Assembly (NCBI RefSeq): GCF_003382285.1
Contig: NZ_QTJR01000005.1
Location: 186,001 to 250,000 of the forward strand
DNA: 64,000 nucleotides
Reading direction: 5' to 3'
Origin: Lysobacter soli
Lineage (GTDB): Bacteria > Pseudomonadota > Gammaproteobacteria > Xanthomonadales > Xanthomonadaceae
The position numbers and the translations under genes were made by a program. The notes under the pieces are model-generated. The model did no database searches. It had not been told where the DNA came from and saw nothing but the letters and a program-made list of their open reading frames with translations. Positions 1 to 64,000 of this stretch are shown piece after piece. The stretch's first letter is position 1, and the number at the start of each line of letters is the position of its first letter.

Positions 1-1
1 G

Positions 2-118
2 CACGCCGCCGCCGGATTCGCGTACGCATCGGCATGGTTCGCCACGGCGATGGCGCTGGTTCGTTGCGGACTCCGCGTGCGACGCGAGCGAAAGACGCCG
101 GGAAGCGCACCGGCTTGA
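2..118 (+). CDS. C-terminal end of an unidentified membrane protein (partial)
   Basis: An open frame enters from the left edge and stops at TGA 116-118. The visible 38 residues contain a hydrophobic helix (AGFAYASAWFATAMALV) followed by an Arg/Lys-rich tail, typical of the cytoplasmic end of a polytopic membrane protein. The stop codon overlaps the FNR-type box of the next operon. Too little is visible to name the family; a denitrification-associated membrane protein is possible from context only. Confidence 0.4.
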   Translation, partial: HAAAGFAYASAWFATAMALVRCGLRVRRERKTPGSAPA

Positions 119-128
119 CCTGCGTCAA
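115..128. promoter_or_regulatory. FNR/Anr-type box upstream of the ubiT-nadA-nadB operon
   Basis: TTGAC-CTGC-GTCAA is a perfect inverted repeat matching the TTGAT-N4-ATCAA class of FNR sites. It ends 57 nt before the ATG at 186, a plausible distance for activation. A CX2CX5C FNR-type regulator is encoded at 19,581-20,351. Confidence 0.75.
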
Positions 129-185
129 TGGCGCGGGACGCGTGCGTCCCTAGCATCTGCCGTCGATCACACGGGAAGGGGCCAC

Positions 186-1007
186 ATGATTCGCATCGCC
201 TCGGCGCCGCACGTGGCGCGCTTCGCGCTGCACGGCGCACGCATCGGCATCGACCGCGTCGACGACGCGATGATCGTGCTCCTCGCCGCGCGCCGGCGGC
301 TTGTGGCCGCGGTGGCGCCGGCCAAACGCGCGCTCCACGTCCCGGTTCGCGACATCGTGCGCGAAGCGCAGGTGCACGAACGCGCGCGTCGGCTCGCCGG
401 CCGGCTCAATCTTCCGCCCGCGTCAGCGGATCACCTGATGCAAACGCTCGTCGGCGACGCCTGCCAGCAGCAGGCCAATGAGGGCGCGACGACAGAACCC
501 GAACGCGCGCCGCGTTCGCCGCTGCGGCTCCTGCCGCCGCCGCGTTACTGGCGACTGCCGCTGTCGCTGGTGCCGGCGTCCGTGCGCGACGCGATCGCCG
601 TACGCGTGCTGTCCAGGGCCGTGGCCGATTCGCTCGATGCCGACGATCTCTCCGTCGTCGCGCATCGGCGACTCGGCATCGAGGTGACCGACCTGCATCT
701 GCGCTGGGTCCTGGAACTGCGCGACGGCCGCCTGCATCGCGCGGGCGAGCCCGCCGAAGCCGTCGTACACGGCACCGCGACCGACCTGCTGCTGCTCAGC
801 AGCCGGCAGGAAGACGCGGACACGCTGTTCTTCCAGCGCCGGTTGAAGCTCACCGGCGACGTGGAGCTCGGGCTGACCGTGCGCAACCTGCTCGACCGCC
901 TGCCGTGGGACACGCTGCCGCTCGCGGTCCGCATCCCGCTGAATCGCATCGCGCGCACGCTTCGCGACGCCCGTGCGGCGCACCACGCGACAGGAGCCGC
1001 ATCGTGA
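186..1007 (+). CDS. ubiT: Chorismate mutase (AroQ-type) fused to UbiT (SCP2 domain), anaerobic ubiquinone biosynthesis
   Basis: This 273-residue protein has two parts. Residues ~12-98 look like an AroQ-type chorismate mutase (IDRVDDAMIVLLAARRRLV, then PVRDIVREAQV and a C-terminal helix). Residues ~125-260 look like the SCP2 lipid-binding domain of UbiT, an accessory factor of O2-independent ubiquinone synthesis. Stand-alone UbiT proteins are about 170 residues, so the N-terminal half is extra. The ATG at 186 follows a GAAGGGG Shine-Dalgarno. The stop overlaps the nadA GTG start (GTGA), so translation is probably coupled. ubiV and ubiU lie in the facing operon, which supports the UbiT call. 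The link between chorismate chemistry and the chorismate-derived 4-hydroxybenzoate ring precursor is an inference. Confidence 0.78.
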   Translation: MIRIASAPHVARFALHGARIGIDRVDDAMIVLLAARRRLVAAVAPAKRALHVPVRDIVREAQVHERARRLAGRLNLPPASADHLMQTLVGDACQQQANEGATTEPERAPRSPLRLLPPPRYWRLPLSLVPASVRDAIAVRVLSRAVADSLDADDLSVVAHRRLGIEVTDLHLRWVLELRDGRLHRAGEPAEAVVHGTATDLLLLSSRQEDADTLFFQRRLKLTGDVELGLTVRNLLDRLPWDTLPLAVRIPLNRIARTLRDARAAHHATGAAS

Positions 1008-2026
1008 ACGCGTCCGACGCGATGCCGTACTGGCATCCCGACCTCGAAACGCGCCATGCGGCGCTGGTCGAAACCCTCACGCCGCTGATGCCGTGCATCG
1101 AGGTGACGACGCACCTGCCGTGGGTGGATGCGATCGCGCGCCTGAAGAAATCGCGCGGCGCGGTGATCATGGCGCACAGCTACCAGTCGCCGGAAATCTT
1201 CCATGGCGTGGCCGACGTCACCGGCGATTCGCTGGCTCTCGCGCAGGCCGCGGCGACTTGCGACGCCGACACCATCGTGCTGTGCGGCGTCCATTTCATG
1301 GCCGAAACGGCGAAAATCCTCGCGCCGCATCGCACGGTGCTGATTCCCGACCAAGAAGCCGGCTGCTCGCTCGCGGCGTCGATCACCGCTGACGACGTGC
1401 GTGCGCTGCGTGCGCGGCATCCGGGCGCGCCGGTGGTCACCTACGTCAACACGTCCGCCGCCGTGAAGGCCGAATCCGACGCGTGCTGCACCTCGGCCAA
1501 CGCCGTGCAGGTGGTGCGCGCGATGGGCGCGGACAAGGTGATCTTCCTGCCGGACCGCTTCCTCGGCGCGCACGTCGCCTCGCAGGTGGACGACGTCGAG
1601 CTGGTGCTGTGGGATGGCCGCTGCGAGGTGCACGAGACCTTCACCGTGCAGCAGGCGCGGCACGCGCGCGAACGCTTCGACGCGGCGCTCGTCGCGCATC
1701 CCGAGTGCCCGCCGGACGTGCAGGCGGAAGCCGATTTCGTCGGTTCCACCACGGCGATGGGTGCATGGCTGGAGAAGGCTCGGCCGCAGCGCGTGGCGCT
1801 GATCACCGAGTGCTCGATGGCCGACAACCTGCGCGTGCGCTTTCCCGACGTCGAGTTCATCAAGCCGTGCAATCTGTGCCCGCACATGAAGCGCATCACG
1901 CTGCCGAACATCCACGCGTGCCTGAAGGAACTGCGGCACGAGGTGACGGTGCCGCCCGACGTGGCCGCCCGTGCGCGCCGGGCGCTGCAACGCATGCTCG
2001 ACATCGGCCGGGCGGAGCGCGTGTGA
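1004..2026 (+). CDS. nadA: Quinolinate synthase NadA
   Basis: NadA condenses iminoaspartate with dihydroxyacetone phosphate to give quinolinate, the NAD ring precursor, using an O2-sensitive [4Fe-4S] cluster. The 340-residue protein shows the cluster region: VLCGVHFMAE, CCTSANAV, ECSMADN (Cys ~270) and CNLCPHMK (Cys ~289). The GTG at 1004 is chosen because it overlaps the preceding stop and follows CAGGAG; ATG 1022 is an alternative. The operon with ubiT and nadB behind an FNR box suggests induction at low oxygen. Confidence 0.92.
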   Translation: MNASDAMPYWHPDLETRHAALVETLTPLMPCIEVTTHLPWVDAIARLKKSRGAVIMAHSYQSPEIFHGVADVTGDSLALAQAAATCDADTIVLCGVHFMAETAKILAPHRTVLIPDQEAGCSLAASITADDVRALRARHPGAPVVTYVNTSAAVKAESDACCTSANAVQVVRAMGADKVIFLPDRFLGAHVASQVDDVELVLWDGRCEVHETFTVQQARHARERFDAALVAHPECPPDVQAEADFVGSTTAMGAWLEKARPQRVALITECSMADNLRVRFPDVEFIKPCNLCPHMKRITLPNIHACLKELRHEVTVPPDVAARARRALQRMLDIGRAERV

Positions 2027-3456
2027 CGCGGCCCGCGTCGCCGCCCGTCGTCGTGGTCGGCGCTGGCGTCGCGGGCCTGAGCGTCGCGCTGTCGGCGGCG
2101 CCGCGCGAGGTGATCCTGCTCGACCCCGGCGAGGCGGGCAGCAGCCGGCTCGCGCAGGGCGGCATCGCGGCCGCGCTGGCGGCCGGCGACAGCGTGCGTG
2201 CGCACGTCGCCGACACCTTGCAGGCCGGCGCATTCCACAACGACGAAGCCCTCGCGTGGTCCGTCCTCGGTGCCGCGCCGGATGCCGTCGCGTGGCTGCA
2301 GATCATGGGGGTGGCGTTCGATCGCGACGATCGCGGGCTGCAGCTCGGGCGCGAGGGCGGGCACGGCGCGCACCGCATTGTCCATGCCGGCGGCGATCGC
2401 ACCGGCGAGCGCGTCGTCGCCGCACTGCAGGGCCGCGCCGTGCGCGCCGGGCACGTGGAATGGCGCACCGGCGTGCAGGTCGACGGGCTGCTGCTGCGTG
2501 GGCGCAACGTCGCCGGCGTGCAGGTACGCAGCGCCGATGGGCGCGTGGAGACGATCGAAGCGGGCGCGGTCGTGCTAGCGACTGGCGGGCTGGGCGCGCT
2601 GTTCCAGCGCACTACGAATACCGGCACGACCAGCGGTTCCGGCCTGGCGCTCGCGATGGCGGCCGGCGCGCGCACGCGCGACCTGGAATTCGTGCAGTTC
2701 CATCCCACCGCGTTCGACGGCGTTGGCGATGGCGACGGGGCGCGGCTGCCGCTGATCACCGAAGCGCTGCGCGGCGCCGGCGCGAGGTTGATCGATCACC
2801 GCAGTCGTTCGCTGATGCGCGGGCACCATCCTCTTGGCGACCTGGCACCGCGCGACGTGGTGTCGCGCCGCGTGTGGGATGCGCGCCGCGACGGGCCGGT
2901 GTGGGTCGATGCGACGGGGCTTCGCAGCGGCTGGGAACGGGCGTTTCCGACCGTCGTCGAGACCTGCCGCGCGCGGGGCGTGGACCCGTACACGCAGCCG
3001 ATCCCGATCACCGCCGCCGCGCATTTCCACATGGGCGGCATCGCGACCGATCCACTCGGGCGCACATCGCTGCCGAATCTCCATGCCGTCGGCGAAGTAA
3101 CCTGCAACGGGCTGCACGGCGCGAACCGGCTCGCGAGCAATTCGCTGCTGGAGGCGGTCGTGTGCGGGCGGTGGCTCGGCGCGCACTTGCGGCTGGCGCC
3201 GAGCCGCACGTCGCGCGATGCGTTCCGCGCCGTGGCACTGGGCGACGGCCTGGAAGCGGGCGCGCTCGCCGCATTGCGACGCCGCCTCTGGGACGCCGCG
3301 GGCCCGGTGCGCACGCGCGCGGCGTTGTCCGCCGCCGTGCGCGAGATGAAGGCGATGGCGGCGTCGGGCTGGCAGGCGCGCGTGGCGCACGCGGTGCTGC
3401 AGGCCGCGCTGCTGCGGCCGGCGAGCCTTGGCGCGCACTGGCGCGCGGACGCCTGA
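2023..3456 (+). CDS. nadB: L-aspartate oxidase NadB
   Basis: NadB is an FAD enzyme that oxidises L-aspartate to iminoaspartate for NadA; E. coli NadB can use fumarate as acceptor without O2. The 477-residue protein has the N-terminal FAD-binding VVVGAGVAGLS (residues ~8-18), SSRLAQGGIAAAL, the substrate-side LEFVQFHPTAF and the ITAAAHFHMGGI segment typical of the succinate dehydrogenase/NadB flavoprotein family. The GTG start overlaps the nadA stop by 4 nt. It ends 6 nt before the converging ubiV gene. Confidence 0.92.
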   Translation: MTRPASPPVVVVGAGVAGLSVALSAAPREVILLDPGEAGSSRLAQGGIAAALAAGDSVRAHVADTLQAGAFHNDEALAWSVLGAAPDAVAWLQIMGVAFDRDDRGLQLGREGGHGAHRIVHAGGDRTGERVVAALQGRAVRAGHVEWRTGVQVDGLLLRGRNVAGVQVRSADGRVETIEAGAVVLATGGLGALFQRTTNTGTTSGSGLALAMAAGARTRDLEFVQFHPTAFDGVGDGDGARLPLITEALRGAGARLIDHRSRSLMRGHHPLGDLAPRDVVSRRVWDARRDGPVWVDATGLRSGWERAFPTVVETCRARGVDPYTQPIPITAAAHFHMGGIATDPLGRTSLPNLHAVGEVTCNGLHGANRLASNSLLEAVVCGRWLGAHLRLAPSRTSRDAFRAVALGDGLEAGALAALRRRLWDAAGPVRTRAALSAAVREMKAMAASGWQARVAHAVLQAALLRPASLGAHWRADA

Positions 3457-3462
3457 GGCGGG

Positions 3463-4344
3463 TCAGGCGCGCGCGGCCACGCCGCTCATTCCCGGTTCGC
3501 CATGCCAGTAGCCATTACGCTGCCCGATCGGCGCGACCGGCGTTTGCGCAGCGAGCGCTTCGACGAAATGTTCGATCACCGCCTGCATGCCGTCGGCCTG
3601 CGGATACAGCCGCAGCAGGTCCACGCGCAGATCGCGCAAGGCGGGCAGTTCCGGGCTGAGGTCGGTGACTTCCTCGCCCTGCACCTGGATGCCGTTGATG
3701 CGCAGGAACGGCCGGCCTTCGCGCGTGGACAGTGGCAGGCCGTCCGGATGTTCGATGCAGCGGAAGCCGCACTGGTCCTTGCCCACGTCCAGCGCACGCG
3801 CGGTGAAGCAGCGCGCCGAGTACGACAGCGGCAGGCGGCCCCACGCGACGACCTCCACCTGCGGCCGCGCCACGCCCTCGGCATCGAGCGCGCACAGCAG
3901 TTCGTCGATGAGCACGCGCCCCTGTTCGACGCCGGGCACCCAGCGGCGCAGGCCGTCGCGCATCAGCATCGCCAGCGCCGCGTGGTTGTAGACGTTGAGG
4001 CTGGGCCCGGCGACGAAGGGCACGCCGCGTTCGCGGCACAGCTGCACGGCGGACAGGTCGTTCGCTTCGATCCAGAAACGGCCGTGATCGACCAGTCGTT
4101 GCAGCGCGCCGAGTTCCGACTCGGCCTCGATCAACGCCAGCGACGACAGCACGACCTGGCGATCGGCCGCGGCGAGTTCCTCCGCGAGCGCGATCCAGTC
4201 GCGTGTGCGCAGCTCGCGCCGCTTGCTGCAGACGGTTTCGCCCAGGTAGATCGTGTGCAGCGGCCAGTGCGCGGCTTCGCGATAGAAGGCTAGCGTGCGT
4301 TTGCGCGGCCAGAAATACTGCAGCGGGCCCAAGGTCAGTTGCAT
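3463..4344 (-). CDS. ubiV: UbiV, O2-independent ubiquinone hydroxylation protein
   Basis: A 293-residue U32-peptidase-like protein. Cys39, then a Cys followed 13 residues later by a second (in YSARC..KDQC) and 4 residues later by a third (CGFRC), reproduces the spacing of the four [4Fe-4S] ligands reported for E. coli UbiV. UbiU-UbiV perform the ring hydroxylations of ubiquinone synthesis without O2, with prephenate as oxygen donor in E. coli. The gene starts 12 nt after ubiU and is the last of the leftward operon. Confidence 0.92.
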   Translation of the reverse strand: MQLTLGPLQYFWPRKRTLAFYREAAHWPLHTIYLGETVCSKRRELRTRDWIALAEELAAADRQVVLSSLALIEAESELGALQRLVDHGRFWIEANDLSAVQLCRERGVPFVAGPSLNVYNHAALAMLMRDGLRRWVPGVEQGRVLIDELLCALDAEGVARPQVEVVAWGRLPLSYSARCFTARALDVGKDQCGFRCIEHPDGLPLSTREGRPFLRINGIQVQGEEVTDLSPELPALRDLRVDLLRLYPQADGMQAVIEHFVEALAAQTPVAPIGQRNGYWHGEPGMSGVAARA

Positions 4345-4356
4345 GTCGATCGCACC

Positions 4357-5355
4357 TCAGTGCCACGCGCGGTGGTAGGGGCCAAGCGTGGTCTGGTGAC
4401 CTTCGGCGTGGGAGGACAACGTGGATTGCCACTGCGCCTGTGGCCTCCAGTCGGCCGGCGCGTTGCGGTGGCGATCCAGCGCCGCGCGCCAGGTGCGCGT
4501 GACGGCGTCGACGTACGCCGCGCCGCGCTGGCGGCCTTCGATCTTCAGCGCCGCGACGCCGGCCTGCGCGAGGCGCGGGATGAGTTGGAGCGTGTTGAGG
4601 CTGGTGGGTTCTTCCAGCGCGTGGAAGACCTCGCCGCCGACGCCATAGCGCCCCTTGCAGACGGTCGGGTACGCGGCCGGTTCCTCCGGTTCGAAGCGGT
4701 CGATCAGCACGTCGTTGAGCCGCACGCTGCGCGTGCCGCCGGCGTGGTCTTCCCATCGCACGAACTTCGCCGGTGAACACACGCCGTGGCGGTTCGGCGA
4801 GGCACCGGTGACGTAGCTGGACAGCTGGCAGCGGCCTTCGACCATGATGCACAGGCTGCCGAACGCGAACACTTCCAGCGGGACCGGCGCGGTTTGGCAG
4901 AGGCGTTCGACCTGCTGTACGGACAGCACGCGCGGCAGCACCGCGCGCGCGATGCCGAAGCGTTCGTACGCATAGCGCAGCGCCGGCGCGGTCGTCGCCG
5001 AGCCCTGCACCGACAGGTGCCGGGGCAGCGCAGGATGGTTGCGGCATGCGTAGTCGAGCACCGCCATTTCGGCGGCGATGATCGCGTCCACGCCCAGCTC
5101 CGCCGCGGTGTCCACCGCGCGATGCCAGTGCGACAGGTGTGCGCTGTCGGGATAGGTGTTCAGGGCGACGTAGACGCTGCGCCCGCGTGCCCGCGCATAC
5201 GCGGTGCCCTGGCGGATTTCCGCGTCGCTGAAGTTCAGGCCGGGAAATGCGCGGGCGTTGGTCTGGTCGCGGAAGCCGAGATAGACCGCATCGGCGCCGG
5301 CATCGATGGCCGCGCGCAACGCCGGCAGGTTGCCGGCGGGGCAGACGAGTTGCAT
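4357..5355 (-). CDS. ubiU: UbiU, O2-independent ubiquinone hydroxylation protein
   Basis: A 332-residue U32-peptidase-family protein beginning MQLVCPAGNLPALRAAI. The cluster region FGSLCIMVEGRC, then HGVCSPAK and TVCKGRYG gives CX6CX16C plus a distal Cys, matching the ligand spacing of E. coli UbiU. It forms a heterodimer with UbiV, encoded next. The ATG at 5355 follows a GGAG; the frame stays open further upstream but that part is antisense shadow of ubiD. It lies 35 nt after ubiD. Confidence 0.92.
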   Translation of the reverse strand: MQLVCPAGNLPALRAAIDAGADAVYLGFRDQTNARAFPGLNFSDAEIRQGTAYARARGRSVYVALNTYPDSAHLSHWHRAVDTAAELGVDAIIAAEMAVLDYACRNHPALPRHLSVQGSATTAPALRYAYERFGIARAVLPRVLSVQQVERLCQTAPVPLEVFAFGSLCIMVEGRCQLSSYVTGASPNRHGVCSPAKFVRWEDHAGGTRSVRLNDVLIDRFEPEEPAAYPTVCKGRYGVGGEVFHALEEPTSLNTLQLIPRLAQAGVAALKIEGRQRGAAYVDAVTRTWRAALDRHRNAPADWRPQAQWQSTLSSHAEGHQTTLGPYHRAWH

Positions 5356-5390
5356 GGGAACTCCAGTAGCGGAAAGAGGGAAGCGGCGCG

Positions 5391-6902
5391 TCACGACAGC
5401 GCCGCATCGCCTCCGTAATCGCCCTCGTCGCTGCGTGCGCGGCCGATCCGCTCCCAGATCGCATCGACGCGGCGCTCCACGCGCGGATCCAGCGTGATCG
5501 GCCGGCCCCATTCGCGATCGCTTTCGCCGGCCCACTTGCGCGTGGCGTCCAGCCCGAGTTTGGAACCCAGGCCCGAGCTCGGGCTGGCGAAATCCAGGTA
5601 GTCGATCGGCGTGTTCTCGATGAGCACGCTGTCGCGCGCCGGGTCCACGCGCGTGGAGATCGCCCAGATCACCGCGCCCCAGTCGCGCACGTCGATGTCC
5701 TCGTCGGTCACGATCACGAACTTGGTGTACGTGAACTGGCGCAGGTACGACCACACGCCGAGCATCACGCGCCGCGCGTGGCCCGCGTACCGCTTGCGGA
5801 TGCTGACCACCGCGACGCGGTACGAGCAGGCTTCCGGCGGCAGGTAGAAGTCGACGATCTCCGGGAACACGCGCCGCAGGATCGGCACGAAGATATCGTT
5901 CAGCGCCATCGACAGCACCGAGGGTTCGTCGAACGGCGCGCGCCCCATGTAGCTGCCGTGATAGATCGCGTTGCGCCGCAGCCGCATGCGTTCCACCGTC
6001 AGCACGGGGAACGGCGCCTGCACATTGTAGTAGCCGGTGTGGTCGCCGAAGGGGCCTTCCAGCGCGGTATCGCCGGGGTGGATGAAGCCTTCCAGCAGGA
6101 TTTCCGCACCGGCGGGCGCGTCCAGCCCGGTCAGATCGCTGTGCCACAGGCGCGTGCGTGCGCCGCGCAGCAGGCCGGCGAATTCGTATTCGGAAAGCGT
6201 GTCCGGCACCGGTGCGACCGCGGCGAGCATCGTCGCGGGGTCGGCGCCGATCGCCACCAGCACCGGGAAGGGGCGATCCGGATGCATTGCCTGCCAGCTC
6301 GCATGATCCTGCGCGCCGCCGCGGTGCGCGAGCCAGCGCATGATCACGCGGTTGCGCGCGATCGGCTGCTGCCGGTAGATCGCCACGTTCTGCCGCGCCT
6401 GCCGCGTGCCGCGCGTGATCACCAGGCCGAATGTGATCAGGCGATCCACGTCCTCCGGCCAGCAGCGCTGGATGGGCAGGCGCCGCAGGTCGATGTCGGC
6501 GCCTTCGAGCACCTCTTCGTTGAAAGGAGCATCGTGCTCGCGTTTCGGCGCGACGTGCGCCAGCTGCGCCAGTTCCGGCCACGTGGCGAGCGCGCCGCGC
6601 AGGCTCGACGGCCAGCGCGGTTCCTTGATCGCCGCGAGCAGTTCGCCGAGTTCGCGCAGCGACGCGACCGGACGGTCGCCCATCGCCAGTTCGATGCGCG
6701 AGCGGTGCCCGAACAGGTTGCCCAGCAGCGCATGCGTCGAGCCGGTGGCGTTGTGCATCAGCAGCGCCGGACCGTGCGCGCGCAGGGCACGCAGGCTCAG
6801 CGCGGTGCTTTCCAGTTCCGGGTCGATGGGCGCATCGATCTCGAGCAGTTGCCCGCGTGCGCGCAGGCGTTCCAGGAACTGGCGCAGGTCGTGGAAGCTC
6901 AT
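5391..6902 (-). CDS. ubiD: UbiD family 3-polyprenyl-4-hydroxybenzoate decarboxylase
   Basis: A 503-residue prenylated-FMN decarboxylase removing the carboxyl group of prenylated 4-hydroxybenzoate. Family landmarks include [34 protein letters not shown] and the C-terminal [19 protein letters not shown]. Length is normal for UbiD. The ATG at 6902 is chosen because [13 protein letters not shown] is a typical UbiD start. It lies between the small CCGGC gene (16 nt) and ubiU, so a dedicated decarboxylase is co-expressed with the anaerobic hydroxylases. No ubiX is visible here. Confidence 0.9.
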
Positions 6903-6918
6903 CGGCGTGCCGCGGCGA

Positions 6919-7182
6919 TCAGCCGCAACCGCAGCCGCCGCAGCAACCGCCGCTGGAATGCGGATCGTCGCGATCGTCCAGCGACGCGCGCCTTGGCGCC
7001 GCATCCACGCCCAGGCCGCCGAGGATCGCGATGACTTCCAGCTCGTCCAGGATGGTCGATACGCTCAGTTGCCCGCCGTCGTCCCCGATGCGGACTTCGG
7101 CATCGGGGTCGAATTCGCGCAGTGCGCGGGTGAGTTGCCCTTCGCGCTCGGTGAGCGGTTGCGGGTTGTGCACGGCGATCAT
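6919..7182 (-). CDS. Small protein with C-terminal CCGGC cysteine cluster (family 1 of 2)
   Basis: An 87-residue protein that opens the leftward ubi operon, 58 nt behind an FNR-type box. Its body ([24 protein letters not shown]) resembles a compact alpha/beta fold of the heavy-metal-associated type. It ends in [12 protein letters not shown], a likely metal-binding tail. The body and tail are clearly related to the protein at 12,642-12,875. I do not recognise a named family. Metal carriage or regulation for the anaerobic cluster is an inference from the tail and the neighbours. Confidence 0.75.
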
Positions 7183-7240
7183 CGTCGGGGTTCTCTGCAG
7201 GTCGGGTTCTCAGGCTAGGGCCCGACCTGCGTGCCTGCCC

Positions 7241-7254
7241 TTGACCGAAGTCAA
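7241..7254. promoter_or_regulatory. FNR/Anr-type box upstream of the ubiD-ubiU-ubiV operon
   Basis: TTGAC-CGAA-GTCAA is a perfect inverted repeat, 58 nt before the start codon of the leftward operon at 7182. It also lies 20 nt past the 3' end of oprC, so it can only serve the ubi operon. Confidence 0.75.
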
Positions 7255-7274
7255 GGGCGATGCACTTGACGCGC

Positions 7275-9359
7275 TCAGAACTTGTAGTTGAGCTTCACCC
7301 ACGCGCTGCGGCCGGGCTCGTTGATGCGCACCGGATCGGCGGGGTAGCCGAAGGCGCTGTTGCCGGCGAGGTTGAGGTGCTCGGCGTAGGTGCGGTCGAA
7401 CACGTTGTCGATGCCGGCGGCGAGCTGCAGCGTCTGCGTGAAGCGGTAGCCGCCGTTGAGCGAGAACACCGCGAAGCCCGGCGTCGGCGCGAGGTCCTGG
7501 CCGACGACGTTGCCGTAACCGGGGCTCATGCGATCCTGCGAGGCCGCCACGCGGAGCAGGGCGCCGACCGACCAGCGCTTGTTGTCGTAGGCCGCGTTGA
7601 GGCGTGCTTCCAGCGGCGGCGTCTGCGGCATCGCGCCGACGTGGTCGACCTCGCCCCACGCGTAGGCGAGGCTGCCGCCGAGCTTCCATGCACCGGTCGG
7701 GCGGAACTCGACGCCGACTTCGCCGCCGTGCGTGCGCGCATCGACGTTGGTGGCGCGCGTGGTCGCGCCCATCATCCCTTCGGAATATTCGAACAGGATG
7801 TAGTCCTGGATGCGTCCGGCGTACAGCGACGCCCACGCGTCCCAGCGGCCCTCGCGGTAGTGCATGCCGATGTCCAGCTGCGTGGTGCGCTCGGGTTCGA
7901 TGCCGGCGAAGGCGTTGACCGAACCGGCCGGCCCCAGCGTCGGGGAGAACAGCTCCCAGTAGTCGGGCATGCGCTGGACGTGGCCGAGGCCGAGGTGCCA
8001 CATCGCCGCCGAACCTTCCGGCTGGATTTCCCAGCGCACTAGGCCCGAGGGCAACGTCTCGCGGCGCGTCGTGCCCTGCGTCGGATTCGGCCGCGGCATC
8101 ATGCTGCCGATCGTGGCGCGTTCGTCCTGCACGGACGCGCGATCGATGCGAAGCCCGCCGACGAGCCGCTGCCGCGGCGCGAGGTTCCAGCCCAGTTCGG
8201 CGAACACGCCGACGTTGTCCGAACGCGCGTCGGTCGTCCACGGCTGCGCGAGGTACGCATCGCGGCCCGTCGCGTTGCGCTTGCGATGGCGGTTGTCGCG
8301 CGCGTCCAGGCCGGCGTCGAGGTTCCATCCGTCGGTGCTCCACGCGAACGCGAGGCGCCCGCCCTGCGTGCGTTGCGCGACGTTGCTCGCCATCGGCATC
8401 GGCATGCTGCTGCCGGCGTCGGGCTCGCGCAGCGTGTAGTTGTCCATGACGTGGTCGACGTCGTTGTAGTACAGCCGCGCTTCGACCTTGTCGAAGGCGC
8501 CGTCGAAATTGCGGCGTTCCGCGCGCAGGCCGTAACTGGTGCGTTCGAACTGCGAGCCGTCCATGCCGCGGCCCGCGTAGCGCGCCTCGCCGTCGCCGCG
8601 GCCGGCGCTTGCTTCGACCAGCGAATCGGCATCGGGCGTCCAGCCGAAGGCGACGTCGGCGTTCCACTTCTTCCACGCCGACGGCACGACGTTGCCGTCA
8701 CCGTCGTCGTAGTCGTCGGACTGCGAGCGGTTCGCGGTGACGCGCGCATACGCGCTGGCGTTGCCGAACGCGGTATCGACCACCTGGTCGTCGCGTCCGA
8801 AGCTGCCGAAGGTAGCACTCGCGTTGAGCTGCATGCCGGGCGCATCGAAGAAGGGGATGTCGCGTTCGAACCGCACCGTGCCGGCCGAGGCGCCCGGGCC
8901 CCACAGCACGGTCTGCGGCCCCTTGACGACTTCCAGGCGGTCGTAGGTTTCCGGCGACACGTACGACAACGAGTTGTCCATGCGCGCCGGGCACGCGCCC
9001 TGCATGTGGCCGCCGTCGGTCATCAGGTTCAGGCGCGAACCGAACATGCCGCGAAGCACGGGGTCGCCATTGGTGCCGCCGCTGCGGATCAGCGAGAACC
9101 CCGGCACCGTCTTGAGGTAGTCGGCGCCGTCGCTCGCGGGCACCGGCTGGCGCGGCAGCTTGGTGTCGGTGACGAAGGTCATCGCGAGCGTGGGCGTCAC
9201 GTCGGTCACGACCAGCGTGTCGAGCGTGACCACGCCGTCGTGGTGCGCCGCGCCGTCGGCCGCCGCGCAGGTGCCCGCGATCAGCAGCGACAGGGCGACG
9301 CACAGCGGACGTGCGGCGGGGATGCGATCGCGAGGGCGGAACGCGGGAAGGCGGATCAT
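7275..9359 (-). CDS. oprC: TonB-dependent copper receptor OprC/NosA-type
   Basis: A 694-residue outer-membrane receptor. It has an N-terminal export signal, a TonB-box-like [11 protein letters not shown] after it, a plug domain with [21 protein letters not shown] and [18 protein letters not shown], and a beta-barrel ending in Phe (VKLNYKF). The Met/His-containing [12 protein letters not shown] fits the copper receptors OprC/NosA. It is transcribed away from nirK, whose product needs copper. ATG 9359 is chosen over GTG 9368. An FNR-like box lies about 93 nt upstream, so anaerobic control is likely. Confidence 0.87.
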
Positions 9360-9452
9360 GGGAGTCACCGGGATCGTTTCGGGGAATTCGCCGGCGACCC
9401 GCGCCGGGTCGCCTGTTGCAGCGAAGTCTCCGCGCGCGGCAAGGCTCCGAAA

Positions 9453-9466
9453 ATGATCCGGATCAA
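9453..9466. promoter_or_regulatory. FNR-like box in the oprC-nirK intergenic region (oprC side)
   Basis: ATGAT-CCGG-ATCAA (on the minus strand TTGAT-CCGG-ATCAT) differs from the FNR consensus in one position. It lies 93 nt upstream of the oprC ATG and about 120 nt upstream of nirK, so it may serve oprC. Confidence 0.6.
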
Positions 9467-9502
9467 ATGGCGCGAAAGCCGATGAACAGGGACAGGTGCG
9501 GC

Positions 9503-9516
9503 TTGACTTACATCAA
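9503..9516. promoter_or_regulatory. FNR/Anr-type box upstream of nirK
   Basis: TTGAC-TTAC-ATCAA, one half-site base from consensus, ends 70 nt before the nirK ATG. Confidence 0.75.
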
Positions 9517-9586
9517 GGCGACCGTGCGGTGGCGTAGCGCAATGTGCACGCAACGGCCGAAAGGCCATTCGCAAGGCAAGCAACCC

Positions 9587-10654
9587 ATGATTCGTGCAAC
9601 GCAAAAGGGGAAGGTGCTGCTGCATTACGCACTGGTATGCGCGCTCGGCATCGGCGCACCGACGGCGCTGGCCGCCAACCACAACGACGCCCCGCAGCTC
9701 GACACCATCCAGGCCGTGCTGACCGCACCGCCGCTGGTGCCGCCGCCGACCAACCGCAACAAGCCGGCGAAGGTCGTCGTGGACCTGGAAGTCATCGAGA
9801 AGGACATGCGCTTGGCCGATGGCGTGACCTACAACTTCTGGACCTTCGGCGGCAGCGTGCCGGGTAGCTTCATCCGCGTACGCCAGGGCGACACGGTGGA
9901 GTTCACGCTCAAGAACGCGCACGACTCGCACATGCCGCACAACATCGACCTGCATGCGGTGAGCGGGCAGGGCGGCGGCGCCGAGGCGACGTTCACGCTG
10001 CCGGGCCACAAGACGAAGTTCACCTTCAAGGCGCTCAATCCCGGCCTGTACGTCTACCACTGCGCCATGCCGCCGGTGGGCATGCACATCGCCAACGGCA
10101 TGTACGGCCTGATCCTGGTCGAGCCGCCGGAGGGCCTGCCGAAGGTGGACAAGGAGTTCTACGTGATGCAGGGCGACTTCTACACCGAAGGCAAGCACGG
10201 CGATCCGGGCCTGCAGCCCTTCAGCCTGGAAAAGGCCATCGACGAGCATCCGACCTACGTGGTGTTCAACGGTTCGGAAGGCGCGCTGACCGGCGACAAC
10301 GCGTTGACGGCGAAGGCGGGCGAGACCATCCGCATGTACGTCGGCAACGGTGGCCCGAACCTGGTGTCCAGCTTCCACGTGATCGGCGAGATCTTCGACA
10401 AGGTCTACACCGAGGGCGGTTCGAAGTACCAGGAGAACGTGCAGACCACGCTCGTGCCCGCCGGCGGTTCGGTGATCGTCGAGTTCAAGGCCGACGTGCC
10501 GGGCAACTTCGTGCTGGTGGACCACAGCATCTTCCGCACGTTCCACAAGGGCACGCTGGGCATCCTCAAGGTGGACGGCGAGAAGAACCCGTCGATCTAC
10601 AGCGGCCAGCAGTCCGAAGCCGAATACGCGGCGCCGGCGAAGGCCGGTCACTGA
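9587..10654 (+). CDS. nirK: Copper-containing nitrite reductase NirK (AniA-type)
   Basis: NirK reduces nitrite to nitric oxide in the periplasm. The 355-residue protein has a signal peptide ending near [10 protein letters not shown] and two cupredoxin domains. Type 1/type 2 copper ligands are visible in [40 protein letters not shown] and [17 protein letters not shown] 9587 is chosen because it directly precedes the signal peptide; in-frame starts further upstream lack one. It heads nirK-nirV-sco-azurin behind an FNR box. Azurin encoded downstream is a plausible electron donor. Confidence 0.94.
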
Positions 10655-10691
10655 GGCCGGACGCGGTCCGGTCGGGAGGAGGGCAGTCGCC

Positions 10692-11480
10692 ATGTTCGCC
10701 ACGTCCATCATCGCGGCTGCCCTGCTCGAAGGCGCGCTGCTGGCGGCTCCCGCGCCAGCAGCGCCAGCGGCGGAGCCCGTCGCGTTCGTCGCGATTCCCG
10801 CCGGCGAGATCCGCTCCACCGTTCGCTACGAAGGCGACGACGGAGCGCGGCGGATTGCGACATTCGAACTCTCGGCGCGTGCGGTCACGGTGCGCGAGTT
10901 CGAACGGTTCGTGCAGGCGCACCCGCAGTGGAAGCGCGGCAACGCGCCGACGCTGCTCGCCGATTCGGCATACCTCGCGAACTGGGTCGATGCCGACCGC
11001 GCCGGCGATGGCGTCGACGCGAACGCCCCCGTCACGCACGTCAGTTGGTTCGCCGCCGATGCGTATTGCAAGTCGATCCACGCGCGACTTCCCGACTGGA
11101 GCGAGTGGGAGTACGTGGCCGCCGCCGACGACGCCCGACGCGATGCACGCAGCGATTCCGCCTGGCGCGCACGCACCTTCGACGACGGCACGCCGCGGGC
11201 GATGGACGCACGCCCTGGCGCCATCGCCAACGCCTACGGCGTGCACGGCGTGCACGGCGCGGCGTGGGAGTGGGTCGGCGACTACGCGACGTTGCTGGGC
11301 GATGCCGACAAGCGCGGCTCGGACGACGGCGATCGCCTGCAGTTCTGCGGTGCCACCGGCCTGTCGTTCGCCAATCGCGACGACTACGCCATCCTCAAGC
11401 GCGTCGCGCTGCTGTCGGCGATGGAACCGCGCAGCACGCTCGGCAACTTGGGCTTCCGTTGTGCACGGAGTTCACCATGA
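10692..11480 (+). CDS. nirV: NirV-like formylglycine-generating-enzyme-fold protein
   Basis: A 262-residue exported protein (N-terminal hydrophobic segment, then Ala/Pro-rich linker). It has the FGE-sulfatase fold seen in NirV: PVTHVSWFAADAYC, ARLPDWSEWEY, GVHGAAWEWVGDY and LGNLGFRCA. NirV genes commonly follow nirK; their exact role in NirK maturation is unsettled. The gene lies 37 nt after nirK, and its stop overlaps the following start (ATGA). Confidence 0.85.
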   Translation: MFATSIIAAALLEGALLAAPAPAAPAAEPVAFVAIPAGEIRSTVRYEGDDGARRIATFELSARAVTVREFERFVQAHPQWKRGNAPTLLADSAYLANWVDADRAGDGVDANAPVTHVSWFAADAYCKSIHARLPDWSEWEYVAAADDARRDARSDSAWRARTFDDGTPRAMDARPGAIANAYGVHGVHGAAWEWVGDYATLLGDADKRGSDDGDRLQFCGATGLSFANRDDYAILKRVALLSAMEPRSTLGNLGFRCARSSP

Positions 11481-12076
11481 AACGACTGATCAAACCGCTC
11501 CACGTCGTCGTGCTGGCGCTCGCCATGAGCCTGCCCGCGATGGCGAACGACGCGCCGCTTCCCGGCGACTCGGTCTACCAGGTCCAGGCGCATGCCGTGG
11601 ACCAGCAGGGACGTCCGCTCGAATGGAACGCCCTGCGCGGAAGACCGACGATCGTGTCGATGTTCTACGCCAACTGCCACCTGATGTGCCCGCTGATCAT
11701 CGCCAGCGGCAAGGCGCTGCAGACGCGGCTGGAACCGACGCAACGCGACGCGCTCCACTTCGCCGTCATCAGCATCGACCCGGCGCGCGACACGCCCGCG
11801 GCGTTGCAGGAGGTGGCGCAGGCGCACCGCCTCGACGCCGACCACTGGCGCCTGCTGCGTCCCGACGACGCCGACGTCCGCACGCTCGCCGCGGCGCTGA
11901 ACATCCGCTATCGCGCGCAGCCCGACGGCACCTTCAACCACACCAGCGTCCTGATCCTGCTCGACCGCGACGGCCGCATCGTCGCGCGCAGCGAGGTGAC
12001 CGGCCTGCAACCCGATGCGCGGTTCGTCGCGACGGTGCGCAAGCACCTGTCCGGCGCGACGGCGGCCGCGCGTTGA
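11477..12076 (+). CDS. Sco1/SenC/PrrC-type copper chaperone (thioredoxin fold)
   Basis: A 199-residue periplasmic protein with a signal peptide (cut near PAMANDA). The Sco copper motif is present as NCHLMC (CXXXC) with the distal His in FNHTSVLI. Sco proteins deliver copper to cupredoxin-type centres. Position between nirV and azurin suggests service to NirK or azurin rather than cytochrome oxidase; this is inferred from neighbours. The start overlaps the nirV stop. Confidence 0.88.
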   Translation: MKRLIKPLHVVVLALAMSLPAMANDAPLPGDSVYQVQAHAVDQQGRPLEWNALRGRPTIVSMFYANCHLMCPLIIASGKALQTRLEPTQRDALHFAVISIDPARDTPAALQEVAQAHRLDADHWRLLRPDDADVRTLAAALNIRYRAQPDGTFNHTSVLILLDRDGRIVARSEVTGLQPDARFVATVRKHLSGATAAAR

Positions 12077-12119
12077 ACCTTCACGTTTTTCCAACCACAC
12101 GTTCCACTCAGGAGTCACC

Positions 12120-12578
12120 ATGAAGATCGTCACCCGTTCGCTCCTCATCGCCGGCCTGCTCGGCGCCGCCGGCTTCGCCCAGGCCGCCGGAAACTGCACC
12201 GTCTCGCTCAAGGGCGACGACGCGATGAAGTTCGACTTGAAGGAAGCCACAGTGTCCGCCGCGTGCCCGACCATCACCGTCGAGCTGACGCACACCGGGA
12301 AGATGCCGGCCGCCGCGATGGGCCACAACGTCGTCATCGCCGCGACCAAGGACATGGACGCGGTGGCGCGCGACGGCATCAAGGCGGGCGTCGCCGGCAA
12401 CTACGTCAACAAGGCCGATGCGCGCGTGATCGCCGCCACCACGCTGGTCGGCGGCGGACAGAAGACCAAGGTCACCTTCCCCGGCAAGAAGCTCACCGCC
12501 GGCGGCGATTACACCTTCTTCTGCAGCTTCCCGGGGCATTCGATGCTCATGAAGGGCAAGCTGGTCGTCACCAAGTAA
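12120..12578 (+). CDS. azu: Azurin
   Basis: A 152-residue precursor with a signal peptide ending at QAAGNC. Type 1 copper ligands are recognisable: MGHNVVI (His), then FFCSFPGHSMLMKG (Cys, His, Met). Azurin is a periplasmic electron carrier and can donate to NirK. A GGAG lies 7 nt before the ATG. It is followed by a rho-independent terminator, so it ends the nirK operon. Confidence 0.94.
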   Translation: MKIVTRSLLIAGLLGAAGFAQAAGNCTVSLKGDDAMKFDLKEATVSAACPTITVELTHTGKMPAAAMGHNVVIAATKDMDAVARDGIKAGVAGNYVNKADARVIAATTLVGGGQKTKVTFPGKKLTAGGDYTFFCSFPGHSMLMKGKLVVTK

Positions 12579-12587
12579 TGCGTCCCT

Positions 12588-12620
12588 GGGGCCGCCTGCA
12601 CGCCGGGCGGCCCCTTTCTT
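12588..12620 (+). terminator. Rho-independent terminator after azurin
   Basis: GGGGCCGCC pairs perfectly with GGCGGCCCC (9 bp, 9-nt loop), followed by TTTCTT. It separates azurin from the small gene at 12,642, which may receive read-through only. Confidence 0.8.
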
Positions 12621-12641
12621 CATGCAACGCAGGAGTACCGC

Positions 12642-12875
12642 ATGGAATTCAACGTGACCGTCGACCTTGGCCATGCCGATCTGCAGCGGATCGATGAAGC
12701 CCTCCGCGACGTGGACCCGGCCGCGCTGGTCGACACCGATGGCGACGCGCTGCGCGTGGCAGGCGCCTTCGACATCGTGACCTTGCTGACCACACTGCGC
12801 GGCGCGGGGTGCGAGCTGACCGCGCACGACATCCAGCGCCTACCGTCGGTGTGCTGCGGCGGCTGCAGCGGGTAG
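12642..12875 (+). CDS. Small protein with C-terminal CCGGC cysteine cluster (family 2 of 2)
   Basis: A 77-residue protein preceded by CAGGAG (8 nt before ATG). Its pattern ALRDVDPAALV, GDALRV, LRGAG matches the 6,919-7,182 product ([22 protein letters not shown]), and it ends in PSVCCGGCSG. The pair is found at the two ends of the same anaerobic/copper island. A metal-handling role is inferred; the family is unrecognised. Confidence 0.75.
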   Translation: MEFNVTVDLGHADLQRIDEALRDVDPAALVDTDGDALRVAGAFDIVTLLTTLRGAGCELTAHDIQRLPSVCCGGCSG

Positions 12876-13374
12876 ACGCGGCCTCGCGGCGCGCATTCAC
12901 CGGTTCGGCGCTGCATGTCGGTTTTAGCGTGGTGCAGGTGGCGGCGCAGTGCAGCGACTCCGCGCGGCGTCCGCTGTCGAGGCGTGCCGCCGACTCGAGC
13001 TAGCTCGTCGAAGAAGGGCGAAGGGAGTCAGTGTCGCGATGGACGAGCCGCGCCGCGAGGCTAGTAGGCGGTTCGCCGACGTGCTGCCGACGGCGAGTGG
13101 TGCAACGCTTATGAGGAGGGGTGATGCGGAAGATCAGAGTGGGGATAAGGCGCCGTTATCGGGGGTAGGGTGGGAGCTTCCGGCCGTGACGCCAGCTCAC
13201 GACCTCCTCCTGCACTTGTAAACGGTGACGTACCTGTTGGCAGCAAAGTCTAGACGGTGTGAGTCGAGCGCTTCTGGCCGATCGCGGCCATCGAGAGCGG
13301 AGAATGGCGGCCAGCAGGGCTAATGTCCGCTTTCGACTCCAACAGGACATATCGAACTACGGCCCTTTCGCGAA
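12876..13374. other. Gene-free stretch between the denitrification island and the orphan-gene region
   Basis: About 500 nt without a convincing coding frame. It holds one fragment of the dispersed repeat (GTTATCGGGGGTAGGG near 13,155) and one full repeat copy (13,268-13,350). Confidence 0.6.
13268..13350 (+). repeat. Dispersed palindromic repeat, copy 1
   Basis: Carries both arms of the family: GCTTCTGGCCGATCGCGG at the left and TAATGTCCGCTTTCGA at the right. The distal half-palindrome is diverged (AACAGGACAT). Confidence 0.6.
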
Positions 13375-13764
13375 TCAGTTTAGGTCGTCAGTCTCGCGCC
13401 GGTCAGCGTCCTCTAGTCCCCCGCAGAAGCTAGCGACGATAGCGTCGAAACGATAGGGCTTCTGGAAGACGGGAACCCCAGGTGGCGCTTCCAAATCATC
13501 GGCGTCCAAGCCAGTGGTCAGAGCAACCTGGATCTTCGGGTATTGCCACCCGATTCGGCGCGCGAGTTCGAGTCCCTGACTGCCCTGCCACACAGTCGCG
13601 TCGATCAGGACGCAATCGAAGTGGACGTGGGAAACAAATTCCAACGCGGAGTTTGCATCTGGAGCCGTCCAGACGATTACGTCATACCCCGCGAATAACT
13701 TTCGCGCGTTCTCAGCAAGAAAGTGGTCCAGCTCGACCAACAACATGTGGCAAGGGTTGCTCAT
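13375..13764 (-). CDS. Stand-alone response-regulator receiver domain
   Basis: About 129 residues from MSNPCHMLL, with the CheY-like pattern: hydrophobic strand MLLVELDHF, the phospho-acceptor region DCVLIDATVW, and the conserved Lys-Pro in FQKPYRFD. No output domain follows and no kinase is adjacent. The start is uncertain: the frame is open to 13,812 and no strong ribosome site is seen. Confidence 0.65.
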   Translation of the reverse strand: MSNPCHMLLVELDHFLAENARKLFAGYDVIVWTAPDANSALEFVSHVHFDCVLIDATVWQGSQGLELARRIGWQYPKIQVALTTGLDADDLEAPPGVPVFQKPYRFDAIVASFCGGLEDADRRETDDLN

Positions 13765-13934
13765 GGGTACGTCGATTATTGCAGTTGCCGCACGCTGCTG
13801 TTCAGATGTCAAAGAAATGTCGGAACAACCTTCCGAACGTGTCAGCCCGCATCTGTGTGAAGCCCGTCATCGCTTCACATACCCCTTGCGAGGTCTTCAT
13901 TACCTTTGAACGAAACCACACAGGGAGTGGGACA

Positions 13935-14216
13935 GTGAAATCGACAGTGAAATTCCTGCCGCCAGGCTGGGAGCTCGAAGCGCTACCTCCGAATAAGGAG
14001 CGTCGCGAGTGCGGCTTGAGGCTGGTAGGTCCGGATGGAAGATTCGTCACCTTTACGCACAAGCCTTTCCAGTTCGCGTGCGAACTAACGCGCGAGTTCG
14101 AGGCCAATCTGCGTGCCTTGCAGCGTTCGGAAGATCAGAGCGATGAATTTGCCGCGCGGCCAGATTCTACGGGCGCACGCGCTAGCTCGCTGGACGCGCA
14201 CTCGAATTGGCTTTGA
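13935..14216 (+). CDS. 'LPPGW' family small protein, copy 1
   Basis: A 93-residue protein from GTG 13935, preceded by AGGGAG. Signature: FLPPGWELEALPP, RRECGLRLVGPDGR, FTHKPFQFACE. Related copies follow at 14,240 and (broken) at 16,511. No known domain recognised; the sequence looks soluble. Confidence 0.6.
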   Translation: MKSTVKFLPPGWELEALPPNKERRECGLRLVGPDGRFVTFTHKPFQFACELTREFEANLRALQRSEDQSDEFAARPDSTGARASSLDAHSNWL

Positions 14217-14239
14217 CGAACAACGTGAGAGAAGTCGCC

Positions 14240-14440
14240 ATGAACCAATCACTCCAAACACTTCCCCCTGACTGGAAGATCGAAGTGCACGGGCCTGCAT
14301 GTGGATGGCCGACCTGCACGATCATCATCACGAGCCCCACCGGATTACAAATGCGATTCACTCATCAGCCGGATGAGCGAGCTCGAGTTCTCACTGAGCA
14401 GTTGCAAGACGCAATGGGATATCGGAGCGACTTCGCTTAA
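14240..14440 (+). CDS. 'LPPGW' family small protein, copy 2
   Basis: A 66-residue protein: TLPPDWKIEVHGP, CTIIITSPTGLQMRFTHQP, RARVLTEQLQ. It keeps the LPP.W, SP.G and F.H.P spacing of its neighbours but lacks the long C-terminal tail of copy 1. Only 23 nt separate it from copy 1, so the two may be co-transcribed. Function unknown. Confidence 0.6.
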   Translation: MNQSLQTLPPDWKIEVHGPACGWPTCTIIITSPTGLQMRFTHQPDERARVLTEQLQDAMGYRSDFA

Positions 14441-14515
14441 GCGAGTGTCGGCGCCGCCTTGCCGGATAGGCGGCTATAACCGGCAGCAACGCAACAATTT
14501 CTGCTGCTGGTTGCT

Positions 14516-14752
14516 TCAAACTCGGCGGGTTTCATAGGTGCAATTATCCCCTTGAGACCAACTCTCTCGCGCAAAGAGATGTACGCGGGACCGGCTGAGC
14601 CTCTCGGCATGAGTGCTCGCGTTCCAGCCGATCTGCAAATGCGGCTCCACTTCGTTCCAGTCAAGCTGTGGAAGCTGTTCGCGAGCTTTACGGCTGAGCT
14701 GCGTCGCAAACTCGCGCTCCCCTTCCGACGAGGTTGACATGGCGAGACTCAT
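14516..14752 (-). CDS. Hypothetical small protein
   Basis: A 78-residue frame with a plausible amphipathic middle (EFATQLSRKAREQLPQLDW, NEVEPHLQIGWNAS). No strong ribosome site and no recognised family. It could be a shadow frame; listed because its composition is protein-like and nothing else covers this stretch. Confidence 0.35.
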   Translation of the reverse strand: MSLAMSTSSEGEREFATQLSRKAREQLPQLDWNEVEPHLQIGWNASTHAERLSRSRVHLFARESWSQGDNCTYETRRV

Positions 14753-14884
14753 CAGTCGGGAAGGTTGACTCTATCTCGCTGCCGAGCCCGCTTGTCGGAT
14801 GACGGTTGAGCTTTCACGATGGGCGCGGTCCATGGTCGGAGCATCCAAACGCTCAGAGAATGAACATTGGATCCGCTACTTAGG

Positions 14885-14970
14885 GATTTCCGCTTCTGGC
14901 CGATAGCAGAGGTCGGCCGGGTCGGGGCGCGCGATGATGCTAGTGTCCGCTCTCGACCCGAATCAGACCG
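14885..14970 (+). repeat. Dispersed palindromic repeat, copy 2
   Basis: TCCGCTTCTGGCCGATAGC at the left and TAGTGTCCGCTCTCGACCC at the right, the same two-arm layout as copy 1 with substitutions. Confidence 0.6.
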
Positions 14971-15008
14971 CGGTTCCCGGGAAGTCGATTCTTCTCCTGC
15001 TGCAGCCC

Positions 15009-15269
15009 TCACCGCACCGCTGGCGCGGAAAGGGCGCCTTGCAACGCCTGCTCCGTCAAGACGGGTTCGCGACAGCGGAACCAACTTCTCCTTGCGATAT
15101 CACCGACTTGAATCCAACCAATATCTGCAGCGAATCCGCTGGCGTACCAACAGCAGGCCAGTCGGGGTTCTGCAGACCACCAGTGGTCTTTGAGATACCA
15201 GACTCGGCCCCGTCGACCGAGCGCCTCCAGGTAGTAACGCTGCATCGCAGCCAATCGAACGGTGTTCAC
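15009..15269 (-). CDS. Hypothetical aromatic-rich small protein
   Basis: An 86-residue frame starting at GTG 15269 with an ideal GGAGG six bases upstream, which decides the start and is the main reason to believe it. Sequence features: MQRYYLEALGRRGRVWYLKDHWW and a C-terminal Arg/Cys region. No known domain recognised and no membrane span. Confidence 0.45.
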   Translation of the reverse strand: MNTVRLAAMQRYYLEALGRRGRVWYLKDHWWSAEPRLACCWYASGFAADIGWIQVGDIARRSWFRCREPVLTEQALQGALSAPAVR

Positions 15270-15484
15270 GGTGAACCTCCGAACTGCTGAGGTCGAAAAC
15301 ACGCTTTTCCGACGAGACTGCGCGCAGCTGCCCATCGGCTCTGACGTTCCAAAGCCACGCAACGGCGCCCCAGGCGAGTGTCGGCGGTGCTTTCAACTCG
15401 CCCCCGAGCCTGCGCTCAACCCTCAAAAACATTGAAAGGCCAAGGGCCAGCCGTGCCGACCCTGTACCTGTAACGTGTCTAGCT

Positions 15485-16159
15485 TCATGCGGTGGGCATG
15501 TGCGCCGCAAACGAGGGTGAAAGCTCGTCCGCGAAACGATGATTCACGTCGCGGTGACCAGCCTCATCCGCGCGAACTGCCACGACCACCTCCCGAAGCC
15601 GCGCGTCGGCCGGCAGCTTCCAGTAGTCCTTTGCGATCTGCGGCGCAGCCACGTTTTCTACTCTGCCCGAGTCGATCTCCGCCAGATACTGCGTGTAACT
15701 GATCACCGCCTGCTCTTCGAAGTAGCCCACAAGGCGATGCGCGGTGCGCGCCGACAGCAGATACAGCGCCAGAAAGAAGGCAAAGAATGCGGCTTGCGCT
15801 ACGAGTACGAGGGCGCGCTCCACCAAATTCGGCTTTGCAATTTCGATGAACGTCATCAGATGCATGCGCTCATTCTCGGCCTCCTCCATGAGCGCACGGA
15901 TCCAGCCAAGATCATGCTTCATCCAACGCAGGCAACGGAGGTGTATCAACGCCGCGCCAACTAGGCCTGGCACCGCGGCGACCGTCTCCAGCACGATCGC
16001 GCGGTTACCGTAACGTTTGGCAAAGAACGTATCGGCGAAGAAGCGCAAAGACCTGGTGATGCCGTAGGCGACCCGATCCGACAGATCGACCAGCCCATGG
16101 TGGGTGTCAAGGGCTACGTGTTCCGGAGTCTCGATGTATGGGGTAATCAGGGTGTTCAT
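15485..16159 (-). CDS. aox: Alternative oxidase (diiron ubiquinol oxidase)
   Basis: A 224-residue AOX-family protein: a cyanide- and NO-insensitive ubiquinol oxidase that reduces O2 without pumping protons. Diiron ligands are visible in the order LET (IVLETVAAV), ENERMHL, FEEQAV and [12 protein letters not shown]. Two hydrophobic helices between them fit interfacial membrane attachment. ATG 16159 is chosen because it follows a ribosome-site-like GGAG at suitable spacing. A perfect FNR-type box lies about 74 nt upstream. With NO reductase and FNR encoded just downstream, a role in respiration under NO or low O2 is likely. Confidence 0.9.
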
Positions 16160-16232
16160 AAGGACTCTCCACGGCACTTTGGGAAGGTCAAGGCCGATGG
16201 AGGTACTTTGAGGAAAGCCCGTTCTCTGTTCC

Positions 16233-16246
16233 TTGACCAGGATCAA
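16233..16246. promoter_or_regulatory. FNR/Anr-type box upstream of aox
   Basis: TTGAC-CAGG-ATCAA matches the FNR consensus in 9 of 10 half-site positions and lies 74 nt before the aox ATG (16,159, minus strand). Confidence 0.72.
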
Positions 16247-16407
16247 CTGAGAAAGGCGATTCAGCGATCGTTGGCAGAGAGCGCTCTGCTCGTGTTCGGC
16301 AGCGCGCATTAGGCGCCACGCATTCAGCAGCGAAGTCGGTTCGGGTTGGCCAGCCGGATGCCACCTCGCATTCGTCAGAAATGCGTCAGAAAACGTTGGG
16401 TCGCGAT

Positions 16408-16433
16408 GGTTCTGCGATGGGGTTCGCAGAACC
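16408..16433. other. Perfect 10-bp hairpin in the aox upstream region
   Basis: GGTTCTGCGA and TCGCAGAACC pair perfectly around a 6-nt TGGGGT loop. There is no T-tract. It lies in the ~350-nt gap between aox (16,160) and the broken LPPGW copy (16,511), which otherwise holds only the FNR box. Confidence 0.6.
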
Positions 16434-16510
16434 GTTGAAGATGACTGCGTTCACGTCGCGAGGGCACCGCGCCCATTAACGTAACATGCAAGGCTCTAGC
16501 CGGCTTGAAG

Positions 16511-16851
16511 ATGAACCATTCTGTCACCTCCCTGCCGCCCGGATGGCAACTCGAAATCCACCGGCCTTCGCGGGGCCGTCGAGAGTGTGAGCTACGCTTG
16601 ACGAGCCCGCGAGGACAGAGATCAAGCTTGCGCACAGGCCATTTCGGTTCGCGTGCGAGAACCCTCGGAACTTCGAGGCAGCCTTGCTCGCAGCGGACGC
16701 ACGTCTAGATCAGCGCGATGAGGTTTCGGTCAAGTGTACGAACGGAATTCGCTCTAGCGTGGATTTCCCTGCTGCGAGCGCACCCGTCGCCTGCAGAGCG
16801 CGTGGGGTTATGGCGGCTTTCTCGCTTAGTGCTTCGGTTGGTGTGCGGTGA
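16511..16851 (+). pseudogene. 'LPPGW' family copy 3, frameshifted
   Basis: The first frame reads MNHSVTSLPPGWQLEIHRP, RRECELRLTSPRG and then loses the pattern. The family pattern resumes in another frame as IKLAHRPFRFACENPRNFEA and runs to TGA 16849-16851. One frameshift near 16,620 therefore separates two good halves. Closest in sequence to copy 1 at 13,935. Confidence 0.65.
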
Positions 16852-17107
16852 GCATTCACCATGGGTTTGATCCCGCGCGCCAGCCTACCGCTGCTTACCG
16901 AACTTACCTTCCTCAGCGACGCGTGTCGCCGTCGTGGGCACGCGAGTGAAGGGTGTGGAGCGTGCCTTGCTAGCTTCCTGCGCATGGATGGTCTCTGGAC
17001 TGCGAAGCCTAGGCAGCACGGATCGGCTATTGCCCCGACACTTGACATGGGTTTAACCCTTTCGCATACCACGTGGGAAAGGATACTGCGACTCAGTGGA
17101 GGTCATC

Positions 17108-19426
17108 ATGGATAGTACCCGCAAGCTGTGGTTCGGATTAGGGGCGCTACTTGTCGCCTCGTTCGCTGTCCTTCTATGGGCGGGCACCGAGATATTCAGG
17201 GCGGCGCCACCAGTGCCGGAGCGTGTGGTGTCGGAACAAGGCGACGTGCTGTATACCCGAGCCGACATCGAAAAAGGACGTCAGGTTTGGCAGTCCATTG
17301 GCGGCATGCAGCTGGGCTCCATTTGGGGACATGGCGGGTACGTCGCGCCGGACTGGAGCGCTGACTGGCTCCACCGCGAGGCGATTGCGGTCCTGGACGG
17401 TTGGTCTCGGGCCCATGGTGCCGAATCTTTCCGGAAACTCCCCAGTGAGCAGCAAGGCATGCTGCGTGCGCGCTTGGAAACCATTGTTCGGCGCAATACC
17501 TACAACCCCGAATCGGGAACGATCACCGTCTCCGCAGAGCGCGCGGCTGCAATGCAGTCGGTCGCATCGCACTACGTTAGTCTGTTCGGCAATGGCGCGG
17601 ACACCGCAACGTTGCGGGAAGCCTATGCCATGAGGAACGATACGGTGCCGGACGCGAGCCATCGGCAAGCGCTGACAGCGTTCTTCTGGTGGACGGCGTG
17701 GGCGGCCGGTACGGAGCGCCCTGGAGTTACCGGCGAGACGCTGGCTCCGGAGCAGGAAGGGGTGGTGCCGCAACGGGTCACCTACACCAATAACTGGCCA
17801 AGCGAGCCACTCATCGGCAATCGCCCCCCGCCGTCCCTTTGGGTGTGGTCGGCGTTCAGCGTGCTGTTCCTTATCGCAGGCATCGCGCTGCTGGGCTGGC
17901 ACCACGCCCGTACGCATGAAGAAGCACCCGCGTCTTTCCCTGCGACGGATCCGCTTGCGAACATGCGCATCACGCCGTCGATGCGCGCGACCGCCAAGTA
18001 TTTCTGGGTAGTACTTGCGCTGTTCCTGGTGCAAATAGTGCTTGGTGCGATCACCGCCCACTACCAAGTTGAGGGGCAGAATGCGTACGGCTATGCGCTG
18101 GCCGACGTGTTGCCATATTCCATCACTCGCACCTGGCACACGCAGCTGGCCGTCCTCTGGATCGCCGTGGCGTGGCTCGCGACCGGTCTGTACATCGCTC
18201 CGGCTTTGTCTGGCCATGAACCCAAGTTCCAACGCTTCGGTGTCAACTTCCTGTTCGTCAGCCTGCTGGTCATTGTGGTGGGCTCCTTTGCCGGCCAGTG
18301 GCTGGCCGTCATGCAGAAGCTAGGGCTCGAAAACAACTTCTGGTTCGGGCATCAGGGCTGGGAGTACGCCGACATGGGCCGCTTCTGGCAGTGGTACTTG
18401 TTCATCGGCTTGCTGCTTTGGCTGACCCTTGTCGGCCGTGCGCTGTGGCCCGTCTTGCGCGGGCCGAAGACCGAGACCCGAACGGTGGTCGGGCTTCTAT
18501 TTCTGTCCACTGTTTGCATCGGTCTCTTCTTCGCATCGGCGCTGATGTGGGGCGAACACACTCATATTTCGGAAGTTGAGTACTGGCGTTGGTGGCTGGT
18601 CCACTTGTGGGTCGAGGGGTTCTTCGAGGTATTTGCTGCCGCGGTCATGGCGCTGATTTTTGTGCGTCTCGGGTTGGTTCGCGCAAGCTCCGCCTCAACA
18701 GCCGTGCTCTTCGCCACTGTCATCTTTATGGCAGGCGGTGTCTTGGGGACGCTACATCACCTCTACTTCGTCGGCACGCCCACGGCAGTAGTGGCGTTGG
18801 GGGCAAGCTTCAGTGCACTGGAAGTGGTGCCACTGGCTTACATTGGGTTCGAGGCCTATCACACCTACCGGATGGGCAAGGCGACCCCCTGGATGGCCCG
18901 CTATCGCTGGCCGATACTGTTCTTCGTCGCAGTTTCGTTCTGGAATCTGGTTGGCGCTGGGCTCTTCGGGTTCCTCATCAATCCGCCGCTCTCGCTGTAC
19001 TACATGCAGGGCCTGAACCTTACGCCTCTCCATGGGCACACTGCGTTGTTCGGCGTGTACGGCATGCTTGGAATCGCGTTGGTCCTGTTCTGCATGCGCG
19101 GTCTGCGGGGCCAGGTTCAGTGGGACACGCGGGCGCTCAAGACGGCATTCTGGTGCCTGAACATCGGATTGGCGCTGATGGCGGTTCTGACACTATTACC
19201 GCTTGGAACCCTCCAGCTGCTGGCGGCCATCGAGCATGGCTACTATTACGCGCGCTCTGCCGAGTTCATGCAGAAGCCGATAGTGGACATGCTGGTGTGG
19301 ATGCGTGTGCCGGGCGACGTGATCTTCAGCGTAGGCGCGGTCGCACTGGCGTGGTTCGTGTTCAGGCTCTGGGTTGCGGCTCGACCCGTGCGGGCCATTG
19401 ATGGTCTGCCGGAGGGCGAGTCGTAG
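17108..19426 (+). CDS. norB: Quinol-dependent nitric oxide reductase (qNOR)
   Basis: A 772-residue integral membrane enzyme reducing NO to N2O with quinol. Length and layout fit single-subunit qNOR (NorZ): an N-terminal helix, a periplasmic region (IGGMQLGSIWGHGGYVAPDW), then a heme-copper-oxidase-type core of about 12 further helices with His-rich segments such as ITRTWHTQLAVLW, WGEHTHISEVEY, TLHHLYFVG and LHGHTALFGVYG. ATG 17108 follows GGAGG at good spacing. Upstream only a weak half-site (TTGAC near 17,042) is seen, so control may run through a different NO sensor. Confidence 0.93.
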   Translation: MDSTRKLWFGLGALLVASFAVLLWAGTEIFRAAPPVPERVVSEQGDVLYTRADIEKGRQVWQSIGGMQLGSIWGHGGYVAPDWSADWLHREAIAVLDGWSRAHGAESFRKLPSEQQGMLRARLETIVRRNTYNPESGTITVSAERAAAMQSVASHYVSLFGNGADTATLREAYAMRNDTVPDASHRQALTAFFWWTAWAAGTERPGVTGETLAPEQEGVVPQRVTYTNNWPSEPLIGNRPPPSLWVWSAFSVLFLIAGIALLGWHHARTHEEAPASFPATDPLANMRITPSMRATAKYFWVVLALFLVQIVLGAITAHYQVEGQNAYGYALADVLPYSITRTWHTQLAVLWIAVAWLATGLYIAPALSGHEPKFQRFGVNFLFVSLLVIVVGSFAGQWLAVMQKLGLENNFWFGHQGWEYADMGRFWQWYLFIGLLLWLTLVGRALWPVLRGPKTETRTVVGLLFLSTVCIGLFFASALMWGEHTHISEVEYWRWWLVHLWVEGFFEVFAAAVMALIFVRLGLVRASSASTAVLFATVIFMAGGVLGTLHHLYFVGTPTAVVALGASFSALEVVPLAYIGFEAYHTYRMGKATPWMARYRWPILFFVAVSFWNLVGAGLFGFLINPPLSLYYMQGLNLTPLHGHTALFGVYGMLGIALVLFCMRGLRGQVQWDTRALKTAFWCLNIGLALMAVLTLLPLGTLQLLAAIEHGYYYARSAEFMQKPIVDMLVWMRVPGDVIFSVGAVALAWFVFRLWVAARPVRAIDGLPEGES

Positions 19427-19580
19427 GAGCTCCGCCGCGCCGGACGCGTGCAGCGTGCCGGCGCGGAATTCAACTGGTGGCGTAACTCCATAAGAGAAGC
19501 GCCCCAATTCTCTACTCATACTCGATGCTCATATTGGAGGCGGTTGCTCTACTGGCATCACGACCGACCAAAGGCCCCTA

Positions 19581-20351
19581 ATGAGTGATCCACAAGTAAT
19601 CGACCTCGAAGCACTCCGGCGTCGATGTAGCCAATGCTCGTTACAACAGCTCTGCCTGCCAGCAGGCGTATCAGCGCAGGACCTCGATCAGCTCGACTCC
19701 ATGGTTCGCCGGCGCAAGACCGTAGGAGCTGCGGAACGCCTCTTCCGCGCCGGTGACAACTTCGCCGCTGTCTACGTCGCGCGCGAAGGTGCATTCAAAA
19801 CCGTATGCATAAGCTCGGAGGGCGAGGAGCAAATTGTCGGGTTTCATATACCCGGGGAGATCATTGGCCTCGATGCAATGGGTGAAGGTCGGCACCGCTG
19901 CGAGGCGATCGCACTAACAAAGGCGAACGTGTGTGAAGTTCCGTTCGCTCAGTTGACAGAGATTGCCGCGCGGGTTCCGGGACTGCAGCGCCAGCTACTG
20001 CGTGTGATCGGCAAGGACATCAATCGCGCTCACGAGCACACTTCCAACTTAGCGGCTCGCCGAGGCGCGCATGAGCGGCTGGCGCTGTTCCTGCATGGGC
20101 TTTTGCAACGATATCGTCTCGTCAACGGCAAGGCATCAAGCACGTTCAAACTGCCGATGAGCCGGGAGGATATCGCCCGCTACCTGGGCATGGCTAACGA
20201 GACGGTTAGTCGAGCTTTTGCCCGTCTTCAGACGGACCGGGTGATCGTTATAGCGGGACGCCGAGTGGATGTTCTGGATGAGGATCTACTGACCCAAGCC
20301 GCGCATCCCGTTGATGAGATCGATCGGGCCACACCTCGCACCGCTAGTTGA
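19581..20351 (+). CDS. fnr: FNR/Anr-type [4Fe-4S] oxygen-sensing transcription regulator
   Basis: A 256-residue Crp/FNR regulator. Cys16, Cys19 and Cys25 (CX2CX5C) plus Cys118 in NVCEVPF match the four cluster ligands of E. coli FNR. A cNMP-type beta-roll follows (VAREGAFKTV, FHIPGEIIGLDAM), then a dimer helix and the helix-turn-helix SREDIARYLGMANETVSRAF with the ETVSR recognition residues that read TTGAT half-sites. It lies just after norB. The FNR-type boxes at 115, 7241, 9453, 9503 and 16233 are likely targets. Confidence 0.9.
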   Translation: MSDPQVIDLEALRRRCSQCSLQQLCLPAGVSAQDLDQLDSMVRRRKTVGAAERLFRAGDNFAAVYVAREGAFKTVCISSEGEEQIVGFHIPGEIIGLDAMGEGRHRCEAIALTKANVCEVPFAQLTEIAARVPGLQRQLLRVIGKDINRAHEHTSNLAARRGAHERLALFLHGLLQRYRLVNGKASSTFKLPMSREDIARYLGMANETVSRAFARLQTDRVIVIAGRRVDVLDEDLLTQAAHPVDEIDRATPRTAS

Positions 20352-20532
20352 AACGTCGTGGTACACGTTCCCCGGGGCCAGTGCCGTCTGATCAAACCAA
20401 GTCAAAATGCTGTGTCTGGGACTGCCATGCCCGAGTTCCTGACGATGGGGTGACTTCGTCTCTTCGCGCCACTTGTGCACTCGTCTGCCACACTGCGGCC
20501 CAAATATCTCGTCCGAACAACATCGTAGCGCC

Positions 20533-21130
20533 ATGCTGTCCGTCGATCATCCTGACCATTTGAAGTCTCTCATCGAGGATGCCTATTCGGAGTTGTAGAG
20601 GCGGATGCTGCCGGGCGGATGCTCTATGTCAATCCAGCTTGGTGCTCCATGCTGGGCTACACACGGGATGAGTTGCTGTGCAGGACGTCCTAGAGATCGC
20701 GCATCCAGAATCGATTGGCCCAACGCAGCAACTGATTTCGACCCTGCACGCGCAGGCGCCGTCCGGCACGCTCGAAAAGCTCTACGTGCGCGGCGACGGC
20801 ACCGTGTTGCATGCCCGGAGTAGCGTGAGCGCACGCTTCGACGACTCGGGACAACTGGAATCGGTCACCGCCTTCATTGTGAATGAGTCCGGGCAGGTGT
20901 CAGCGCTGCAGAAGGCGGAACAGGCAGAAGATCGGCTTAAGGATGCGCTGAGTATCTGACGAATGATCGCTTGGGAGTGGGACATTCGATCTCAGACGCT
21001 CGTTTCGTCCTCAGCCCCGTCCGAGTTCTTGGGCGCGGATATACGCCGACCGGAAGACTTCCTGAAGGTAGTGCGAGCGCGTCGCGCAAGCAATGAGTCA
21101 GGATGCACGCGAGATCGCCGTGTTTCAGTG
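20533..21130 (+). pseudogene. Decayed PAS-domain sensor protein
   Basis: PAS-like pieces lie in different frames with stops between them. In order: AGRMLYVNPAWCSMLGYTRDELL (stop at ~20,690), then EIAHPESIGPTQQL with LYVRGDGTVLHARS and a linker to ~20,959, then IAWEWDIRSQTLVSSSAPSE. No kinase or cyclase output domain remains. Several independent frameshifts and stops show long decay. Confidence 0.65.
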
Positions 21131-21203
21131 AGTCTCGCGGGCAGCCGCCTGTTTGGGGATGACCGCTCATGCCGAGAATGCCGGTGGGGCAGAGATTAGG
21201 CCT

Positions 21204-21306
21204 GTTTATCGGGGGTAGGGGAGGAGCGAGAGGGCTCTGTCAAACCTCGAGCTCAGTGCACCGCGCCGACGATGTTAATGTCCGCTTTCGACCCAAAGCC
21301 GACATG
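21204..21306 (+). repeat. Dispersed palindromic repeat, copy 3
   Basis: GTTTATCGGGGGTAGGG at the left and TTAATGTCCGCTTTCGACCC with AAAGCCGACAT at the right. The right arm is a near-perfect hairpin and ends 13 nt before the next gene. Confidence 0.65.
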
Positions 21307-21318
21307 AGGGGAAGGCGA

Positions 21319-21732
21319 ATGCGGGTAAAAGGATTTGTGATCCTGCTGGCGGCTTGTCTGCCGATGATCGGCACGGCAGCCACGATTGAAAAGCCGATCT
21401 ACGGGAAGTTCGGCGGGATCCCGCTCGACGAAAGCCCAATCATTTCCCACATGCTGTTCGGCACGCTGCCAGACGGCAGTCCGACACCTGCCAGGATCGA
21501 CGAGCACACGGTTCGCGTCGTTCTGTCGAATGTTCTGGGGACTGGCCTGTTCGGCGTGGAGGATGTTGATTGCAGCAAGGGGACGAAGCTGACCGTTGGC
21601 ATTGGAGAGTGGGGAAACATCGGGCCCTCTCCGGTGGTGGAGAAACCATTCAAGCTGCGGAAGATGCACCCGAAAGCCGTTGAAACGTATCGCGAAGCTT
21701 GCTCGGTAGCGGGCGTCTCGCCCGACTGGTGA
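21319..21732 (+). CDS. Hypothetical exported protein
   Basis: A 137-residue protein with a clear signal peptide (MRVKGFVILLAACLPMIGTA, then ATIEKP). The mature part contains VRVVLSNVLGTGLFGVEDVDC and two Cys that could pair. GGGGAAGG lies just before the ATG. No known family recognised. Confidence 0.6.
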   Translation: MRVKGFVILLAACLPMIGTAATIEKPIYGKFGGIPLDESPIISHMLFGTLPDGSPTPARIDEHTVRVVLSNVLGTGLFGVEDVDCSKGTKLTVGIGEWGNIGPSPVVEKPFKLRKMHPKAVETYREACSVAGVSPDW

Positions 21733-21758
21733 TGATGGGAGCCCGCTGATTTCGGCCG

Positions 21759-21792
21759 TGCTAATGCCCGCTTTCGCCCGAAGCGAACGTGA
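21759..21792 (+). repeat. Dispersed palindromic repeat, copy 4 (right arm only)
   Basis: CTAATGCCCGCTTTCGCCCG followed by AAGCGAACGT, a diverged right arm directly after the exported-protein gene. Confidence 0.55.
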
Positions 21793-21808
21793 TCAACTCA
21801 CAGCTGGC

Positions 21809-22492
21809 TCACCGAGGCATGCGCGCCTTCATCTTTTGCAGCATGTCTACCCGGTTTTCCTCATCCGATACGGCCCATTGCTGCTGCGGGATCGTGATGT
21901 CCCCCCGCTCACGCGACCGGCCTTCCTTGGCGGCCAGACCGCTCCGGATCGCCTGCATCCCGTGCAGGGCCATCCAACGTCGATCGTAGGCGGGCGGGTT
22001 GGCGCGGTCCCAATTCACGGCGCGATTCATCTGTGTCCACACGACGTCCATATGCTGGGGCGCATAGTCTGAGAAGCCCTTGTTGAATGCCTGCACCAGC
22101 TCCAGCAGACCAGTCTTTGCTGTTTCATCCAGCAGGATGGAACTGTCGTTAACCGCGCGAACCCGTGCAAGGACATACCAGTAGGTAGCTTCTTCCGGCT
22201 GGTCGTCCGCGTAGAGAGCCTTGGAGATCTCGAAGAGAACCGGGGGGGCATAGTGGTTGGGACGCGCGATGGCCTGTTGCAGGGCCTTGTCGCGAACGCC
22301 TTCATCCGAGGACCTTAACAGTTGCAGCATGCCCTTCGTGGCCTGCGTGTTGATCTCCGCGAACTCGTCCTGCGATTCCACATACACGATCTTTCCAAGC
22401 GGTTGTCGCGATGGAGGCTCCTCCCCATACGCGTTGATGCTTATTGCCAGCAGCAGCGCGATTCCGACGACACAACCTCGATCCATTCCCAT
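21809..22492 (-). CDS. Hypothetical exported protein
   Basis: A 227-residue protein with a signal peptide (GCVVGIALLLAISINAYG). The mature part is alpha-helical in character (DDQPEEATYWYVLARVRAV), reminiscent of TPR/Sel1-like repeats but without a clear repeat. Start MGMDRG is chosen because it puts the signal peptide at the N terminus; the frame is open to 22,579. No family recognised. Confidence 0.6.
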   Translation of the reverse strand: MGMDRGCVVGIALLLAISINAYGEEPPSRQPLGKIVYVESQDEFAEINTQATKGMLQLLRSSDEGVRDKALQQAIARPNHYAPPVLFEISKALYADDQPEEATYWYVLARVRAVNDSSILLDETAKTGLLELVQAFNKGFSDYAPQHMDVVWTQMNRAVNWDRANPPAYDRRWMALHGMQAIRSGLAAKEGRSRERGDITIPQQQWAVSDEENRVDMLQKMKARMPR

Positions 22493-22601
22493 GCCCCGTC
22501 CCTGCCGTGTGTTCCCGCGGATCAGGCCGCATGCCGGGCAAAATTTCAAGTGGTCGAGAGGAAGGAGGCCGCGTCGCATGAGCTTTCAGAATGACAGCAG
22601 A

Positions 22602-22676
22602 ATCCGCTTCTGGCCGTTAGCGGACATTGGGCCGGGCAAGCCCTCCTCGGCGGTGCTAATGTCCGCTTCCGACTTA
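22602..22676 (+). repeat. Dispersed palindromic repeat, copy 5
   Basis: ATCCGCTTCTGGCCGTTAGC with GGACAT at the left, and CTAATGTCCGCTTCCGACTT at the right. Complete two-arm layout. Confidence 0.65.
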
Positions 22677-22701
22677 TATGGGCCACTCAAGGCATCCGCG
22701 A

Positions 22702-23393
22702 ATGTCAGACATGCCTTTCCTCACGCCTCACTTCTGGCTGCTTCTAGTTCTCTATCCCGGCGTGGCCGGGGCACTCTACTTCCATATCAAACTGAAGAGG
22801 CTTGCGTTCGCTGCGAGACTTGGGGAGCTGTTAGCAGCGTTTACCGGCGAGCATGTCGGGAGCCGAGGCTTCTGATCTGCCTGTACGGCCCAACGCTGGT
22901 GCACGTCGACTTGAAGTTCGTGAAGTCTTCGGACTTGACACGTCTCGTCGAACGCCCAGCGGTGCTTTTCGCACGCGATTCGGGGCAGCTCGAATCGATC
23001 CTCGAAGCGGCAGCCATCGAGTGGCCCAACGCGCCGCCCGAGTGGTTCGAGCAAAGAGCGTGGATCTGGCTGCACTACGGAGCGGCAAAGCTGGCGCGCG
23101 GCGAAGTGTTCGAGGCGCTGGGAATGCTGGCGTTTTTTCGGGATCAGGTGCTTGGACCGATGCTGCATCGTCGGGCAGGGCGCCCGCAACGTGGCGTTCG
23201 CAGGATCGAGATGCTCGGCGGGTCCGCCATGGGGCGGCTCGCAGGAACCATCGCAACCTTCGATGCAGAATCCGTGCGTGCTGCATTTCTCAAAGCAATC
23301 GACATGTACCTTGATCTGCGCGCGGATGAGCCACCGCCTCAGCCGGTTGCGACCATGCCTGCAGCCATTCGGAACTACCTAGCGAAAACGTGA
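22702..23393 (+). pseudogene. Nucleotidyltransferase-like gene, 5'-truncated and frameshifted
   Basis: The 3' part encodes a recognisable nucleotidyltransferase-type C-terminal region: YGPTLVHVDLKFVKSSDL, WIWLHYGAAKLARGEVFEAL, FFRDQVLGPMLHRRAG. It joins, after a frameshift near 22,858, to LLAAFTGEHVG in the frame of a short upstream ORF that starts at 22,702. That ORF begins with an unrelated hydrophobic stretch (FWLLLVLYPGVAGALYF). The catalytic N-terminal domain is missing, so a deletion probably fused two genes before the frameshift. Confidence 0.6.
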
Positions 23394-23411
23394 TCGTTTC
23401 TGCTACGAAAG

Positions 23412-23441
23412 GCTGGGCCACTTGAGGTGGCCCAGCTTCTT
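23412..23441 (+). terminator. Rho-independent terminator
   Basis: GCTGGGCCAC pairs perfectly with GTGGCCCAGC around TTGAG, followed by TTCTTC. It lies 19 nt after the nucleotidyltransferase remnant. Confidence 0.75.
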
Positions 23442-23543
23442 CGGTCTCACTTCTTAGCGGACATGTCGTGAGGTGGGCGCTATAGCGCGGGGTATTCGTG
23501 TGCTTCAGATCGAGGCGTAGGCACGCCGATCAACCGGCGAATC

Positions 23544-23570
23544 ACCGCTGCTGGTCGATAGCGGACATTC
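23544..23570 (+). repeat. Dispersed palindromic repeat, copy 6 (left arm only)
   Basis: ACCGCTGCTGGTCGATAGC followed by GGACAT, a left arm alone. Confidence 0.55.
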
Positions 23571-23628
23571 ATAGGCGGAGCGCCGACAGACCAGCGCAAG
23601 AATCCAGCCAGACGCCGCGGAGATCGCG

Positions 23629-24084
23629 CTATGCGTGTGCCTTGGCGCGGGGCTTCAGTCGGAAGCTGATCCCCAAGCGGTTGATCGCATTCATCGCCGC
23701 AACAGTCAGCGTCAGATCCACGAAGTCCTTTTCGGAGAACGCCGCTGCGGCCGCAGCGTACGCCGCGTCAGAGGCGTGCGTCTCGCTTACGCGCGTGACT
23801 TCTTCGGCCCACGCCAAGGCTGCCCGCTCCTGCTCCGAGAACAGGTACTCAGCCTCGTGCCAGACTGGAACAAGGACGACGGTGTCCACCGACATCCCTT
23901 CCTTGATGAGATCGCGAGTATGGATGTCGATGCAATGGGCACACCCGTTCAGCTGGGAGACCCGCAAGAACACCAAGTGAATCAATTTGGCCGGCAGGGC
24001 TGTGCCCGTCGTGACGAAGTGGTGGAGGGCCCCGATTGCCTTGGCACCCTCGGGGGAAACCGTAAACCAATTAGCGCGTTTCAT
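23629..24084 (-). CDS. Carboxymuconolactone decarboxylase/AhpD-family protein
   Basis: A 151-residue AhpD-like protein. The redox motif CAHCIDIHTRDL (CXXC with His three residues on) is the family's active site. Such proteins act as alkylhydroperoxidases or related disulfide reductants; the substrate cannot be told here. It stands alone, 203 nt upstream (in its own direction) of which lies the convergently unrelated DHFR-like gene. Confidence 0.8.
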   Translation of the reverse strand: MKRANWFTVSPEGAKAIGALHHFVTTGTALPAKLIHLVFLRVSQLNGCAHCIDIHTRDLIKEGMSVDTVVLVPVWHEAEYLFSEQERAALAWAEEVTRVSETHASDAAYAAAAAAFSEKDFVDLTLTVAAMNAINRLGISFRLKPRAKAHA

Positions 24085-24287
24085 TGTCGAAGTCCGTGTT
24101 GAGGAGGTGCTGAGCTGCCGTTTGACAGCCCAACAATCCTGTGGACGCCTAAGCGTCGCAGTTCGTGACAGGCTGGCAGATCAGCGGTGCGCGAGCAGAC
24201 TTCGGGTCTTGGTTGTCCGTGGAACTTCATGAATCGGCGGCGCCCAGAGTGCCTCCGCCGGGTCATCTGGCGGTGCCTCAGATGGGG

Positions 24288-24848
24288 CTAGTGGATATCC
24301 TTCAGAACGCTGTACGTCAGCTCTGCAAACCCGGTACCAACCTGCGTTGCCGAGATCAGGGCTAGGCCGGGGCTGAGGAGTCGTCGCGGGAACAACGGTT
24401 TCCCGGATCCGAGGGTCGCCGAGCCGATTTGTACGGTGATCTCGTCCAGCAATCCGGCGTCATGAAATTGCGCGGCGAGGCCACCGCCGCCCATAACCCA
24501 CACATTCTTGCCGTTGGCAGCCGCGAGCATTTGAGTATGAACCACGCGCACGTCGCCATTGGCGAACGTCACGTTGGCACCTTCAATCGTGGGCAGGGTG
24601 CGGCTGGTGAAGACCCAGGTCGGTTGGGTGTATGGCCATGCCGATCCAGTCGCTTCGGAGACGCTGCCTGCATTGCGCAGGATCCATTCGTAAGTCGATG
24701 ATCCCATCGCGATCGCACCGACGCCCTGGATGAAAGACGGATAGCTGGTCTCGTTGATGTCGCCTAGCGGAAACAACCATTCCAGTGAATCGTCTTCAGT
24801 GGCAAGAAAACCATCGAGGCTCGACGACGTGTAGTACTGCGTTTTCAA
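24288..24848 (-). CDS. DHFR/RibD C-terminal-domain protein
   Basis: A 186-residue protein of the RibD-C/bacterial dihydrofolate-reductase-like family: SSSLDGFLATEDDSLEWLF at the start, AIAMGSSTYEWIL, and NVWVMGGGGLAAQF (nucleotide-binding glycines). TTG 24848 is taken as start because AAGGAGG sits at the right distance. These proteins bind NADPH, but the physiological reaction is generally unknown. Confidence 0.8.
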   Translation of the reverse strand: MKTQYYTSSSLDGFLATEDDSLEWLFPLGDINETSYPSFIQGVGAIAMGSSTYEWILRNAGSVSEATGSAWPYTQPTWVFTSRTLPTIEGANVTFANGDVRVVHTQMLAAANGKNVWVMGGGGLAAQFHDAGLLDEITVQIGSATLGSGKPLFPRRLLSPGLALISATQVGTGFAELTYSVLKDIH

Positions 24849-24911
24849 AGCAGCGTCCTCCTTGGGAAAGGATGTGGAACCTAGGAGCCTGTCGTCTCAC
24901 GGCATGAGACC

Positions 24912-24938
24912 CAGGTCCGCCTCTGGCCATAGCGGACC
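24912..24938 (+). repeat. Dispersed palindromic repeat, copy 7 (left arm only)
   Basis: GGTCCGCCTCTGGCCATAGC followed by GGACCA, between the DHFR-like gene and the methyltransferase. Confidence 0.5.
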
Positions 24939-24964
24939 AGCCCCTTGGACGTGCCCTTCAACGG

Positions 24965-25642
24965 CTATGTTTCCCGGCGAGCGACCCAGCCCCGAAAGGT
25001 GAACGCTGCGTAGAACAGTTCGGGCGGCGTGAAACCTGCACGCTCCAGCAGCGATTCCTCCTGCGCCGGTGAAAGCAGGGGTAGCCGCCTGCCGATCCCT
25101 TCCGCGGCGCGCCGCGCGTCGGCATACGCGACGCCGGAGGCTGCCGCGAACGAAGCATAGCGGCCCAGCCAGCGCGTTCTTTCCTCGGGCTCCTGCGCAA
25201 TGCTGTGGTGCGCCACGACGAGTGGAGCACCTGGCTTGAGCCGCTCGCGAAGTTGCCGCAATGCATGAAGGCGTTCCTCGAGGGTGAGAAAGTGCAGGGT
25301 AAGCAGGCAGGTTGCGCCGTCGAAGGGGCCTGCAGGCGCGGCATCGATCTCCCCGTGTATGAATTCCACGCGTGACGCGAGTGGGCCAAGCGTGTTCTCC
25401 GCCAGTGCCAGCATCGGCGCGTATGGGTCCACGCCCACGAATCGCCATCCCGGCCGCGCGTTCGCAAAGGCCCTCAATTCGAGCCCGCCACCGGCGCCGA
25501 GCACCAGGATGCGGCCGTCGTCCGGAGCGTGTTCGGCAAGCAGCAGGTGGGCCATCCGATGCAGGGCATGCAAACCGGGAACCTGCCGCACCGGGCCCTG
25601 CGCGTAACGCGCGACGGCGGTGGCGTCGTGGAAGGAAGACAT
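24965..25642 (-). CDS. SAM-dependent methyltransferase
   Basis: A 225-residue class I methyltransferase: motif I ILVLGAGGGLELRAF, motif II FVGVDPYAPML, and the motif IV-like GATCLLTLHFL. Start MSSFHDATAV follows GAAGGAAG-like bases. It is transcribed away from the Rrf2 gene, and the shared intergenic region holds a palindromic operator. Substrate unknown. Confidence 0.82.
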   Translation of the reverse strand: MSSFHDATAVARYAQGPVRQVPGLHALHRMAHLLLAEHAPDDGRILVLGAGGGLELRAFANARPGWRFVGVDPYAPMLALAENTLGPLASRVEFIHGEIDAAPAGPFDGATCLLTLHFLTLEERLHALRQLRERLKPGAPLVVAHHSIAQEPEERTRWLGRYASFAAASGVAYADARRAAEGIGRRLPLLSPAQEESLLERAGFTPPELFYAAFTFRGWVARRET

Positions 25643-25675
25643 GAGCGGATCTCGCGAGTTGACCGTCCGCCCATT

Positions 25676-25696
25676 ATGTAACACCATTTGTTACAT
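25676..25696. promoter_or_regulatory. 21-bp palindromic operator between the methyltransferase and rrf2 genes
   Basis: ATGTAACA and TGTTACAT form a perfect 8-bp inverted repeat with a 5-nt spacer. It overlaps the ATG of the Rrf2 gene and lies 34 nt upstream of the methyltransferase start, so the Rrf2 protein probably represses both. Confidence 0.7.
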
Positions 25697-26120
25697 GAAA
25701 CGCGACAGCCGGCTATCAGCCGTTCTCCACGCATTGCTGCACATGAACGAACACGGCGCGCCGATGACCTCCGAAGCCCTGGCGCAATGCCTCGGGACGA
25801 ACCCGGTTGTCGTCAGACGCACCATGGGCCTGCTGCGCGAGGCGGGCCTGGTCGCCGCCGAGCGCGGGCATTCCGGCGGCTGGCGCATCGTGGCCGACCT
25901 GTCTTCCGTCAGCCTGCGCCAGTTGCACGAAGCGCTGGGCGAGCCTGCCCTGTTCGCCATCGGCAATCGCAACGAGCATCCCCAATGCCGCGTCGAACAG
26001 GCGGTCAACGCCGCGCTCGACGATGCCTTCGAACAGGCCGAATCACTGCTGCTGCAGAAGTTCGAGTCCATCTCGCTTGCCGACCTGGCCGCCGGCTTCG
26101 CGCGCAGGCGCAAGTGCTGA
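25695..26120 (+). CDS. Rrf2-family transcriptional regulator
   Basis: A 141-residue Rrf2-type winged-helix protein: SAVLHALLHMNEHG, TSEALAQCLGTNPVVVRRTM (HTH) and the wing AERGHSGGWRI. The three-Cys cluster motif of IscR/NsrR is missing; the region has one Cys (HPQCRVEQ), so it is not an Fe-S sensor of that type. It is 10 nt upstream of the flavoprotein gene. Control of the divergent methyltransferase and the flavoprotein is inferred from the operator. Confidence 0.85.
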   Translation: MKRDSRLSAVLHALLHMNEHGAPMTSEALAQCLGTNPVVVRRTMGLLREAGLVAAERGHSGGWRIVADLSSVSLRQLHEALGEPALFAIGNRNEHPQCRVEQAVNAALDDAFEQAESLLLQKFESISLADLAAGFARRRKC

Positions 26121-26130
26121 GGAACGCTGT

Positions 26131-27021
26131 ATGAAGTACGACGTCATCGTCATCGGCGGGAGTTACTCGGGCATGGCGGCGGCGCTGCAGTTGTTACGCG
26201 CCCGACGAAGCGTGCTGATCGTCGATGCAGGCAGGCGGCGCAACCGCGCGGCGGCGCATTCGCACGGATTCCTTGCGCAGGACGGTGCCGACCCGGCCGA
26301 CATCGCCCGCGTGGCGAGGAAGCAGCTGGAGGCGTATGCGACGTTGAGCTGGCGCGACGGCGAGGCGGTGAGCGCGACGGGCGAGAAGGACGCTTTCGAA
26401 GTAGTGCTGGACGATCGCAGCCAGCATTACGCGCGACGGCTCCTATTGGCCACGGGCGTCTCGGACACGCTTCCCAACATCCCCGGGTTACAAGACCGGT
26501 GGGGACGCAGCGTGTTCCATTGCCCTTACTGCCACGGATACGAACTGCAACTCGGGCAGATCGGCGTCATCGCCACCGGACCGATGTCGATCCACCAGGC
26601 GCAGATGCTGCCGGAATGGGGCAGGGTGACCTTCTTCCTCAATGGCGCGCTGGAACTGGATGCGGCCGCCGCGAAGGACTTGGCTGGCCGCGGCGTTTGC
26701 GTCGAGGCCACCTCGATCGCGAGCATAGAAGGTCACGCCGATGTCGTGCTGGCGGACGGCCGACAACTTCCGTTTGCAGGCTTGTTCACTGCGCCGCGAA
26801 ACGCGCCGTCCTCGCTGATTGCCCAAGTTGTCGGCTGTGATCTGATTGAAACGCCATTCGGAACGCAGATCGGCACGATCGACTCGAAGGAAACCAGCGT
26901 CCGTGGCGTATACGCGTGCGGCGATGCGGCGCGATCCCCGCACTCGGTATCGCTTGCCGTCGGCGACGGCGCATGGGCCGGCGCGCAGCTGCATCGATCG
27001 CTGATCCTGCCAGCGCTGTGA
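26131..27021 (+). CDS. Thioredoxin-reductase-like FAD/NAD(P) disulfide oxidoreductase
   Basis: A 296-residue flavoprotein: FAD site VIVIGGSYSGMAAAL at the N terminus, redox CXXC in FHCPYCHGYE, and the C-terminal FAD site GVYACGDAARSP. Size matches low-molecular-weight thioredoxin reductases, but the N-terminal GGSYSG variant is that of TrxR-like proteins with other partners. In an operon with the Rrf2 regulator. Confidence 0.85.
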   Translation: MKYDVIVIGGSYSGMAAALQLLRARRSVLIVDAGRRRNRAAAHSHGFLAQDGADPADIARVARKQLEAYATLSWRDGEAVSATGEKDAFEVVLDDRSQHYARRLLLATGVSDTLPNIPGLQDRWGRSVFHCPYCHGYELQLGQIGVIATGPMSIHQAQMLPEWGRVTFFLNGALELDAAAAKDLAGRGVCVEATSIASIEGHADVVLADGRQLPFAGLFTAPRNAPSSLIAQVVGCDLIETPFGTQIGTIDSKETSVRGVYACGDAARSPHSVSLAVGDGAWAGAQLHRSLILPAL

Positions 27022-27063
27022 AGCGAGACGTTCCGCGACCTACCTAGTCGGGAAGCGGTCGAT

Positions 27064-27095
27064 GCTAATGTCCGCTTTCGACCCAAAGCGGTCAT
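27064..27095 (+). repeat. Dispersed palindromic repeat, copy 8 (right arm)
   Basis: CTAATGTCCGCTTTCGACCC followed by AAAGCGGTCAT: the best-preserved right arm, a hairpin with one mismatch. Confidence 0.65.
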
Positions 27096-27128
27096 GTCCG
27101 AGCGCGCCATTCTGCTCATGGGAGTCAG

Positions 27129-27311
27129 ATGAAGAGCAGACCACTGCGAATCCTTTTTGGAGCAGGAGCATTCGGCATGATTGGGCTCTTCTGCGGAGTC
27201 TTTCTGTCGTTGGTGCTGATGGGACCCGACGCGGTTAAAGGCGGGTGGCACGTTGGCTATTGGGTTGGCTTTGCGATCGGCTTGCCGATTTCCATTCGGT
27301 ACATGAAGTAG
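27129..27311 (+). CDS. Small membrane protein
   Basis: A 60-residue protein with two predicted membrane helices (ILFGAGAFGMIGLFCGVFLS and GYWVGFAIGLPISI) joined by a short loop. GGAG precedes the ATG. It is flanked on both sides by repeat arms. Function unknown. Confidence 0.55.
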   Translation: MKSRPLRILFGAGAFGMIGLFCGVFLSLVLMGPDAVKGGWHVGYWVGFAIGLPISIRYMK

Positions 27312-27317
27312 GCTGCT

Positions 27318-27346
27318 GACGTCCGCTTTTGGCCGATAGCGGTCAT
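27318..27346 (+). repeat. Dispersed palindromic repeat, copy 9 (left arm)
   Basis: CGTCCGCTTTTGGCCGATAGC followed by GGTCAT, with a further TTTATCACGGGTAG piece at about 27,374. The rest of the stretch to 27,606 shows no gene; it must hold the secretion-operon promoter, for which I see no clear boxes. Confidence 0.6.
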
Positions 27347-27606
27347 CCAGCGGGGGCGGGGGATTAGGAAGCTTTATCACGGGTAGAAGAGGGGACCTGC
27401 GGTTGTTATCGGCAACCGATCGCTGGGACCGGCCTTTCCGACGTGCCCCATTGCCTCGGTCCCATGGAAACTGTGCGTCTTGCCCCAGTTGCTAGCTCGA
27501 CACACGCGATTTGCATTGCAGGGCTCCACATAGACTTGACAGCCGCAGGGCGAGTTGCGGATGCTCGCCGCTCGGGGAAGGACTCGGTCCACAAGGATTG
27601 CGGACA

Positions 27607-29769
27607 ATGGCACAGTGCAGTGCGGTGCTTTCCATTCTGGAAGGCGCTCCAGAGTGCGTCGCAGTTGATCAGGGCTTGCAAGGACTCGTGCTCCTTGCGC
27701 AATTCCATGGAGTAGCGGCCGATGCCGCGCAATTGGCGCACGAGTTCGGCCGCAATGGCGAGCAGTTCGACGAAACCACACTCCTGCTTGCGGCGAAGAA
27801 GCTTGGGTTGAAAGCCAAGGTTAGCGCGCAGCCGGCGTCTCGGATCGCGATGGCGAGCCTGCCGGCACTCGCCCTATTGCCCGACGGCGATGCGTTCATC
27901 GTCGCCAAGGTCAACGGCGAACAGGTGCTGATCCACGACCTCGCCGAGAAACGGCCGCGGACGATTTCGGCCGACGAGTTTCAGGCGCGGTATGGTGGCC
28001 GCCTGCTTCAAATCGCGTCGCGCGCTTCCGTGCTCGGCAATCTGGCCAAATTCGATTTCAGCTGGTTCATTCCGGCGGTGGTGAAGTACCGCAAGCTGCT
28101 GCTCGAAGTCTTCATCGTGTCCTTCTTCATACAGCTGTTCGCGCTCGTGACGCCGCTGTTCTACCAGGTGGTGATGGACAAGGTACTCGTGCACCGGGGG
28201 CTGACGACGCTGGATGTCATCGCGATCGGCCTGGTGTCGATGGCCATCTTCGAAGTGGTGCTGACCGGCCTGCGTACGTACGTTTTTTCGCACACGACCA
28301 GCAGGATCGACGTGGAGCTGGGGGCGCGCCTGTTTCGCCACGTGCTGGCGTTGCCGCTGGCGTACTTCGAATCCCGCCGCGTCGGCGACACCATCGCTCG
28401 CGTGCGGGAGCTGGAGAACATCCGCAGCTTCCTCACTGGGCAGGCGCTGACCTCGGTGCTCGACCTGTTCTTCACCGTCGTCTTCCTCGCGGTGATGTTC
28501 TACTACAGCGGTTGGTTGACGTTGATCGTCGTGCTGTCGCTGCCAGCGTACGCGCTGATCTCCGCCGCCATCACGCCCGTACTGCGCAAGCGGCTCAACG
28601 AGAAGTTCGCGCGCGGCGCAGACAACCAATCGTTCCTCGTCGAGACGGTCAGCGGCATCGGTACCGTCAAGGCGATGGCGGTCGATCCCCGCGTCACGCG
28701 CACCTGGGACAACCAGCTGGCCGGCTACGTCAACGCCGGATTCGGTGTCACGCGCGTGGCCACGCTGGGCCAGCAGAGCGTGCAGTTGGTGCAGAAGCTG
28801 GTGAGCGTGGCGATCCTGTTCTGGGGCGCCAAGCTCGTCATCGAAGGCAAGCTCTCCGTCGGTCAGCTGATCGCCTTCAACATGCTGGCCGGACAGGTCG
28901 CGGCGCCGATCATCCGCCTCGCGCAGCTGTGGCAGGACTTCCAGCAGGTCGGCATTTCGGTCGAACGCCTGGGCGACATCCTCAACACCCGTACCGAAGT
29001 TCCCGGCAGCCGCATGGCGCTCCCGGCGATCGAGGGGCGGGTAACGTTCGAGCGCGTGTCGTTCCGCTATCGGCCCGATGCGCCGGAGGTGCTGACGGGC
29101 ATCGACCTCGACATCAAGCCCGGTGAAGTGATCGGCATCGTCGGTCGCTCGGGTTCGGGCAAGAGCACGCTGACCAAGCTGGTGCAGCGGTTGTATACGC
29201 CCGAGCGCGGGCGCGTGCTGGTCGACGGACAGGACCTGGCGTTGGCCGATCCCGCCTGGCTGCGTCGCCAGCTGGGCGTCGTGCTGCAGGAGAACTTCCT
29301 GTTCAACCGCAGCGTGCGCGAGAACATCGCACTCAGCGATCCCGGCATGCCACTGGAGCGCGTGATCCATGCCGCGCAACTGGCGGGGGCGCATGACTTC
29401 ATCACCGAACTTCCGGAAGGCTACGACACCAAAGTCGGTGAGCACGGCACCGGCCTGTCGGGTGGACAGCGTCAGCGCATCGCCATCGCGCGCGCGCTCA
29501 TCACCGATCCGCGCATCCTGATCTTCGACGAGGCGACCAGTGCGCTCGACTACGAGTCGGAGCATGCGGTGATGCGCAACATGCGGTCGATCTGCAAGGG
29601 ACGCACGGTGCTCATCATCGCGCACCGGCTTTCGACCGTGCGCCACGCCAATCGCATCGTCGTGGTGGAGAAGGGGCGGATCGTCGAAAGCGGCAGCCAT
29701 GCCGAACTGGTCGATCGACCCGACGGCCATTACGCGCACCTGCACCGGCTGCAGTCGGGGGAAGCATGA
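27607..29769 (+). CDS. Type I secretion ABC transporter (HlyB-like)
   Basis: A 720-residue inner-membrane exporter. Residues ~1-125 form a peptidase-C39-like domain in which the catalytic Cys is absent, as in HlyB ([17 protein letters not shown]). Residues ~150-430 are the six-helix transmembrane domain. Residues ~470-715 are the ATPase: Walker [10 protein letters not shown], signature [15 protein letters not shown], Walker [14 protein letters not shown]-loop IIAHRLSTV. An inactive C39 domain fits RTX substrates without a double-Gly leader. ATG 27607 follows AAGGA. The stop overlaps the adaptor start (ATGA). Confidence 0.92.
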
Positions 29770-31187
29770 AGCACGTCCTGCACGGCCTTCGGGATTTCGC
29801 GGCGCGGTACGTCGATATATTCCGTTCCGCATGGAAGATCCGCGCCCAGCTCGATCCGCCGCAACGCACGGCCGATGAACGTGCGTTCCTTCCTGCACAC
29901 CTGGAGCTGACCGAAGCGCCGGTGTCTCCGACAGCACGCTGGACCATGCGGATTATCGTGGCGTTCTTCTGCGTCGCGTTGCTGTGGGCCTGCATCGGGA
30001 AGCTGGACATCGTCGCCGTGGCACCGGGCAAGACCGTCGTCGATTCGCGCACGAAGGTCGTGCAGCCGGCGGAAACCGGCGTGGTCCACCGCATCCTCGT
30101 GCGTGATGGACAGGCGGTGAAGCAGGGACAGCTGCTGATCGAACTGGATGCGACGGCCACTGGGGCCGAGCGTGCACAGGCGAGCGAAGCGCTGGTGAAC
30201 GCGCGCCTGGCGGTGTTGCGCCTGGACGCGCTCGCTACGTCGCTGCAACGCAATGCGGCGCCGGCCCTGACCGCCGCTGCGGATCTCCCGCCTGACCGAA
30301 TGAACGCCGAGAAGGCGCTCGCGCGCAGCCAGTACGAGACCTACCAGGCCAAACGTCAGGCACTCGAGGCCAACATCGCCCAGCGACACGCCGAACTGCG
30401 CACGACCGGGGCGACCATCGCGCCGCTGGACGAATCGGCGCGCATCTCGAAGGAACGTGCGCAGGACTACGGCAAACTGGTCGAAGGCAAGTACGTCGGC
30501 CGCCACGAGTACCTGTTGCGCGAGCAGGAGCGCATCGCCGCCGAGCGCGACCTCGCCACCCAGCGCAACCGCGTGCAGGAGATCCGGTCGGCGTTGAGCG
30601 CGGCCGAAGAAGAGTTGCGCGTGCTCGTCACCGACACGCGCCAGCAGACGCTGGACCAGCTGCGGCAGGCGACCGAGCAGGTCGCGCAGCTCACGCCGGA
30701 AGTCGCCAAGACGGGGCAGCGCGACAGGCTGATGGCCTTGCGTGCACCCGTCGACGGCACCGTGCAGCAACTTGCCGTGCATACCGTCGGTGGAGTGGTG
30801 ACGCCGGCACAGCCATTGATGGTGGTGGTGCCGAGCGAGGAAGCACTGGAGGTCGAAGCGACGATCCTCAACAAGGACATCGGCTTCGTGCGTGCCGGAC
30901 AGCCGGTCACTGTGAAGGTCGAAAGCTTCCCGTACACGCGTTACGGCTATCTGAAAGGAATCGTCGCAAGCGTGTCCCACGATGCGGCGCAGGACGAGCA
31001 GTTGGGCCTGGTGTTCCCTGCACGAGTCCGGCTCTCCGGCGCGAGCCTCAACATCGACGGCGTGGAGGTAGGGTTGACGCCCGGCATGGCGTTGAGTGTC
31101 GAGATCAAAACGGGGAAGCGGCGCGTGATCGACTACCTGCTCAGTCCATTGCGGCAACACGGAACCGAAGCATTGAGGGAACGCTGA
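29766..31187 (+). CDS. Type I secretion membrane-fusion protein (HlyD-like)
   Basis: A 473-residue adaptor. There is one N-terminal membrane helix ([16 protein letters not shown], ~65-80), a lipoyl half ([19 protein letters not shown]), long coiled coils over residues ~180-320 and a second lipoyl half ([19 protein letters not shown]). It bridges the ABC transporter to a TolC-type channel. No TolC gene is in the window, so an unlinked one must be used. Confidence 0.92.
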
Positions 31188-31188
31188 A

Positions 31189-31668
31189 ATGCGTGGACGG
31201 AAGATGATTCAGGGACGTTCGAGGCTGTTCGTCGTCGGCGGCGTGGCATGCGTAATCCTGCTTGCTGTCGCGGCCCGGCCCGTGGCCAACTTCGCAGGCG
31301 TGTGCGTTCCGCAGATGCGCAGGCTGGACAGGGACGAGCAGTTGCAGCACGTGTATGAGTACTTGAAGGCACGCAATCTTCAGACAGCGCGTGGCGTGGA
31401 CGGCCAGATCGTCGAGAAGGTCAACAACGGTTTTGGTTACGCGTCCTATGCGGACTTCGCGCGCGCCAACCCCGAGTGCTGCACGTTCTCTCTGAAGGGG
31501 CCGGCTAACCTGGAGATCGCGCCCATGAGGCGATTGACCGGCGCACGCCGCTCCTTCGTGCGCGTCGAGTATCGAGCGAACTGGGACGGGTCGAACCTCT
31601 CCAGCCAGATGAAAACACGCCATCTGCTCATCTCGAACTGCGGCGAGGTGGACGAGATCACCCCATAG
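31189..31668 (+). CDS. Hypothetical exported/membrane-anchored protein
   Basis: A 159-residue protein whose N-terminal hydrophobic segment (LFVVGGVACVILLAVAARPV) is a signal or anchor. The mature part has NPECCTF and a final Cys, plus a strand-rich end (RRSFVRVEYRANW, THLL-like KTRHLLISNC). It lies 1 nt after the adaptor stop and directly before the RTX gene, so it is probably part of the secretion operon. Family not recognised. Confidence 0.65.
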   Translation: MRGRKMIQGRSRLFVVGGVACVILLAVAARPVANFAGVCVPQMRRLDRDEQLQHVYEYLKARNLQTARGVDGQIVEKVNNGFGYASYADFARANPECCTFSLKGPANLEIAPMRRLTGARRSFVRVEYRANWDGSNLSSQMKTRHLLISNCGEVDEITP

Positions 31669-31749
31669 CCTCGCTTCGATTCGATGCAAATGAAAGGAAA
31701 CGGCGGATCCCTGACGGATCCTGCGCAACCCTTACCCAAGGAGTGGACC

Positions 31750-34700
31750 ATGACCGTATACACCTCCTCGACGCTGACTGCGGCCGAGATCACCCGCCTG
31801 TACCTGTTCGGCCAGTCGGAGGTTCCCGCTGACCTGACGAGTGACAATGTGATCGGCATGTCGCACAGCAACGCGGCCACGCCGATCGTCGTTGACGCCC
31901 AGGATTATATGGTCAACGGTGCGGGACGCTACGCGCTCGCGTCGCTGTTTCCGATGGTGCAGAAATTCTTCGAGCTCGGCAGCACGATGCTCGCGCCTGG
32001 TGTTTACACAAAGGACGACATCAACGCGTTGCTGTTCAACGGCAACGGTCAATACACCATCGTCCAGAAGCAGTGGGCGTATGACCCGGACAGTGCCGAC
32101 TACGCCACGCGCGTGCACGTGTGGAACACGACGCAGTACATGCTGGATGAAGGCGTGCGCTTCGTCGTCGGCGAGGATGGCAAGCTGTCGATTCACAACA
32201 TGGCGGTCAGGCCAGCGCAGTTCGAAGGCCGGGACCACGCGGTGGACAACTTCGATTTCAACTCCCGCGATGGCCTGGCGGGTCTTGCCGGTCCCTACAC
32301 CGGCAACATCATGGACCCGTCCAAGATAGGTACGCGGGTTGAGATCCAGTTCACCGACAACGTGATGATTTCTGACACGGTCTACGACTACGCCGACTTC
32401 ATGGCCGACAAGGCGAACGAGGTGGAGCCGTTACCGTTCTGGCCTCCCTCATTGCTCGGGAAGATGCAGGCGCTCTACGACGACGTTTTCGCCACTGGCG
32501 CGGACAGATTCCTGGATGAGAACGGGCGCCCGATCCTGTACGGCACGAATGGAGCGGACTCCCTGAACTCCTTCACCACCGCGTATGGGAATTTCGTCGC
32601 GAGCCACCGGCACTACTCTTCGTACCTGGCCAACGGCGTGGTGCTGGTGGGCGGCGATGGCAACGACGAGATCCGCGCAGATGACAGCCAGAGCGGCCCG
32701 GATGCTCTGTATGGCGGCAGCGGGAACGATCGCCTGTTCGGCAGCTTCGGCAAGGATGAGTTGTACGGAGGAAAGGACGACGACGTGTACCGGATCGGCG
32801 ATGCGGAGGATCGCGTCATCGAGTATGCGGGCGAGGGCACTGACACGGTGGAAACCTGGGTCGACTTCGTACTCCCCGACCATGTCGAAAACCTGCGCCT
32901 TTACGAAGACCCTGACATCTTGACCACGATTGGCAGCGACCTGAATGGTACGGGCAACGCGCTGGACAACAAGATCTGGGGCAATTCCTTCGACAATGTG
33001 CTGCGCGGCGAGGGCGGGAAGGATTACATCGAAGGCGGCGACGGCAACGATACGATCGCCGGCGGGACCAGCGACGACCAGATTTTTGGTGGCGAGGACG
33101 ACGATGTCATCGACGGTGGCGATGACAACGACGAACTCTATGGTCAGGACGACAACGACGAACTCAAGGGCGGCAGCGGACGCGACTATCTCGACGGCGG
33201 CGATGGCAGCGACAAGCTGTTCGGGGGTAGCGGGTACGATTTCTACCGTGCGGACGAGAGCGATACGATCGACGACGAAGACGGGGCTGGCCGCGTCCAC
33301 ATGGACGGCCTGGGCACGCTGACGGGCGGCAAGCGCAAGGAGTCCGACCCGCAGAACGAATACCGCAACGGAAGCACGCTGTATGTGCTCGACGGCACCA
33401 CGCTGACCATCAACGGCGGGTTGACCATCAACAACTTCAGCAATGGCGAGCTGGGCATCTTCCTTGAAACGGAAGAGGACGAGGAGGAGGAAGAGGACGA
33501 GGAAGGCCCCGACACCGGTCCGGCTGAGCGCCGCACCTCGCCGATCGTGATCGACCTCGATGGCGACGGCGTCGAGACGACGGGCATGGCGCGCGATCGC
33601 TACTTCGATCACGACGCGAACGGAATGCGCGAGCGCACCGCATGGGCCTCGCCCGACGATGGGTTCCTCGTGCGCGACCTCAACGGCAACGGACGCATCG
33701 ACGACGGCCGCGAGATGTTCGGCAACCAGACGCGGCTGGGCAATGGCGCACTCGCCGCGAACGGCTTCGAGGCCTTGCGCGAACTGGATGGCAACCAGGA
33801 CGGTGTGATCGATGCCACTGACGCAGCGTTCGCCAGCTTGCGCATCTGGCGCGACGCCAACAGCAACGGACGCACCGATTTGGGCGAACTGCTGACGATG
33901 GAGCAGGCCGGCCTGGCGGCCCTGCGCACGTCGTGGCAGAACTCCAGCCATGTCGATGCGAACGGACAGGCGCACGCGCAGGTGGGCACGGCCGTGCGAT
34001 CGGACGGGACCGTGGCGGCAGCGGCAGACGTGTGGTTCCAGGTGGATACGACGCACCGGATCAACGATCAGGTCGCCGGAAGCGCGTGGTTGGCGCTGGC
34101 GGACCTTCCGGACGCCAAGGCGTTCGGCAATCTGCCGGACCTGCGCCAGGCCATGGCCGCCGATCCCGAACTCAAGGCGATGGTCGAGACCTTCGTGTCG
34201 GCAACGGATCCAGCCGTGCGCGAGAACATGCTGGAAGGCCTCATTTTCCAGTGGGCCGGAGTCGCCGACGTCGATCCGAACAGCCGCGATCCGCGCATGG
34301 TGTACGGGCACGTGATGGACGCGCGACAGCTGATCGTGCTCGAACAGCTCGTGGGGCGTGGGTACGAAGGGACCTGGTGCTGGGGCGAGCGCGACCCGAA
34401 TCCGCACGGCAATGCAGCGCCGTTGCTGATCGCGGAGTTCAAGAAGTTCCAGAACTACGTGCGCGCCCAGCTGCTCGCACAGACCGATGCGGCGAGCTAC
34501 GGCTTCATCCGCGGCGGCTTCGGCTCCGGTTACGCGTCGGTCGTCGTGGACTGGGCGCAATTCCACGAGCAGGTCGAATCGATGCGTGCCAGCGGCGACA
34601 TCGCGGCGCTGTCCGAGATCGTCAGCGTGGTGCGGGGACTGGGCACGTATTCCCCGTCCTTCCGCGGCAAGGCCGACCGGGCGTTCTCCGACCTGCAGGC

Positions 34701-37700
34701 GGAATACCCTGATCTCGCGCCGGTGTTCAACACGCCGTCGCTGATCGGTACGCAAGGACGCGACACGTTGTTCGGCGGATCGCAGGGCGAGGTGATCGTC
34801 GGCGACAAGGGCGACGACACCATCTTCGGTGGCGGCGGCAACGACAACTACTACTACCGCGTCGGCGACGGCAAGGACCGCGTTTACGACAGCAGCGGCG
34901 TGGACCAGCTGGTGTTCATGGACGGCATCGTCGCGGGCGATGTGTCCATCACGCGCGATCTCACCTCGCTCTTCGTGGCTGTGAATGCGGGAGGGTCCAT
35001 CGGCGAAATCCGCATCGACAACGTGTTCGACGAGAACGGCCACCTGCGCGAAGGCGTGATCGAGCAGATCAAGTTCCAGGACGGCACGACGTGGGCCTGG
35101 CAGGACATCCTGTCGCACATCGCGATGCCGGTGACGCCGGGCGACGACACTCTCTACGGCAACACCGGTGCCGACGTGCTGTCTGCGCAGGCGGGCAACG
35201 ATCGCCTGCTCGGACTGGACGGGGACGACGCACTGTCTGGCGAGGCCGGCGACGACACGCTGGTGGGCGGAAACGGCAACGACATTCTCGATGGCGGCGC
35301 CGGCAACGACATGCTCAACGGCGGCGCAGGCAATGACACGTACGTTTTCGCCAGCGGCTTCGGCAACGACGTCATCGAGAATTACGACGACACCGCGCAG
35401 CGCATGGACGTGGTGCAGTTCGCGGCGGGCATCTCCGCCTCGAACGTGATGGTCTCGCGTTCTATCGACGACCTCGTGCTGACGCTGTCCAGCGGCGACA
35501 CGCTACGCGTGCGCTACCACTACAGTGGCGAAGGCAGCAGCCGCTACGGTCTCAACGAAGTGCGCTTCGCCGATGGCACCGTGTGGGATGCCCAGGCGCT
35601 GAGGGCCAAGGCATTGGGGGGCACGGCGGGCGACGACAGCCTCACCGGGTACTCGACCGATGACGTGCTGCAGGGACTCGACGGCAACGACTACCTGCGC
35701 GGAAACGGGGGCAACGACCAGCTGTCCGGCGACGCGGGCGACGACTTCCTATTCGGCGATGGGGGCACGGACCAGCTCGCGGGCGGAGCCGGCGACGACC
35801 GGCTGAGTGGCGGCGAGGGCGATGACTTGCTCGAGGGCGGACTCGGCCAGGACCGACTCGAAGGCGGGTACGGTGCGGACGTGCTCTCCGGCGGCGAAGG
35901 CGACGACGAGCTGTATGGCGAGGGCGGAGACGACCAGCTGCGCGGCGGCTTGGGCAACGACACCCTCGAAGGCGGCCACGGCGACGATCGCTACTACTTC
36001 GCGCGCGGCGACGGCAAGGACACGATCCACGACGCGGGCGGGCAGACGACCATCTACGTCTCGGACCTGTCGCTGCAGCAGGTGTACTTCCGCCGCGAGG
36101 AAACGTCGCTGGTCATTCGCTTCGGCGACAGCACTGACGACGAGATCCGGCTGCGCCATTTCTTCGGCATCGATGGACTCGCGCTCGGCGGCCTGCGCAT
36201 CGATCCGGGGAATGGTCAGCCCTGGGACATCAGCGCGGCGGATCTCGATGCGCAGGTACTACTGGCCACGACGTTTGACGACGTCATCCAGGGGAACGCG
36301 CACGATAACCTCGTGCAGGGCCTGGGGGGCAACGACACGCTGCACGGGTATGGCGGTGCCGACCAGCTCGATGGCGGCGACGGCAACGACGTCCTCGTGG
36401 GCGGCAACGGCGACGACACGCTGACGGGCGGCATCGGCGACGACGTGCTCGACGGCGGCGAGGGGAACGACCAGATGACCGGCGGCGACGGCATCGACAG
36501 CCTGTCGGGCGGCGCGGGCAACGACGTGCTCGATGGCGGTTTCGGCGGCGACGTACTCGACGGCGGCACCGGGGTCGACACGCTGTCCGGGGGCGCCGGC
36601 AACGATCGCCTGCTGGGCAGCGACGGCGACGACGAACTGCTCGCAGCGGACGGCAACGACGAACTGGACGGTGGGACTGGCACGGACCGCATGACCGGTG
36701 GCACGGGCGACGACGTCTACACGGTGGACGATATCGGCGATGTCGTGACCGAAGCGCAGGGCGAAGGCGACGACCGCATCCGCAGCTCGGTAAGCCTCAC
36801 CATTGCCGCGCATGTCGAGACGCTGGAACTGGTCGGCGCGGGCGACGTATCCGCCACTGGCGATGCCGGCGACAACCAGCTGATCGGCAACGTCGGCAAC
36901 AACGTGCTCACTGGCCTGCAGGGCGACGACTACCTGGAGGGCCGCGACGGCGACGATCATCTCGTTGGAGGCGAGGGCAACGACGTTCTCGACGGCGGCT
37001 ACGGCACCGACACGCTGGAAGGCGGGAGTGGAAACGACCAGTACCGCGTGGACAGCGTCGCCGATACGATCGTCGAGAATGCGGGTGAAGGCGACGATAC
37101 CGTGCTGGCGAGCGGCAGCTACCAGCTGTCCGCCAATTTGGAAAGCCTGCTGCTCATGGAGCAGACCAGCGCGTACGACGGCTTCGGCAACGATCAGGAC
37201 AACAGCATCATCGGCAACAGCTACGGCAACCGCATCGACGGCCGCGGCGGAGAGGACGTCATGCAGGGCCACGAAGGCGACGACATCTACGTCGTGGACA
37301 ACGTCGGCGACGAGGTCGTGGAATTCCACGGTCAGGGCCACGACAGCGTCGAGGCGTCGATCGATTACGTGCTCGGCGACACGCTGGAGAACCTGACCCT
37401 GACTGGCACGGCCGATCTCGATGGCACCGGCAACGCGCAGGACAACATGTTGATCGGCAACGACGGCAACAACCGCCTCGACGGCGGCCTGGGCGGGGAC
37501 CTGATGCTCGGCGGCAACGGCAACGACGTATTCGTCAACGACTCCGGCGATGACTGGATCGTGGAAGTCGAAGACGAAGGAACCGACACGGTCGAACGCC
37601 GCTACGAGACCAACCTGATCCTGTCGGACAACGTCGAGAACCTGGTGCTTGTGCAGGGCGTCACGACCGGCAACGGCAATGACCTGGACAACACCATCAT

Positions 37701-39915
37701 CGGCAACTCCGGCGCGAACACGCTCGGCGGCTGGGCCGGCGACGACGTGCTGCACGGCCTGGACGGCGAGGATTCGCTGTTCGGCGGATCGGGCGCCGAT
37801 CTGCTTTATGGCGGCAACGACCGCGATTACCTCGATGGAGGCGAGGGAGTGGATCGTCTGGAAGGCGGCGCGGGCAACGACGTGTACGTCACCGACGACG
37901 CGAACGACGTCGTGGTGGAAGCCGCCGACGGCGGTACCGACCAGGTGCAGACCACCGCCACGTATGCGCTCTCGGGAAACATCGAGAACCTGTTCTTGAT
38001 GGGGGATGGCGCGATCGACGGCACCGGCAATGGGCTCGACAACTACATCGCGGGTAACGATGCGGCGAACGTGATTCACGGCCTCGGTGGGTCCGACACC
38101 ATTGTTGGCGCCGGGGGGAACGACACGTTGATCGGCGGCGCCGGCGACGACAAGTACGTGGTCAACGCGTCTTCTGGAACCGACATCGTCGACAACACCG
38201 GCGGCGGCTTCGACGGGGTGTTCTTCACCGACGGCATAGTTCGCGAGCGCCTGTCGTTCGCGCGCGACGGCAACGACCTGCTGATCAGTGTCGACAATGC
38301 AGCCACGCCGGCGGTGCGCGTGGTCAACCACTTCCTCGGCGGCGATGCGGCGATCGACTACGTGCAGCCCGACGGCGGCTTCTACCTCACCACGGCACAG
38401 ATCAACCAGATCGTCGCCGGTGGCGGCACCGGGTTCGACCAGGTCATCGAGGGCACGGCAGCCGGCGAGCAACTGGTGGGCGGAAGCGGCAAGGACCTGA
38501 TCAAGGGCTTGGCCGGTGCCGACCAGCTGTTCGGCATGGGCGGGAACGACACCCTGCAGGGTGGGGACGGGGACGACTACCTGTCCGGCGGCAACGGCGG
38601 TGGCACAGGCTCGGCGGACGATCGCCTGGAAGGCGGCATCGGCAATGACACCCTGGCCGGCGAAGACGGCAACGACACGCTGCTCGGCGGCGCGGGCGAC
38701 GACGACTACGTCTACGGCTACGGCGGTGGGCAGGACATCATCGACAACACCGGCGGCGGCTACGACGGCGTGTTCTTCAATAACGGTATCACCGCCGCCC
38801 AGCTGGCCTTCACGCGCAGCGGCGACGACCTGGTCATCACCGTCGGCGGCAACGCCAGCAACACCATGACTGTCACCAACCACTTCCTGGGCGGGGATTC
38901 GGCGATCGACTACGTCCAGCCCGCCAGCGGCGCGATGCTCGATACGGCGGCGATCAACGCACTAGTGGGCGGCGGCAGCAATCCGCCGGGCGGTGGCAAC
39001 GACGGAGACTATCCGTCCGTGGTCACTGGAACAGCCGCCGGTGAGCAGTTGCTGGGCACCAACGACCGTGATCTGATCAAGGGACTGGGCGGCAACGACA
39101 CGGTGTTCGGATTCAACGGTGACGACAAGCTCGACGGCGGCGATGGCGACGACTACCTGTCCGGCGGCAACGGTTCGCACAACGGATCGGGCAACGACAT
39201 CATCCTCGGCGGCGCCGGTGCGGACCAGCTTGTTGGTGAGGACGGCAACGACCAGATGTTCGGCGGCACCGGCAACGATAAGTACATCTACGGCGGTGGC
39301 GCGGACACAATCGACAACACCGGCGGCGGCACCGACTGGCTGCATTTCAACAGCAGCGCCTTCAACGTCGCGCGCAACCGCATCACCTTCCACCGTGATG
39401 CCGACGACCTGATCGTGCGGGTCGACGGCGATGCCGCCAAGCAGGTCCGCGTGCTCAAGCACTTCCTCGGGGGTGAGTACGCGATCGCGTACGTGCAGCC
39501 GGGCAGCGGCAACGCGATTCCGGCATCGCAGTTCGGCGGATTGCTGACTCCGCTGTCGTCCACCGCACCGGTTGCGCAACTCGATAGCGAAACGCCGCTG
39601 GCGGTCACAGCCAGCACCGCCGTTGAAGCACTCGATGCAAAGGCGACATCCGCAGCACGGTCTGATCTGGACTGGGAACGCGCTATGGAATCGTTCGACG
39701 CGCGCGCAACAGTGCCTGCAGCAGCAAACGATGCGGCCCCGCCGAGCCGTGAGTTGCAGACGCTGGTAGAGGCGATGAGCAGCTTCGGCGGATCGTCGGA
39801 AGTTTTGGCCGGCAGCAACATGTCTACAGGGCGCTTTGAAGATCATCTCTGGAGCGGCGGCCCGCACCAGCACCACCGCAACGACGGGGCGCGCTTGCGT
39901 TACATGGAGCCCTAA
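31750..39915 (+). CDS. Giant RTX (calcium-binding nonapeptide repeat) protein, type I secretion substrate
   Basis: A 2721-residue acidic protein. ATG 31750 is chosen for its AAGGAG at ideal spacing; the frame opens at 31,684. Order: unique N-terminal domain (~1-295); first RTX block (~298-500, GGDGNDTIAGG-type repeats); an acidic linker (EEDEEEEEDEEG); an FrpC-like Ca-binding stretch (DLDGDGVETTG, DLNGNGRIDDG, DGNQDGVIDATD, ~598-720); a mostly helical region (~770-990); then continuous RTX blocks with intervening beta segments (DTVENL-type) to ~2597. A non-repeat tail with LQTLVEAMSSFGG likely holds the secretion signal. No catalytic domain recognised. Role (adhesin, surface layer or effector) is open. 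Confidence 0.92.
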   Translation: MTVYTSSTLTAAEITRLYLFGQSEVPADLTSDNVIGMSHSNAATPIVVDAQDYMVNGAGRYALASLFPMVQKFFELGSTMLAPGVYTKDDINALLFNGNGQYTIVQKQWAYDPDSADYATRVHVWNTTQYMLDEGVRFVVGEDGKLSIHNMAVRPAQFEGRDHAVDNFDFNSRDGLAGLAGPYTGNIMDPSKIGTRVEIQFTDNVMISDTVYDYADFMADKANEVEPLPFWPPSLLGKMQALYDDVFATGADRFLDENGRPILYGTNGADSLNSFTTAYGNFVASHRHYSSYLANGVVLVGGDGNDEIRADDSQSGPDALYGGSGNDRLFGSFGKDELYGGKDDDVYRIGDAEDRVIEYAGEGTDTVETWVDFVLPDHVENLRLYEDPDILTTIGSDLNGTGNALDNKIWGNSFDNVLRGEGGKDYIEGGDGNDTIAGGTSDDQIFGGEDDDVIDGGDDNDELYGQDDNDELKGGSGRDYLDGGDGSDKLFGGSGYDFYRADESDTIDDEDGAGRVHMDGLGTLTGGKRKESDPQNEYRNGSTLYVLDGTTLTINGGLTINNFSNGELGIFLETEEDEEEEEDEEGPDTGPAERRTSPIVIDLDGDGVETTGMARDRYFDHDANGMRERTAWASPDDGFLVRDLNGNGRIDDGREMFGNQTRLGNGALAANGFEALRELDGNQDGVIDATDAAFASLRIWRDANSNGRTDLGELLTMEQAGLAALRTSWQNSSHVDANGQAHAQVGTAVRSDGTVAAAADVWFQVDTTHRINDQVAGSAWLALADLPDAKAFGNLPDLRQAMAADPELKAMVETFVSATDPAVRENMLEGLIFQWAGVADVDPNSRDPRMVYGHVMDARQLIVLEQLVGRGYEGTWCWGERDPNPHGNAAPLLIAEFKKFQNYVRAQLLAQTDAASYGFIRGGFGSGYASVVVDWAQFHEQVESMRASGDIAALSEIVSVVRGLGTYSPSFRGKADRAFSDLQAEYPDLAPVFNTPSLIGTQGRDTLFGGSQGEVIVGDKGDDTIFGGGGNDNYYYRVGDGKDRVYDSSGVDQLVFMDGIVAGDVSITRDLTSLFVAVNAGGSIGEIRIDNVFDENGHLREGVIEQIKFQDGTTWAWQDILSHIAMPVTPGDDTLYGNTGADVLSAQAGNDRLLGLDGDDALSGEAGDDTLVGGNGNDILDGGAGNDMLNGGAGNDTYVFASGFGNDVIENYDDTAQRMDVVQFAAGISASNVMVSRSIDDLVLTLSSGDTLRVRYHYSGEGSSRYGLNEVRFADGTVWDAQALRAKALGGTAGDDSLTGYSTDDVLQGLDGNDYLRGNGGNDQLSGDAGDDFLFGDGGTDQLAGGAGDDRLSGGEGDDLLEGGLGQDRLEGGYGADVLSGGEGDDELYGEGGDDQLRGGLGNDTLEGGHGDDRYYFARGDGKDTIHDAGGQTTIYVSDLSLQQVYFRREETSLVIRFGDSTDDEIRLRHFFGIDGLALGGLRIDPGNGQPWDISAADLDAQVLLATTFDDVIQGNAHDNLVQGLGGNDTLHGYGGADQLDGGDGNDVLVGGNGDDTLTGGIGDDVLDGGEGNDQMTGGDGIDSLSGGAGNDVLDGGFGGDVLDGGTGVDTLSGGAGNDRLLGSDGDDELLAADGNDELDGGTGTDRMTGGTGDDVYTVDDIGDVVTEAQGEGDDRIRSSVSLTIAAHVETLELVGAGDVSATGDAGDNQLIGNVGNNVLTGLQGDDYLEGRDGDDHLVGGEGNDVLDGGYGTDTLEGGSGNDQYRVDSVADTIVENAGEGDDTVLASGSYQLSANLESLLLMEQTSAYDGFGNDQDNSIIGNSYGNRIDGRGGEDVMQGHEGDDIYVVDNVGDEVVEFHGQGHDSVEASIDYVLGDTLENLTLTGTADLDGTGNAQDNMLIGNDGNNRLDGGLGGDLMLGGNGNDVFVNDSGDDWIVEVEDEGTDTVERRYETNLILSDNVENLVLVQGVTTGNGNDLDNTIIGNSGANTLGGWAGDDVLHGLDGEDSLFGGSGADLLYGGNDRDYLDGGEGVDRLEGGAGNDVYVTDDANDVVVEAADGGTDQVQTTATYALSGNIENLFLMGDGAIDGTGNGLDNYIAGNDAANVIHGLGGSDTIVGAGGNDTLIGGAGDDKYVVNASSGTDIVDNTGGGFDGVFFTDGIVRERLSFARDGNDLLISVDNAATPAVRVVNHFLGGDAAIDYVQPDGGFYLTTAQINQIVAGGGTGFDQVIEGTAAGEQLVGGSGKDLIKGLAGADQLFGMGGNDTLQGGDGDDYLSGGNGGGTGSADDRLEGGIGNDTLAGEDGNDTLLGGAGDDDYVYGYGGGQDIIDNTGGGYDGVFFNNGITAAQLAFTRSGDDLVITVGGNASNTMTVTNHFLGGDSAIDYVQPASGAMLDTAAINALVGGGSNPPGGGNDGDYPSVVTGTAAGEQLLGTNDRDLIKGLGGNDTVFGFNGDDKLDGGDGDDYLSGGNGSHNGSGNDIILGGAGADQLVGEDGNDQMFGGTGNDKYIYGGGADTIDNTGGGTDWLHFNSSAFNVARNRITFHRDADDLIVRVDGDAAKQVRVLKHFLGGEYAIAYVQPGSGNAIPASQFGGLLTPLSSTAPVAQLDSETPLAVTASTAVEALDAKATSAARSDLDWERAMESFDARATVPAAANDAAPPSRELQTLVEAMSSFGGSSEVLAGSNMSTGRFEDHLWSGGPHQHHRNDGARLRYMEP

Positions 39916-39927
39916 GCGGCCCCCATC

Positions 39928-39963
39928 GGAAGGCTCGGATCGCCGAGCCTTCCCTTGCTTTCG
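39928..39963 (+). terminator. Rho-independent terminator after the RTX gene
   Basis: GGAAGGCTCGG pairs perfectly with CCGAGCCTTCC (11 bp) around ATCG, followed by CTTGCTTTCG. It ends the secretion operon. From here to 40,253 no gene is seen, only a repeat fragment at 40,159. Confidence 0.8.
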
Positions 39964-40158
39964 TTCAAGCGACTCGGACTGGAAAAGAACCCAGTCGCGC
40001 ATGAGGCGCACAGTCCAACGCTCGTCGTGGCTTCTGCCGATGCGCGTGTTTCTCAAGGGGCGCAGCAACTCGCCTCAAGTCCGTCGCAGGGTAGGCACGT
40101 GGCCTAGGAACTCGGCACTCAGCATTACCGCCAAGCGAACGGATGCGCGGATAGGGCA

Positions 40159-40177
40159 TGTTTATCGGGGGTGGGGA
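40159..40177 (+). repeat. Fragment of the dispersed repeat (TTTATCGGGGGTGGGG)
   Basis: The same TTATCGGGGGTRGGG piece as at 13,155 and 21,204, here with no recognisable arms. The only member of the family seen outside 12.9-27.4 kb. Confidence 0.5.
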
Positions 40178-40253
40178 AGGTTGCCTCAGACTTGAGAAGT
40201 TCCTTTAGTACGACGTTCAACCTCGTCCGCCAGTGTCAATCAAAGCTGTCGAT

Positions 40254-41005
40254 TCAGCTTGAATTTTTTTTGGCACTTGACCCGGTGGCTTCGCTGCTAC
40301 CTTTATATCCACCTTCGATCACCTTCAACGGCACCTCGCCGATCGCCAATGCCTTTTCGATGGTGAGTTCGCTGCCACGGTCGGCGAGCAGCGAGCGCAG
40401 ACGGGTGAATTCGCCGCACCAGATGGTTTCGATGTCGCGTTCGCGGGCGCGGTCGCGGGTGTCAGTCAGCGAGACTGCGCGTACCTGCAAACGGCCGCTC
40501 TCGGCACGGCCGCCGACTTCGACGCCGTAGCCCGGCGTCGCGGCCTTCCGCAGCACCACGCTGCCGGCCTCGGCCCAGGCGGTCTCCATGCCTTCGCGCA
40601 CTTCGTAGCCGAGGCTGGCCAGTCCTTCGAGGACGGCACGGCGGCGGGCGACGGCGGCGCGGCGATGCAGTTGCTGCGCGATCGCGTCGGTGCATTGCTG
40701 CGCGAGGGCCCCCACTTGCGCCATGTCGGCTTCCGGCGTGGCCAAGCAGGCCGCGACCTGCGCGCGCAGCTCGGTGCTCGACGCACCGATCAGCGTTTCC
40801 AGCTCGACCGCGAGAGTGCGAAGCGCCACGATGCGCTCGCGGCGTGCCTGCCACGCCGCGTCGGCGGCGGCGAGGTCGACGACCAAGCTGTCGAGCAGCA
40901 TGTGGCGCCGCGGGTCGGCCGGATCGCGTTCGATCACGTCGAGCCGGCGCAGGAACGGTTCCGCGCTGGCGTCGCCATGCAGGGTCTGCAGCCGGGCGAT
41001 GGTGG
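40254..41005 (-). pseudogene. 5'-truncated gene of unknown function (C-terminal ~250 residues remain)
   Basis: The frame is open from 41,177, but protein-like sequence begins near TTIARLQTLHGDASAEPF at ~41,000. It continues as a helical protein (RRERIVALRTLAVELETLI, QQLHRRAAVARRRAVLEGL) ending in a strand-rich domain (GYGVEVGGRAESGRLQVRAV) and a Lys-rich tail. The first ~57 residues of the frame are antisense to the gene fragment on the other strand. Both genes have thus lost their starts at one junction near 41,005. Family not recognised. Confidence 0.5.
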
Positions 41006-41527
41006 TGCTATGCGATCGAGTTGCCAAGCCAGCCGGCGCTCCTTTTGCAGCTGCTAGAGCATCTGCGATCGGAGCGAGGAACATCCGCCGCACGGGCCAG
41101 TTTGATCTCGCTGTGGGATCGGTTGGCTCAGGCTGAAATTCACGCATATCTCGCGCATCTGATGCGAAAGAATGCACTTGATCCTGCGGGTTCCGAGTTG
41201 GTGATGCGGGCTCTTGCCAATGAATGGGCGATGCACCCGTTGGGCCGCAAGCGCTACTTGGTCTGGAGAGCAGTGCGGGGCGGCGCTGCCGCGCTGCTGC
41301 AATCAGGCTTTGATCAAGCGGCTGCCCTTCAGACTTTAACGGACGAGTTGCGCCGGAGCTGTCGTTGGTTGCTCCTGCAGGAACAGGCCCGCCCGCTGGG
41401 CCCCACTGAACGCTGCTTTCTCCCTGAACTGGGCTGGCGGACCCCTATGCTCGTGCGAGTGCTGCAGGAGCACGTGCTAGCAGCCCCCAGCGACTACTGG
41501 ACTCAGAGGCTGCCGCCATGCACTTGA
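41006..41527 (+). pseudogene. 5'-truncated gene of unknown function (C-terminal ~170 residues remain)
   Basis: A protein-like frame enters at about CYAIELPSQPALLLQLLEHL without a start codon and runs to TGA 41525-41527. It contains WDRLAQAEIHAYLAHLMRK and LGRKRYLVWRAVRGGAAAL. Codon third positions are less GC-biased than in surrounding core genes, hinting at foreign origin. Family not recognised. Confidence 0.45.
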
Positions 41528-41972
41528 GGCAGCTAGGTCCGCGATTCCGACGGGCCTTCGGCAGTCGATCATTATTGGTTTATGGTCGTGGCGGATCCCG
41601 GAGCACGCACTTAGAAGTCTGGGAAATAAGTGACAACTAGGGGCTCAGAATTCGTTCCGAAGACCACATAAGCGTGGGGCTGGCCCTCATCGACCGTTTT
41701 CCTCGATGTCGAAGATTCCGGACGTCTGCATTGTCAACGCTGCACCCAAAAGTTCTGCGTAGTGCGCACTCAACTTACCGAATCACTGCCTCGGTTCGCG
41801 GATGCCCAATTTCTCTGCCTCGAAGTAGCGAACTTTCTACGGAGGCGCGATGCAATATTCTGCGTAGGACACGTATCGGTCGCTATGTGCGAAAGGTGGA
41901 TCGGATCAGACCGCGAGAACGCCTTGGAAGCCTCGTAGTTGCGGCTAAATGCCGCAGGAAGGCCTGCGCTGT
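41528..41972. other. Gene-free stretch before the dif/attL site
   Basis: About 445 nt of lower-GC sequence with no convincing coding frame, repeat or terminator. It is followed by attL; 120 nt of phage DNA then precede the first phage gene at 42,120. Confidence 0.5.
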
Positions 41973-42000
41973 ATTTCGCATAATGCATATTATGTCAACC
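41973..42000 (+). repeat. dif-like site / prophage attL
   Basis: A 28-bp XerC/XerD site: left arm with TTTCGCATAA, central TGCATA, right arm TTATGTCAACC. It closely matches E. coli dif (GCGCATAA, TGTATA, TTATGTTAAAT). The left (XerC) arm is canonical and the right (XerD) arm is less so, as expected if the right arm came from the phage. The 14-bp core AATGCATATTATGT (41,982-41,995) recurs at 51,030-51,043. Confidence 0.85.
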
Positions 42001-42119
42001 GGCCGACGGAGCCTGCGTGGGGCACTTTCTGACGCTTTGGCGCGGCTTTTTCCTACGTCAGTCTGCCCCAGCCCGGCCGATATCTCGGGCAAACGCCTCA
42101 TTCCCCCGGGAGCGCTTGC

Positions 42120-42377
42120 ATGAACCTGGACTTCGAAGACGAATGGTACGGATGGCGGCTGCGAGGCCGCCATCTCGTTTCTGACGACGGCCAACGAATG
42201 ACGATCGAACGCCTGCGCGGGCTGATGTGGCGCGACAAGATGGAACTCCGGCTCAAGGGCTTCGCGAGTCGTCGCGCAGCCGAGCAAGCCCGCCAGACAG
42301 CTTCACGACGGCAGCTTGTCAAGGTAGTCGTCGTCCAGCTGGCAGACGTGCGTCACCGCGGTATGGCCGCATCCTGA
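42120..42377 (+). CDS. Small phage protein of unknown function
   Basis: An 85-residue basic protein beginning MNLDFEDEWYGWRLRGRHLV with SDDGQRMTIERLRGLMWRDK. Similar short W-x-GW proteins occur in Xanthomonas-type filamentous prophages (I recall a DUF3653-like pattern, not certain). CCGGGAG lies just before the ATG. It is the first gene inside attL and converges with the ATPase gene. Confidence 0.65.
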   Translation: MNLDFEDEWYGWRLRGRHLVSDDGQRMTIERLRGLMWRDKMELRLKGFASRRAAEQARQTASRRQLVKVVVVQLADVRHRGMAAS

Positions 42378-42407
42378 CGATCTGAATGAGCGGCCAAGTT
42401 TGAGCGC

Positions 42408-44123
42408 TTAGTCGAATCCCTTCCTCGCGGGATCGCGGACCCAATTGGCGACTTGGCGCATGAATTCCCATACATCGTCCTTACCCGGCCTGACATACCC
42501 CTCAGCCGCTGGGTCGGAGCCAAGGCGTTCCAGCATCGCTAGTGCCCATGCTGCCTTCCGCCCAGACACGCCATGATGTTTGAGCCAATCCTCCACTTCT
42601 CCTTGGCGGACCACAAATACTCCCACCCGTGCCATGGAGTCGAAAAGGTCGTTTGCGGCGTCCGCGTCTTGAGGGCTAAGAAGCGATACCCCTCCGTCGC
42701 GCTTCATGTCTTTCCCCTCAAAAAGGGAGAAGATGCTGCCCCGCATCCTGTGCATCGCTTCGTGGGTTGCCTTTGGGACGTTTGAGGCGTTCAACCATGC
42801 CGACCAGACCGTCCCGCCCTCTTTCAGAACATCAATATCTACAATTCCTACTGTGGGGACACCAAATCGCCTTAATGGCCCAATTATCTCTGTTTGCGTC
42901 TGCTTGTTTTGCGCATTGACGAAAAGGAGAGACGGAAGACTGGGGTCGTCCTGGCTGAGTCGGTGGTAGATCTCTGCGTAAAACGCCCTGTCATTGTCTG
43001 ATTCAGTGACAACCACGCCATCGTGAAATAGTCCTGAGACAACGTTCGCGCTGCGCATCAGTGGACGCTGCAGAAATGCTGCGAGCTCCTCGGAATTGAC
43101 GACACGAGCTTTCGATTTACCGTTCGCATACGCCATGCGCACGACACGAACGTTCTGGCTCACCTGCAAGCAGCCCATTAAGAAGTCAGGACTATGTGTC
43201 GCGGCGAACAAGGATCGCTCACTCTTTGCCGTCAGTGATGCAAGCTGTTTGCCAAGCTTGCGAGCTAATGGAGGATGGAGGAAAGCCTCTGGCTCGTCTA
43301 CTAAGAACGTGTGAAATTCGCCCGACATTACGGCTGTGATTATGCCGGTGTACGCTTGGACCCCGTCGCTCGCATCTTTGATGTATTGCGCCTTTGCAAA
43401 ATAATCTCGCGCCGCTTTTGCGAGCGATTGTTCGTCAACTGGTGGGGTATCAGCCAGTCGGATCCTCAAGGTGCCCCCAAAGGTTGGGTCGAGCACGAAG
43501 TATTTGCCAAATGCTTCGAGCAGTGCATGCTGAACATTCTTTCTGATGGCGTCGTTGCCGAACAGCAAGCTGAGCGCGTTCGTCGGCGCTGAAAGCAGGT
43601 CACCCATTTGCTGATCATTGCTCAGCGCAAACCGCGATCGCCCATCTAGCCTTAAGGCACCCCAGCGAAGAATATTGTGGGTAAACCAGCCCTTCTCACG
43701 CTCCCTCGCTAACCGCTGAACAGTGTTTCTATCCACGACAACCTGCACGTGGCCGAGGCTCGGCTGGTATGAACCTATCGCGACGTGCCCCGATGCTAGG
43801 TTGTTCGGCTGTACTACAAGGGCAGCGAGCCGATCTAGTAGAGCATCGATCTCCCCTTCAGACGGCCATGCAAGGTCATATCCGCTAAGCAGCTGGAGAC
43901 TAGCGGGCAACTCCTGATTCTCAAACAACGCATGCAGCTCACGAAGAGCTAAGCTCTTGCCGGAATTATTCGGGCCGACAAAAATAGTGATGCCACGTGC
44001 ATCTAGTGTGATAGGGTCGTGCTCAGTGAACTTAAGCGTTACGGAACGCAGCACTTTCTTCGCTCCTTCATCGGAGATGACCAGGGTTCTGCAACTACTT
44101 GCATGATTCACGGACGCTGGCAT
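42408..44123 (-). CDS. OLD-family-like AAA ATPase with TOPRIM-like domain (phage cargo)
   Basis: A 571-residue protein. ATPase part: Walker A FVGPNNSGKSLAL (~45-60), Walker B-type LVDEPEAFLHPPLARKL, and the H-loop-like FAATHSPDFLMG. The C-terminal half has a TOPRIM-like layout: the acidic VVVTESDNDRAFYAEI and GIVDIDVLKEGG. This is the architecture of OLD nucleases (P2 Old, GajA). Gabija's helicase partner GajB is absent. It is the last gene of the leftward phage operon, overlapping the previous gene by 29 nt, and is not a filamentous-phage core gene. Anti-phage or superinfection exclusion is inferred, not shown. Codon use is visibly less GC-rich than the morphogenesis genes. Confidence 0.8.
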   Translation of the reverse strand: MPASVNHASSCRTLVISDEGAKKVLRSVTLKFTEHDPITLDARGITIFVGPNNSGKSLALRELHALFENQELPASLQLLSGYDLAWPSEGEIDALLDRLAALVVQPNNLASGHVAIGSYQPSLGHVQVVVDRNTVQRLAREREKGWFTHNILRWGALRLDGRSRFALSNDQQMGDLLSAPTNALSLLFGNDAIRKNVQHALLEAFGKYFVLDPTFGGTLRIRLADTPPVDEQSLAKAARDYFAKAQYIKDASDGVQAYTGIITAVMSGEFHTFLVDEPEAFLHPPLARKLGKQLASLTAKSERSLFAATHSPDFLMGCLQVSQNVRVVRMAYANGKSKARVVNSEELAAFLQRPLMRSANVVSGLFHDGVVVTESDNDRAFYAEIYHRLSQDDPSLPSLLFVNAQNKQTQTEIIGPLRRFGVPTVGIVDIDVLKEGGTVWSAWLNASNVPKATHEAMHRMRGSIFSLFEGKDMKRDGGVSLLSPQDADAANDLFDSMARVGVFVVRQGEVEDWLKHHGVSGRKAAWALAMLERLGSDPAAEGYVRPGKDDVWEFMRQVANWVRDPARKGFD

Positions 44124-44529
44124 CGAGCTGCTGCAACAGCTCGTAGGTACGGCTCATCCCGGCGGTTGCGAGCGTGCTCTCGCGAGAGGCTTTAGCTGCT
44201 TCGCAGGCAGAGGGGTTCCGAGCTCCATCCGAACGAATGCGGTGTCCCGAAGCTCCGTTCTGCGAAGTGCCCGCCAGGTGAGATAGGTAGCGAGAATCTG
44301 CTTGGCCCTGCTTACGCGCGTAATAGCGGCGCCAGAGCTCGTCATTGGAGGGGGGCGGCTCAGGCTTGGCGTCCCACGTCTTCGCTTGCTGGTAGCCGGC
44401 GGGGCAAGGCCCGCTGTAGAAGCCTACTGCCCCACCCTTGCCTACGCATTTATTGACGACCTGCGCCGAAGCGCTGCCGCACATCAGTGCGGCCAGCAGC
44501 AGCATTCCCTGTCGCATCGCTCCATCCAT
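44095..44529 (-). CDS. Small exported protein, DUF4124-like
   Basis: A 144-residue protein with a signal peptide (GMLLLAALMCGSASA). It is followed by VVNKCVGKGGAVGFYSGPCPAGY, resembling the short DUF4124 strand motif (a 'K-C-x-D-x-x-G-x-x-x-Y-x-x-x-P-C' pattern). Only one further Cys pair is seen. It sits between zot and the ATPase gene, a position often used by accessory genes. Confidence 0.65.
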   Translation of the reverse strand: MDGAMRQGMLLLAALMCGSASAQVVNKCVGKGGAVGFYSGPCPAGYQQAKTWDAKPEPPPSNDELWRRYYARKQGQADSRYLSHLAGTSQNGASGHRIRSDGARNPSACEAAKASRESTLATAGMSRTYELLQQLDASVRESCK

Positions 44530-44572
44530 CCCCCTCAGGACTGAGACGAGCGTAGCAAAACTGGACCGGGGG

Positions 44573-45748
44573 TCAACGAGGTGCGGATTCGGCCCTGACG
44601 GCTCCGATATCGCCGTAACCGCTCACCTGTGGGGCGCTGAGGGTTGCACCGGGCAAGGCGTTATCCGTAGGGGGCGTGCCCCCTACACCCCCGCGCGAGA
44701 TCTCCTGCTGCATCAACTGCCGGCGCTGGGTCGCTTCGTCGAGGCGCCGTCGGTCGCCCTGCACTTCGTCCAGAAACGGCTCGTACTGGCCGTCGAGCGC
44801 GATCATGCGGCAGCGGTTCTGCTCAATGACGTGGCGCGTGCCCTGCTCGCTCAGGCACGTGCAGCCGTCGTGCCCGTCGTGGCCAGACGCCATACAGAAG
44901 ACGCGCGGCGCCTGCATGGGAACGTTGAGCTTGTCGTAGGCCGGCGCGGTCCACGGCTGGCCCGGAATGCGCGGCGTCAGCCACGCCACGTAGTCACTTT
45001 CTCGGGAGGGCGCTGGGGGCGACGGAATGTCCGTCGCGGCCACCGTCGCTGGCGCTCCGTTTGCCGCTCCGTCCTTGGTGGCGACCATCGCGGCGGAGCT
45101 CGACCTTCCTGCGAGCGAATCTTCCACCGCGCCGAACTGATGCCAGGCACCGTAAGCCGTTGCCGGCAGACCAATCGCGAGCGCGATGTAGTACCACGGG
45201 ATCTTCTTTTCCACGGTGTCCATGACCGTGGACTCGTAGAGGCCCATGGGGCGCTTTGGCAGCTTGACGCGCTTCAGAATGAGCGGGCTCGCCTTCTCTG
45301 GGTTCCGCTCGAAACGGTCGAAGATCCGCAGGTGCGCGAACGGCAGGCCGAAGCGGCGGCGCACGTGGATATGCCGCTCGATCAGGTCGTGGACGAATTC
45401 GTCCACCTGCTTGGCCGGCGACTGGGACACGAAGATGAAGTCCAAGCCGCGGTGCCTGTGCTTGGCGAGCTCGCGCACGTGGTCCGGCACCTTGGAGCCC
45501 GGCGGGCGCTTGGGCAGCATTTCCGACTCGTACGCTTCGTCAATGAAGCAAACCGCGCCGTCCGGCAGGAAATTCATCCAGTCGCGAAATTGCTCGGGCG
45601 TGATCGGCAGACAGCGGGCGGTTTCGTGTTTGAACCCGCGTACGTTGCCGACGAACACCAATCGGCCTTCGTCGCGGAACTTCAACGCGTGATCGATCGC
45701 GTGCAGCGTCTTTCCGTGACCCGGCTGGCCCGTGTACCAGTAGATCAT
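44573..45748 (-). CDS. zot: Zonular occludens toxin (Zot/pI) family phage assembly protein
   Basis: A 391-residue pI-type assembly ATPase. The N terminus MIYWYTGQPGHGKTLHAI carries Walker A, CFIDEAYESEM is the Walker B region, and FIFVSQSP follows. A membrane helix lies near IPWYYIALAIGLPATAYGAW (~225), followed by a Pro/Ala-rich linker and a periplasmic Cys-containing part. It drives virion extrusion; the name comes from the CTXphi homologue and does not imply toxicity here. ATG 45748 overlaps the pVI stop (ATGA); the frame is open much further upstream but only as a shadow. Confidence 0.92.
   Translation of the reverse strand: MIYWYTGQPGHGKTLHAIDHALKFRDEGRLVFVGNVRGFKHETARCLPITPEQFRDWMNFLPDGAVCFIDEAYESEMLPKRPPGSKVPDHVRELAKHRHRGLDFIFVSQSPAKQVDEFVHDLIERHIHVRRRFGLPFAHLRIFDRFERNPEKASPLILKRVKLPKRPMGLYESTVMDTVEKKIPWYYIALAIGLPATAYGAWHQFGAVEDSLAGRSSSAAMVATKDGAANGAPATVAATDIPSPPAPSRESDYVAWLTPRIPGQPWTAPAYDKLNVPMQAPRVFCMASGHDGHDGCTCLSEQGTRHVIEQNRCRMIALDGQYEPFLDEVQGDRRRLDEATQRRQLMQQEISRGGVGGTPPTDNALPGATLSAPQVSGYGDIGAVRAESAPR
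44667..44686. other. Perfect 9-bp hairpin inside the 3' part of zot
   Basis: GTAGGGGGC pairs perfectly with GCCCCCTAC around a 2-nt loop. It is coding (the GVGGTPPTDN stretch of Zot). Because the genome is also packaged as ssDNA, a structural role such as complementary-strand priming is possible, but base composition may suffice. Confidence 0.4.
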
Positions 45749-46077
45749 CGCGACGCTCCCGGCAGCTGATCGGCGACGCCCTTGGGCACGATGAAGACCT
45801 TGCTCGCAAGGCGAATCGACAGCGCGCTGATGACCATGGTCATGAACACGTCGAGGCCGATGGCGCCCGCGAACTGCATCACGACCGGCGGCATGGCGGC
45901 CGCGTGCTGCGCGAGCGCGCCTTTGATATCGGGCAGGAAAGCCGACATGGAAATCATGGTCAGGCCGAACACGCCCAGCAGCTTGGCAACGAGCAAACCG
46001 ATGCCGTCGCGGAACGAGGCGAATACGAAGCGACCGACAGCGGTCGCCATATCGGCGATGAAACTCAGCGGGTTCAT
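45745..46077 (-). CDS. Minor coat protein pVI-like (DUF2523-type)
   Basis: A 110-residue membrane protein with three hydrophobic segments (IGLLVAKLLGVFGLTMISM, MPPVVMQFAGAIGLDVFMTM, ISALSIRLASKVFIV). Position between pIII and zot and size match pVI, which caps the virion end with pIII. Starts 3 nt after the pIII stop. Confidence 0.85.
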   Translation of the reverse strand: MNPLSFIADMATAVGRFVFASFRDGIGLLVAKLLGVFGLTMISMSAFLPDIKGALAQHAAAMPPVVMQFAGAIGLDVFMTMVISALSIRLASKVFIVPKGVADQLPGASR

Positions 46078-46080
46078 AGG

Positions 46081-47583
46081 TCACTCCATGAGCAGGCGGA
46101 CGGAGATGAAGAAGCCCATCAGCAGCAGAATGCCGCGACACATCGTCACGAACGGGCACCACCAAGAGGCGTTGGACAAATCGACTTGCGTGAAGCTGAG
46201 ATCGACAACGCCCATCTGCGGGCAGCTGCCGGCACCACCGAGGAAACCGCTGGAATCGAGGTTGTCGAGGCTGAAGGTCTTGGCGACGAAACCCGGTTCG
46301 TCGTCGCCCTCGCCCGGCGCCGGTTCCTCGGTGCCGTTGGTCTCGGTCCAGTCGGGACGCTTGTTGCCGTTGGTGTCGTCGCCGCAGATCTGAGCGCGCA
46401 TGGCGCGCAGCTGCTGCGCGTTGGCGTTCGTGCCTTCGACGGTGAATGCCTGGGCACAGTCGCCGATATCGCCCGTCACCTTTGCCGCGTTGCCAGCTTC
46501 GACCGCGCAGCGAGTCGCCCATGCCTGCGTGGCAACCATCGCCAGAACCGGGTCGCCGGAAATGACCGGAGCAGCTTCGCAGTTCTCGCCACCCGACGCA
46601 GAACCATCCCCATCGCCGTCCCCTTCTTTGCCACTGCCATCGCCTGTGCCGCTTTCGCCGGCATTACTGCTTCCGGCGTTGGTTCCGTGCTCCGTCTGAT
46701 AGTTCTGCGTTACCGTCGTAATGGTCGTGTTGTTGTTGGTCGTAGTGCTCTGAATCGGAGGCCCGCTCGGCTGCAAGTTGTCACCACTGGGCAACTGCAA
46801 GTTCGGCGCTATCGGGTTGGTACCGGCGTCCCGCTTCTGCTTCACCGGACCGTCGTCCTTCTCGCCGGTTTCGCCGGGCCGCCAGCAAATCTGGCGCCCG
46901 TTGCTGGCGCTCATGCAGTGCTGGCCATCGGGCTTAATGCAGACCTCTCCATTCGGCGTGCACTGCTGCGGCTTGTCTTGTATGGGCGGAGCATCGCCGA
47001 CGGCACAGGCTTGCCCGGTGGGCTTGGCACCCGTCAGTACGCATGCGCTTCCTGAGGAAGTTGTAACGCACGCATTACCGGGCGCGCTGAACTTACAACC
47101 ATCGACGCACGCGACCGGTGACGCGCCTCCCGTGAAAGTTGGGCCGAGCGCCGGTTTCGCCTTGCACGCGTCGCTGCTGAAGCACGTCTGCGTGTTGGCG
47201 TCCCACGTCGAGCCGGCGGGGCAAGCGTCCCCGGTGAATGCCCAGCCGGTTGCAGTCTTCGTACCGCTGGCAGCGAACGTGCTGCCGCAGTTGCTGGAGT
47301 TGCTGGAGTTGATGATCGTTCCGGTCACGGTGAAGTTCTTCGCGGCCACGTTCAACGTGCACGCGTTCTTCTGGACACGCGCGAACCAGCCACCCGAAGT
47401 CGGATCGACCGTCAATGCAGTGACGCTATTGCACGCGGCCTGCGCGGCCCCGCGCGACGGATAAGTCGTGTTCGGGTTCGCATTGCTGACGGAACCCATC
47501 CACGTAGGAAGACCGCAGTAGGTCTGCGCATTCGCGGCCAGCGGCGCGAGCAGCAGGAGAAATAACACGATGAGCGCGCGCAT
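46081..47583 (-). CDS. Adsorption/minor coat protein pIII-like
   Basis: A 500-residue exported protein. It has a signal peptide (RALIVLFLLLLAPLAANA), Cys-rich receptor-binding-type N-terminal domains (CPAGSTWDANTQTCFSSDAC, VDGCKFSAPGNAC), and a Gly/Ser/Asp/Glu-rich flexible linker (~310-345). The C-terminal domain ends in a membrane anchor (GILLLMGFFISVRLLME). This is the pIII layout. The ATG overlaps the 20-residue peptide's stop by one base. Confidence 0.87.
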   Translation of the reverse strand: MRALIVLFLLLLAPLAANAQTYCGLPTWMGSVSNANPNTTYPSRGAAQAACNSVTALTVDPTSGGWFARVQKNACTLNVAAKNFTVTGTIINSSNSSNCGSTFAASGTKTATGWAFTGDACPAGSTWDANTQTCFSSDACKAKPALGPTFTGGASPVACVDGCKFSAPGNACVTTSSGSACVLTGAKPTGQACAVGDAPPIQDKPQQCTPNGEVCIKPDGQHCMSASNGRQICWRPGETGEKDDGPVKQKRDAGTNPIAPNLQLPSGDNLQPSGPPIQSTTTNNNTTITTVTQNYQTEHGTNAGSSNAGESGTGDGSGKEGDGDGDGSASGGENCEAAPVISGDPVLAMVATQAWATRCAVEAGNAAKVTGDIGDCAQAFTVEGTNANAQQLRAMRAQICGDDTNGNKRPDWTETNGTEEPAPGEGDDEPGFVAKTFSLDNLDSSGFLGGAGSCPQMGVVDLSFTQVDLSNASWWCPFVTMCRGILLLMGFFISVRLLME

Positions 47584-47645
47584 CAGATGGCCTCGTACGC
47601 GAGCCAGACAGCGCCGAGAACGGCGACGATGACGAAGTACCCCAT
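47583..47645 (-). CDS. 20-residue membrane peptide upstream of gIII
   Basis: MGYFVIVAVLGAVWLAYEAI, one membrane helix. It is too short for most gene finders but has a perfect AAGGAGG upstream of the ATG, and its TGA overlaps the pIII ATG (TGATG), so translation is coupled. Similar in size to the smallest virion proteins (pVII/pIX, ~30 residues); whether it enters the virion is unknown. Confidence 0.6.
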   Translation of the reverse strand: MGYFVIVAVLGAVWLAYEAI

Positions 47646-47665
47646 TACCCCCTCCTTGAGAGAGA

Positions 47666-47686
47666 AGGGCCGCGCGTGGCGGCCCT
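47666..47686 (-). terminator. Terminator directly after gVIII
   Basis: On the minus strand AGGGCCGC pairs with GCGGCCCT around CACGC, followed by TCTCTC. In Ff phages a strong terminator also follows gVIII and limits gIII expression; the same layout is seen here. Confidence 0.7.
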
Positions 47687-47712
47687 CCCTCCCCTGCTCT
47701 GCACGGTGTCGA

Positions 47713-47973
47713 TCAGCGGGCCTTCTTGACGTAGGCCCACAGCAGCAGGACGCCGACGATGGCAGCGAGGATCACGAGGATGCCGCTCACCTTGTCCTTG
47801 GCGTTGGTCACCTCGGCGGTGATCGCGGCGCCCACGTCCGATGCCTGGGCGAAGGCGGCGGCCGAGTAGAACGACGCGGTGAGCAGCGCGGCGGCGCCGG
47901 CGATCTTGTTGCGCAGGCTGCGGGCCTTGTCGCGGGCACGCAGGGCGAGGGACTGAGCGTTATTGCGGTTCAT
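47713..47973 (-). CDS. Major coat protein pVIII-like
   Basis: An 86-residue precursor starting MNRNNAQSLAL after TCAGGAGAA. A basic stretch and signal helix end at AAAFA, giving a mature protein of about 44 residues: acidic N-terminal part (QASDVGAAITAEVTNAKDK), one helix (GILVILAAIVGVLLLWAYV) and a basic KKAR tail that would contact DNA. This is the pVIII layout. The frame is open further upstream but without a start that gives a signal peptide. Confidence 0.9.
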   Translation of the reverse strand: MNRNNAQSLALRARDKARSLRNKIAGAAALLTASFYSAAAFAQASDVGAAITAEVTNAKDKVSGILVILAAIVGVLLLWAYVKKAR

Positions 47974-48004
47974 GGTTTTCTCCTGAGGGTTTTGGTTGAT
48001 GCCA

Positions 48005-48208
48005 CTACGACTGCGCGGCGCGCCTGTAGAGGCGGAAGCACAGCCCGACGGTCCAGCACAGGACGATGGCGAGCGCCACCTGTGTGCCTTCGGCAAGTGA
48101 GAGCGGCGGCAGCACTTGCTCGGGTTTCTGCACCCAAATGGGCACCGTGCAGGTGCCGTCGAGCGCGATGTGCTCGGCGGCGCAGGCTTGGACCAGCACG
48201 GTGCCCAT
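48005..48208 (-). CDS. Small phage membrane protein (pVII/pIX-like position)
   Basis: A 67-residue protein with two Cys near the N terminus (VQACAAEH, GTCTVPIW) and one C-terminal membrane helix (TQVALAIVLCWTVGLCFRL), ending in basic residues. It lies between the ssDNA-binding protein and pVIII, where pVII/pIX-type genes sit. Starts 5 nt after the previous stop. Confidence 0.75.
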   Translation of the reverse strand: MGTVLVQACAAEHIALDGTCTVPIWVQKPEQVLPPLSLAEGTQVALAIVLCWTVGLCFRLYRRAAQS

Positions 48209-48213
48209 GAGGG

Positions 48214-48492
48214 TTAGCCGGCCTTCGCGAGCGAGGGCTTGGCTTCGATGCGGGTGAGCTTCGGCTTGCGCGCGAGCTTGAAGTCGCCGAAGTCGCCAAC
48301 GCTGACGTTGGCTTCCAGATCCAACTCGTACTCACCGACCGGGTACGGCGGTTCCTTGCCGAGGTCGAGGCGCACGCGGTTGCGGAAGAACGCGTTCTCG
48401 GCGGTGGCTTGCTGCGTGCGGATGGTTCCGGAGCGGTCGCCCTTGCTCCACTGCTTTTCATCGACGTGCGTGTTCGTGATGGTGATCTTCAT
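48214..48492 (-). CDS. Single-stranded DNA-binding protein (pV-like)
   Basis: A 92-residue beta-rich protein (MKITITNTHVDEKQWSKGD, RTQQATAENAFFRNRVRLDL, YELDLEANVSVGDFGDFKL). Size and position directly after rep match the ssDNA-binding proteins of Xanthomonas filamentous phages, which coat newly made viral strand. Starts 2 nt after rep. Confidence 0.82.
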   Translation of the reverse strand: MKITITNTHVDEKQWSKGDRSGTIRTQQATAENAFFRNRVRLDLGKEPPYPVGEYELDLEANVSVGDFGDFKLARKPKLTRIEAKPSLAKAG

Positions 48493-48494
48493 GG

Positions 48495-49528
48495 CTATGC
48501 GGCCTCTTGGGATGGGATGGTTTGAAGTTGGGCGCGTACGAGCGCCGGGAGGTCGCCGACCACGTTTTTCATTCGTCCCGGGCGACCATCGCGGACGACG
48601 TGTTCCATGAGGAATTCCACGGCGTCATCGCCGAGGGCATCCATGACGAGATTCAGCGCGGTGCCGGCCTGATTGCGCAGGAAGCGCACCATGGCCTTCG
48701 CGCTGGCGTTGACCATCTGTTCCTTGGTCAACAGGCGTTCGGCTTCGCCGACGACATATGCGGCGAGCATCGGATAGGAACCGGCGAAGTACTTGCCGGG
48801 GTTGCGCAACACGTCGTTGGGCAAGTCGATGCGCTTGGCATACAGGCGCAATTCGCAGCGCGTGTGCCCGCTTTCGGGATCGCCTAGCTGTTTGCCCTTC
48901 TCGTAGATGTTCAGTTGCTTGTGGCCGCGCTGGCCCACGTAGAAGGAACAACCCTTGTTGCTGCCGCAGTCATCGACGTACTGCGCTTGCGGGGGACGGC
49001 CGTTCATGACGAACTCGCCTCGGTCGTAGAGATCGCGAAAGGTCTGGAGATTGAAGGTCTCGCCCGTGAGGTCATCGATCGCGATGTCCACGTGGCTGAT
49101 GCGTGCGTCGAGGTCGTCGAGCACATTTGCGACTTGCGGCCAGCTGCGCACGTGCTGGCACCCTTGGCCCGACAGGCTGATACAGACCTTGCCGTCGTCG
49201 TCGAGGCCGATCTTTCCGCAGACTGATGCGGTCTCATCACCATCGTTGCGGAGCGCGGGTAGAAGTTGAAAACGCGGTCTTGGATCGGGCCGACGACGAT
49301 GGCGCTGCCGGTGCCGAACACGTAACGCACCAGATCACCGAGCGGCATCTTGCGGGTGAGCTTTTTCGCCTTCTCGCTGTCGATGACGACGACGCAGAAG
49401 TCGATGATCGGGGCCGTGAGGGTGGACTTTTGGCCCGTGTTACTGCTCGGGCCAACTGCCCGGTTGCTCGCCTGCACTGGTGAAAAGCCCATCGGGGCCG
49501 GTGTGGCGATGACCATTTCGAGGCTCAT
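48495..49528 (-). pseudogene. Phage replication initiation protein (pII-like), split by a frameshift
   Basis: The N-terminal half lies in the frame starting at ATG 49528 (IDFCVVVIDSEKAKKL, FGTGSAIVVGPIQDRVFNFY, RSATM). The rest lies in another frame (DETASVCGKIGLDDDGKVC, CQHVRSWPQ, RISHVDIAIDDLTGETFN) to the stop at 48,495. The family pattern continues seamlessly if one base is restored at about 49,241 (AACGATGGTGATGAG). Either a 1-nt deletion inactivated rep, a sequencing error is present, or frameshifting occurs; there is no classical slippery heptamer. The downstream frame also has a GTG at 49,151, which would give a 218-residue C-terminal piece. Confidence 0.75.
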
Positions 49529-49707
49529 GCGGTCACCGCCTGACGGAGCAGGTCGGCGTCGAGCAGTTCGGCGACGGCGGCATGGTGGATTTCGAGCCAG
49601 AACCCGACGTCGAGCGCGCCGGGGAACAGGTCAGGCTGGCGGATCTGCTGGTCGCAGATGTCGAGCGCGAGGCGTGCGCCGCGCTCGCTGTCGGTGGGGC
49701 GGCTCAT
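49525..49707 (-). CDS. Small phage protein upstream of rep
   Basis: A 60-residue acidic protein (SERGARLALDICDQQIRQ, WLEIHHAAVAELLDADLL). GGAG lies 9 nt before the ATG, and the TGA overlaps the rep ATG (ATGA). It is the first gene of the leftward phage operon; only 36 nt separate it from the divergent gene at 49,744. No family recognised. Confidence 0.65.
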   Translation of the reverse strand: MSRPTDSERGARLALDICDQQIRQPDLFPGALDVGFWLEIHHAAVAELLDADLLRQAVTA

Positions 49708-49743
49708 GCGATGATCTCCGACAACCCAACGCAAGGAAGAACG

Positions 49744-50016
49744 ATGGCAAAGCCGCCCAAGGTCGCCGGGATGACGACGACGGAACTGCAAATCGCCCGA
49801 TCCATCCAAGGTGTGTGCAACGTGATCGCGATCATCGTGATGAGCCTTCCCGAAGAGCAGCGATCCGCGATAGTTCAGCGCCTACAACGGCTGATGCAGA
49901 GTCAAGGCCTTGCTGACTTTCAGCAGGTCGCGCCTGGTCATGTGCTGGACCTGCTCGAAGGGCTTGGCGCAGCAGCGCAAGCGCCTTCCCCTGCTCGGAG
50001 CGAAACCACGAACTGA
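49744..50016 (+). CDS. Small phage protein, paralogue A
   Basis: A 90-residue helical protein: ELQIARSIQGVCNVIAIIVM, then PEEQRSAIVQRLQRLMQ and VLDLLEGLGA. AAGGAAGA precedes the ATG. It shares layout and residues with the next rightward gene, suggesting tandem duplication. Function unknown; divergent from the rep operon, so a regulatory role is possible. Confidence 0.6.
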   Translation: MAKPPKVAGMTTTELQIARSIQGVCNVIAIIVMSLPEEQRSAIVQRLQRLMQSQGLADFQQVAPGHVLDLLEGLGAAAQAPSPARSETTN

Positions 50017-50019
50017 GGT

Positions 50020-50556
50020 TCATGCCCTACCCTCGCGCTCAAGGAAGGCGGCTTCGCGGCGTTCAGTTTCGTCCGTCGCCCTGACGTCACATGACAAACC
50101 GGTAATGTCGGGGAGCCCTCCGACGCTCAGCGGAAGCACGGACGGATCACATTCCCGGGGGGTCGCCTTGAAAACGGACGAATTTGGACTTGCTGAAACT
50201 GTGGCGGCACTCTCCGCCGTCATGGGCATCGCGATTGCCTCTGCACCAGCGGCGCAGAAAGCGCAGTTCGTCTCGCGCCTCAGGTCTCTCATCGCAAACT
50301 CGGAGCCCGACACCATCCGCTGGCGGGTGTACAGGCACGTGTTACGAGACGTGCTGGGCGGAATGGGCGTACCGCCCGAGCGATTCTGATACGCGTTGAG
50401 AAACACCGTTTCGCGCACCGCCTGGGCGGCTCGCGTGTGCGGACCGAGCAACAGCGCGAACGTCGCGCCGAATCCAATGAGCGCGCCGATGGCGGCGCCG
50501 ACTGCGAGGACCAACAGCGGGTCCGTGGTCCAGAGCAGAATCTTGTATGCGTCCAT
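50020..50556 (-). CDS. Putative membrane protein overlapping paralogue B
   Basis: A 178-residue frame with AGGGGAGGGG right before the ATG and two hydrophobic stretches (PLLVLAVGAAIGALIGFGAT, FALLLG) in the first 45 residues, typical of a small membrane protein. The remaining part is antisense to the gene at 50,105-50,389, so only the first ~60 residues have independent support. Confidence 0.42.
   Translation of the reverse strand: MDAYKILLWTTDPLLVLAVGAAIGALIGFGATFALLLGPHTRAAQAVRETVFLNAYQNRSGGTPIPPSTSRNTCLYTRQRMVSGSEFAMRDLRRETNCAFCAAGAEAIAMPMTAESAATVSASPNSSVFKATPRECDPSVLPLSVGGLPDITGLSCDVRATDETERREAAFLEREGRA
50105..50389 (+). CDS. Small phage protein, paralogue B
   Basis: A 94-residue protein from ATG 50105, or 73 residues from TTG 50168 (KTDEFGLAETV), which lies closer to a GGGGGG ribosome-site-like run. 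Pattern ETVAALSAVMGIAIASAP, AQKAQFVSRLRSLIANS, VLRDVLGGMGV parallels paralogue A. Function unknown. Confidence 0.55.
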   Translation: MSGSPPTLSGSTDGSHSRGVALKTDEFGLAETVAALSAVMGIAIASAPAAQKAQFVSRLRSLIANSEPDTIRWRVYRHVLRDVLGGMGVPPERF

Positions 50557-50575
50557 GTCCCCTCCCCTACGAGGG

Positions 50576-50620
50576 CCGGGGAGACCGGCGTCAGGGGGGA
50601 CGCCGGGGGCCTCTCCCCGG
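50576..50620. other. Long nested hairpin in the phage control region
   Basis: CCGGGGAGA pairs with TCTCCCCGG, and inside it CCGGCGTC pairs with GACGCCGG around AGGGGG: 17 bp in total with one 5-nt bulge. No T-tract follows, so it is unlikely to be a terminator. A hairpin in the non-coding control region is where filamentous phages keep the packaging signal and replication origin. Confidence 0.65.
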
Positions 50621-50632
50621 CGGGCGGCCCTA

Positions 50633-50651
50633 TGTCACATGTCATGTGACA
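50633..50651. promoter_or_regulatory. 19-bp perfect palindrome, likely phage repressor operator O1
   Basis: TGTCACATGTCATGTGACA, two 9-bp arms around a single T. It lies between the divergent membrane-protein gene (50,556) and the repressor gene (50,701). Confidence 0.75.
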
Positions 50652-50671
50652 CGGGCGTATGTATATTGGTC

Positions 50672-50690
50672 TGTGACATCCCTGTCAACA
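50672..50690. promoter_or_regulatory. Second, imperfect operator-like site O2
   Basis: TGTGACATCCCTGTCAACA shares the TGTGACAT half of O1 and is an imperfect inverted repeat. It ends 10 nt before the repressor ATG; another half-site, CGTGACATGAC, spans the start codon. A TATATT between O1 and O2 could be a -10 element. Confidence 0.55.
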
Positions 50691-50700
50691 GGCCCGTGAC

Positions 50701-51045
50701 ATGACCTCTACCATCAAGCTTCTCGACCAGTGGAAAGCCGCCAAGGGCATTACCTCGGATAACGCTGCGGCGTTGGCTCTTGAGGTGTCACGGCAAGCGG
50801 CATCGCGCTGGCGCAATGGGCTCGCGCAGGCAGAGCCGCACACCATCGCGCGCATGGCACGCGACATCGGTCAGGAGGCTGGGCCGTGGATGGCGCTGGT
50901 CGAAGCGGAACGGGCGAAGTCGGCTGAGGATCGGAAGGCGTGGATCGCTCTCGCGCGCCAACTCGGGGCGGCGGCGGCCATCGCCTGCTTCGCCGTAATG
51001 CCCCTTCTTTCGCAGGCTGCTTCGTCAGCAATGCATATTATGTAA
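50701..51045 (+). CDS. Phage repressor-like HTH protein (DUF3693-like)
   Basis: A 114-residue protein. Its N-terminal helix-turn-helix (KLLDQWKAAKGI, AAALALEVSRQAASRWRNG) resembles the DUF3693 regulators of Xanthomonas-type filamentous phages. The C terminus has a hydrophobic helix (LGAAAAIACFAVMPLLSQAA), unusual for a repressor and perhaps a membrane anchor. The last five residues and the TAA stop are encoded by the att core, so the reading frame is closed by integration at this site. Palindromes O1/O2 lie just upstream. Confidence 0.75.
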   Translation: MTSTIKLLDQWKAAKGITSDNAAALALEVSRQAASRWRNGLAQAEPHTIARMARDIGQEAGPWMALVEAERAKSAEDRKAWIALARQLGAAAAIACFAVMPLLSQAASSAMHIM

Positions 51046-51048
51046 ACG
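51021..51048 (+). repeat. Prophage attR (hybrid dif)
   Basis: A degenerate left arm (CGTCAGCAA) followed by TGCATA and a canonical XerD arm TTATGTAAAC. Combined with attL, the pre-integration dif would read canonical XerC arm, TGCATA, TTATGTAAACG. Confidence 0.82.
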
Positions 51049-51147
51049 AAGCCGTGGCGTTACCGCCGGCCCGCTCTCGAGCGACACCCATAAATCAGAC
51101 TGCGCGCTGTTAGCCAGATTGGAAGGTCATTGAGCAGACTGTAAGGA

Positions 51148-51454
51148 CACCCACTACAAGGACTTCGTCGCCGCCATACGTGGAGTGCATGCGGGTGCTG
51201 AACACATAGCGCCTGCGATTACCCGGGAACTCTCCATGCGGGTACCGCCCGACTTGTTGTCACCGCGGGAAATGGACGTGCTTCGCGAGGTGGCGACCGG
51301 CAGCGCCAACAAGCAGGTGGCGAGCCGGCTCGGGGTCTCGGACCAGACCGTCAAGGTGCACATGAAGAGCGTCCTCGCGAAACTCGGCGCCAGCAGCCGG
51401 CTCCAGGCCGTCATGACGGCACTGCAGCGCGGCATCCTCGATCGGGAACGTTAA
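51148..51454 (+). pseudogene. LuxR/NarL-type response regulator, receiver domain lost
   Basis: The remnant starts in a linker (THYKDFVAAIRGVHAGAEHI) that normally follows a receiver domain. It continues into a complete NarL-type helix-turn-helix (LSPREMDVLREVATG, NKQVASRLGVSDQTVKVHMK). A stop lies just upstream and attR is only ~100 nt away, so the 5' part was probably lost with a rearrangement at the prophage edge. A GTG at 51,185 could start a 89-residue HTH-only protein. The facing sensor kinase is its likely former partner. Confidence 0.7.
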
Positions 51455-51479
51455 GCCCCACCCCGCATGCGTGGTCACG

Positions 51480-54400
51480 TCATCCGATGTCCCCGCGACG
51501 TCCGGCAGCTTTGTACGCGATCGAGCCCGGCACCGTAAGCAGCACTTCGGTTCCGCCCTCCTGCAACCGGTTTATCGCAAGCCAGCCGCGCAACTTCCTT
51601 GCGCGCTCGCGCATGCCGAAGAGTCCGAAGTGCCCTTCTTTTCCCTTTCCGGCGATCCCGGCGTCGATACCCACTCCATCATCGGCAAAGCGCAGGCTGA
51701 AGTTCGTGCCATAACCGATATCGATCTGGATCCGGCTGGCGTTCGCGTGACGCCAGATGTTGAAGATCGCTTCACTCGCGATCTGGGTGACCTCATCCAG
51801 GATCAGCGGGTGAAGCACGCGCACCATGCCGGTAGTCGTCACCACGACCTCGACGGCGGGATCGAACGCCTGGCGTCGTGCGATGTCGGCAACGATCTCC
51901 TCGGCGGCGCAGTTCTGCAGCGAACGCAGGTCGCGGACGCGCTCACGCCCTTCGGCGATGACTTTGCCGGCAAGCTCGATAGCTTCCTCCAGCGCCGGCC
52001 TGGCAGGCGTTTCCGCCGGCAGGTCGTTCACCGCGAGCTGGAAGCGAAGCGTGAGCGCCTGTACCGACTGGAGCAGCGTGTCGTGAAGCTCGCGTGCGAT
52101 ACGTTCCCGCTCCTCGATGCGCTCGGCCATGCGAATGCGGATGCGGTTTGCGACCGCGCGAAAGCGCATCGAATAGGCCAACCACGCCAGCGCAGCGACC
52201 GCAATGGCACACAGCAACTTGAACAATCCGCTCTGGAAGAATGTGGGCGGGATATCGACATCCAGCGCCGCACCGTCCATGTTCCATACGTCGTCTTCGT
52301 TGGCCGCGATGACGCGGAAGCGATAGTGCCCGGGTCCCAGATTGTTGTAGACGGCCTCCCTGCGTACGCCCACGTCGAGCCAATCCGCATCCACGCCTTC
52401 CAGTCGGTAGCGGAAGCGGGTCGCCTCTGGCTTGCTCAGGCTTGCAGCCGTATAGGTCACCGTGAGGGACGTTGTTCCGCTGGGTAGTTCCAGTGAATCC
52501 GTCGTGGGGTAAGTGACGCCTCCCGGTGTGGCGGAAAGCAACGCGACGGGCGGCGGCAAACGGTTTCGCTCGCGCCCGCCCGGGTCGAGGAAGGCGACGC
52601 CCGTATTGCTGATGATCCAGGTTCTACCGTCGGCACCGCTTACCAGGGTCGGCGTGTGCCAGCCCTGCTGCGCTACGCCCGGCAGTCCGTCTCCCCTGTC
52701 GTAAAGATCGTACGACGGGGCATAGGCAGTGTCGGAAAAGGCCTTCGCCAGCTCCTGCGCGTTTATCAGGACAAGACCGAGCAGGCCGTTGAAGAGGAAA
52801 CCGCCGTCGGCGGTGCGGCTTATTCCCGAGATGCCGAAGAACGGAGCCACCCGTTCCGAAGTCACGGTGCGGAAGCGCTCCTTGTCGAAACGCGCCACGC
52901 CGAATTCTCCGCCAACCCACAACGTGCCGTCGTGTACGGCGATGATGCCTATGCGGCCGACGTCAAGGCCATCGGGCACCGAGAACACCCGCATGCCGGT
53001 TGCATCGTGACGGGAAACGCGGCTTCCGGGGAATCCGAACCAGACGGCGCCGGTGGCATCGGATGTCGCAACCACGGGAGTCGGCAATCCCCCCAGATCG
53101 ACCTTGCTGCTCCAGGTTCCGTCCTTCAGTCGAAAGACGCCGGATCGTTCGAACGCCACCCAGAGCGTTCCGGATCCATCTTCTGCAAGCGCGCGAATGT
53201 TCTCGTCGCGCACCCCCGCGGGCGGGGAAAACCGCGTTGGTCGGCCTGCGCTTACGCGATGCACAAAGCCGCCATTGCCATACAGCAGCGAACCATCCCG
53301 GGCCCGCAGCAGCAATGTGCTTGCCGGATGCAGTCGCTCGAACCGGCGCGCGATGTCGCCATGCAACGCCCGGTAAAGCCATACCCCGTCCGTGAGCCAG
53401 GTCGCGTCCTTCATGGCCGCGATGCTGTAACCGAACGCAGTGGTAGCAGGCACGGACGTGTCCGGCACGATCTCGGACGCACGGAACCGGTTGAGTCCCG
53501 CATTCGTGCCCACCCAGATGTTGCCCTCGCGATCGCGCAGGATGGGAATGCTCCGTTCGGCCGTGAGGCCATCCGCGCGACGGAATACATCCGTGAGGTC
53601 CGACGGCAACACACTGCGGGGCGCGCGCGCCACTTTGCGCGGATCGAAACGGAAGATGCCGCCATTGCGGCGGTCGGTCGCCCATATGACGCCCTGCCGG
53701 TCGATCGCGAAACCCGGCACCGACAGGACGTTGCCGGGCGTCGCGGCCTGCAGCGTCCATGGGCTTCGACGTTCCCCCGCGAGGTAGTCCGCGAGGGGAC
53801 GCAGGCCGTGGAGCCCCTCGGCGATCCAGATCCGACCGTCGGGGGTCTGGGTGAAGGTGGCATGTTCCGTCACCAGGCCGGTGGGTTCGAAGCGTCGCGC
53901 GCCGTGCCTCAGGAAATAGACGCTGCCCGCTGTGCTGACCCACACGGTGCCATCGCTCGCAACGAACAGATCGACGACCATGTCGGCGGGAATGCCCCAG
54001 TCCGTTCCCAGCCTCTGCCATCGACCGTCCTTGAACCGGGCCAGGCCGCCATGCGAGGCGGCCCACAGGGTGTCATCCCGCCCCTGAAGTATGCGCACCA
54101 CCATGCCAGGCCAGATGCCGTCCTTCTCCAGATACGTCGTGAGGTGCCCGCTTCGCAGCCGCGAAATGCCGCCGTCCGAGTAGCCGATCCAGACCTCGTT
54201 CGACCCCAGTACCTTTATGGCCGTGATGTCGACCGAAGCGAGCCGCTCGCCCGAAGCCGGGTGAAACGGCTCGAACTGCATACCGTCGAACCGATACAGG
54301 CCGGACCCCGTCCCCAGCCAAAGGAAACCATCCGCTCCCTGGTCCAGGGCCCAGATTTCGGCCGGCGCACCGTCACGGGCCGTCCAGATCGTATGGTGGA

Positions 54401-54500
54401 ACTGGCGGATGGTCCGGTCGCGGTCCTGCGCATGCACCGCTCCAGACATCGCGGCCAGGACGATCGCCGAACAGACGGTGAGGACCAGGCCGAGGCGCAT
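51480..54500 (-). CDS. Two-component sensor histidine kinase with beta-propeller sensor (NarL/DesK type)
   Basis: A 1006-residue kinase from ATG 54500, with a signal peptide (GLVLTVCSAIVLAAMSGAVHA). A periplasmic double-propeller sensor made of Reg_prop repeats follows (WLGTGSGLYRFDG, WVGTNAGLNRFRA), then a Y_Y_Y-type domain (FRYRLEGVDADW) and one membrane helix (LLCAIAVAALAWLAYSM). The HisKA_3 dimer helix carries the phospho-His in RIARELHDTLLQSVQAL; the HATPase has FADDGVGID and GLFGMRERA. The frame is open to ATG 54632; the extra 44 residues resemble the start of an OmpR/CadC winged helix, not a kinase. Its 3' end faces the truncated LuxR gene. Confidence 0.85.
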   Translation of the reverse strand: MRLGLVLTVCSAIVLAAMSGAVHAQDRDRTIRQFHHTIWTARDGAPAEIWALDQGADGFLWLGTGSGLYRFDGMQFEPFHPASGERLASVDITAIKVLGSNEVWIGYSDGGISRLRSGHLTTYLEKDGIWPGMVVRILQGRDDTLWAASHGGLARFKDGRWQRLGTDWGIPADMVVDLFVASDGTVWVSTAGSVYFLRHGARRFEPTGLVTEHATFTQTPDGRIWIAEGLHGLRPLADYLAGERRSPWTLQAATPGNVLSVPGFAIDRQGVIWATDRRNGGIFRFDPRKVARAPRSVLPSDLTDVFRRADGLTAERSIPILRDREGNIWVGTNAGLNRFRASEIVPDTSVPATTAFGYSIAAMKDATWLTDGVWLYRALHGDIARRFERLHPASTLLLRARDGSLLYGNGGFVHRVSAGRPTRFSPPAGVRDENIRALAEDGSGTLWVAFERSGVFRLKDGTWSSKVDLGGLPTPVVATSDATGAVWFGFPGSRVSRHDATGMRVFSVPDGLDVGRIGIIAVHDGTLWVGGEFGVARFDKERFRTVTSERVAPFFGISGISRTADGGFLFNGLLGLVLINAQELAKAFSDTAYAPSYDLYDRGDGLPGVAQQGWHTPTLVSGADGRTWIISNTGVAFLDPGGRERNRLPPPVALLSATPGGVTYPTTDSLELPSGTTSLTVTYTAASLSKPEATRFRYRLEGVDADWLDVGVRREAVYNNLGPGHYRFRVIAANEDDVWNMDGAALDVDIPPTFFQSGLFKLLCAIAVAALAWLAYSMRFRAVANRIRIRMAERIEERERIARELHDTLLQSVQALTLRFQLAVNDLPAETPARPALEEAIELAGKVIAEGRERVRDLRSLQNCAAEEIVADIARRQAFDPAVEVVVTTTGMVRVLHPLILDEVTQIASEAIFNIWRHANASRIQIDIGYGTNFSLRFADDGVGIDAGIAGKGKEGHFGLFGMRERARKLRGWLAINRLQEGGTEVLLTVPGSIAYKAAGRRGDIG

Positions 54501-54836
54501 CGTGGCCCCTGCCACGAGGAGCGCCACCGAATCGAAGGCGCGACGACGCGTGGCTGCCTCGCCGCCATCCCTGCGCAACGTACGATCAGCCGGGACCCGC
54601 CTGAAAGGTCCGAACCGGAAGACTTCGTTCATGTCCGCCCCACGGGAGCCTGCAGTGCAGGCGGGCCGAGAATCGCGAAGTGTGCGTACCGCTATAAGTA
54701 GCCCAAGCCCTATCAGGATGGAAGTGCGTCGGCGACGTTACAGGCCGATCGCGCCGCAACCGGGCCGCGATCGATACGGCGCCTTGCCGCCACGCCCCCA
54801 CGCGCGAAGCCCGCACGTGACGGCAGGTAGCCTGCT

Positions 54837-56642
54837 CTACTCCTTTCGCACCGCGGGGATGAATCGTTCGCGTACCGCCTTGCCGAGCAGGTCGGGCGGC
54901 AGCAGGCCCTGATCGAGCAGGAAGTTGTTGAACGCCAACCGGTCGAACTTCTCGCCCAGCGCCATTTCCGTTTCCATGCGCAGCTCCAGGATGCGGCTGT
55001 AGCCGTAGAAGTACGCGCCCGCCTGGCCGGGTGCGTTGAACGTGTAGCGGTCCAGCTCCTGTTTGACCATCGCCTCCGACAGGCCGACCTTCTCGCGCAG
55101 GATGCGACCGGCTGCATCGCGGTCGATCTGGCCCAGGTTGATCATCGGATCCAGGATCGCGCGCGCGGCACGCATGAGGCGGAACTGCAGCGCGACCAGC
55201 TGCCCGTCCAGCGGCTCGTAGGGCACCATTTCCGCTTCGGCGTACAACGCCCAGCCTTCCACGTTCACCGAATTGAACGCGAACATCGTGCGCGCCAGCG
55301 ACACGCCGCGCTCGATCATCGCGGTGAACTGCAGCTCGTGGCCTGGACGGCCTTCGTGCGCCGACAGTGTCCATCGCGCCGCATCGAAGTTAAAATCGTC
55401 GTACGCCAGCGTTTTGCCGTCCGCCGTCGCGAGTGATACCGGCACGACGAACTGCCCCTGCTGGCCCGTGTTTCCGACCAGTGGCGCGGGCAGGAGGTGC
55501 GGCGCCGACACCACCGCCGACTCGGCCTCCGTCCCCAGTCGCATGATCATCGGCCGGTTGGGCACATCGACCACGCGTTCGTCGCGGATGATCGGATCGA
55601 TCGCGTCGATCACCGTGCGGTAACGCGCCACGAGCTGGTCGTTGCCGATCGCGTTCTTCTTGAGCGCGCGAACGACGGCCACGTAGTCGTGCGCATCGGC
55701 CAACTCTAGCCCGTGCTCTTTCGCGACCAGAGGCGCCAGCTGCGCCATCGCCGCGCGGGTTTCCATGAACTCCACCTGCGCACGGTGCACCAGCAGCTGG
55801 GGTTCGATGTCGATGCCGATCTGGCGTAGCTGGTTGGCGTACAGCGCTGGCGGCAGTTGCGTGTCGGTGCGCGCCTGCGGGAGCACCGTCGTGCGGCCCC
55901 ATTGCGCGTAGTCCTTCAACTGCGTTTCCATCGCGGCCAACGCGGCGTCCGCGTCGGTCACCTGGTATTTCGCGAACAGATCGCGGATGCCGGCGATGTA
56001 GGTGTCGACATTCCCCAGCGCCTGCTCGACTTCCAGTTTCGTCGGGCGCAGCAGCGTCGGATCGCCAGCGCGCTGCGCATAGCGGGCCTTGGCCAGCTCG
56101 GTCAGCGGTACGGTTTCCTGTCCCTGGCCGACATAGTTCTTCAGGCGTTGCAACGCCAACGCGCGGCGCTCGGGCGGCGTCTGGTCGGACAGCAGCGTGC
56201 GCACTCCGTTGAACACGATCTGCGGCGCGTCGCGCCACGGCAACATCAAACGTTCGTTGAGTTCGCTGGTCGCGATGGCCTCGTCGGCGGCGCGGATCAT
56301 GATCTCCAGGTCCTGGCGCACGTCCGGGTCGCGTTCGACGGAGAGTTTGGACTTCAGTTCATCGCGCGATCTCGCGGTAGCGGCGCGGAAGCGCGCGGCG
56401 AACTCCGGCTTGAGATCGGTGACGAGCCCGTCGTAGCCCGGCACGCCCATGAACGACATGTCCTCCGGCGCGAACGGCGCCTGCGCGTCGAGCAGGATCC
56501 GCGCGTACTGGTTGCTTCTTTCCACCCACTTCGGCGACGCGGGCGTTGCGGCGGACGTCGTGGTGGCCGACGCGGCATGCGCCTGCGAGGCGTTTAGCAG
56601 TGCCAGCGAAAATGCGATTGCGAGGGTCAACGTTCGGGTCAT
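54837..56642 (-). CDS. DUF885-family exported protein (putative metallopeptidase)
   Basis: A 601-residue protein with a signal peptide (TLTLAIAFSLALLNASQAHA). The DUF885 hallmark HEGRPGHELQ (HEXXH-like, with a GH insertion) lies at about residue 430, followed by NVEGWALYAEAEMVPYEPL with a conserved Glu. The family is related to M32-type metallopeptidases; substrates are unknown. Monocistronic as far as can be seen. Confidence 0.87.
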   Translation of the reverse strand: MTRTLTLAIAFSLALLNASQAHAASATTTSAATPASPKWVERSNQYARILLDAQAPFAPEDMSFMGVPGYDGLVTDLKPEFAARFRAATARSRDELKSKLSVERDPDVRQDLEIMIRAADEAIATSELNERLMLPWRDAPQIVFNGVRTLLSDQTPPERRALALQRLKNYVGQGQETVPLTELAKARYAQRAGDPTLLRPTKLEVEQALGNVDTYIAGIRDLFAKYQVTDADAALAAMETQLKDYAQWGRTTVLPQARTDTQLPPALYANQLRQIGIDIEPQLLVHRAQVEFMETRAAMAQLAPLVAKEHGLELADAHDYVAVVRALKKNAIGNDQLVARYRTVIDAIDPIIRDERVVDVPNRPMIMRLGTEAESAVVSAPHLLPAPLVGNTGQQGQFVVPVSLATADGKTLAYDDFNFDAARWTLSAHEGRPGHELQFTAMIERGVSLARTMFAFNSVNVEGWALYAEAEMVPYEPLDGQLVALQFRLMRAARAILDPMINLGQIDRDAAGRILREKVGLSEAMVKQELDRYTFNAPGQAGAYFYGYSRILELRMETEMALGEKFDRLAFNNFLLDQGLLPPDLLGKAVRERFIPAVRKE

Positions 56643-56739
56643 CGTCCATGTGCCGGTGAGGTCATGAAGCGAGGATGCGAGAGACGTCCTTTTGCCGGCC
56701 AGCGCCGAAGGTCATACGGACTTCCTGCGCCCGCCTGCC

Positions 56740-58485
56740 CTACTCCCGCGAAAACGACGGAGTCGCGCACGCCGCCGTGCTTGATGGCAGATCGCCCGGC
56801 CAGCCCGGACCACACGCAACGTCTTCGTGCAGGATCCGGGAAATCTCGGCGAGCGCCTCGGGGCTTTCTTCCAGGTCGTGGCCGTAACGCACCACCAGCG
56901 TCGACTGCGCGCCGTCGAGCAGCGTGCTCGCGACAGGCACTACGCCATCGGATTCGAAGTCGTAACGTGGCAACGCACCGGCGATCGTGTGGTACGCGAT
57001 CCCTTCCCTCGGCATCAGGCGCTCGCCCGCGGCGCGCACCGGTTGCGCGCTCTGCAACGTCGAGATGCTGTTGACCCAGCCGCGCAGGTATCGATCCAGC
57101 AGTTCGGGCTGGACCGCCTCGGGGTTGGCCTGCGCGACGCGCCGCAGCGACTGGATTTCAGGCGCGCGCCGACCGACGAGTACCCGGGCCACGCGGCCGA
57201 ACCAGCGCGTCGCCGTGGGACTTCCGCGATGGGGCGCCGCGAGGAAGATCGCCCGGCCGACGCCGGGATACGCCTTGAAGTGGAAAGTCGCATCCACGAT
57301 CGCCAGATCGGACTGCGCGGCGTGCATCCGGCCTGCGTCGGTCACGAAAGCCGCGTTCCAGAGCACGTCGCCGCTGTCCGAGCAGAGCATGCGCGCGACC
57401 ACGCCACCGAGGCTGTGGCCGACCAGCACCATGTTCGACCGCGCGAAATCGTCGCCCTCCGGATCCAGCGCTTTCCAGGCCGCGTCGAGGTACCCCTGCA
57501 CGCGCAGCCGGTTCACGAGCAGCGGCGCGTTCGTCTGGTAGACGACATGCCACACCTGGTAGCGCGAACGCAGCGCCGCGTCGCCCCATATCTCGTTCGA
57601 CAGCCCCGCCCACATCAGCGGGCTGCTGCCCAGCCCGTGGATCATGACAAGCGGTTTCTTGTCCGGATCGTAATCCTCGAGCAGGAAGACGCCCGCGCGC
57701 CGTCCGACTTCACGCCCGCCGAACAGGCCCCAGACCCCGAGACGATGCAACTTCGAGGTTTGCGCACCGCGCGCCCACGCGGCGGAGGTGTCGCTGGCGA
57801 GTAAATAGTGCGACGCGCCGATCGTCACCTGCGGCGTTCGTAGCGGATCGGAAAGGACCAGGACCGGGCGGCGGTGCGCATCCGTCTCGACCCACGCGGT
57901 CGCTCCCCGGAACACGCCTTCCGGCGGCAGCAGCGAGCACTCAGGGGCGTCCTCGCAGCGCTTTCCGAGGAGCGCCAGCGGCACCCCGAAGCCGTCCGTG
58001 CTGAAGCGCTTTCCGCGATACAACTCCATCGACACTTCGCGCGCCAGCGTCACGTCGAGCGGCGGCACCAGGTACCGCGAGAGCTGGCGAAACTCGACGC
58101 TCAGCTCCGTGCCCGCCACTCGCAGCGGCCCTTTGCTCCACGACCGGTTCTGCGTGAGGGCGTAGCCCAGGAAGTCGTCGGTGCATCGTGTTGCGAGGTT
58201 GGCCATGTCGTTCGACGACGCCGCCCCGCCCTTCAAGGCGTCGTACGCGTGTGCGGCGCAGAGCAACCACGCTCGTCCGGCGGCTGCCGGCGTGGACGCG
58301 CGTCGGGCGGAATTCGCCCATGCGCGCGCGGCGTCCTCGTGAGCTTCCACCGTCGCCGGCTGAAGCTGCGGGGAGCAGCACTCGACATGAGGGCGCGACT
58401 CTCCGGGCGACCGGCACGCCACGGGCGCAAGTGCGAGTACGACGATGGCAAGCCGCATCAACGCACTGCGCGAGCGTGGACACAT
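56740..58485 (-). CDS. Lipoprotein alpha/beta hydrolase (lipase-like)
   Basis: A 581-residue protein. MCPRSRSALMRLAIVVLAL, then the lipobox LAPVAC gives a lipoprotein signal; this decides start 58485 over the open frame to 58,581. The C-terminal half is an alpha/beta hydrolase: oxyanion MIHGLGSSPLMW, nucleophile VLVGHSLGGVVARM, a later Asp in FESDGVVPVAS and His in VRYGHDLEESP. A lipase or esterase on the envelope is likely. Confidence 0.85.
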   Translation of the reverse strand: MCPRSRSALMRLAIVVLALAPVACRSPGESRPHVECCSPQLQPATVEAHEDAARAWANSARRASTPAAAGRAWLLCAAHAYDALKGGAASSNDMANLATRCTDDFLGYALTQNRSWSKGPLRVAGTELSVEFRQLSRYLVPPLDVTLAREVSMELYRGKRFSTDGFGVPLALLGKRCEDAPECSLLPPEGVFRGATAWVETDAHRRPVLVLSDPLRTPQVTIGASHYLLASDTSAAWARGAQTSKLHRLGVWGLFGGREVGRRAGVFLLEDYDPDKKPLVMIHGLGSSPLMWAGLSNEIWGDAALRSRYQVWHVVYQTNAPLLVNRLRVQGYLDAAWKALDPEGDDFARSNMVLVGHSLGGVVARMLCSDSGDVLWNAAFVTDAGRMHAAQSDLAIVDATFHFKAYPGVGRAIFLAAPHRGSPTATRWFGRVARVLVGRRAPEIQSLRRVAQANPEAVQPELLDRYLRGWVNSISTLQSAQPVRAAGERLMPREGIAYHTIAGALPRYDFESDGVVPVASTLLDGAQSTLVVRYGHDLEESPEALAEISRILHEDVACGPGWPGDLPSSTAACATPSFSRE

Positions 58486-58587
58486 GGTGGTTTCGCCTCG
58501 CCGGACCAGCGTCGGAGTTGGTTCAGAGCCGCGCGAGGAGTCTATCGGAGCGGAGGCACGGATGGGCTGCGCTGCGCCCACGTCGCA

Positions 58588-58980
58588 TCAGGCCGGAATG
58601 CGCGCGATGACCTTGATCTCGAAGTCGAAGCCGGCGAGCCAGTTGACGCCGACCGCCGTCCAGTTGGGATAAGGCGCCTTCGGAAACACGTCGTTCTTCA
58701 CGGCAAGCACCGTATCGAACTGGCGCTGCGGATCGGTGTGGAAGCTCGTCACGTCGACGATGTCATCGAGCCCGCATCCGGCGGCCTTCAGGGTCGCCTC
58801 GAGATTGGCGAATGCCAGCCGGACCTGCGCTTCGAAGTCCGGCTCGGGCGAGCCGTCGTCGCGGCTTCCTACCTGTCCGGAGACGAACAGCAGGTCGCCC
58901 GACCTGATCGCCGCGGAATACGCATGTTTCGTGTACAGCTCGTGCCGACCTTCGGGGAAAACAGCGTCGCGGGGTGTCAT
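58588..58980 (-). CDS. RidA-family (YjgF/Rid) protein
   Basis: A 130-residue protein of the Rid family: YSAAIRSGDLLFVSGQVG, then FANLEATLKAAGCGLDDIV and the C-terminal PNWTAVGVNWLA, where RidA proper has an Arg. Without that Arg, enamine deaminase activity is uncertain. GGAG precedes the ATG. Divergent from the LysR gene, its probable regulator. Confidence 0.87.
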   Translation of the reverse strand: MTPRDAVFPEGRHELYTKHAYSAAIRSGDLLFVSGQVGSRDDGSPEPDFEAQVRLAFANLEATLKAAGCGLDDIVDVTSFHTDPQRQFDTVLAVKNDVFPKAPYPNWTAVGVNWLAGFDFEIKVIARIPA

Positions 58981-59089
58981 GGGGATTCTCCTGGGCCCTG
59001 TTCGTGGGTGGACGACGCAGCGTCGTCCGGCGTGCCGACCACTCTAGGTACCGGCCGTTTCCCGATAAACACGCCGATTGCGCGATCAC

Positions 59090-59108
59090 TGTTTGTAGAA
59101 TCCAAACA
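59090..59108. promoter_or_regulatory. LysR-type operator candidate between ridA-like gene and lysR
   Basis: TGTTTG and CAAACA form a perfect inverted repeat with a 7-nt spacer, containing the T-N11-A spacing typical of LysR sites. It lies 25 nt before the lysR start and 110 nt before the Rid gene. Confidence 0.6.
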
Positions 59109-59132
59109 ATCCCGGCCCGTTGGAGACCCGCA

Positions 59133-60065
59133 TTGGACCGTATCGACGCAATGCAGGCGTTCGTTCGCGTGGTCGAGACCGGCAGCTTCACCCGGGCCGC
59201 GGAAACGCTGCAGGCCAGCAAGACGCGCGTGACGCAGCTGGTGCAGCAGCTGGAAGCGCACCTGCGCGTGAAGCTGCTCCATCGCACGACGCGCAAGGTC
59301 AACGTCACCGCCGACGGCGCGGCGTACTACGAGCGCGTCGTGCGGCTGCTCGCGGACCTGGACGATGCCGAGACCAGCCTGTCGGCGGCTTCGCATGCGC
59401 CGCGCGGTCGTCTGCGCGTGGACGTGCCCGCGCCGCTGGCGAGCCACATCGTGGTGCCCGCCCTGCCCGCCTTCCATGCGCGGTTTCCCGATCTGCAACT
59501 CGACCTCGGCGCGAGCGACCGCAAGGTGGACCTGATCGACGAAAACGTCGACTGCGTCGTGCGCGGCGGCGAGATCACCGAGCCCTCGCTCCGGGCAAGA
59601 CACGTGGCCGACCTGCTCCTGGGCGTTTACGCCGCGCCCGCCTACCTCGCGCGCGCAGGCACGCCGGTGCATCCGCGGGAGCTCGAGGACGGCCTCCATC
59701 GCGTCATCGGATATCGCAGCTCCCGCACCGGCGCGCCGCTGGCGCACGCGATCCGGCGCGGCGACGAGACGCTGCAGGTGCGAGGACGTCACGACCTGTC
59801 GGTGGATGACGGAAACGCCTACCTCGCGGCGGGAATCGCCGGCCTTGGCGTGCTGTGGCTTCCGCAGTACATGGCGCGCGCACCGCTCCAACGCGGCGAG
59901 CTGGTTGCGTTGTTCGAAGACTGGCAACTCGATCCGATGCCGCTGTACGTCGCCTTTCCGCCCAGCCGCCACGTGAGCCGGAAGCTGCGCATCTTCATCG
60001 ACTGGATCGTCGAACTCATGGCGGCGCATGCGCCTGCGATACAGGCGCCTGGCGAACGCGGTTGA
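59133..60065 (+). CDS. LysR-family transcriptional regulator
   Basis: A 310-residue LTTR: winged HTH MQAFVRVVETGSFTRAAETL, ASKTRVTQLVQQLEAHLRVK (1-65), then a substrate-binding domain (RLRVDVPAPLASHIVVPAL, CVVRGGEITEPSL). The TTG at 59133 gives the usual LDRIDAMQAF start and follows TTGGAG; ATG 59151 is the alternative. It most resembles the CrgA/AaeR-like subgroup regulating a divergent neighbour. Confidence 0.9.
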   Translation: MDRIDAMQAFVRVVETGSFTRAAETLQASKTRVTQLVQQLEAHLRVKLLHRTTRKVNVTADGAAYYERVVRLLADLDDAETSLSAASHAPRGRLRVDVPAPLASHIVVPALPAFHARFPDLQLDLGASDRKVDLIDENVDCVVRGGEITEPSLRARHVADLLLGVYAAPAYLARAGTPVHPRELEDGLHRVIGYRSSRTGAPLAHAIRRGDETLQVRGRHDLSVDDGNAYLAAGIAGLGVLWLPQYMARAPLQRGELVALFEDWQLDPMPLYVAFPPSRHVSRKLRIFIDWIVELMAAHAPAIQAPGERG

Positions 60066-60090
60066 CCGTCACGCCATCTCCGCGCGCATC

Positions 60091-60241
60091 GTCGTTCCGG
60101 CGAAGGCTGGAATGCACCGACCTTCAACTTTGCGTTTGCCTTCGAGGCTGAAACAACAGCGCAGCGCTGTATCGCCCACAGTTGGACCGCGTTACCGCTT
60201 TGTTGCGCGTCATTCCGACACCCTCTCCCGTTGGAAGAGGG
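60091..60241. repeat. Intergenic repeat pair next to a truncated gene
   Basis: GTCGTTCCGGCGAAGGCTGG (a form of the common GTCATTCCCGCGAAGGCGGG repeat) at 60,091. The second piece is CCCTCTCCCGTTGGAAGAGGG, in two parts CCCTCT and AGAGGG, at 60,221-60,241. The second hairpin marks the exact point where the following gene loses its start. Confidence 0.6.
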
Positions 60242-60827
60242 CCGGAACGTCGTCGTGGCCGCGGCAACGGGCGCGGTCGGTTCCGTCGTCGGCCAACTGG
60301 CGAAGCTCAAGGGCGCGCGCGTGGTCGGCATCGCCGGTGGTGCGGACAAGTGCCGGCATGCAGTCGAGGTACTGGGCTTCGACGCCTGCCTGGACCATCG
60401 CGAACCCGATCTGAAATCGCGCCTGGCCGCCGCATGCCCCGACGGCACCGACGTGTACTTCGAGAACGTCGGCGGCGAGGTGCTCGACGCGGTACTGCCG
60501 CTATTGAACCTCCACGCACGCATTCCGGTGTGCGGGTTCATCGCGCACTACAACCAGCCACGCGGCGGCGAGGCGTGTGTCGACAAGCGCACGCAACTGC
60601 TCGGCGTCATCCTCGCCAGGCGCGTGCGCATGCAGGGCTTCATCATCCTCGACCATTACGCGACGCGGTTCGCCGACTTCCGTCGCGACATGGCGCAGTG
60701 GATCGACGAAGGCCGCATCGTGCTGATCGAGGACATCGTCGACGGCCTCGAACAGGCGCCCGACGCGTTCATCGGGCTGCTGCAGGGCCGCAACTTCGGC
60801 AAGCTCGTCGTGCGCGTATCGGACTAG
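60231..60827 (+). pseudogene. Medium-chain (MDR) NADP-dependent oxidoreductase, N-terminal half missing
   Basis: The remaining 198 residues are the Rossmann and C-terminal parts of a zinc-independent MDR enzyme (CurA/leukotriene B4 dehydrogenase-like): VVVAAATGAVGSVVGQLAK, VYFENVGGEVLDAVLPLL and GRIVLIEDIVDGLEQAP. A full protein is ~340 residues; the N-terminal catalytic domain is absent, replaced by an intergenic repeat. Its stop overlaps the converging amidohydrolase by 4 nt. Confidence 0.75.
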
Positions 60828-62095
60828 CGTTGCGGTGGCGCGGTGGCGGCGTCGTAGATCACGCGTCCGTCGCGCACCGTCATGCGCACGTCCGCAAAGG
60901 CGTCCGTGCTGGCTTGCGGGTCGCTGCGAAGCACGACGAGATCGCCGGCCAAGCCTTCCGCCACGCGACCGCGCTGCGCCCCCTGCCCGAAGCGCTGCGC
61001 GGGCGCGGTGGTGAGGCTCACCAGGATCTGGCGCCAGTCCAGACCCGCCGCGCTCATCAGCCGATACTCCAGGTGCGTGTCGTAGACCTCGATGTAGCCG
61101 GCGTCGGTGCCGAACAGGATCTGCCCGCCGCCGCGCGACATCGCACCCGTCTGCTGCGTCACCGCGCCGATGAAACGTTGCACCACGGCCTCCGGCGCGC
61201 CTTCGCGGCGAAGCTCGGAATCGAAGAGCGTCAGCGTGGGCACCAAGGCCACGTTCGCGGCCTTCAGGCGCGCGACCAGCGCCGGCGACCACTCGCCCGC
61301 GTCCGGCGCCGTATGCGCCAGCACGTCGACGCCGCTGTCGACCGCCACATTCAGCCCGGCCTGGTCGGTGGGATGCGCGAACGCGGGTTTTCCATGCGCG
61401 TGCGCCTCTTCGACGATGGCATGCGCGATCTCCTTCGACATCGGCAGCACGCCCTGCGGCGGGCCGACGATCGCGCCGGTGAACAGCTTCACGCCATCCG
61501 CGCCGGCCTCGATCTGCGCGGCCGCGCGCGAACGTGCCTGCTCCACGGTCGCCACCTCGCCGCTGGGCGATTTCGTCTGCGCCCACAGCTCGCGCACGTA
61601 GATCGGCGTACCGCGTTCGGGGAAGAACGGCATGTCGACGGTGAGCAGCTGCGGGCCGACCACGTCGCCACGCTCGACGCGCTGGCGCAGGGCGCGCACG
61701 TCGCCGGGCAGCGATGCGATATCGAACAGCGTGGTGAAGCCCCATCGCGTGAAGCGGTCGCGCAAGGCGCCCGTTAGCGCCTCGGCGGGCTGGTCATCGG
61801 GACGGTGGAACGGCGGCGCGATCAGGTGGACGTGGCTGTTCCAGAAGCCCGCCGTCACGCTGGCGCCGCGGCCGTCGACGACCTGCGTTCCGCGAGGAAC
61901 CTTGACGCCCTTGCGCGGGCCGACCGCTATGATGCGACCGTCACGGATCAACACCGTCGCATCGTCGATCGGTGCCGCGTCCGGTGCGGGATATACGCGC
62001 GCACCGACGACGGCCAGGTCCTGCGCGGCGGCGGGCATCGCGAAGGACAACAACAGGGCGCCGGCGGCGCACAGCTTCGGAGCGATCTTCGACAT
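60824..62095 (-). CDS. Exported amidohydrolase (metal-dependent, imidazolonepropionase-like)
   Basis: A 423-residue protein with a signal peptide (CAAGALLLSFAMPAAAQDL). Amidohydrolase-superfamily landmarks: GFWNSHVHLI (first HxH), GVKLFTGAI (Lys bridging metals), PAFAHPTDQAGL, and the Asp in ILFGTDAGYIEV. The final part has the composite beta domain (DLVVLRSDP). Start 62095 is decided by GGGGGAACC and the signal peptide. Substrate unknown; prolidase-like exported members exist. Confidence 0.87.
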   Translation of the reverse strand: MSKIAPKLCAAGALLLSFAMPAAAQDLAVVGARVYPAPDAAPIDDATVLIRDGRIIAVGPRKGVKVPRGTQVVDGRGASVTAGFWNSHVHLIAPPFHRPDDQPAEALTGALRDRFTRWGFTTLFDIASLPGDVRALRQRVERGDVVGPQLLTVDMPFFPERGTPIYVRELWAQTKSPSGEVATVEQARSRAAAQIEAGADGVKLFTGAIVGPPQGVLPMSKEIAHAIVEEAHAHGKPAFAHPTDQAGLNVAVDSGVDVLAHTAPDAGEWSPALVARLKAANVALVPTLTLFDSELRREGAPEAVVQRFIGAVTQQTGAMSRGGGQILFGTDAGYIEVYDTHLEYRLMSAAGLDWRQILVSLTTAPAQRFGQGAQRGRVAEGLAGDLVVLRSDPQASTDAFADVRMTVRDGRVIYDAATAPPQR

Positions 62096-62303
62096 CGTGG
62101 TTCCCCCGTGGATTGCCTGATGGTGCCCGAGGCGCCGCCGACGGTACACCGCCAGAAGTCAGGAGCGCCGCGAAACGGCTCGCCTTGCCGCATGCACGCA
62201 CTGGCGCTGGAGCGCATGCGATCACGCAACCATGCCGGCTCGCGTGGTAACAATCGGGTTTCGCGACGTCCCCTAGCCATTCCTCTCCCGGGAACCCTAG
62301 CCA

Positions 62304-62990
62304 ATGGACAAGGAATCTCCGCTCGACCCGCGCGGCCTCGACATCAATCCGCTCGAAACACGGGTGAGCCGGCGAAAGGTGCTGATCGCGGGCACCGTCA
62401 CGGCTGCGTCGGGTGCGCTGCCCGCCATGGCGACGCTGGCGAACGAAGCGACCGCCCGCGCGGAGGCCAGGCCAGTGGTGATGTCCAAGGTGACGTTCGA
62501 AGTGAACGGCCAGTCGCGCTCGCTCGAACTAGATACGCGCACGACGCTGCTGGACGCGCTGCGCGAGCACTTGCGCCTCACGGGCACGAAGAAAGGTTGC
62601 GACCACGGCCAGTGCGGCGCGTGCACGGTCATCGTCGACGGACGCCGCATCAATTCGTGCCTCACGCTGGCGGTGATGAATGAAGGCGCCAAGATCACCA
62701 CGATCGAAGGCCTCGGCACGCCGCAGAACCTGCACCCCATGCAGGCCGCGTTCGTGAAGCACGACGGCTACCAGTGCGGTTACTGCACGCCCGGGCAGAT
62801 CTGCTCGGCCGTGGCGATGCTGGACGAAGTGAAGGCCGGCATCCCCAGCCACGTGACCGGCGACCTCACCGCACGGACGCGCCTGAGCGTGGACGAGGCG
62901 CGCGAGCGCATGAGCGGCAACATCTGCCGCTGCGGCGCGTACTCCAACATCATGGACGCCATTGGCGACGTCGCGGGAGGGCTGGCATGA
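62304..62990 (+). CDS. paoA: Aldehyde oxidoreductase, [2Fe-2S] subunit PaoA
   Basis: A 228-residue subunit of a periplasmic molybdenum aldehyde oxidase. The Tat signal SRRKVLIAG lies at ~22-30. The plant-type cluster is CDHGQCGAC with a later Cys in INSCLTL; the second cluster is [11 protein letters not shown] and [10 protein letters not shown]. Size and Tat signal match E. coli PaoA. First gene of paoABC; stop overlaps paoB (ATGA). Confidence 0.9.
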
Positions 62991-63943
62991 AGGCCTTCTC
63001 GTACGAACGTGCCCGCACGCCGGCGGAAGCCGCCGCGGCGGTCGCACGACAGTCCGGCGCGAAGTTCATCGCCGGCGGCACCAACCTGCTCGACCTGATG
63101 AAGCTCGACATCGAAACGCCGACGCATCTGGCCGACGTGAACGGCGTGGGGCTGGATGAGATCGCGAAGGCCGATGGCGGCGGGCTGCGCATCGGCGCGC
63201 TCGTGCGCAACACGGACTTGGCCGCAGACAGGACCGTGCGGCGCGACTACCCCGTGCTGTCGCGAGCGCTGCTGTCGGGTGCGTCGGGGCAGCTTCGCAA
63301 CCGCGCGACCACCGCCGGCAACCTGCTGCAGCGCACGCGCTGCCCCTACTTCTACGACACCGACCAGGCATGCAACAAACGCCTGCCCGGCAGCGGATGT
63401 TCCGCGCTCGGCGGCTTCTCGCGCCACAACGCGATCGTCGGCGTGAGCGACGCCTGCATCGCGACGCATCCCAGCGACATGGCAGTGGCAATGCGCGTGC
63501 TCGATGCGGTGGTCGAAACCGTCGACCCGCAGGGCCAGACGCGCGCGATCCCCATCGCCGACCTGCATCGCCTGCCCGGCGATACGCCGCATATCGAACA
63601 CACCTTGAAACCCGGCGAGATGATCACCGCGGTCACGCTGCCCAAACCCGTCGGCGGGACGCAGATCTACCGCAAGGTACGCGATCGTGCGTCGTATGCC
63701 TTCGCGCTCGTGTCGGTGGCGGCCATCGTGCAGCGCGACGGCACCGGGCGCGTGGCGATGGGCGGCGTCGCGCACAAGCCGTGGCGTGTCGAGGCCGCCG
63801 ACGCCGCGATGCCACAAGGGGCTCGTGCGGTTGCCTCGGCATTGCTCGACGGCGCACGCACCACGCACGACAACGCGTTCAAGAAGCCGCTCGCCGAACG
63901 CACCATCGCCGCCGTTCTGGTCGAGGCCGGGAGGACCGCATGA
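62987..63943 (+). CDS. paoB: Aldehyde oxidoreductase, FAD subunit PaoB
   Basis: A 318-residue FAD subunit, the same length as E. coli Pao[14 protein letters not shown] (FAD site), [19 protein letters not shown], and the extra Cys set [19 protein letters not shown], which binds a [4Fe-4S] cluster in PaoB. Stop overlaps paoC. Confidence 0.9.
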
Positions 63944-64000
63944 AGTTTGACACGCCCGCCACCACCAATCCCATCGACCAGGGCAAGGTCGTCGGCAAGG
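63940..64000 (+). CDS. paoC: Start of PaoC, molybdenum subunit (partial, runs off the window)
   Basis: Only 20 residues are visible ([20 protein letters not shown]). The gene overlaps paoB by 4 nt and occupies the place of the molybdopterin-binding catalytic subunit. The name rests on operon order and on the PIDQ..VVGK start, similar to xanthine-dehydrogenase-family large subunits. Confidence 0.8.

Follow-up and report, generated by a model that had tools for sequence, protein, structure and literature searches.

A chorismate mutase fused to UbiT as a candidate prephenate supply for the UbiU-UbiV pathway in Lysobacter soli and its relatives

Introduction

In a stretch of 64,000 nucleotides of the Lysobacter soli genome (hereafter the window, meaning the whole stretch of DNA that was analysed), one reading frame joins an apparent chorismate mutase (CM) to UbiT, an accessory protein of the oxygen-independent route to ubiquinone, which raises the question of whether the added domain is an enzyme and what it would do on such a protein. 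UbiT has been proposed to bind lipid intermediates in a passage of PMC6747719, and a passage of PMC11707229 describes its function as incompletely understood. Prephenate, the product of chorismate mutase, was taken by the first-pass annotation of this locus to be the oxygen donor of UbiU-UbiV, and a passage of the review PMC11574389 indeed names it as the oxygen donor of that pathway, while noting that direct evidence for U32 enzymes performing the prephenate reaction is still missing. For TrhP, another U32 protein, a section of PMC6599085 reports that tRNA hydroxylation was restored by prephenate that was either made by CM or added. We consider it likely, with a probability of about 0.72, that CM-UbiT is a dedicated prephenate supply for UbiU-UbiV and that its AroQ domain is an active mutase. 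This reading is supported by the presence of both domains, the intact catalytic residues, the wide retention of the fusion, its co-inheritance with UbiU, and the recurrence of separate CM genes beside ubiT.

Domain structure of the fusion protein

186..1007, + strand: CM-UbiT fusion gene, 273 aa (ORF list, translation, Pfam and NCBIfam profiles)
240..473, + strand: AroQ-type CM domain, residues 19-96 (PF01817, 3.7e-14)
474..563, + strand: linker, residues 97-126, without internal start codon
564..911, + strand: UbiT / SCP2 domain, residues 127-242 (NF047962, 2e-35)

The proposal that an AroQ-like CM and UbiT lie in a single chain was borne out by curated profiles, both domains scoring over their cut-offs. 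Pfam CM_2 (PF01817) gave 53.1 bits on residues 19-96 (cut-off 27), and the NCBIfam UbiT equivalog NF047962 gave 121.8 bits on residues 127-242 (cut-off 46.9), with Pfam SCP2 at 58.6 bits on residues 147-237 (cut-off 21.3). The frame opens with an ATG, immediately 5' of which lies the purine-rich GGGAAGGGG. A separate UbiT start inside the window gene was rejected, as no ATG, GTG or TTG stands in frame in the linker of this gene (L011). In several relatives, the fusion gene does contain an ATG in frame close to where UbiT begins, from which UbiT might also be produced on its own.

The AlphaFold2 model (mean pLDDT 88.3, pTM 0.68) places helices at residues 7-49, 57-73 and 78-99, matching the helix count of an AroQ fold, followed by a mixed alpha-beta domain. 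When the single sequence was used as the query, the solved relative closest to the N-terminal half was the E. coli CM domain 1ecm (7e-6). None of the NCBIfam CM models, equivalogs and domains alike, exceeded its own cut-off, the best reaching 43.8 against 120 bits; together with the CM tree described below, these scores suggest that the fusion CM forms a separate branch.

We also considered whether the AroQ-like domain performs other chemistry, for example as an isochorismate or chorismate lyase that perhaps yields 4-hydroxybenzoate, which we regard as highly improbable. Pfam detected no chorismate lyase (UbiC) match in the host genome, an observation that favours such a lyase and that leaves the UbiC route to 4-hydroxybenzoate, part of the first-pass annotation, unsupported; xanthomonads, however, make 4-hydroxybenzoate through another enzyme, XanB2. 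The PchB lyases do match the fusion profile weakly, but a PDB search with the 70-row fusion profile gave 4.4e-13 for the E. coli CM structure 1ecm against 2.6e-5 for PchB. Likewise, the isochorismate lyase model scored far below the best CM model, and identity as an isochorismate pyruvate lyase (PchB) was rejected at 15.9 bits, under the profile cut-off of 126.

Catalytic residues and selection

Whether the mutase half is likely to be active was addressed with an alignment of 70 fusions, consisting of the window protein and the 69 of 79 named fusions that survived a redundancy filter; these other 69 are 45-81% identical to the window protein. Only 8 of the 81 columns in the CM half are invariant (R19, D23, D26, R36, K47, R59, E60 and Q96), and they include the equivalents of E. 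coli R11, R28, K39, R51, E52 and Q88, residues that we take to be catalytic in the E. coli CM. All six are invariant in 70/70 fusions (hypergeometric P 9e-8 for their falling among the eight, a rough value as the rows are related). The catalytic Arg/Lys set, whose absence had been named beforehand as grounds for abandoning the mutase reading, is thus present throughout. In an earlier set of 14 fusions, host included, the same residues were kept with the sole exception of an H at Q88 in L010. The equivalent of D48 (E. coli numbering) is D in 66/70 fusions and N in 4/70. An invariant catalytic set is the pattern expected of an enzyme selected for catalysis.

Alternatively, the domain might turn over no substrate and serve instead for dimerisation or binding, either organising UbiT or sensing chorismate or prephenate, an option that appears rather unlikely. 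It would be in keeping with the shortness and helical make-up of the CM half in the AlphaFold2 model, and AroQ enzymes are dimers. Moreover, the equivalent of S84, presumably an active-site residue of the E. coli CM as well, is replaced in every aligned fusion (A in 65/70, G in 5/70). A module that has lost turnover is nevertheless hard to reconcile with six catalytic positions that stay strictly invariant while most other columns vary.

Both halves also appear to be under purifying selection, as indicated by dN/dS of close pairs in a run on 81 sequences (window-L012: CM 0.12, UbiT 0.20; L097-L099: CM 0.07, UbiT 0.09). The medians over 1983 pairs, 0.49 for CM and 0.38 for UbiT, are probably inflated by saturation.

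Gene neighbourhood

1004..2026, + strand: nadA, quinolinate synthase (359.1 bits, cut-off 294)
2023..3456, + strand: nadB, L-aspartate oxidase (best 454.7 bits, under the cut-off of 528)
3463..4344, - strand: ubiV (NF047965, 348.2 bits, cut-off 275)
4357..5355, - strand: ubiU (NF047963, 524.3 bits, cut-off 440)
5391..6902, - strand: ubiD-type decarboxylase (TIGR00148, 464.1 bits, cut-off 244.85)
6919..7182, - strand: 87-aa ORF with a Cys-rich C-terminus (no family match in Pfam or NCBIfam)

The nadA-nadB pair that had been placed after the fusion gene is indeed there. Each junction in the series from fusion gene to nadA to nadB is a 4-base overlap, that between the fusion and nadA reading GTGA. 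Against TIGR00551, nadB scored 439.6 bits, under the cut-off of 452.75, and the ubiD-type decarboxylase scored 689 bits against PRK10922, under the cut-off of 788. Convergent to these genes lies the group of the 87-aa ORF, ubiD, ubiU and ubiV (3463-7182, - strand), of which the 87-aa ORF is likely the first gene; it has matches above 20 bits in 4/80 named loci (the best 80 of 285).

UbiT membership is further marked by co-occurrence with UbiU and UbiV, both of which lie nearby in the window. The window UbiU has cysteines at 169, 176, 193 and 233 and UbiV at 39, 179, 192 and 196, and a passage of PMC6747719 gives the cluster cysteines of the E. coli proteins as 169, 176, 193 and 232 (UbiU) and 39, 180, 193 and 197 (UbiV). 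By sequence, then, the predicted cluster cysteines are kept in both window proteins. Among named loci, ubiU and ubiV both lie within the locus in 54/60, and nadA follows the fusion by at most 400 bases in 46/74 of those reaching far enough.

Distribution and origin of the fusion

A survey of UbiT homologues for the fusion found it spread over four families. Among 59 genomes, host included, UbiT exceeded its cut-off in 17, of which 14 were fused and 3 plain. Across 250 genomes of the order, the full CM-UbiT fusion occurred in 32 among the matches listed, which reach E about 3e-12, distributed as 16 in family f1, 11 in f12, 4 in f3 and 1 in f2. Plain UbiT occurred in at least 35 of the 250, all in families f7, f8, f9 and f11. 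Three of the 32 fusion rows (G021, G141 and G243) report stops in the matched stretch, though the frame of G021 is open across both domains.

At the level of named loci, a single frame encodes both CM and UbiT in 79 of 80, the remaining locus being unreadable there, a share that overstates that of fusions among UbiT genes generally because these loci are the best 80 of 285 relatives, ranked by similarity to the fusion. Two of the 80, L087 and L088, come from a single record. Given this recurrence in 79/80 named loci, a chance ORF or a misassembly was rejected. An apparent loss of CM in L107 was dropped, as the relevant sequence reads N. The genera named are Lysobacter, Xanthomonas, Pseudoxanthomonas, Stenotrophomonas, Arenimonas, Thermomonas, Luteimonas, Dyella, Rhodanobacter, Frateuria and Mizugakiibacter, among others, and from these names we take the order to be Lysobacterales. 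One fusion (L084) lies in a metagenome-assembled genome titled Erythrobacter, perhaps a label or binning error.

In searches of 369 class-level and 398 phylum-level genomes, none of the matches outside the order spans the CM half; such matches were found in 87 genomes of the class and 51 of the phylum, 3 of them shared, or 135 in all. In a CM tree of 26 hand-picked fusion rows with six PheA and TyrA rows, the fusion rows group together to the exclusion of PheA and TyrA (94/91; 96% of bootstrap trees), which points to a single fusion event. The UbiT-domain tree of 87 rows branches too weakly to bear out a single fusion origin.

Co-inheritance with UbiU and separate CM genes beside ubiT

If the mutase serves UbiU-UbiV, the two would be expected to travel together. 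All fusion genomes (32/32) have UbiU, which in G107 is a fragment scoring below cut-off, and so do all 6 genomes with plain UbiT that were tested. UbiU is absent from G213, G045 and the 14 tested genomes that have no UbiT match over cut-off. Wherever the fusion is intact among these 54 genomes, UbiU is present too. Two of the genomes without UbiU have an incomplete locus: G213 (L171) has a decayed gene with a changed UbiT and no CM match, and G045 (L172) has a CM without UbiT in which the K39 position is R, judged by eye. These are apparent remnants of the fusion left by loss of the pathway.

A second line of evidence comes from bacteria in which the two domains are separate. Of the 135 UbiT genomes found outside the order, 115 were compared for the places of CM and UbiT. 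In 5/115, from five families (G560, G422, G314, G454 and G507), a small, unfused CM gene sits no more than 0.4 kb from the ubiT match. About 0.11 such neighbours within 1 kb would be expected against the 5 observed (P about 1e-7, roughly estimated from a Poisson model in which genome size and CM number are assumed values). All five genomes have ubiU-ubiV in the same region as the CM/ubiT pair, and in G454 and G507 this CM gene is the only CM match in the genome. By eye, the five neighbours keep R11, R28, K39, R51 and E52 but not Q88.

These observations bear on a further explanation, namely an active CM domain whose product goes into ordinary phenylalanine and tyrosine synthesis at low oxygen, with shared regulation as its only link to UbiT. 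In L045 (13456-14520, - strand) and L046 (13352-14437, - strand), the frame immediately upstream of ubiU, in the same orientation, is a putative prephenate dehydrogenase that ends in a CM domain, an arrangement that would suit amino-acid synthesis. So would the lack of a neighbouring CM in most UbiT genomes tested: 110/115 outside the order have none beside ubiT (5/115 gave no match to CM), and a second set of 55 genomes, 53 from outside the class, adds another 43: every genome in it whose UbiT place is listed lacks a CM beside ubiT, the place being unlisted in the other 12. Against this stand the restriction of the intact fusion to UbiU genomes, with mere remnants in two that lack it, and the five other families in which an unfused CM gene again stands next to ubiT. 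Moreover, the host already has another CM: at E 0.001, CM_2 matches only one further frame in this genome, of 435 aa, which by its sequence looks like PheA. Since it also leaves the fusion to a lipid-binding protein unexplained, we judge a role in ordinary amino-acid synthesis to be distinctly unlikely.

Proposed role and relation to known systems

We hypothesize that CM-UbiT acts as a dedicated source of prephenate, in which the lipid intermediates of oxygen-free ubiquinone synthesis would be bound by the UbiT (SCP2) domain at the C-terminus, the role proposed for UbiT of E. coli, while the N-terminal AroQ domain, most likely active judging by its residues, would convert chorismate to prephenate near UbiU-UbiV. 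At low oxygen, UbiU-UbiV could then use prephenate from the fused mutase as the oxygen donor for ring hydroxylation. A second mutase beside the PheA-like one could track oxygen status rather than phenylalanine feedback. We infer catalysis, delivery to UbiU-UbiV and escape from phenylalanine feedback alike. More tentatively, and with less than even odds in our estimation, the fused mutase may sit inside a UbiT-UbiU-UbiV complex and pass prephenate to the iron-sulfur hydroxylases without release. Were such a metabolon to exist, UbiT would be a delivery platform for oxygen donor and lipid together, and a shikimate-pathway enzyme would be a structural part of quinone synthesis.

Parallels to this arrangement are found on both sides of the fusion. 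The P-protein PheA and the T-protein TyrA join an AroQ CM to prephenate dehydratase and prephenate dehydrogenase, respectively, and thus likewise couple the mutase to a prephenate-using enzyme; the fusion CM shares the catalytic residues of E. coli PheA. In the present fusion, however, the partner of the CM is a lipid-binding accessory protein, and the fusion CMs form a clade of their own. With E. coli UbiT (YhbT), the window protein shares an SCP2 domain, here over the UbiT equivalog cut-off, as well as ubiU-ubiV nearby and FNR-like sites, but the E. coli protein is given in a passage of PMC6747719 as 174 aa, mainly the SCP2 domain, and here a CM domain stands in front. In Zymomonas mobilis, UbiT is also joined to a partner from the same pathway; that partner is UbiU, in two genomes according to the same passage of PMC6747719, whereas here it is CM, in four families. 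Fusions of CM to prephenate users (PheA, TyrA) and of UbiT to UbiU (PMC6747719) are therefore already known. A search of titles and abstract starts, which did not cover the PNAS 2024 oxygen-donor paper or supplements, found no publication on a CM-UbiT fusion. Term searches of PMC6747719, PMC11707229, PMC13386864 and PMC10470549, covering 12 of 14 places in PMC11707229, gave no passage on one, and the words 'fused' and 'fusion' are absent from PMC11707229 and PMC13386864.

The fusion in four families and the separate CM beside ubiT in five others constitute a genetic tie of prephenate to the pathway, a form of evidence that is independent of the E. coli experiments. In many bacteria of one order, a single protein seems to unite the source of oxygen with the place where it is used. 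CM-UbiT also offers a single protein in which the supply of prephenate could be turned off via one residue.

FNR-like sites and other features of the window

115..128, + strand: FNR-like site TTGACCTGCGTCAA, 57 bases 5' of the fusion ATG
7241..7254, strand not assigned: FNR-like site TTGACCGAAGTCAA, before the ubiD-ubiU-ubiV group
19581..20351, + strand: FNR-type regulator with Cys 16, 19 and 25 (PRK11161, 5.9e-60, 202.6 bits, under the cut-off of 228)

The first-pass annotation had also placed an FNR box at the head of the fusion gene. An FNR-like site does stand at 115-128, with two mismatches to TTGATN4ATCAA, but a lone site of this kind is little proof because 20 matches with at most two mismatches occur in the window against 9.2 expected. 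The weight of this site comes from its conservation in four congeners (identical in L012 and L013, variants in L014 and L015) and not from its own sequence. In the 300 bases that precede the CM domain, 10/77 loci have a strict FNR-like site against 0.03 expected, which is above chance but not general; control of the fusion by FNR across the lineage is therefore not supported. The host has one narG match, at 36.2 bits against a cut-off of 1084.

A TonB-dependent copper receptor gene lies at 7275-9368 (- strand; TIGR01778, 812.5 bits), with another FNR-like site at 9503-9516 upstream of it. Farther along the window, genes for a type I secretion ATPase and adaptor of the HlyB and HlyD families (27511-31187, + strand) are followed by an ORF of 2743 aa (31684-39915, + strand).
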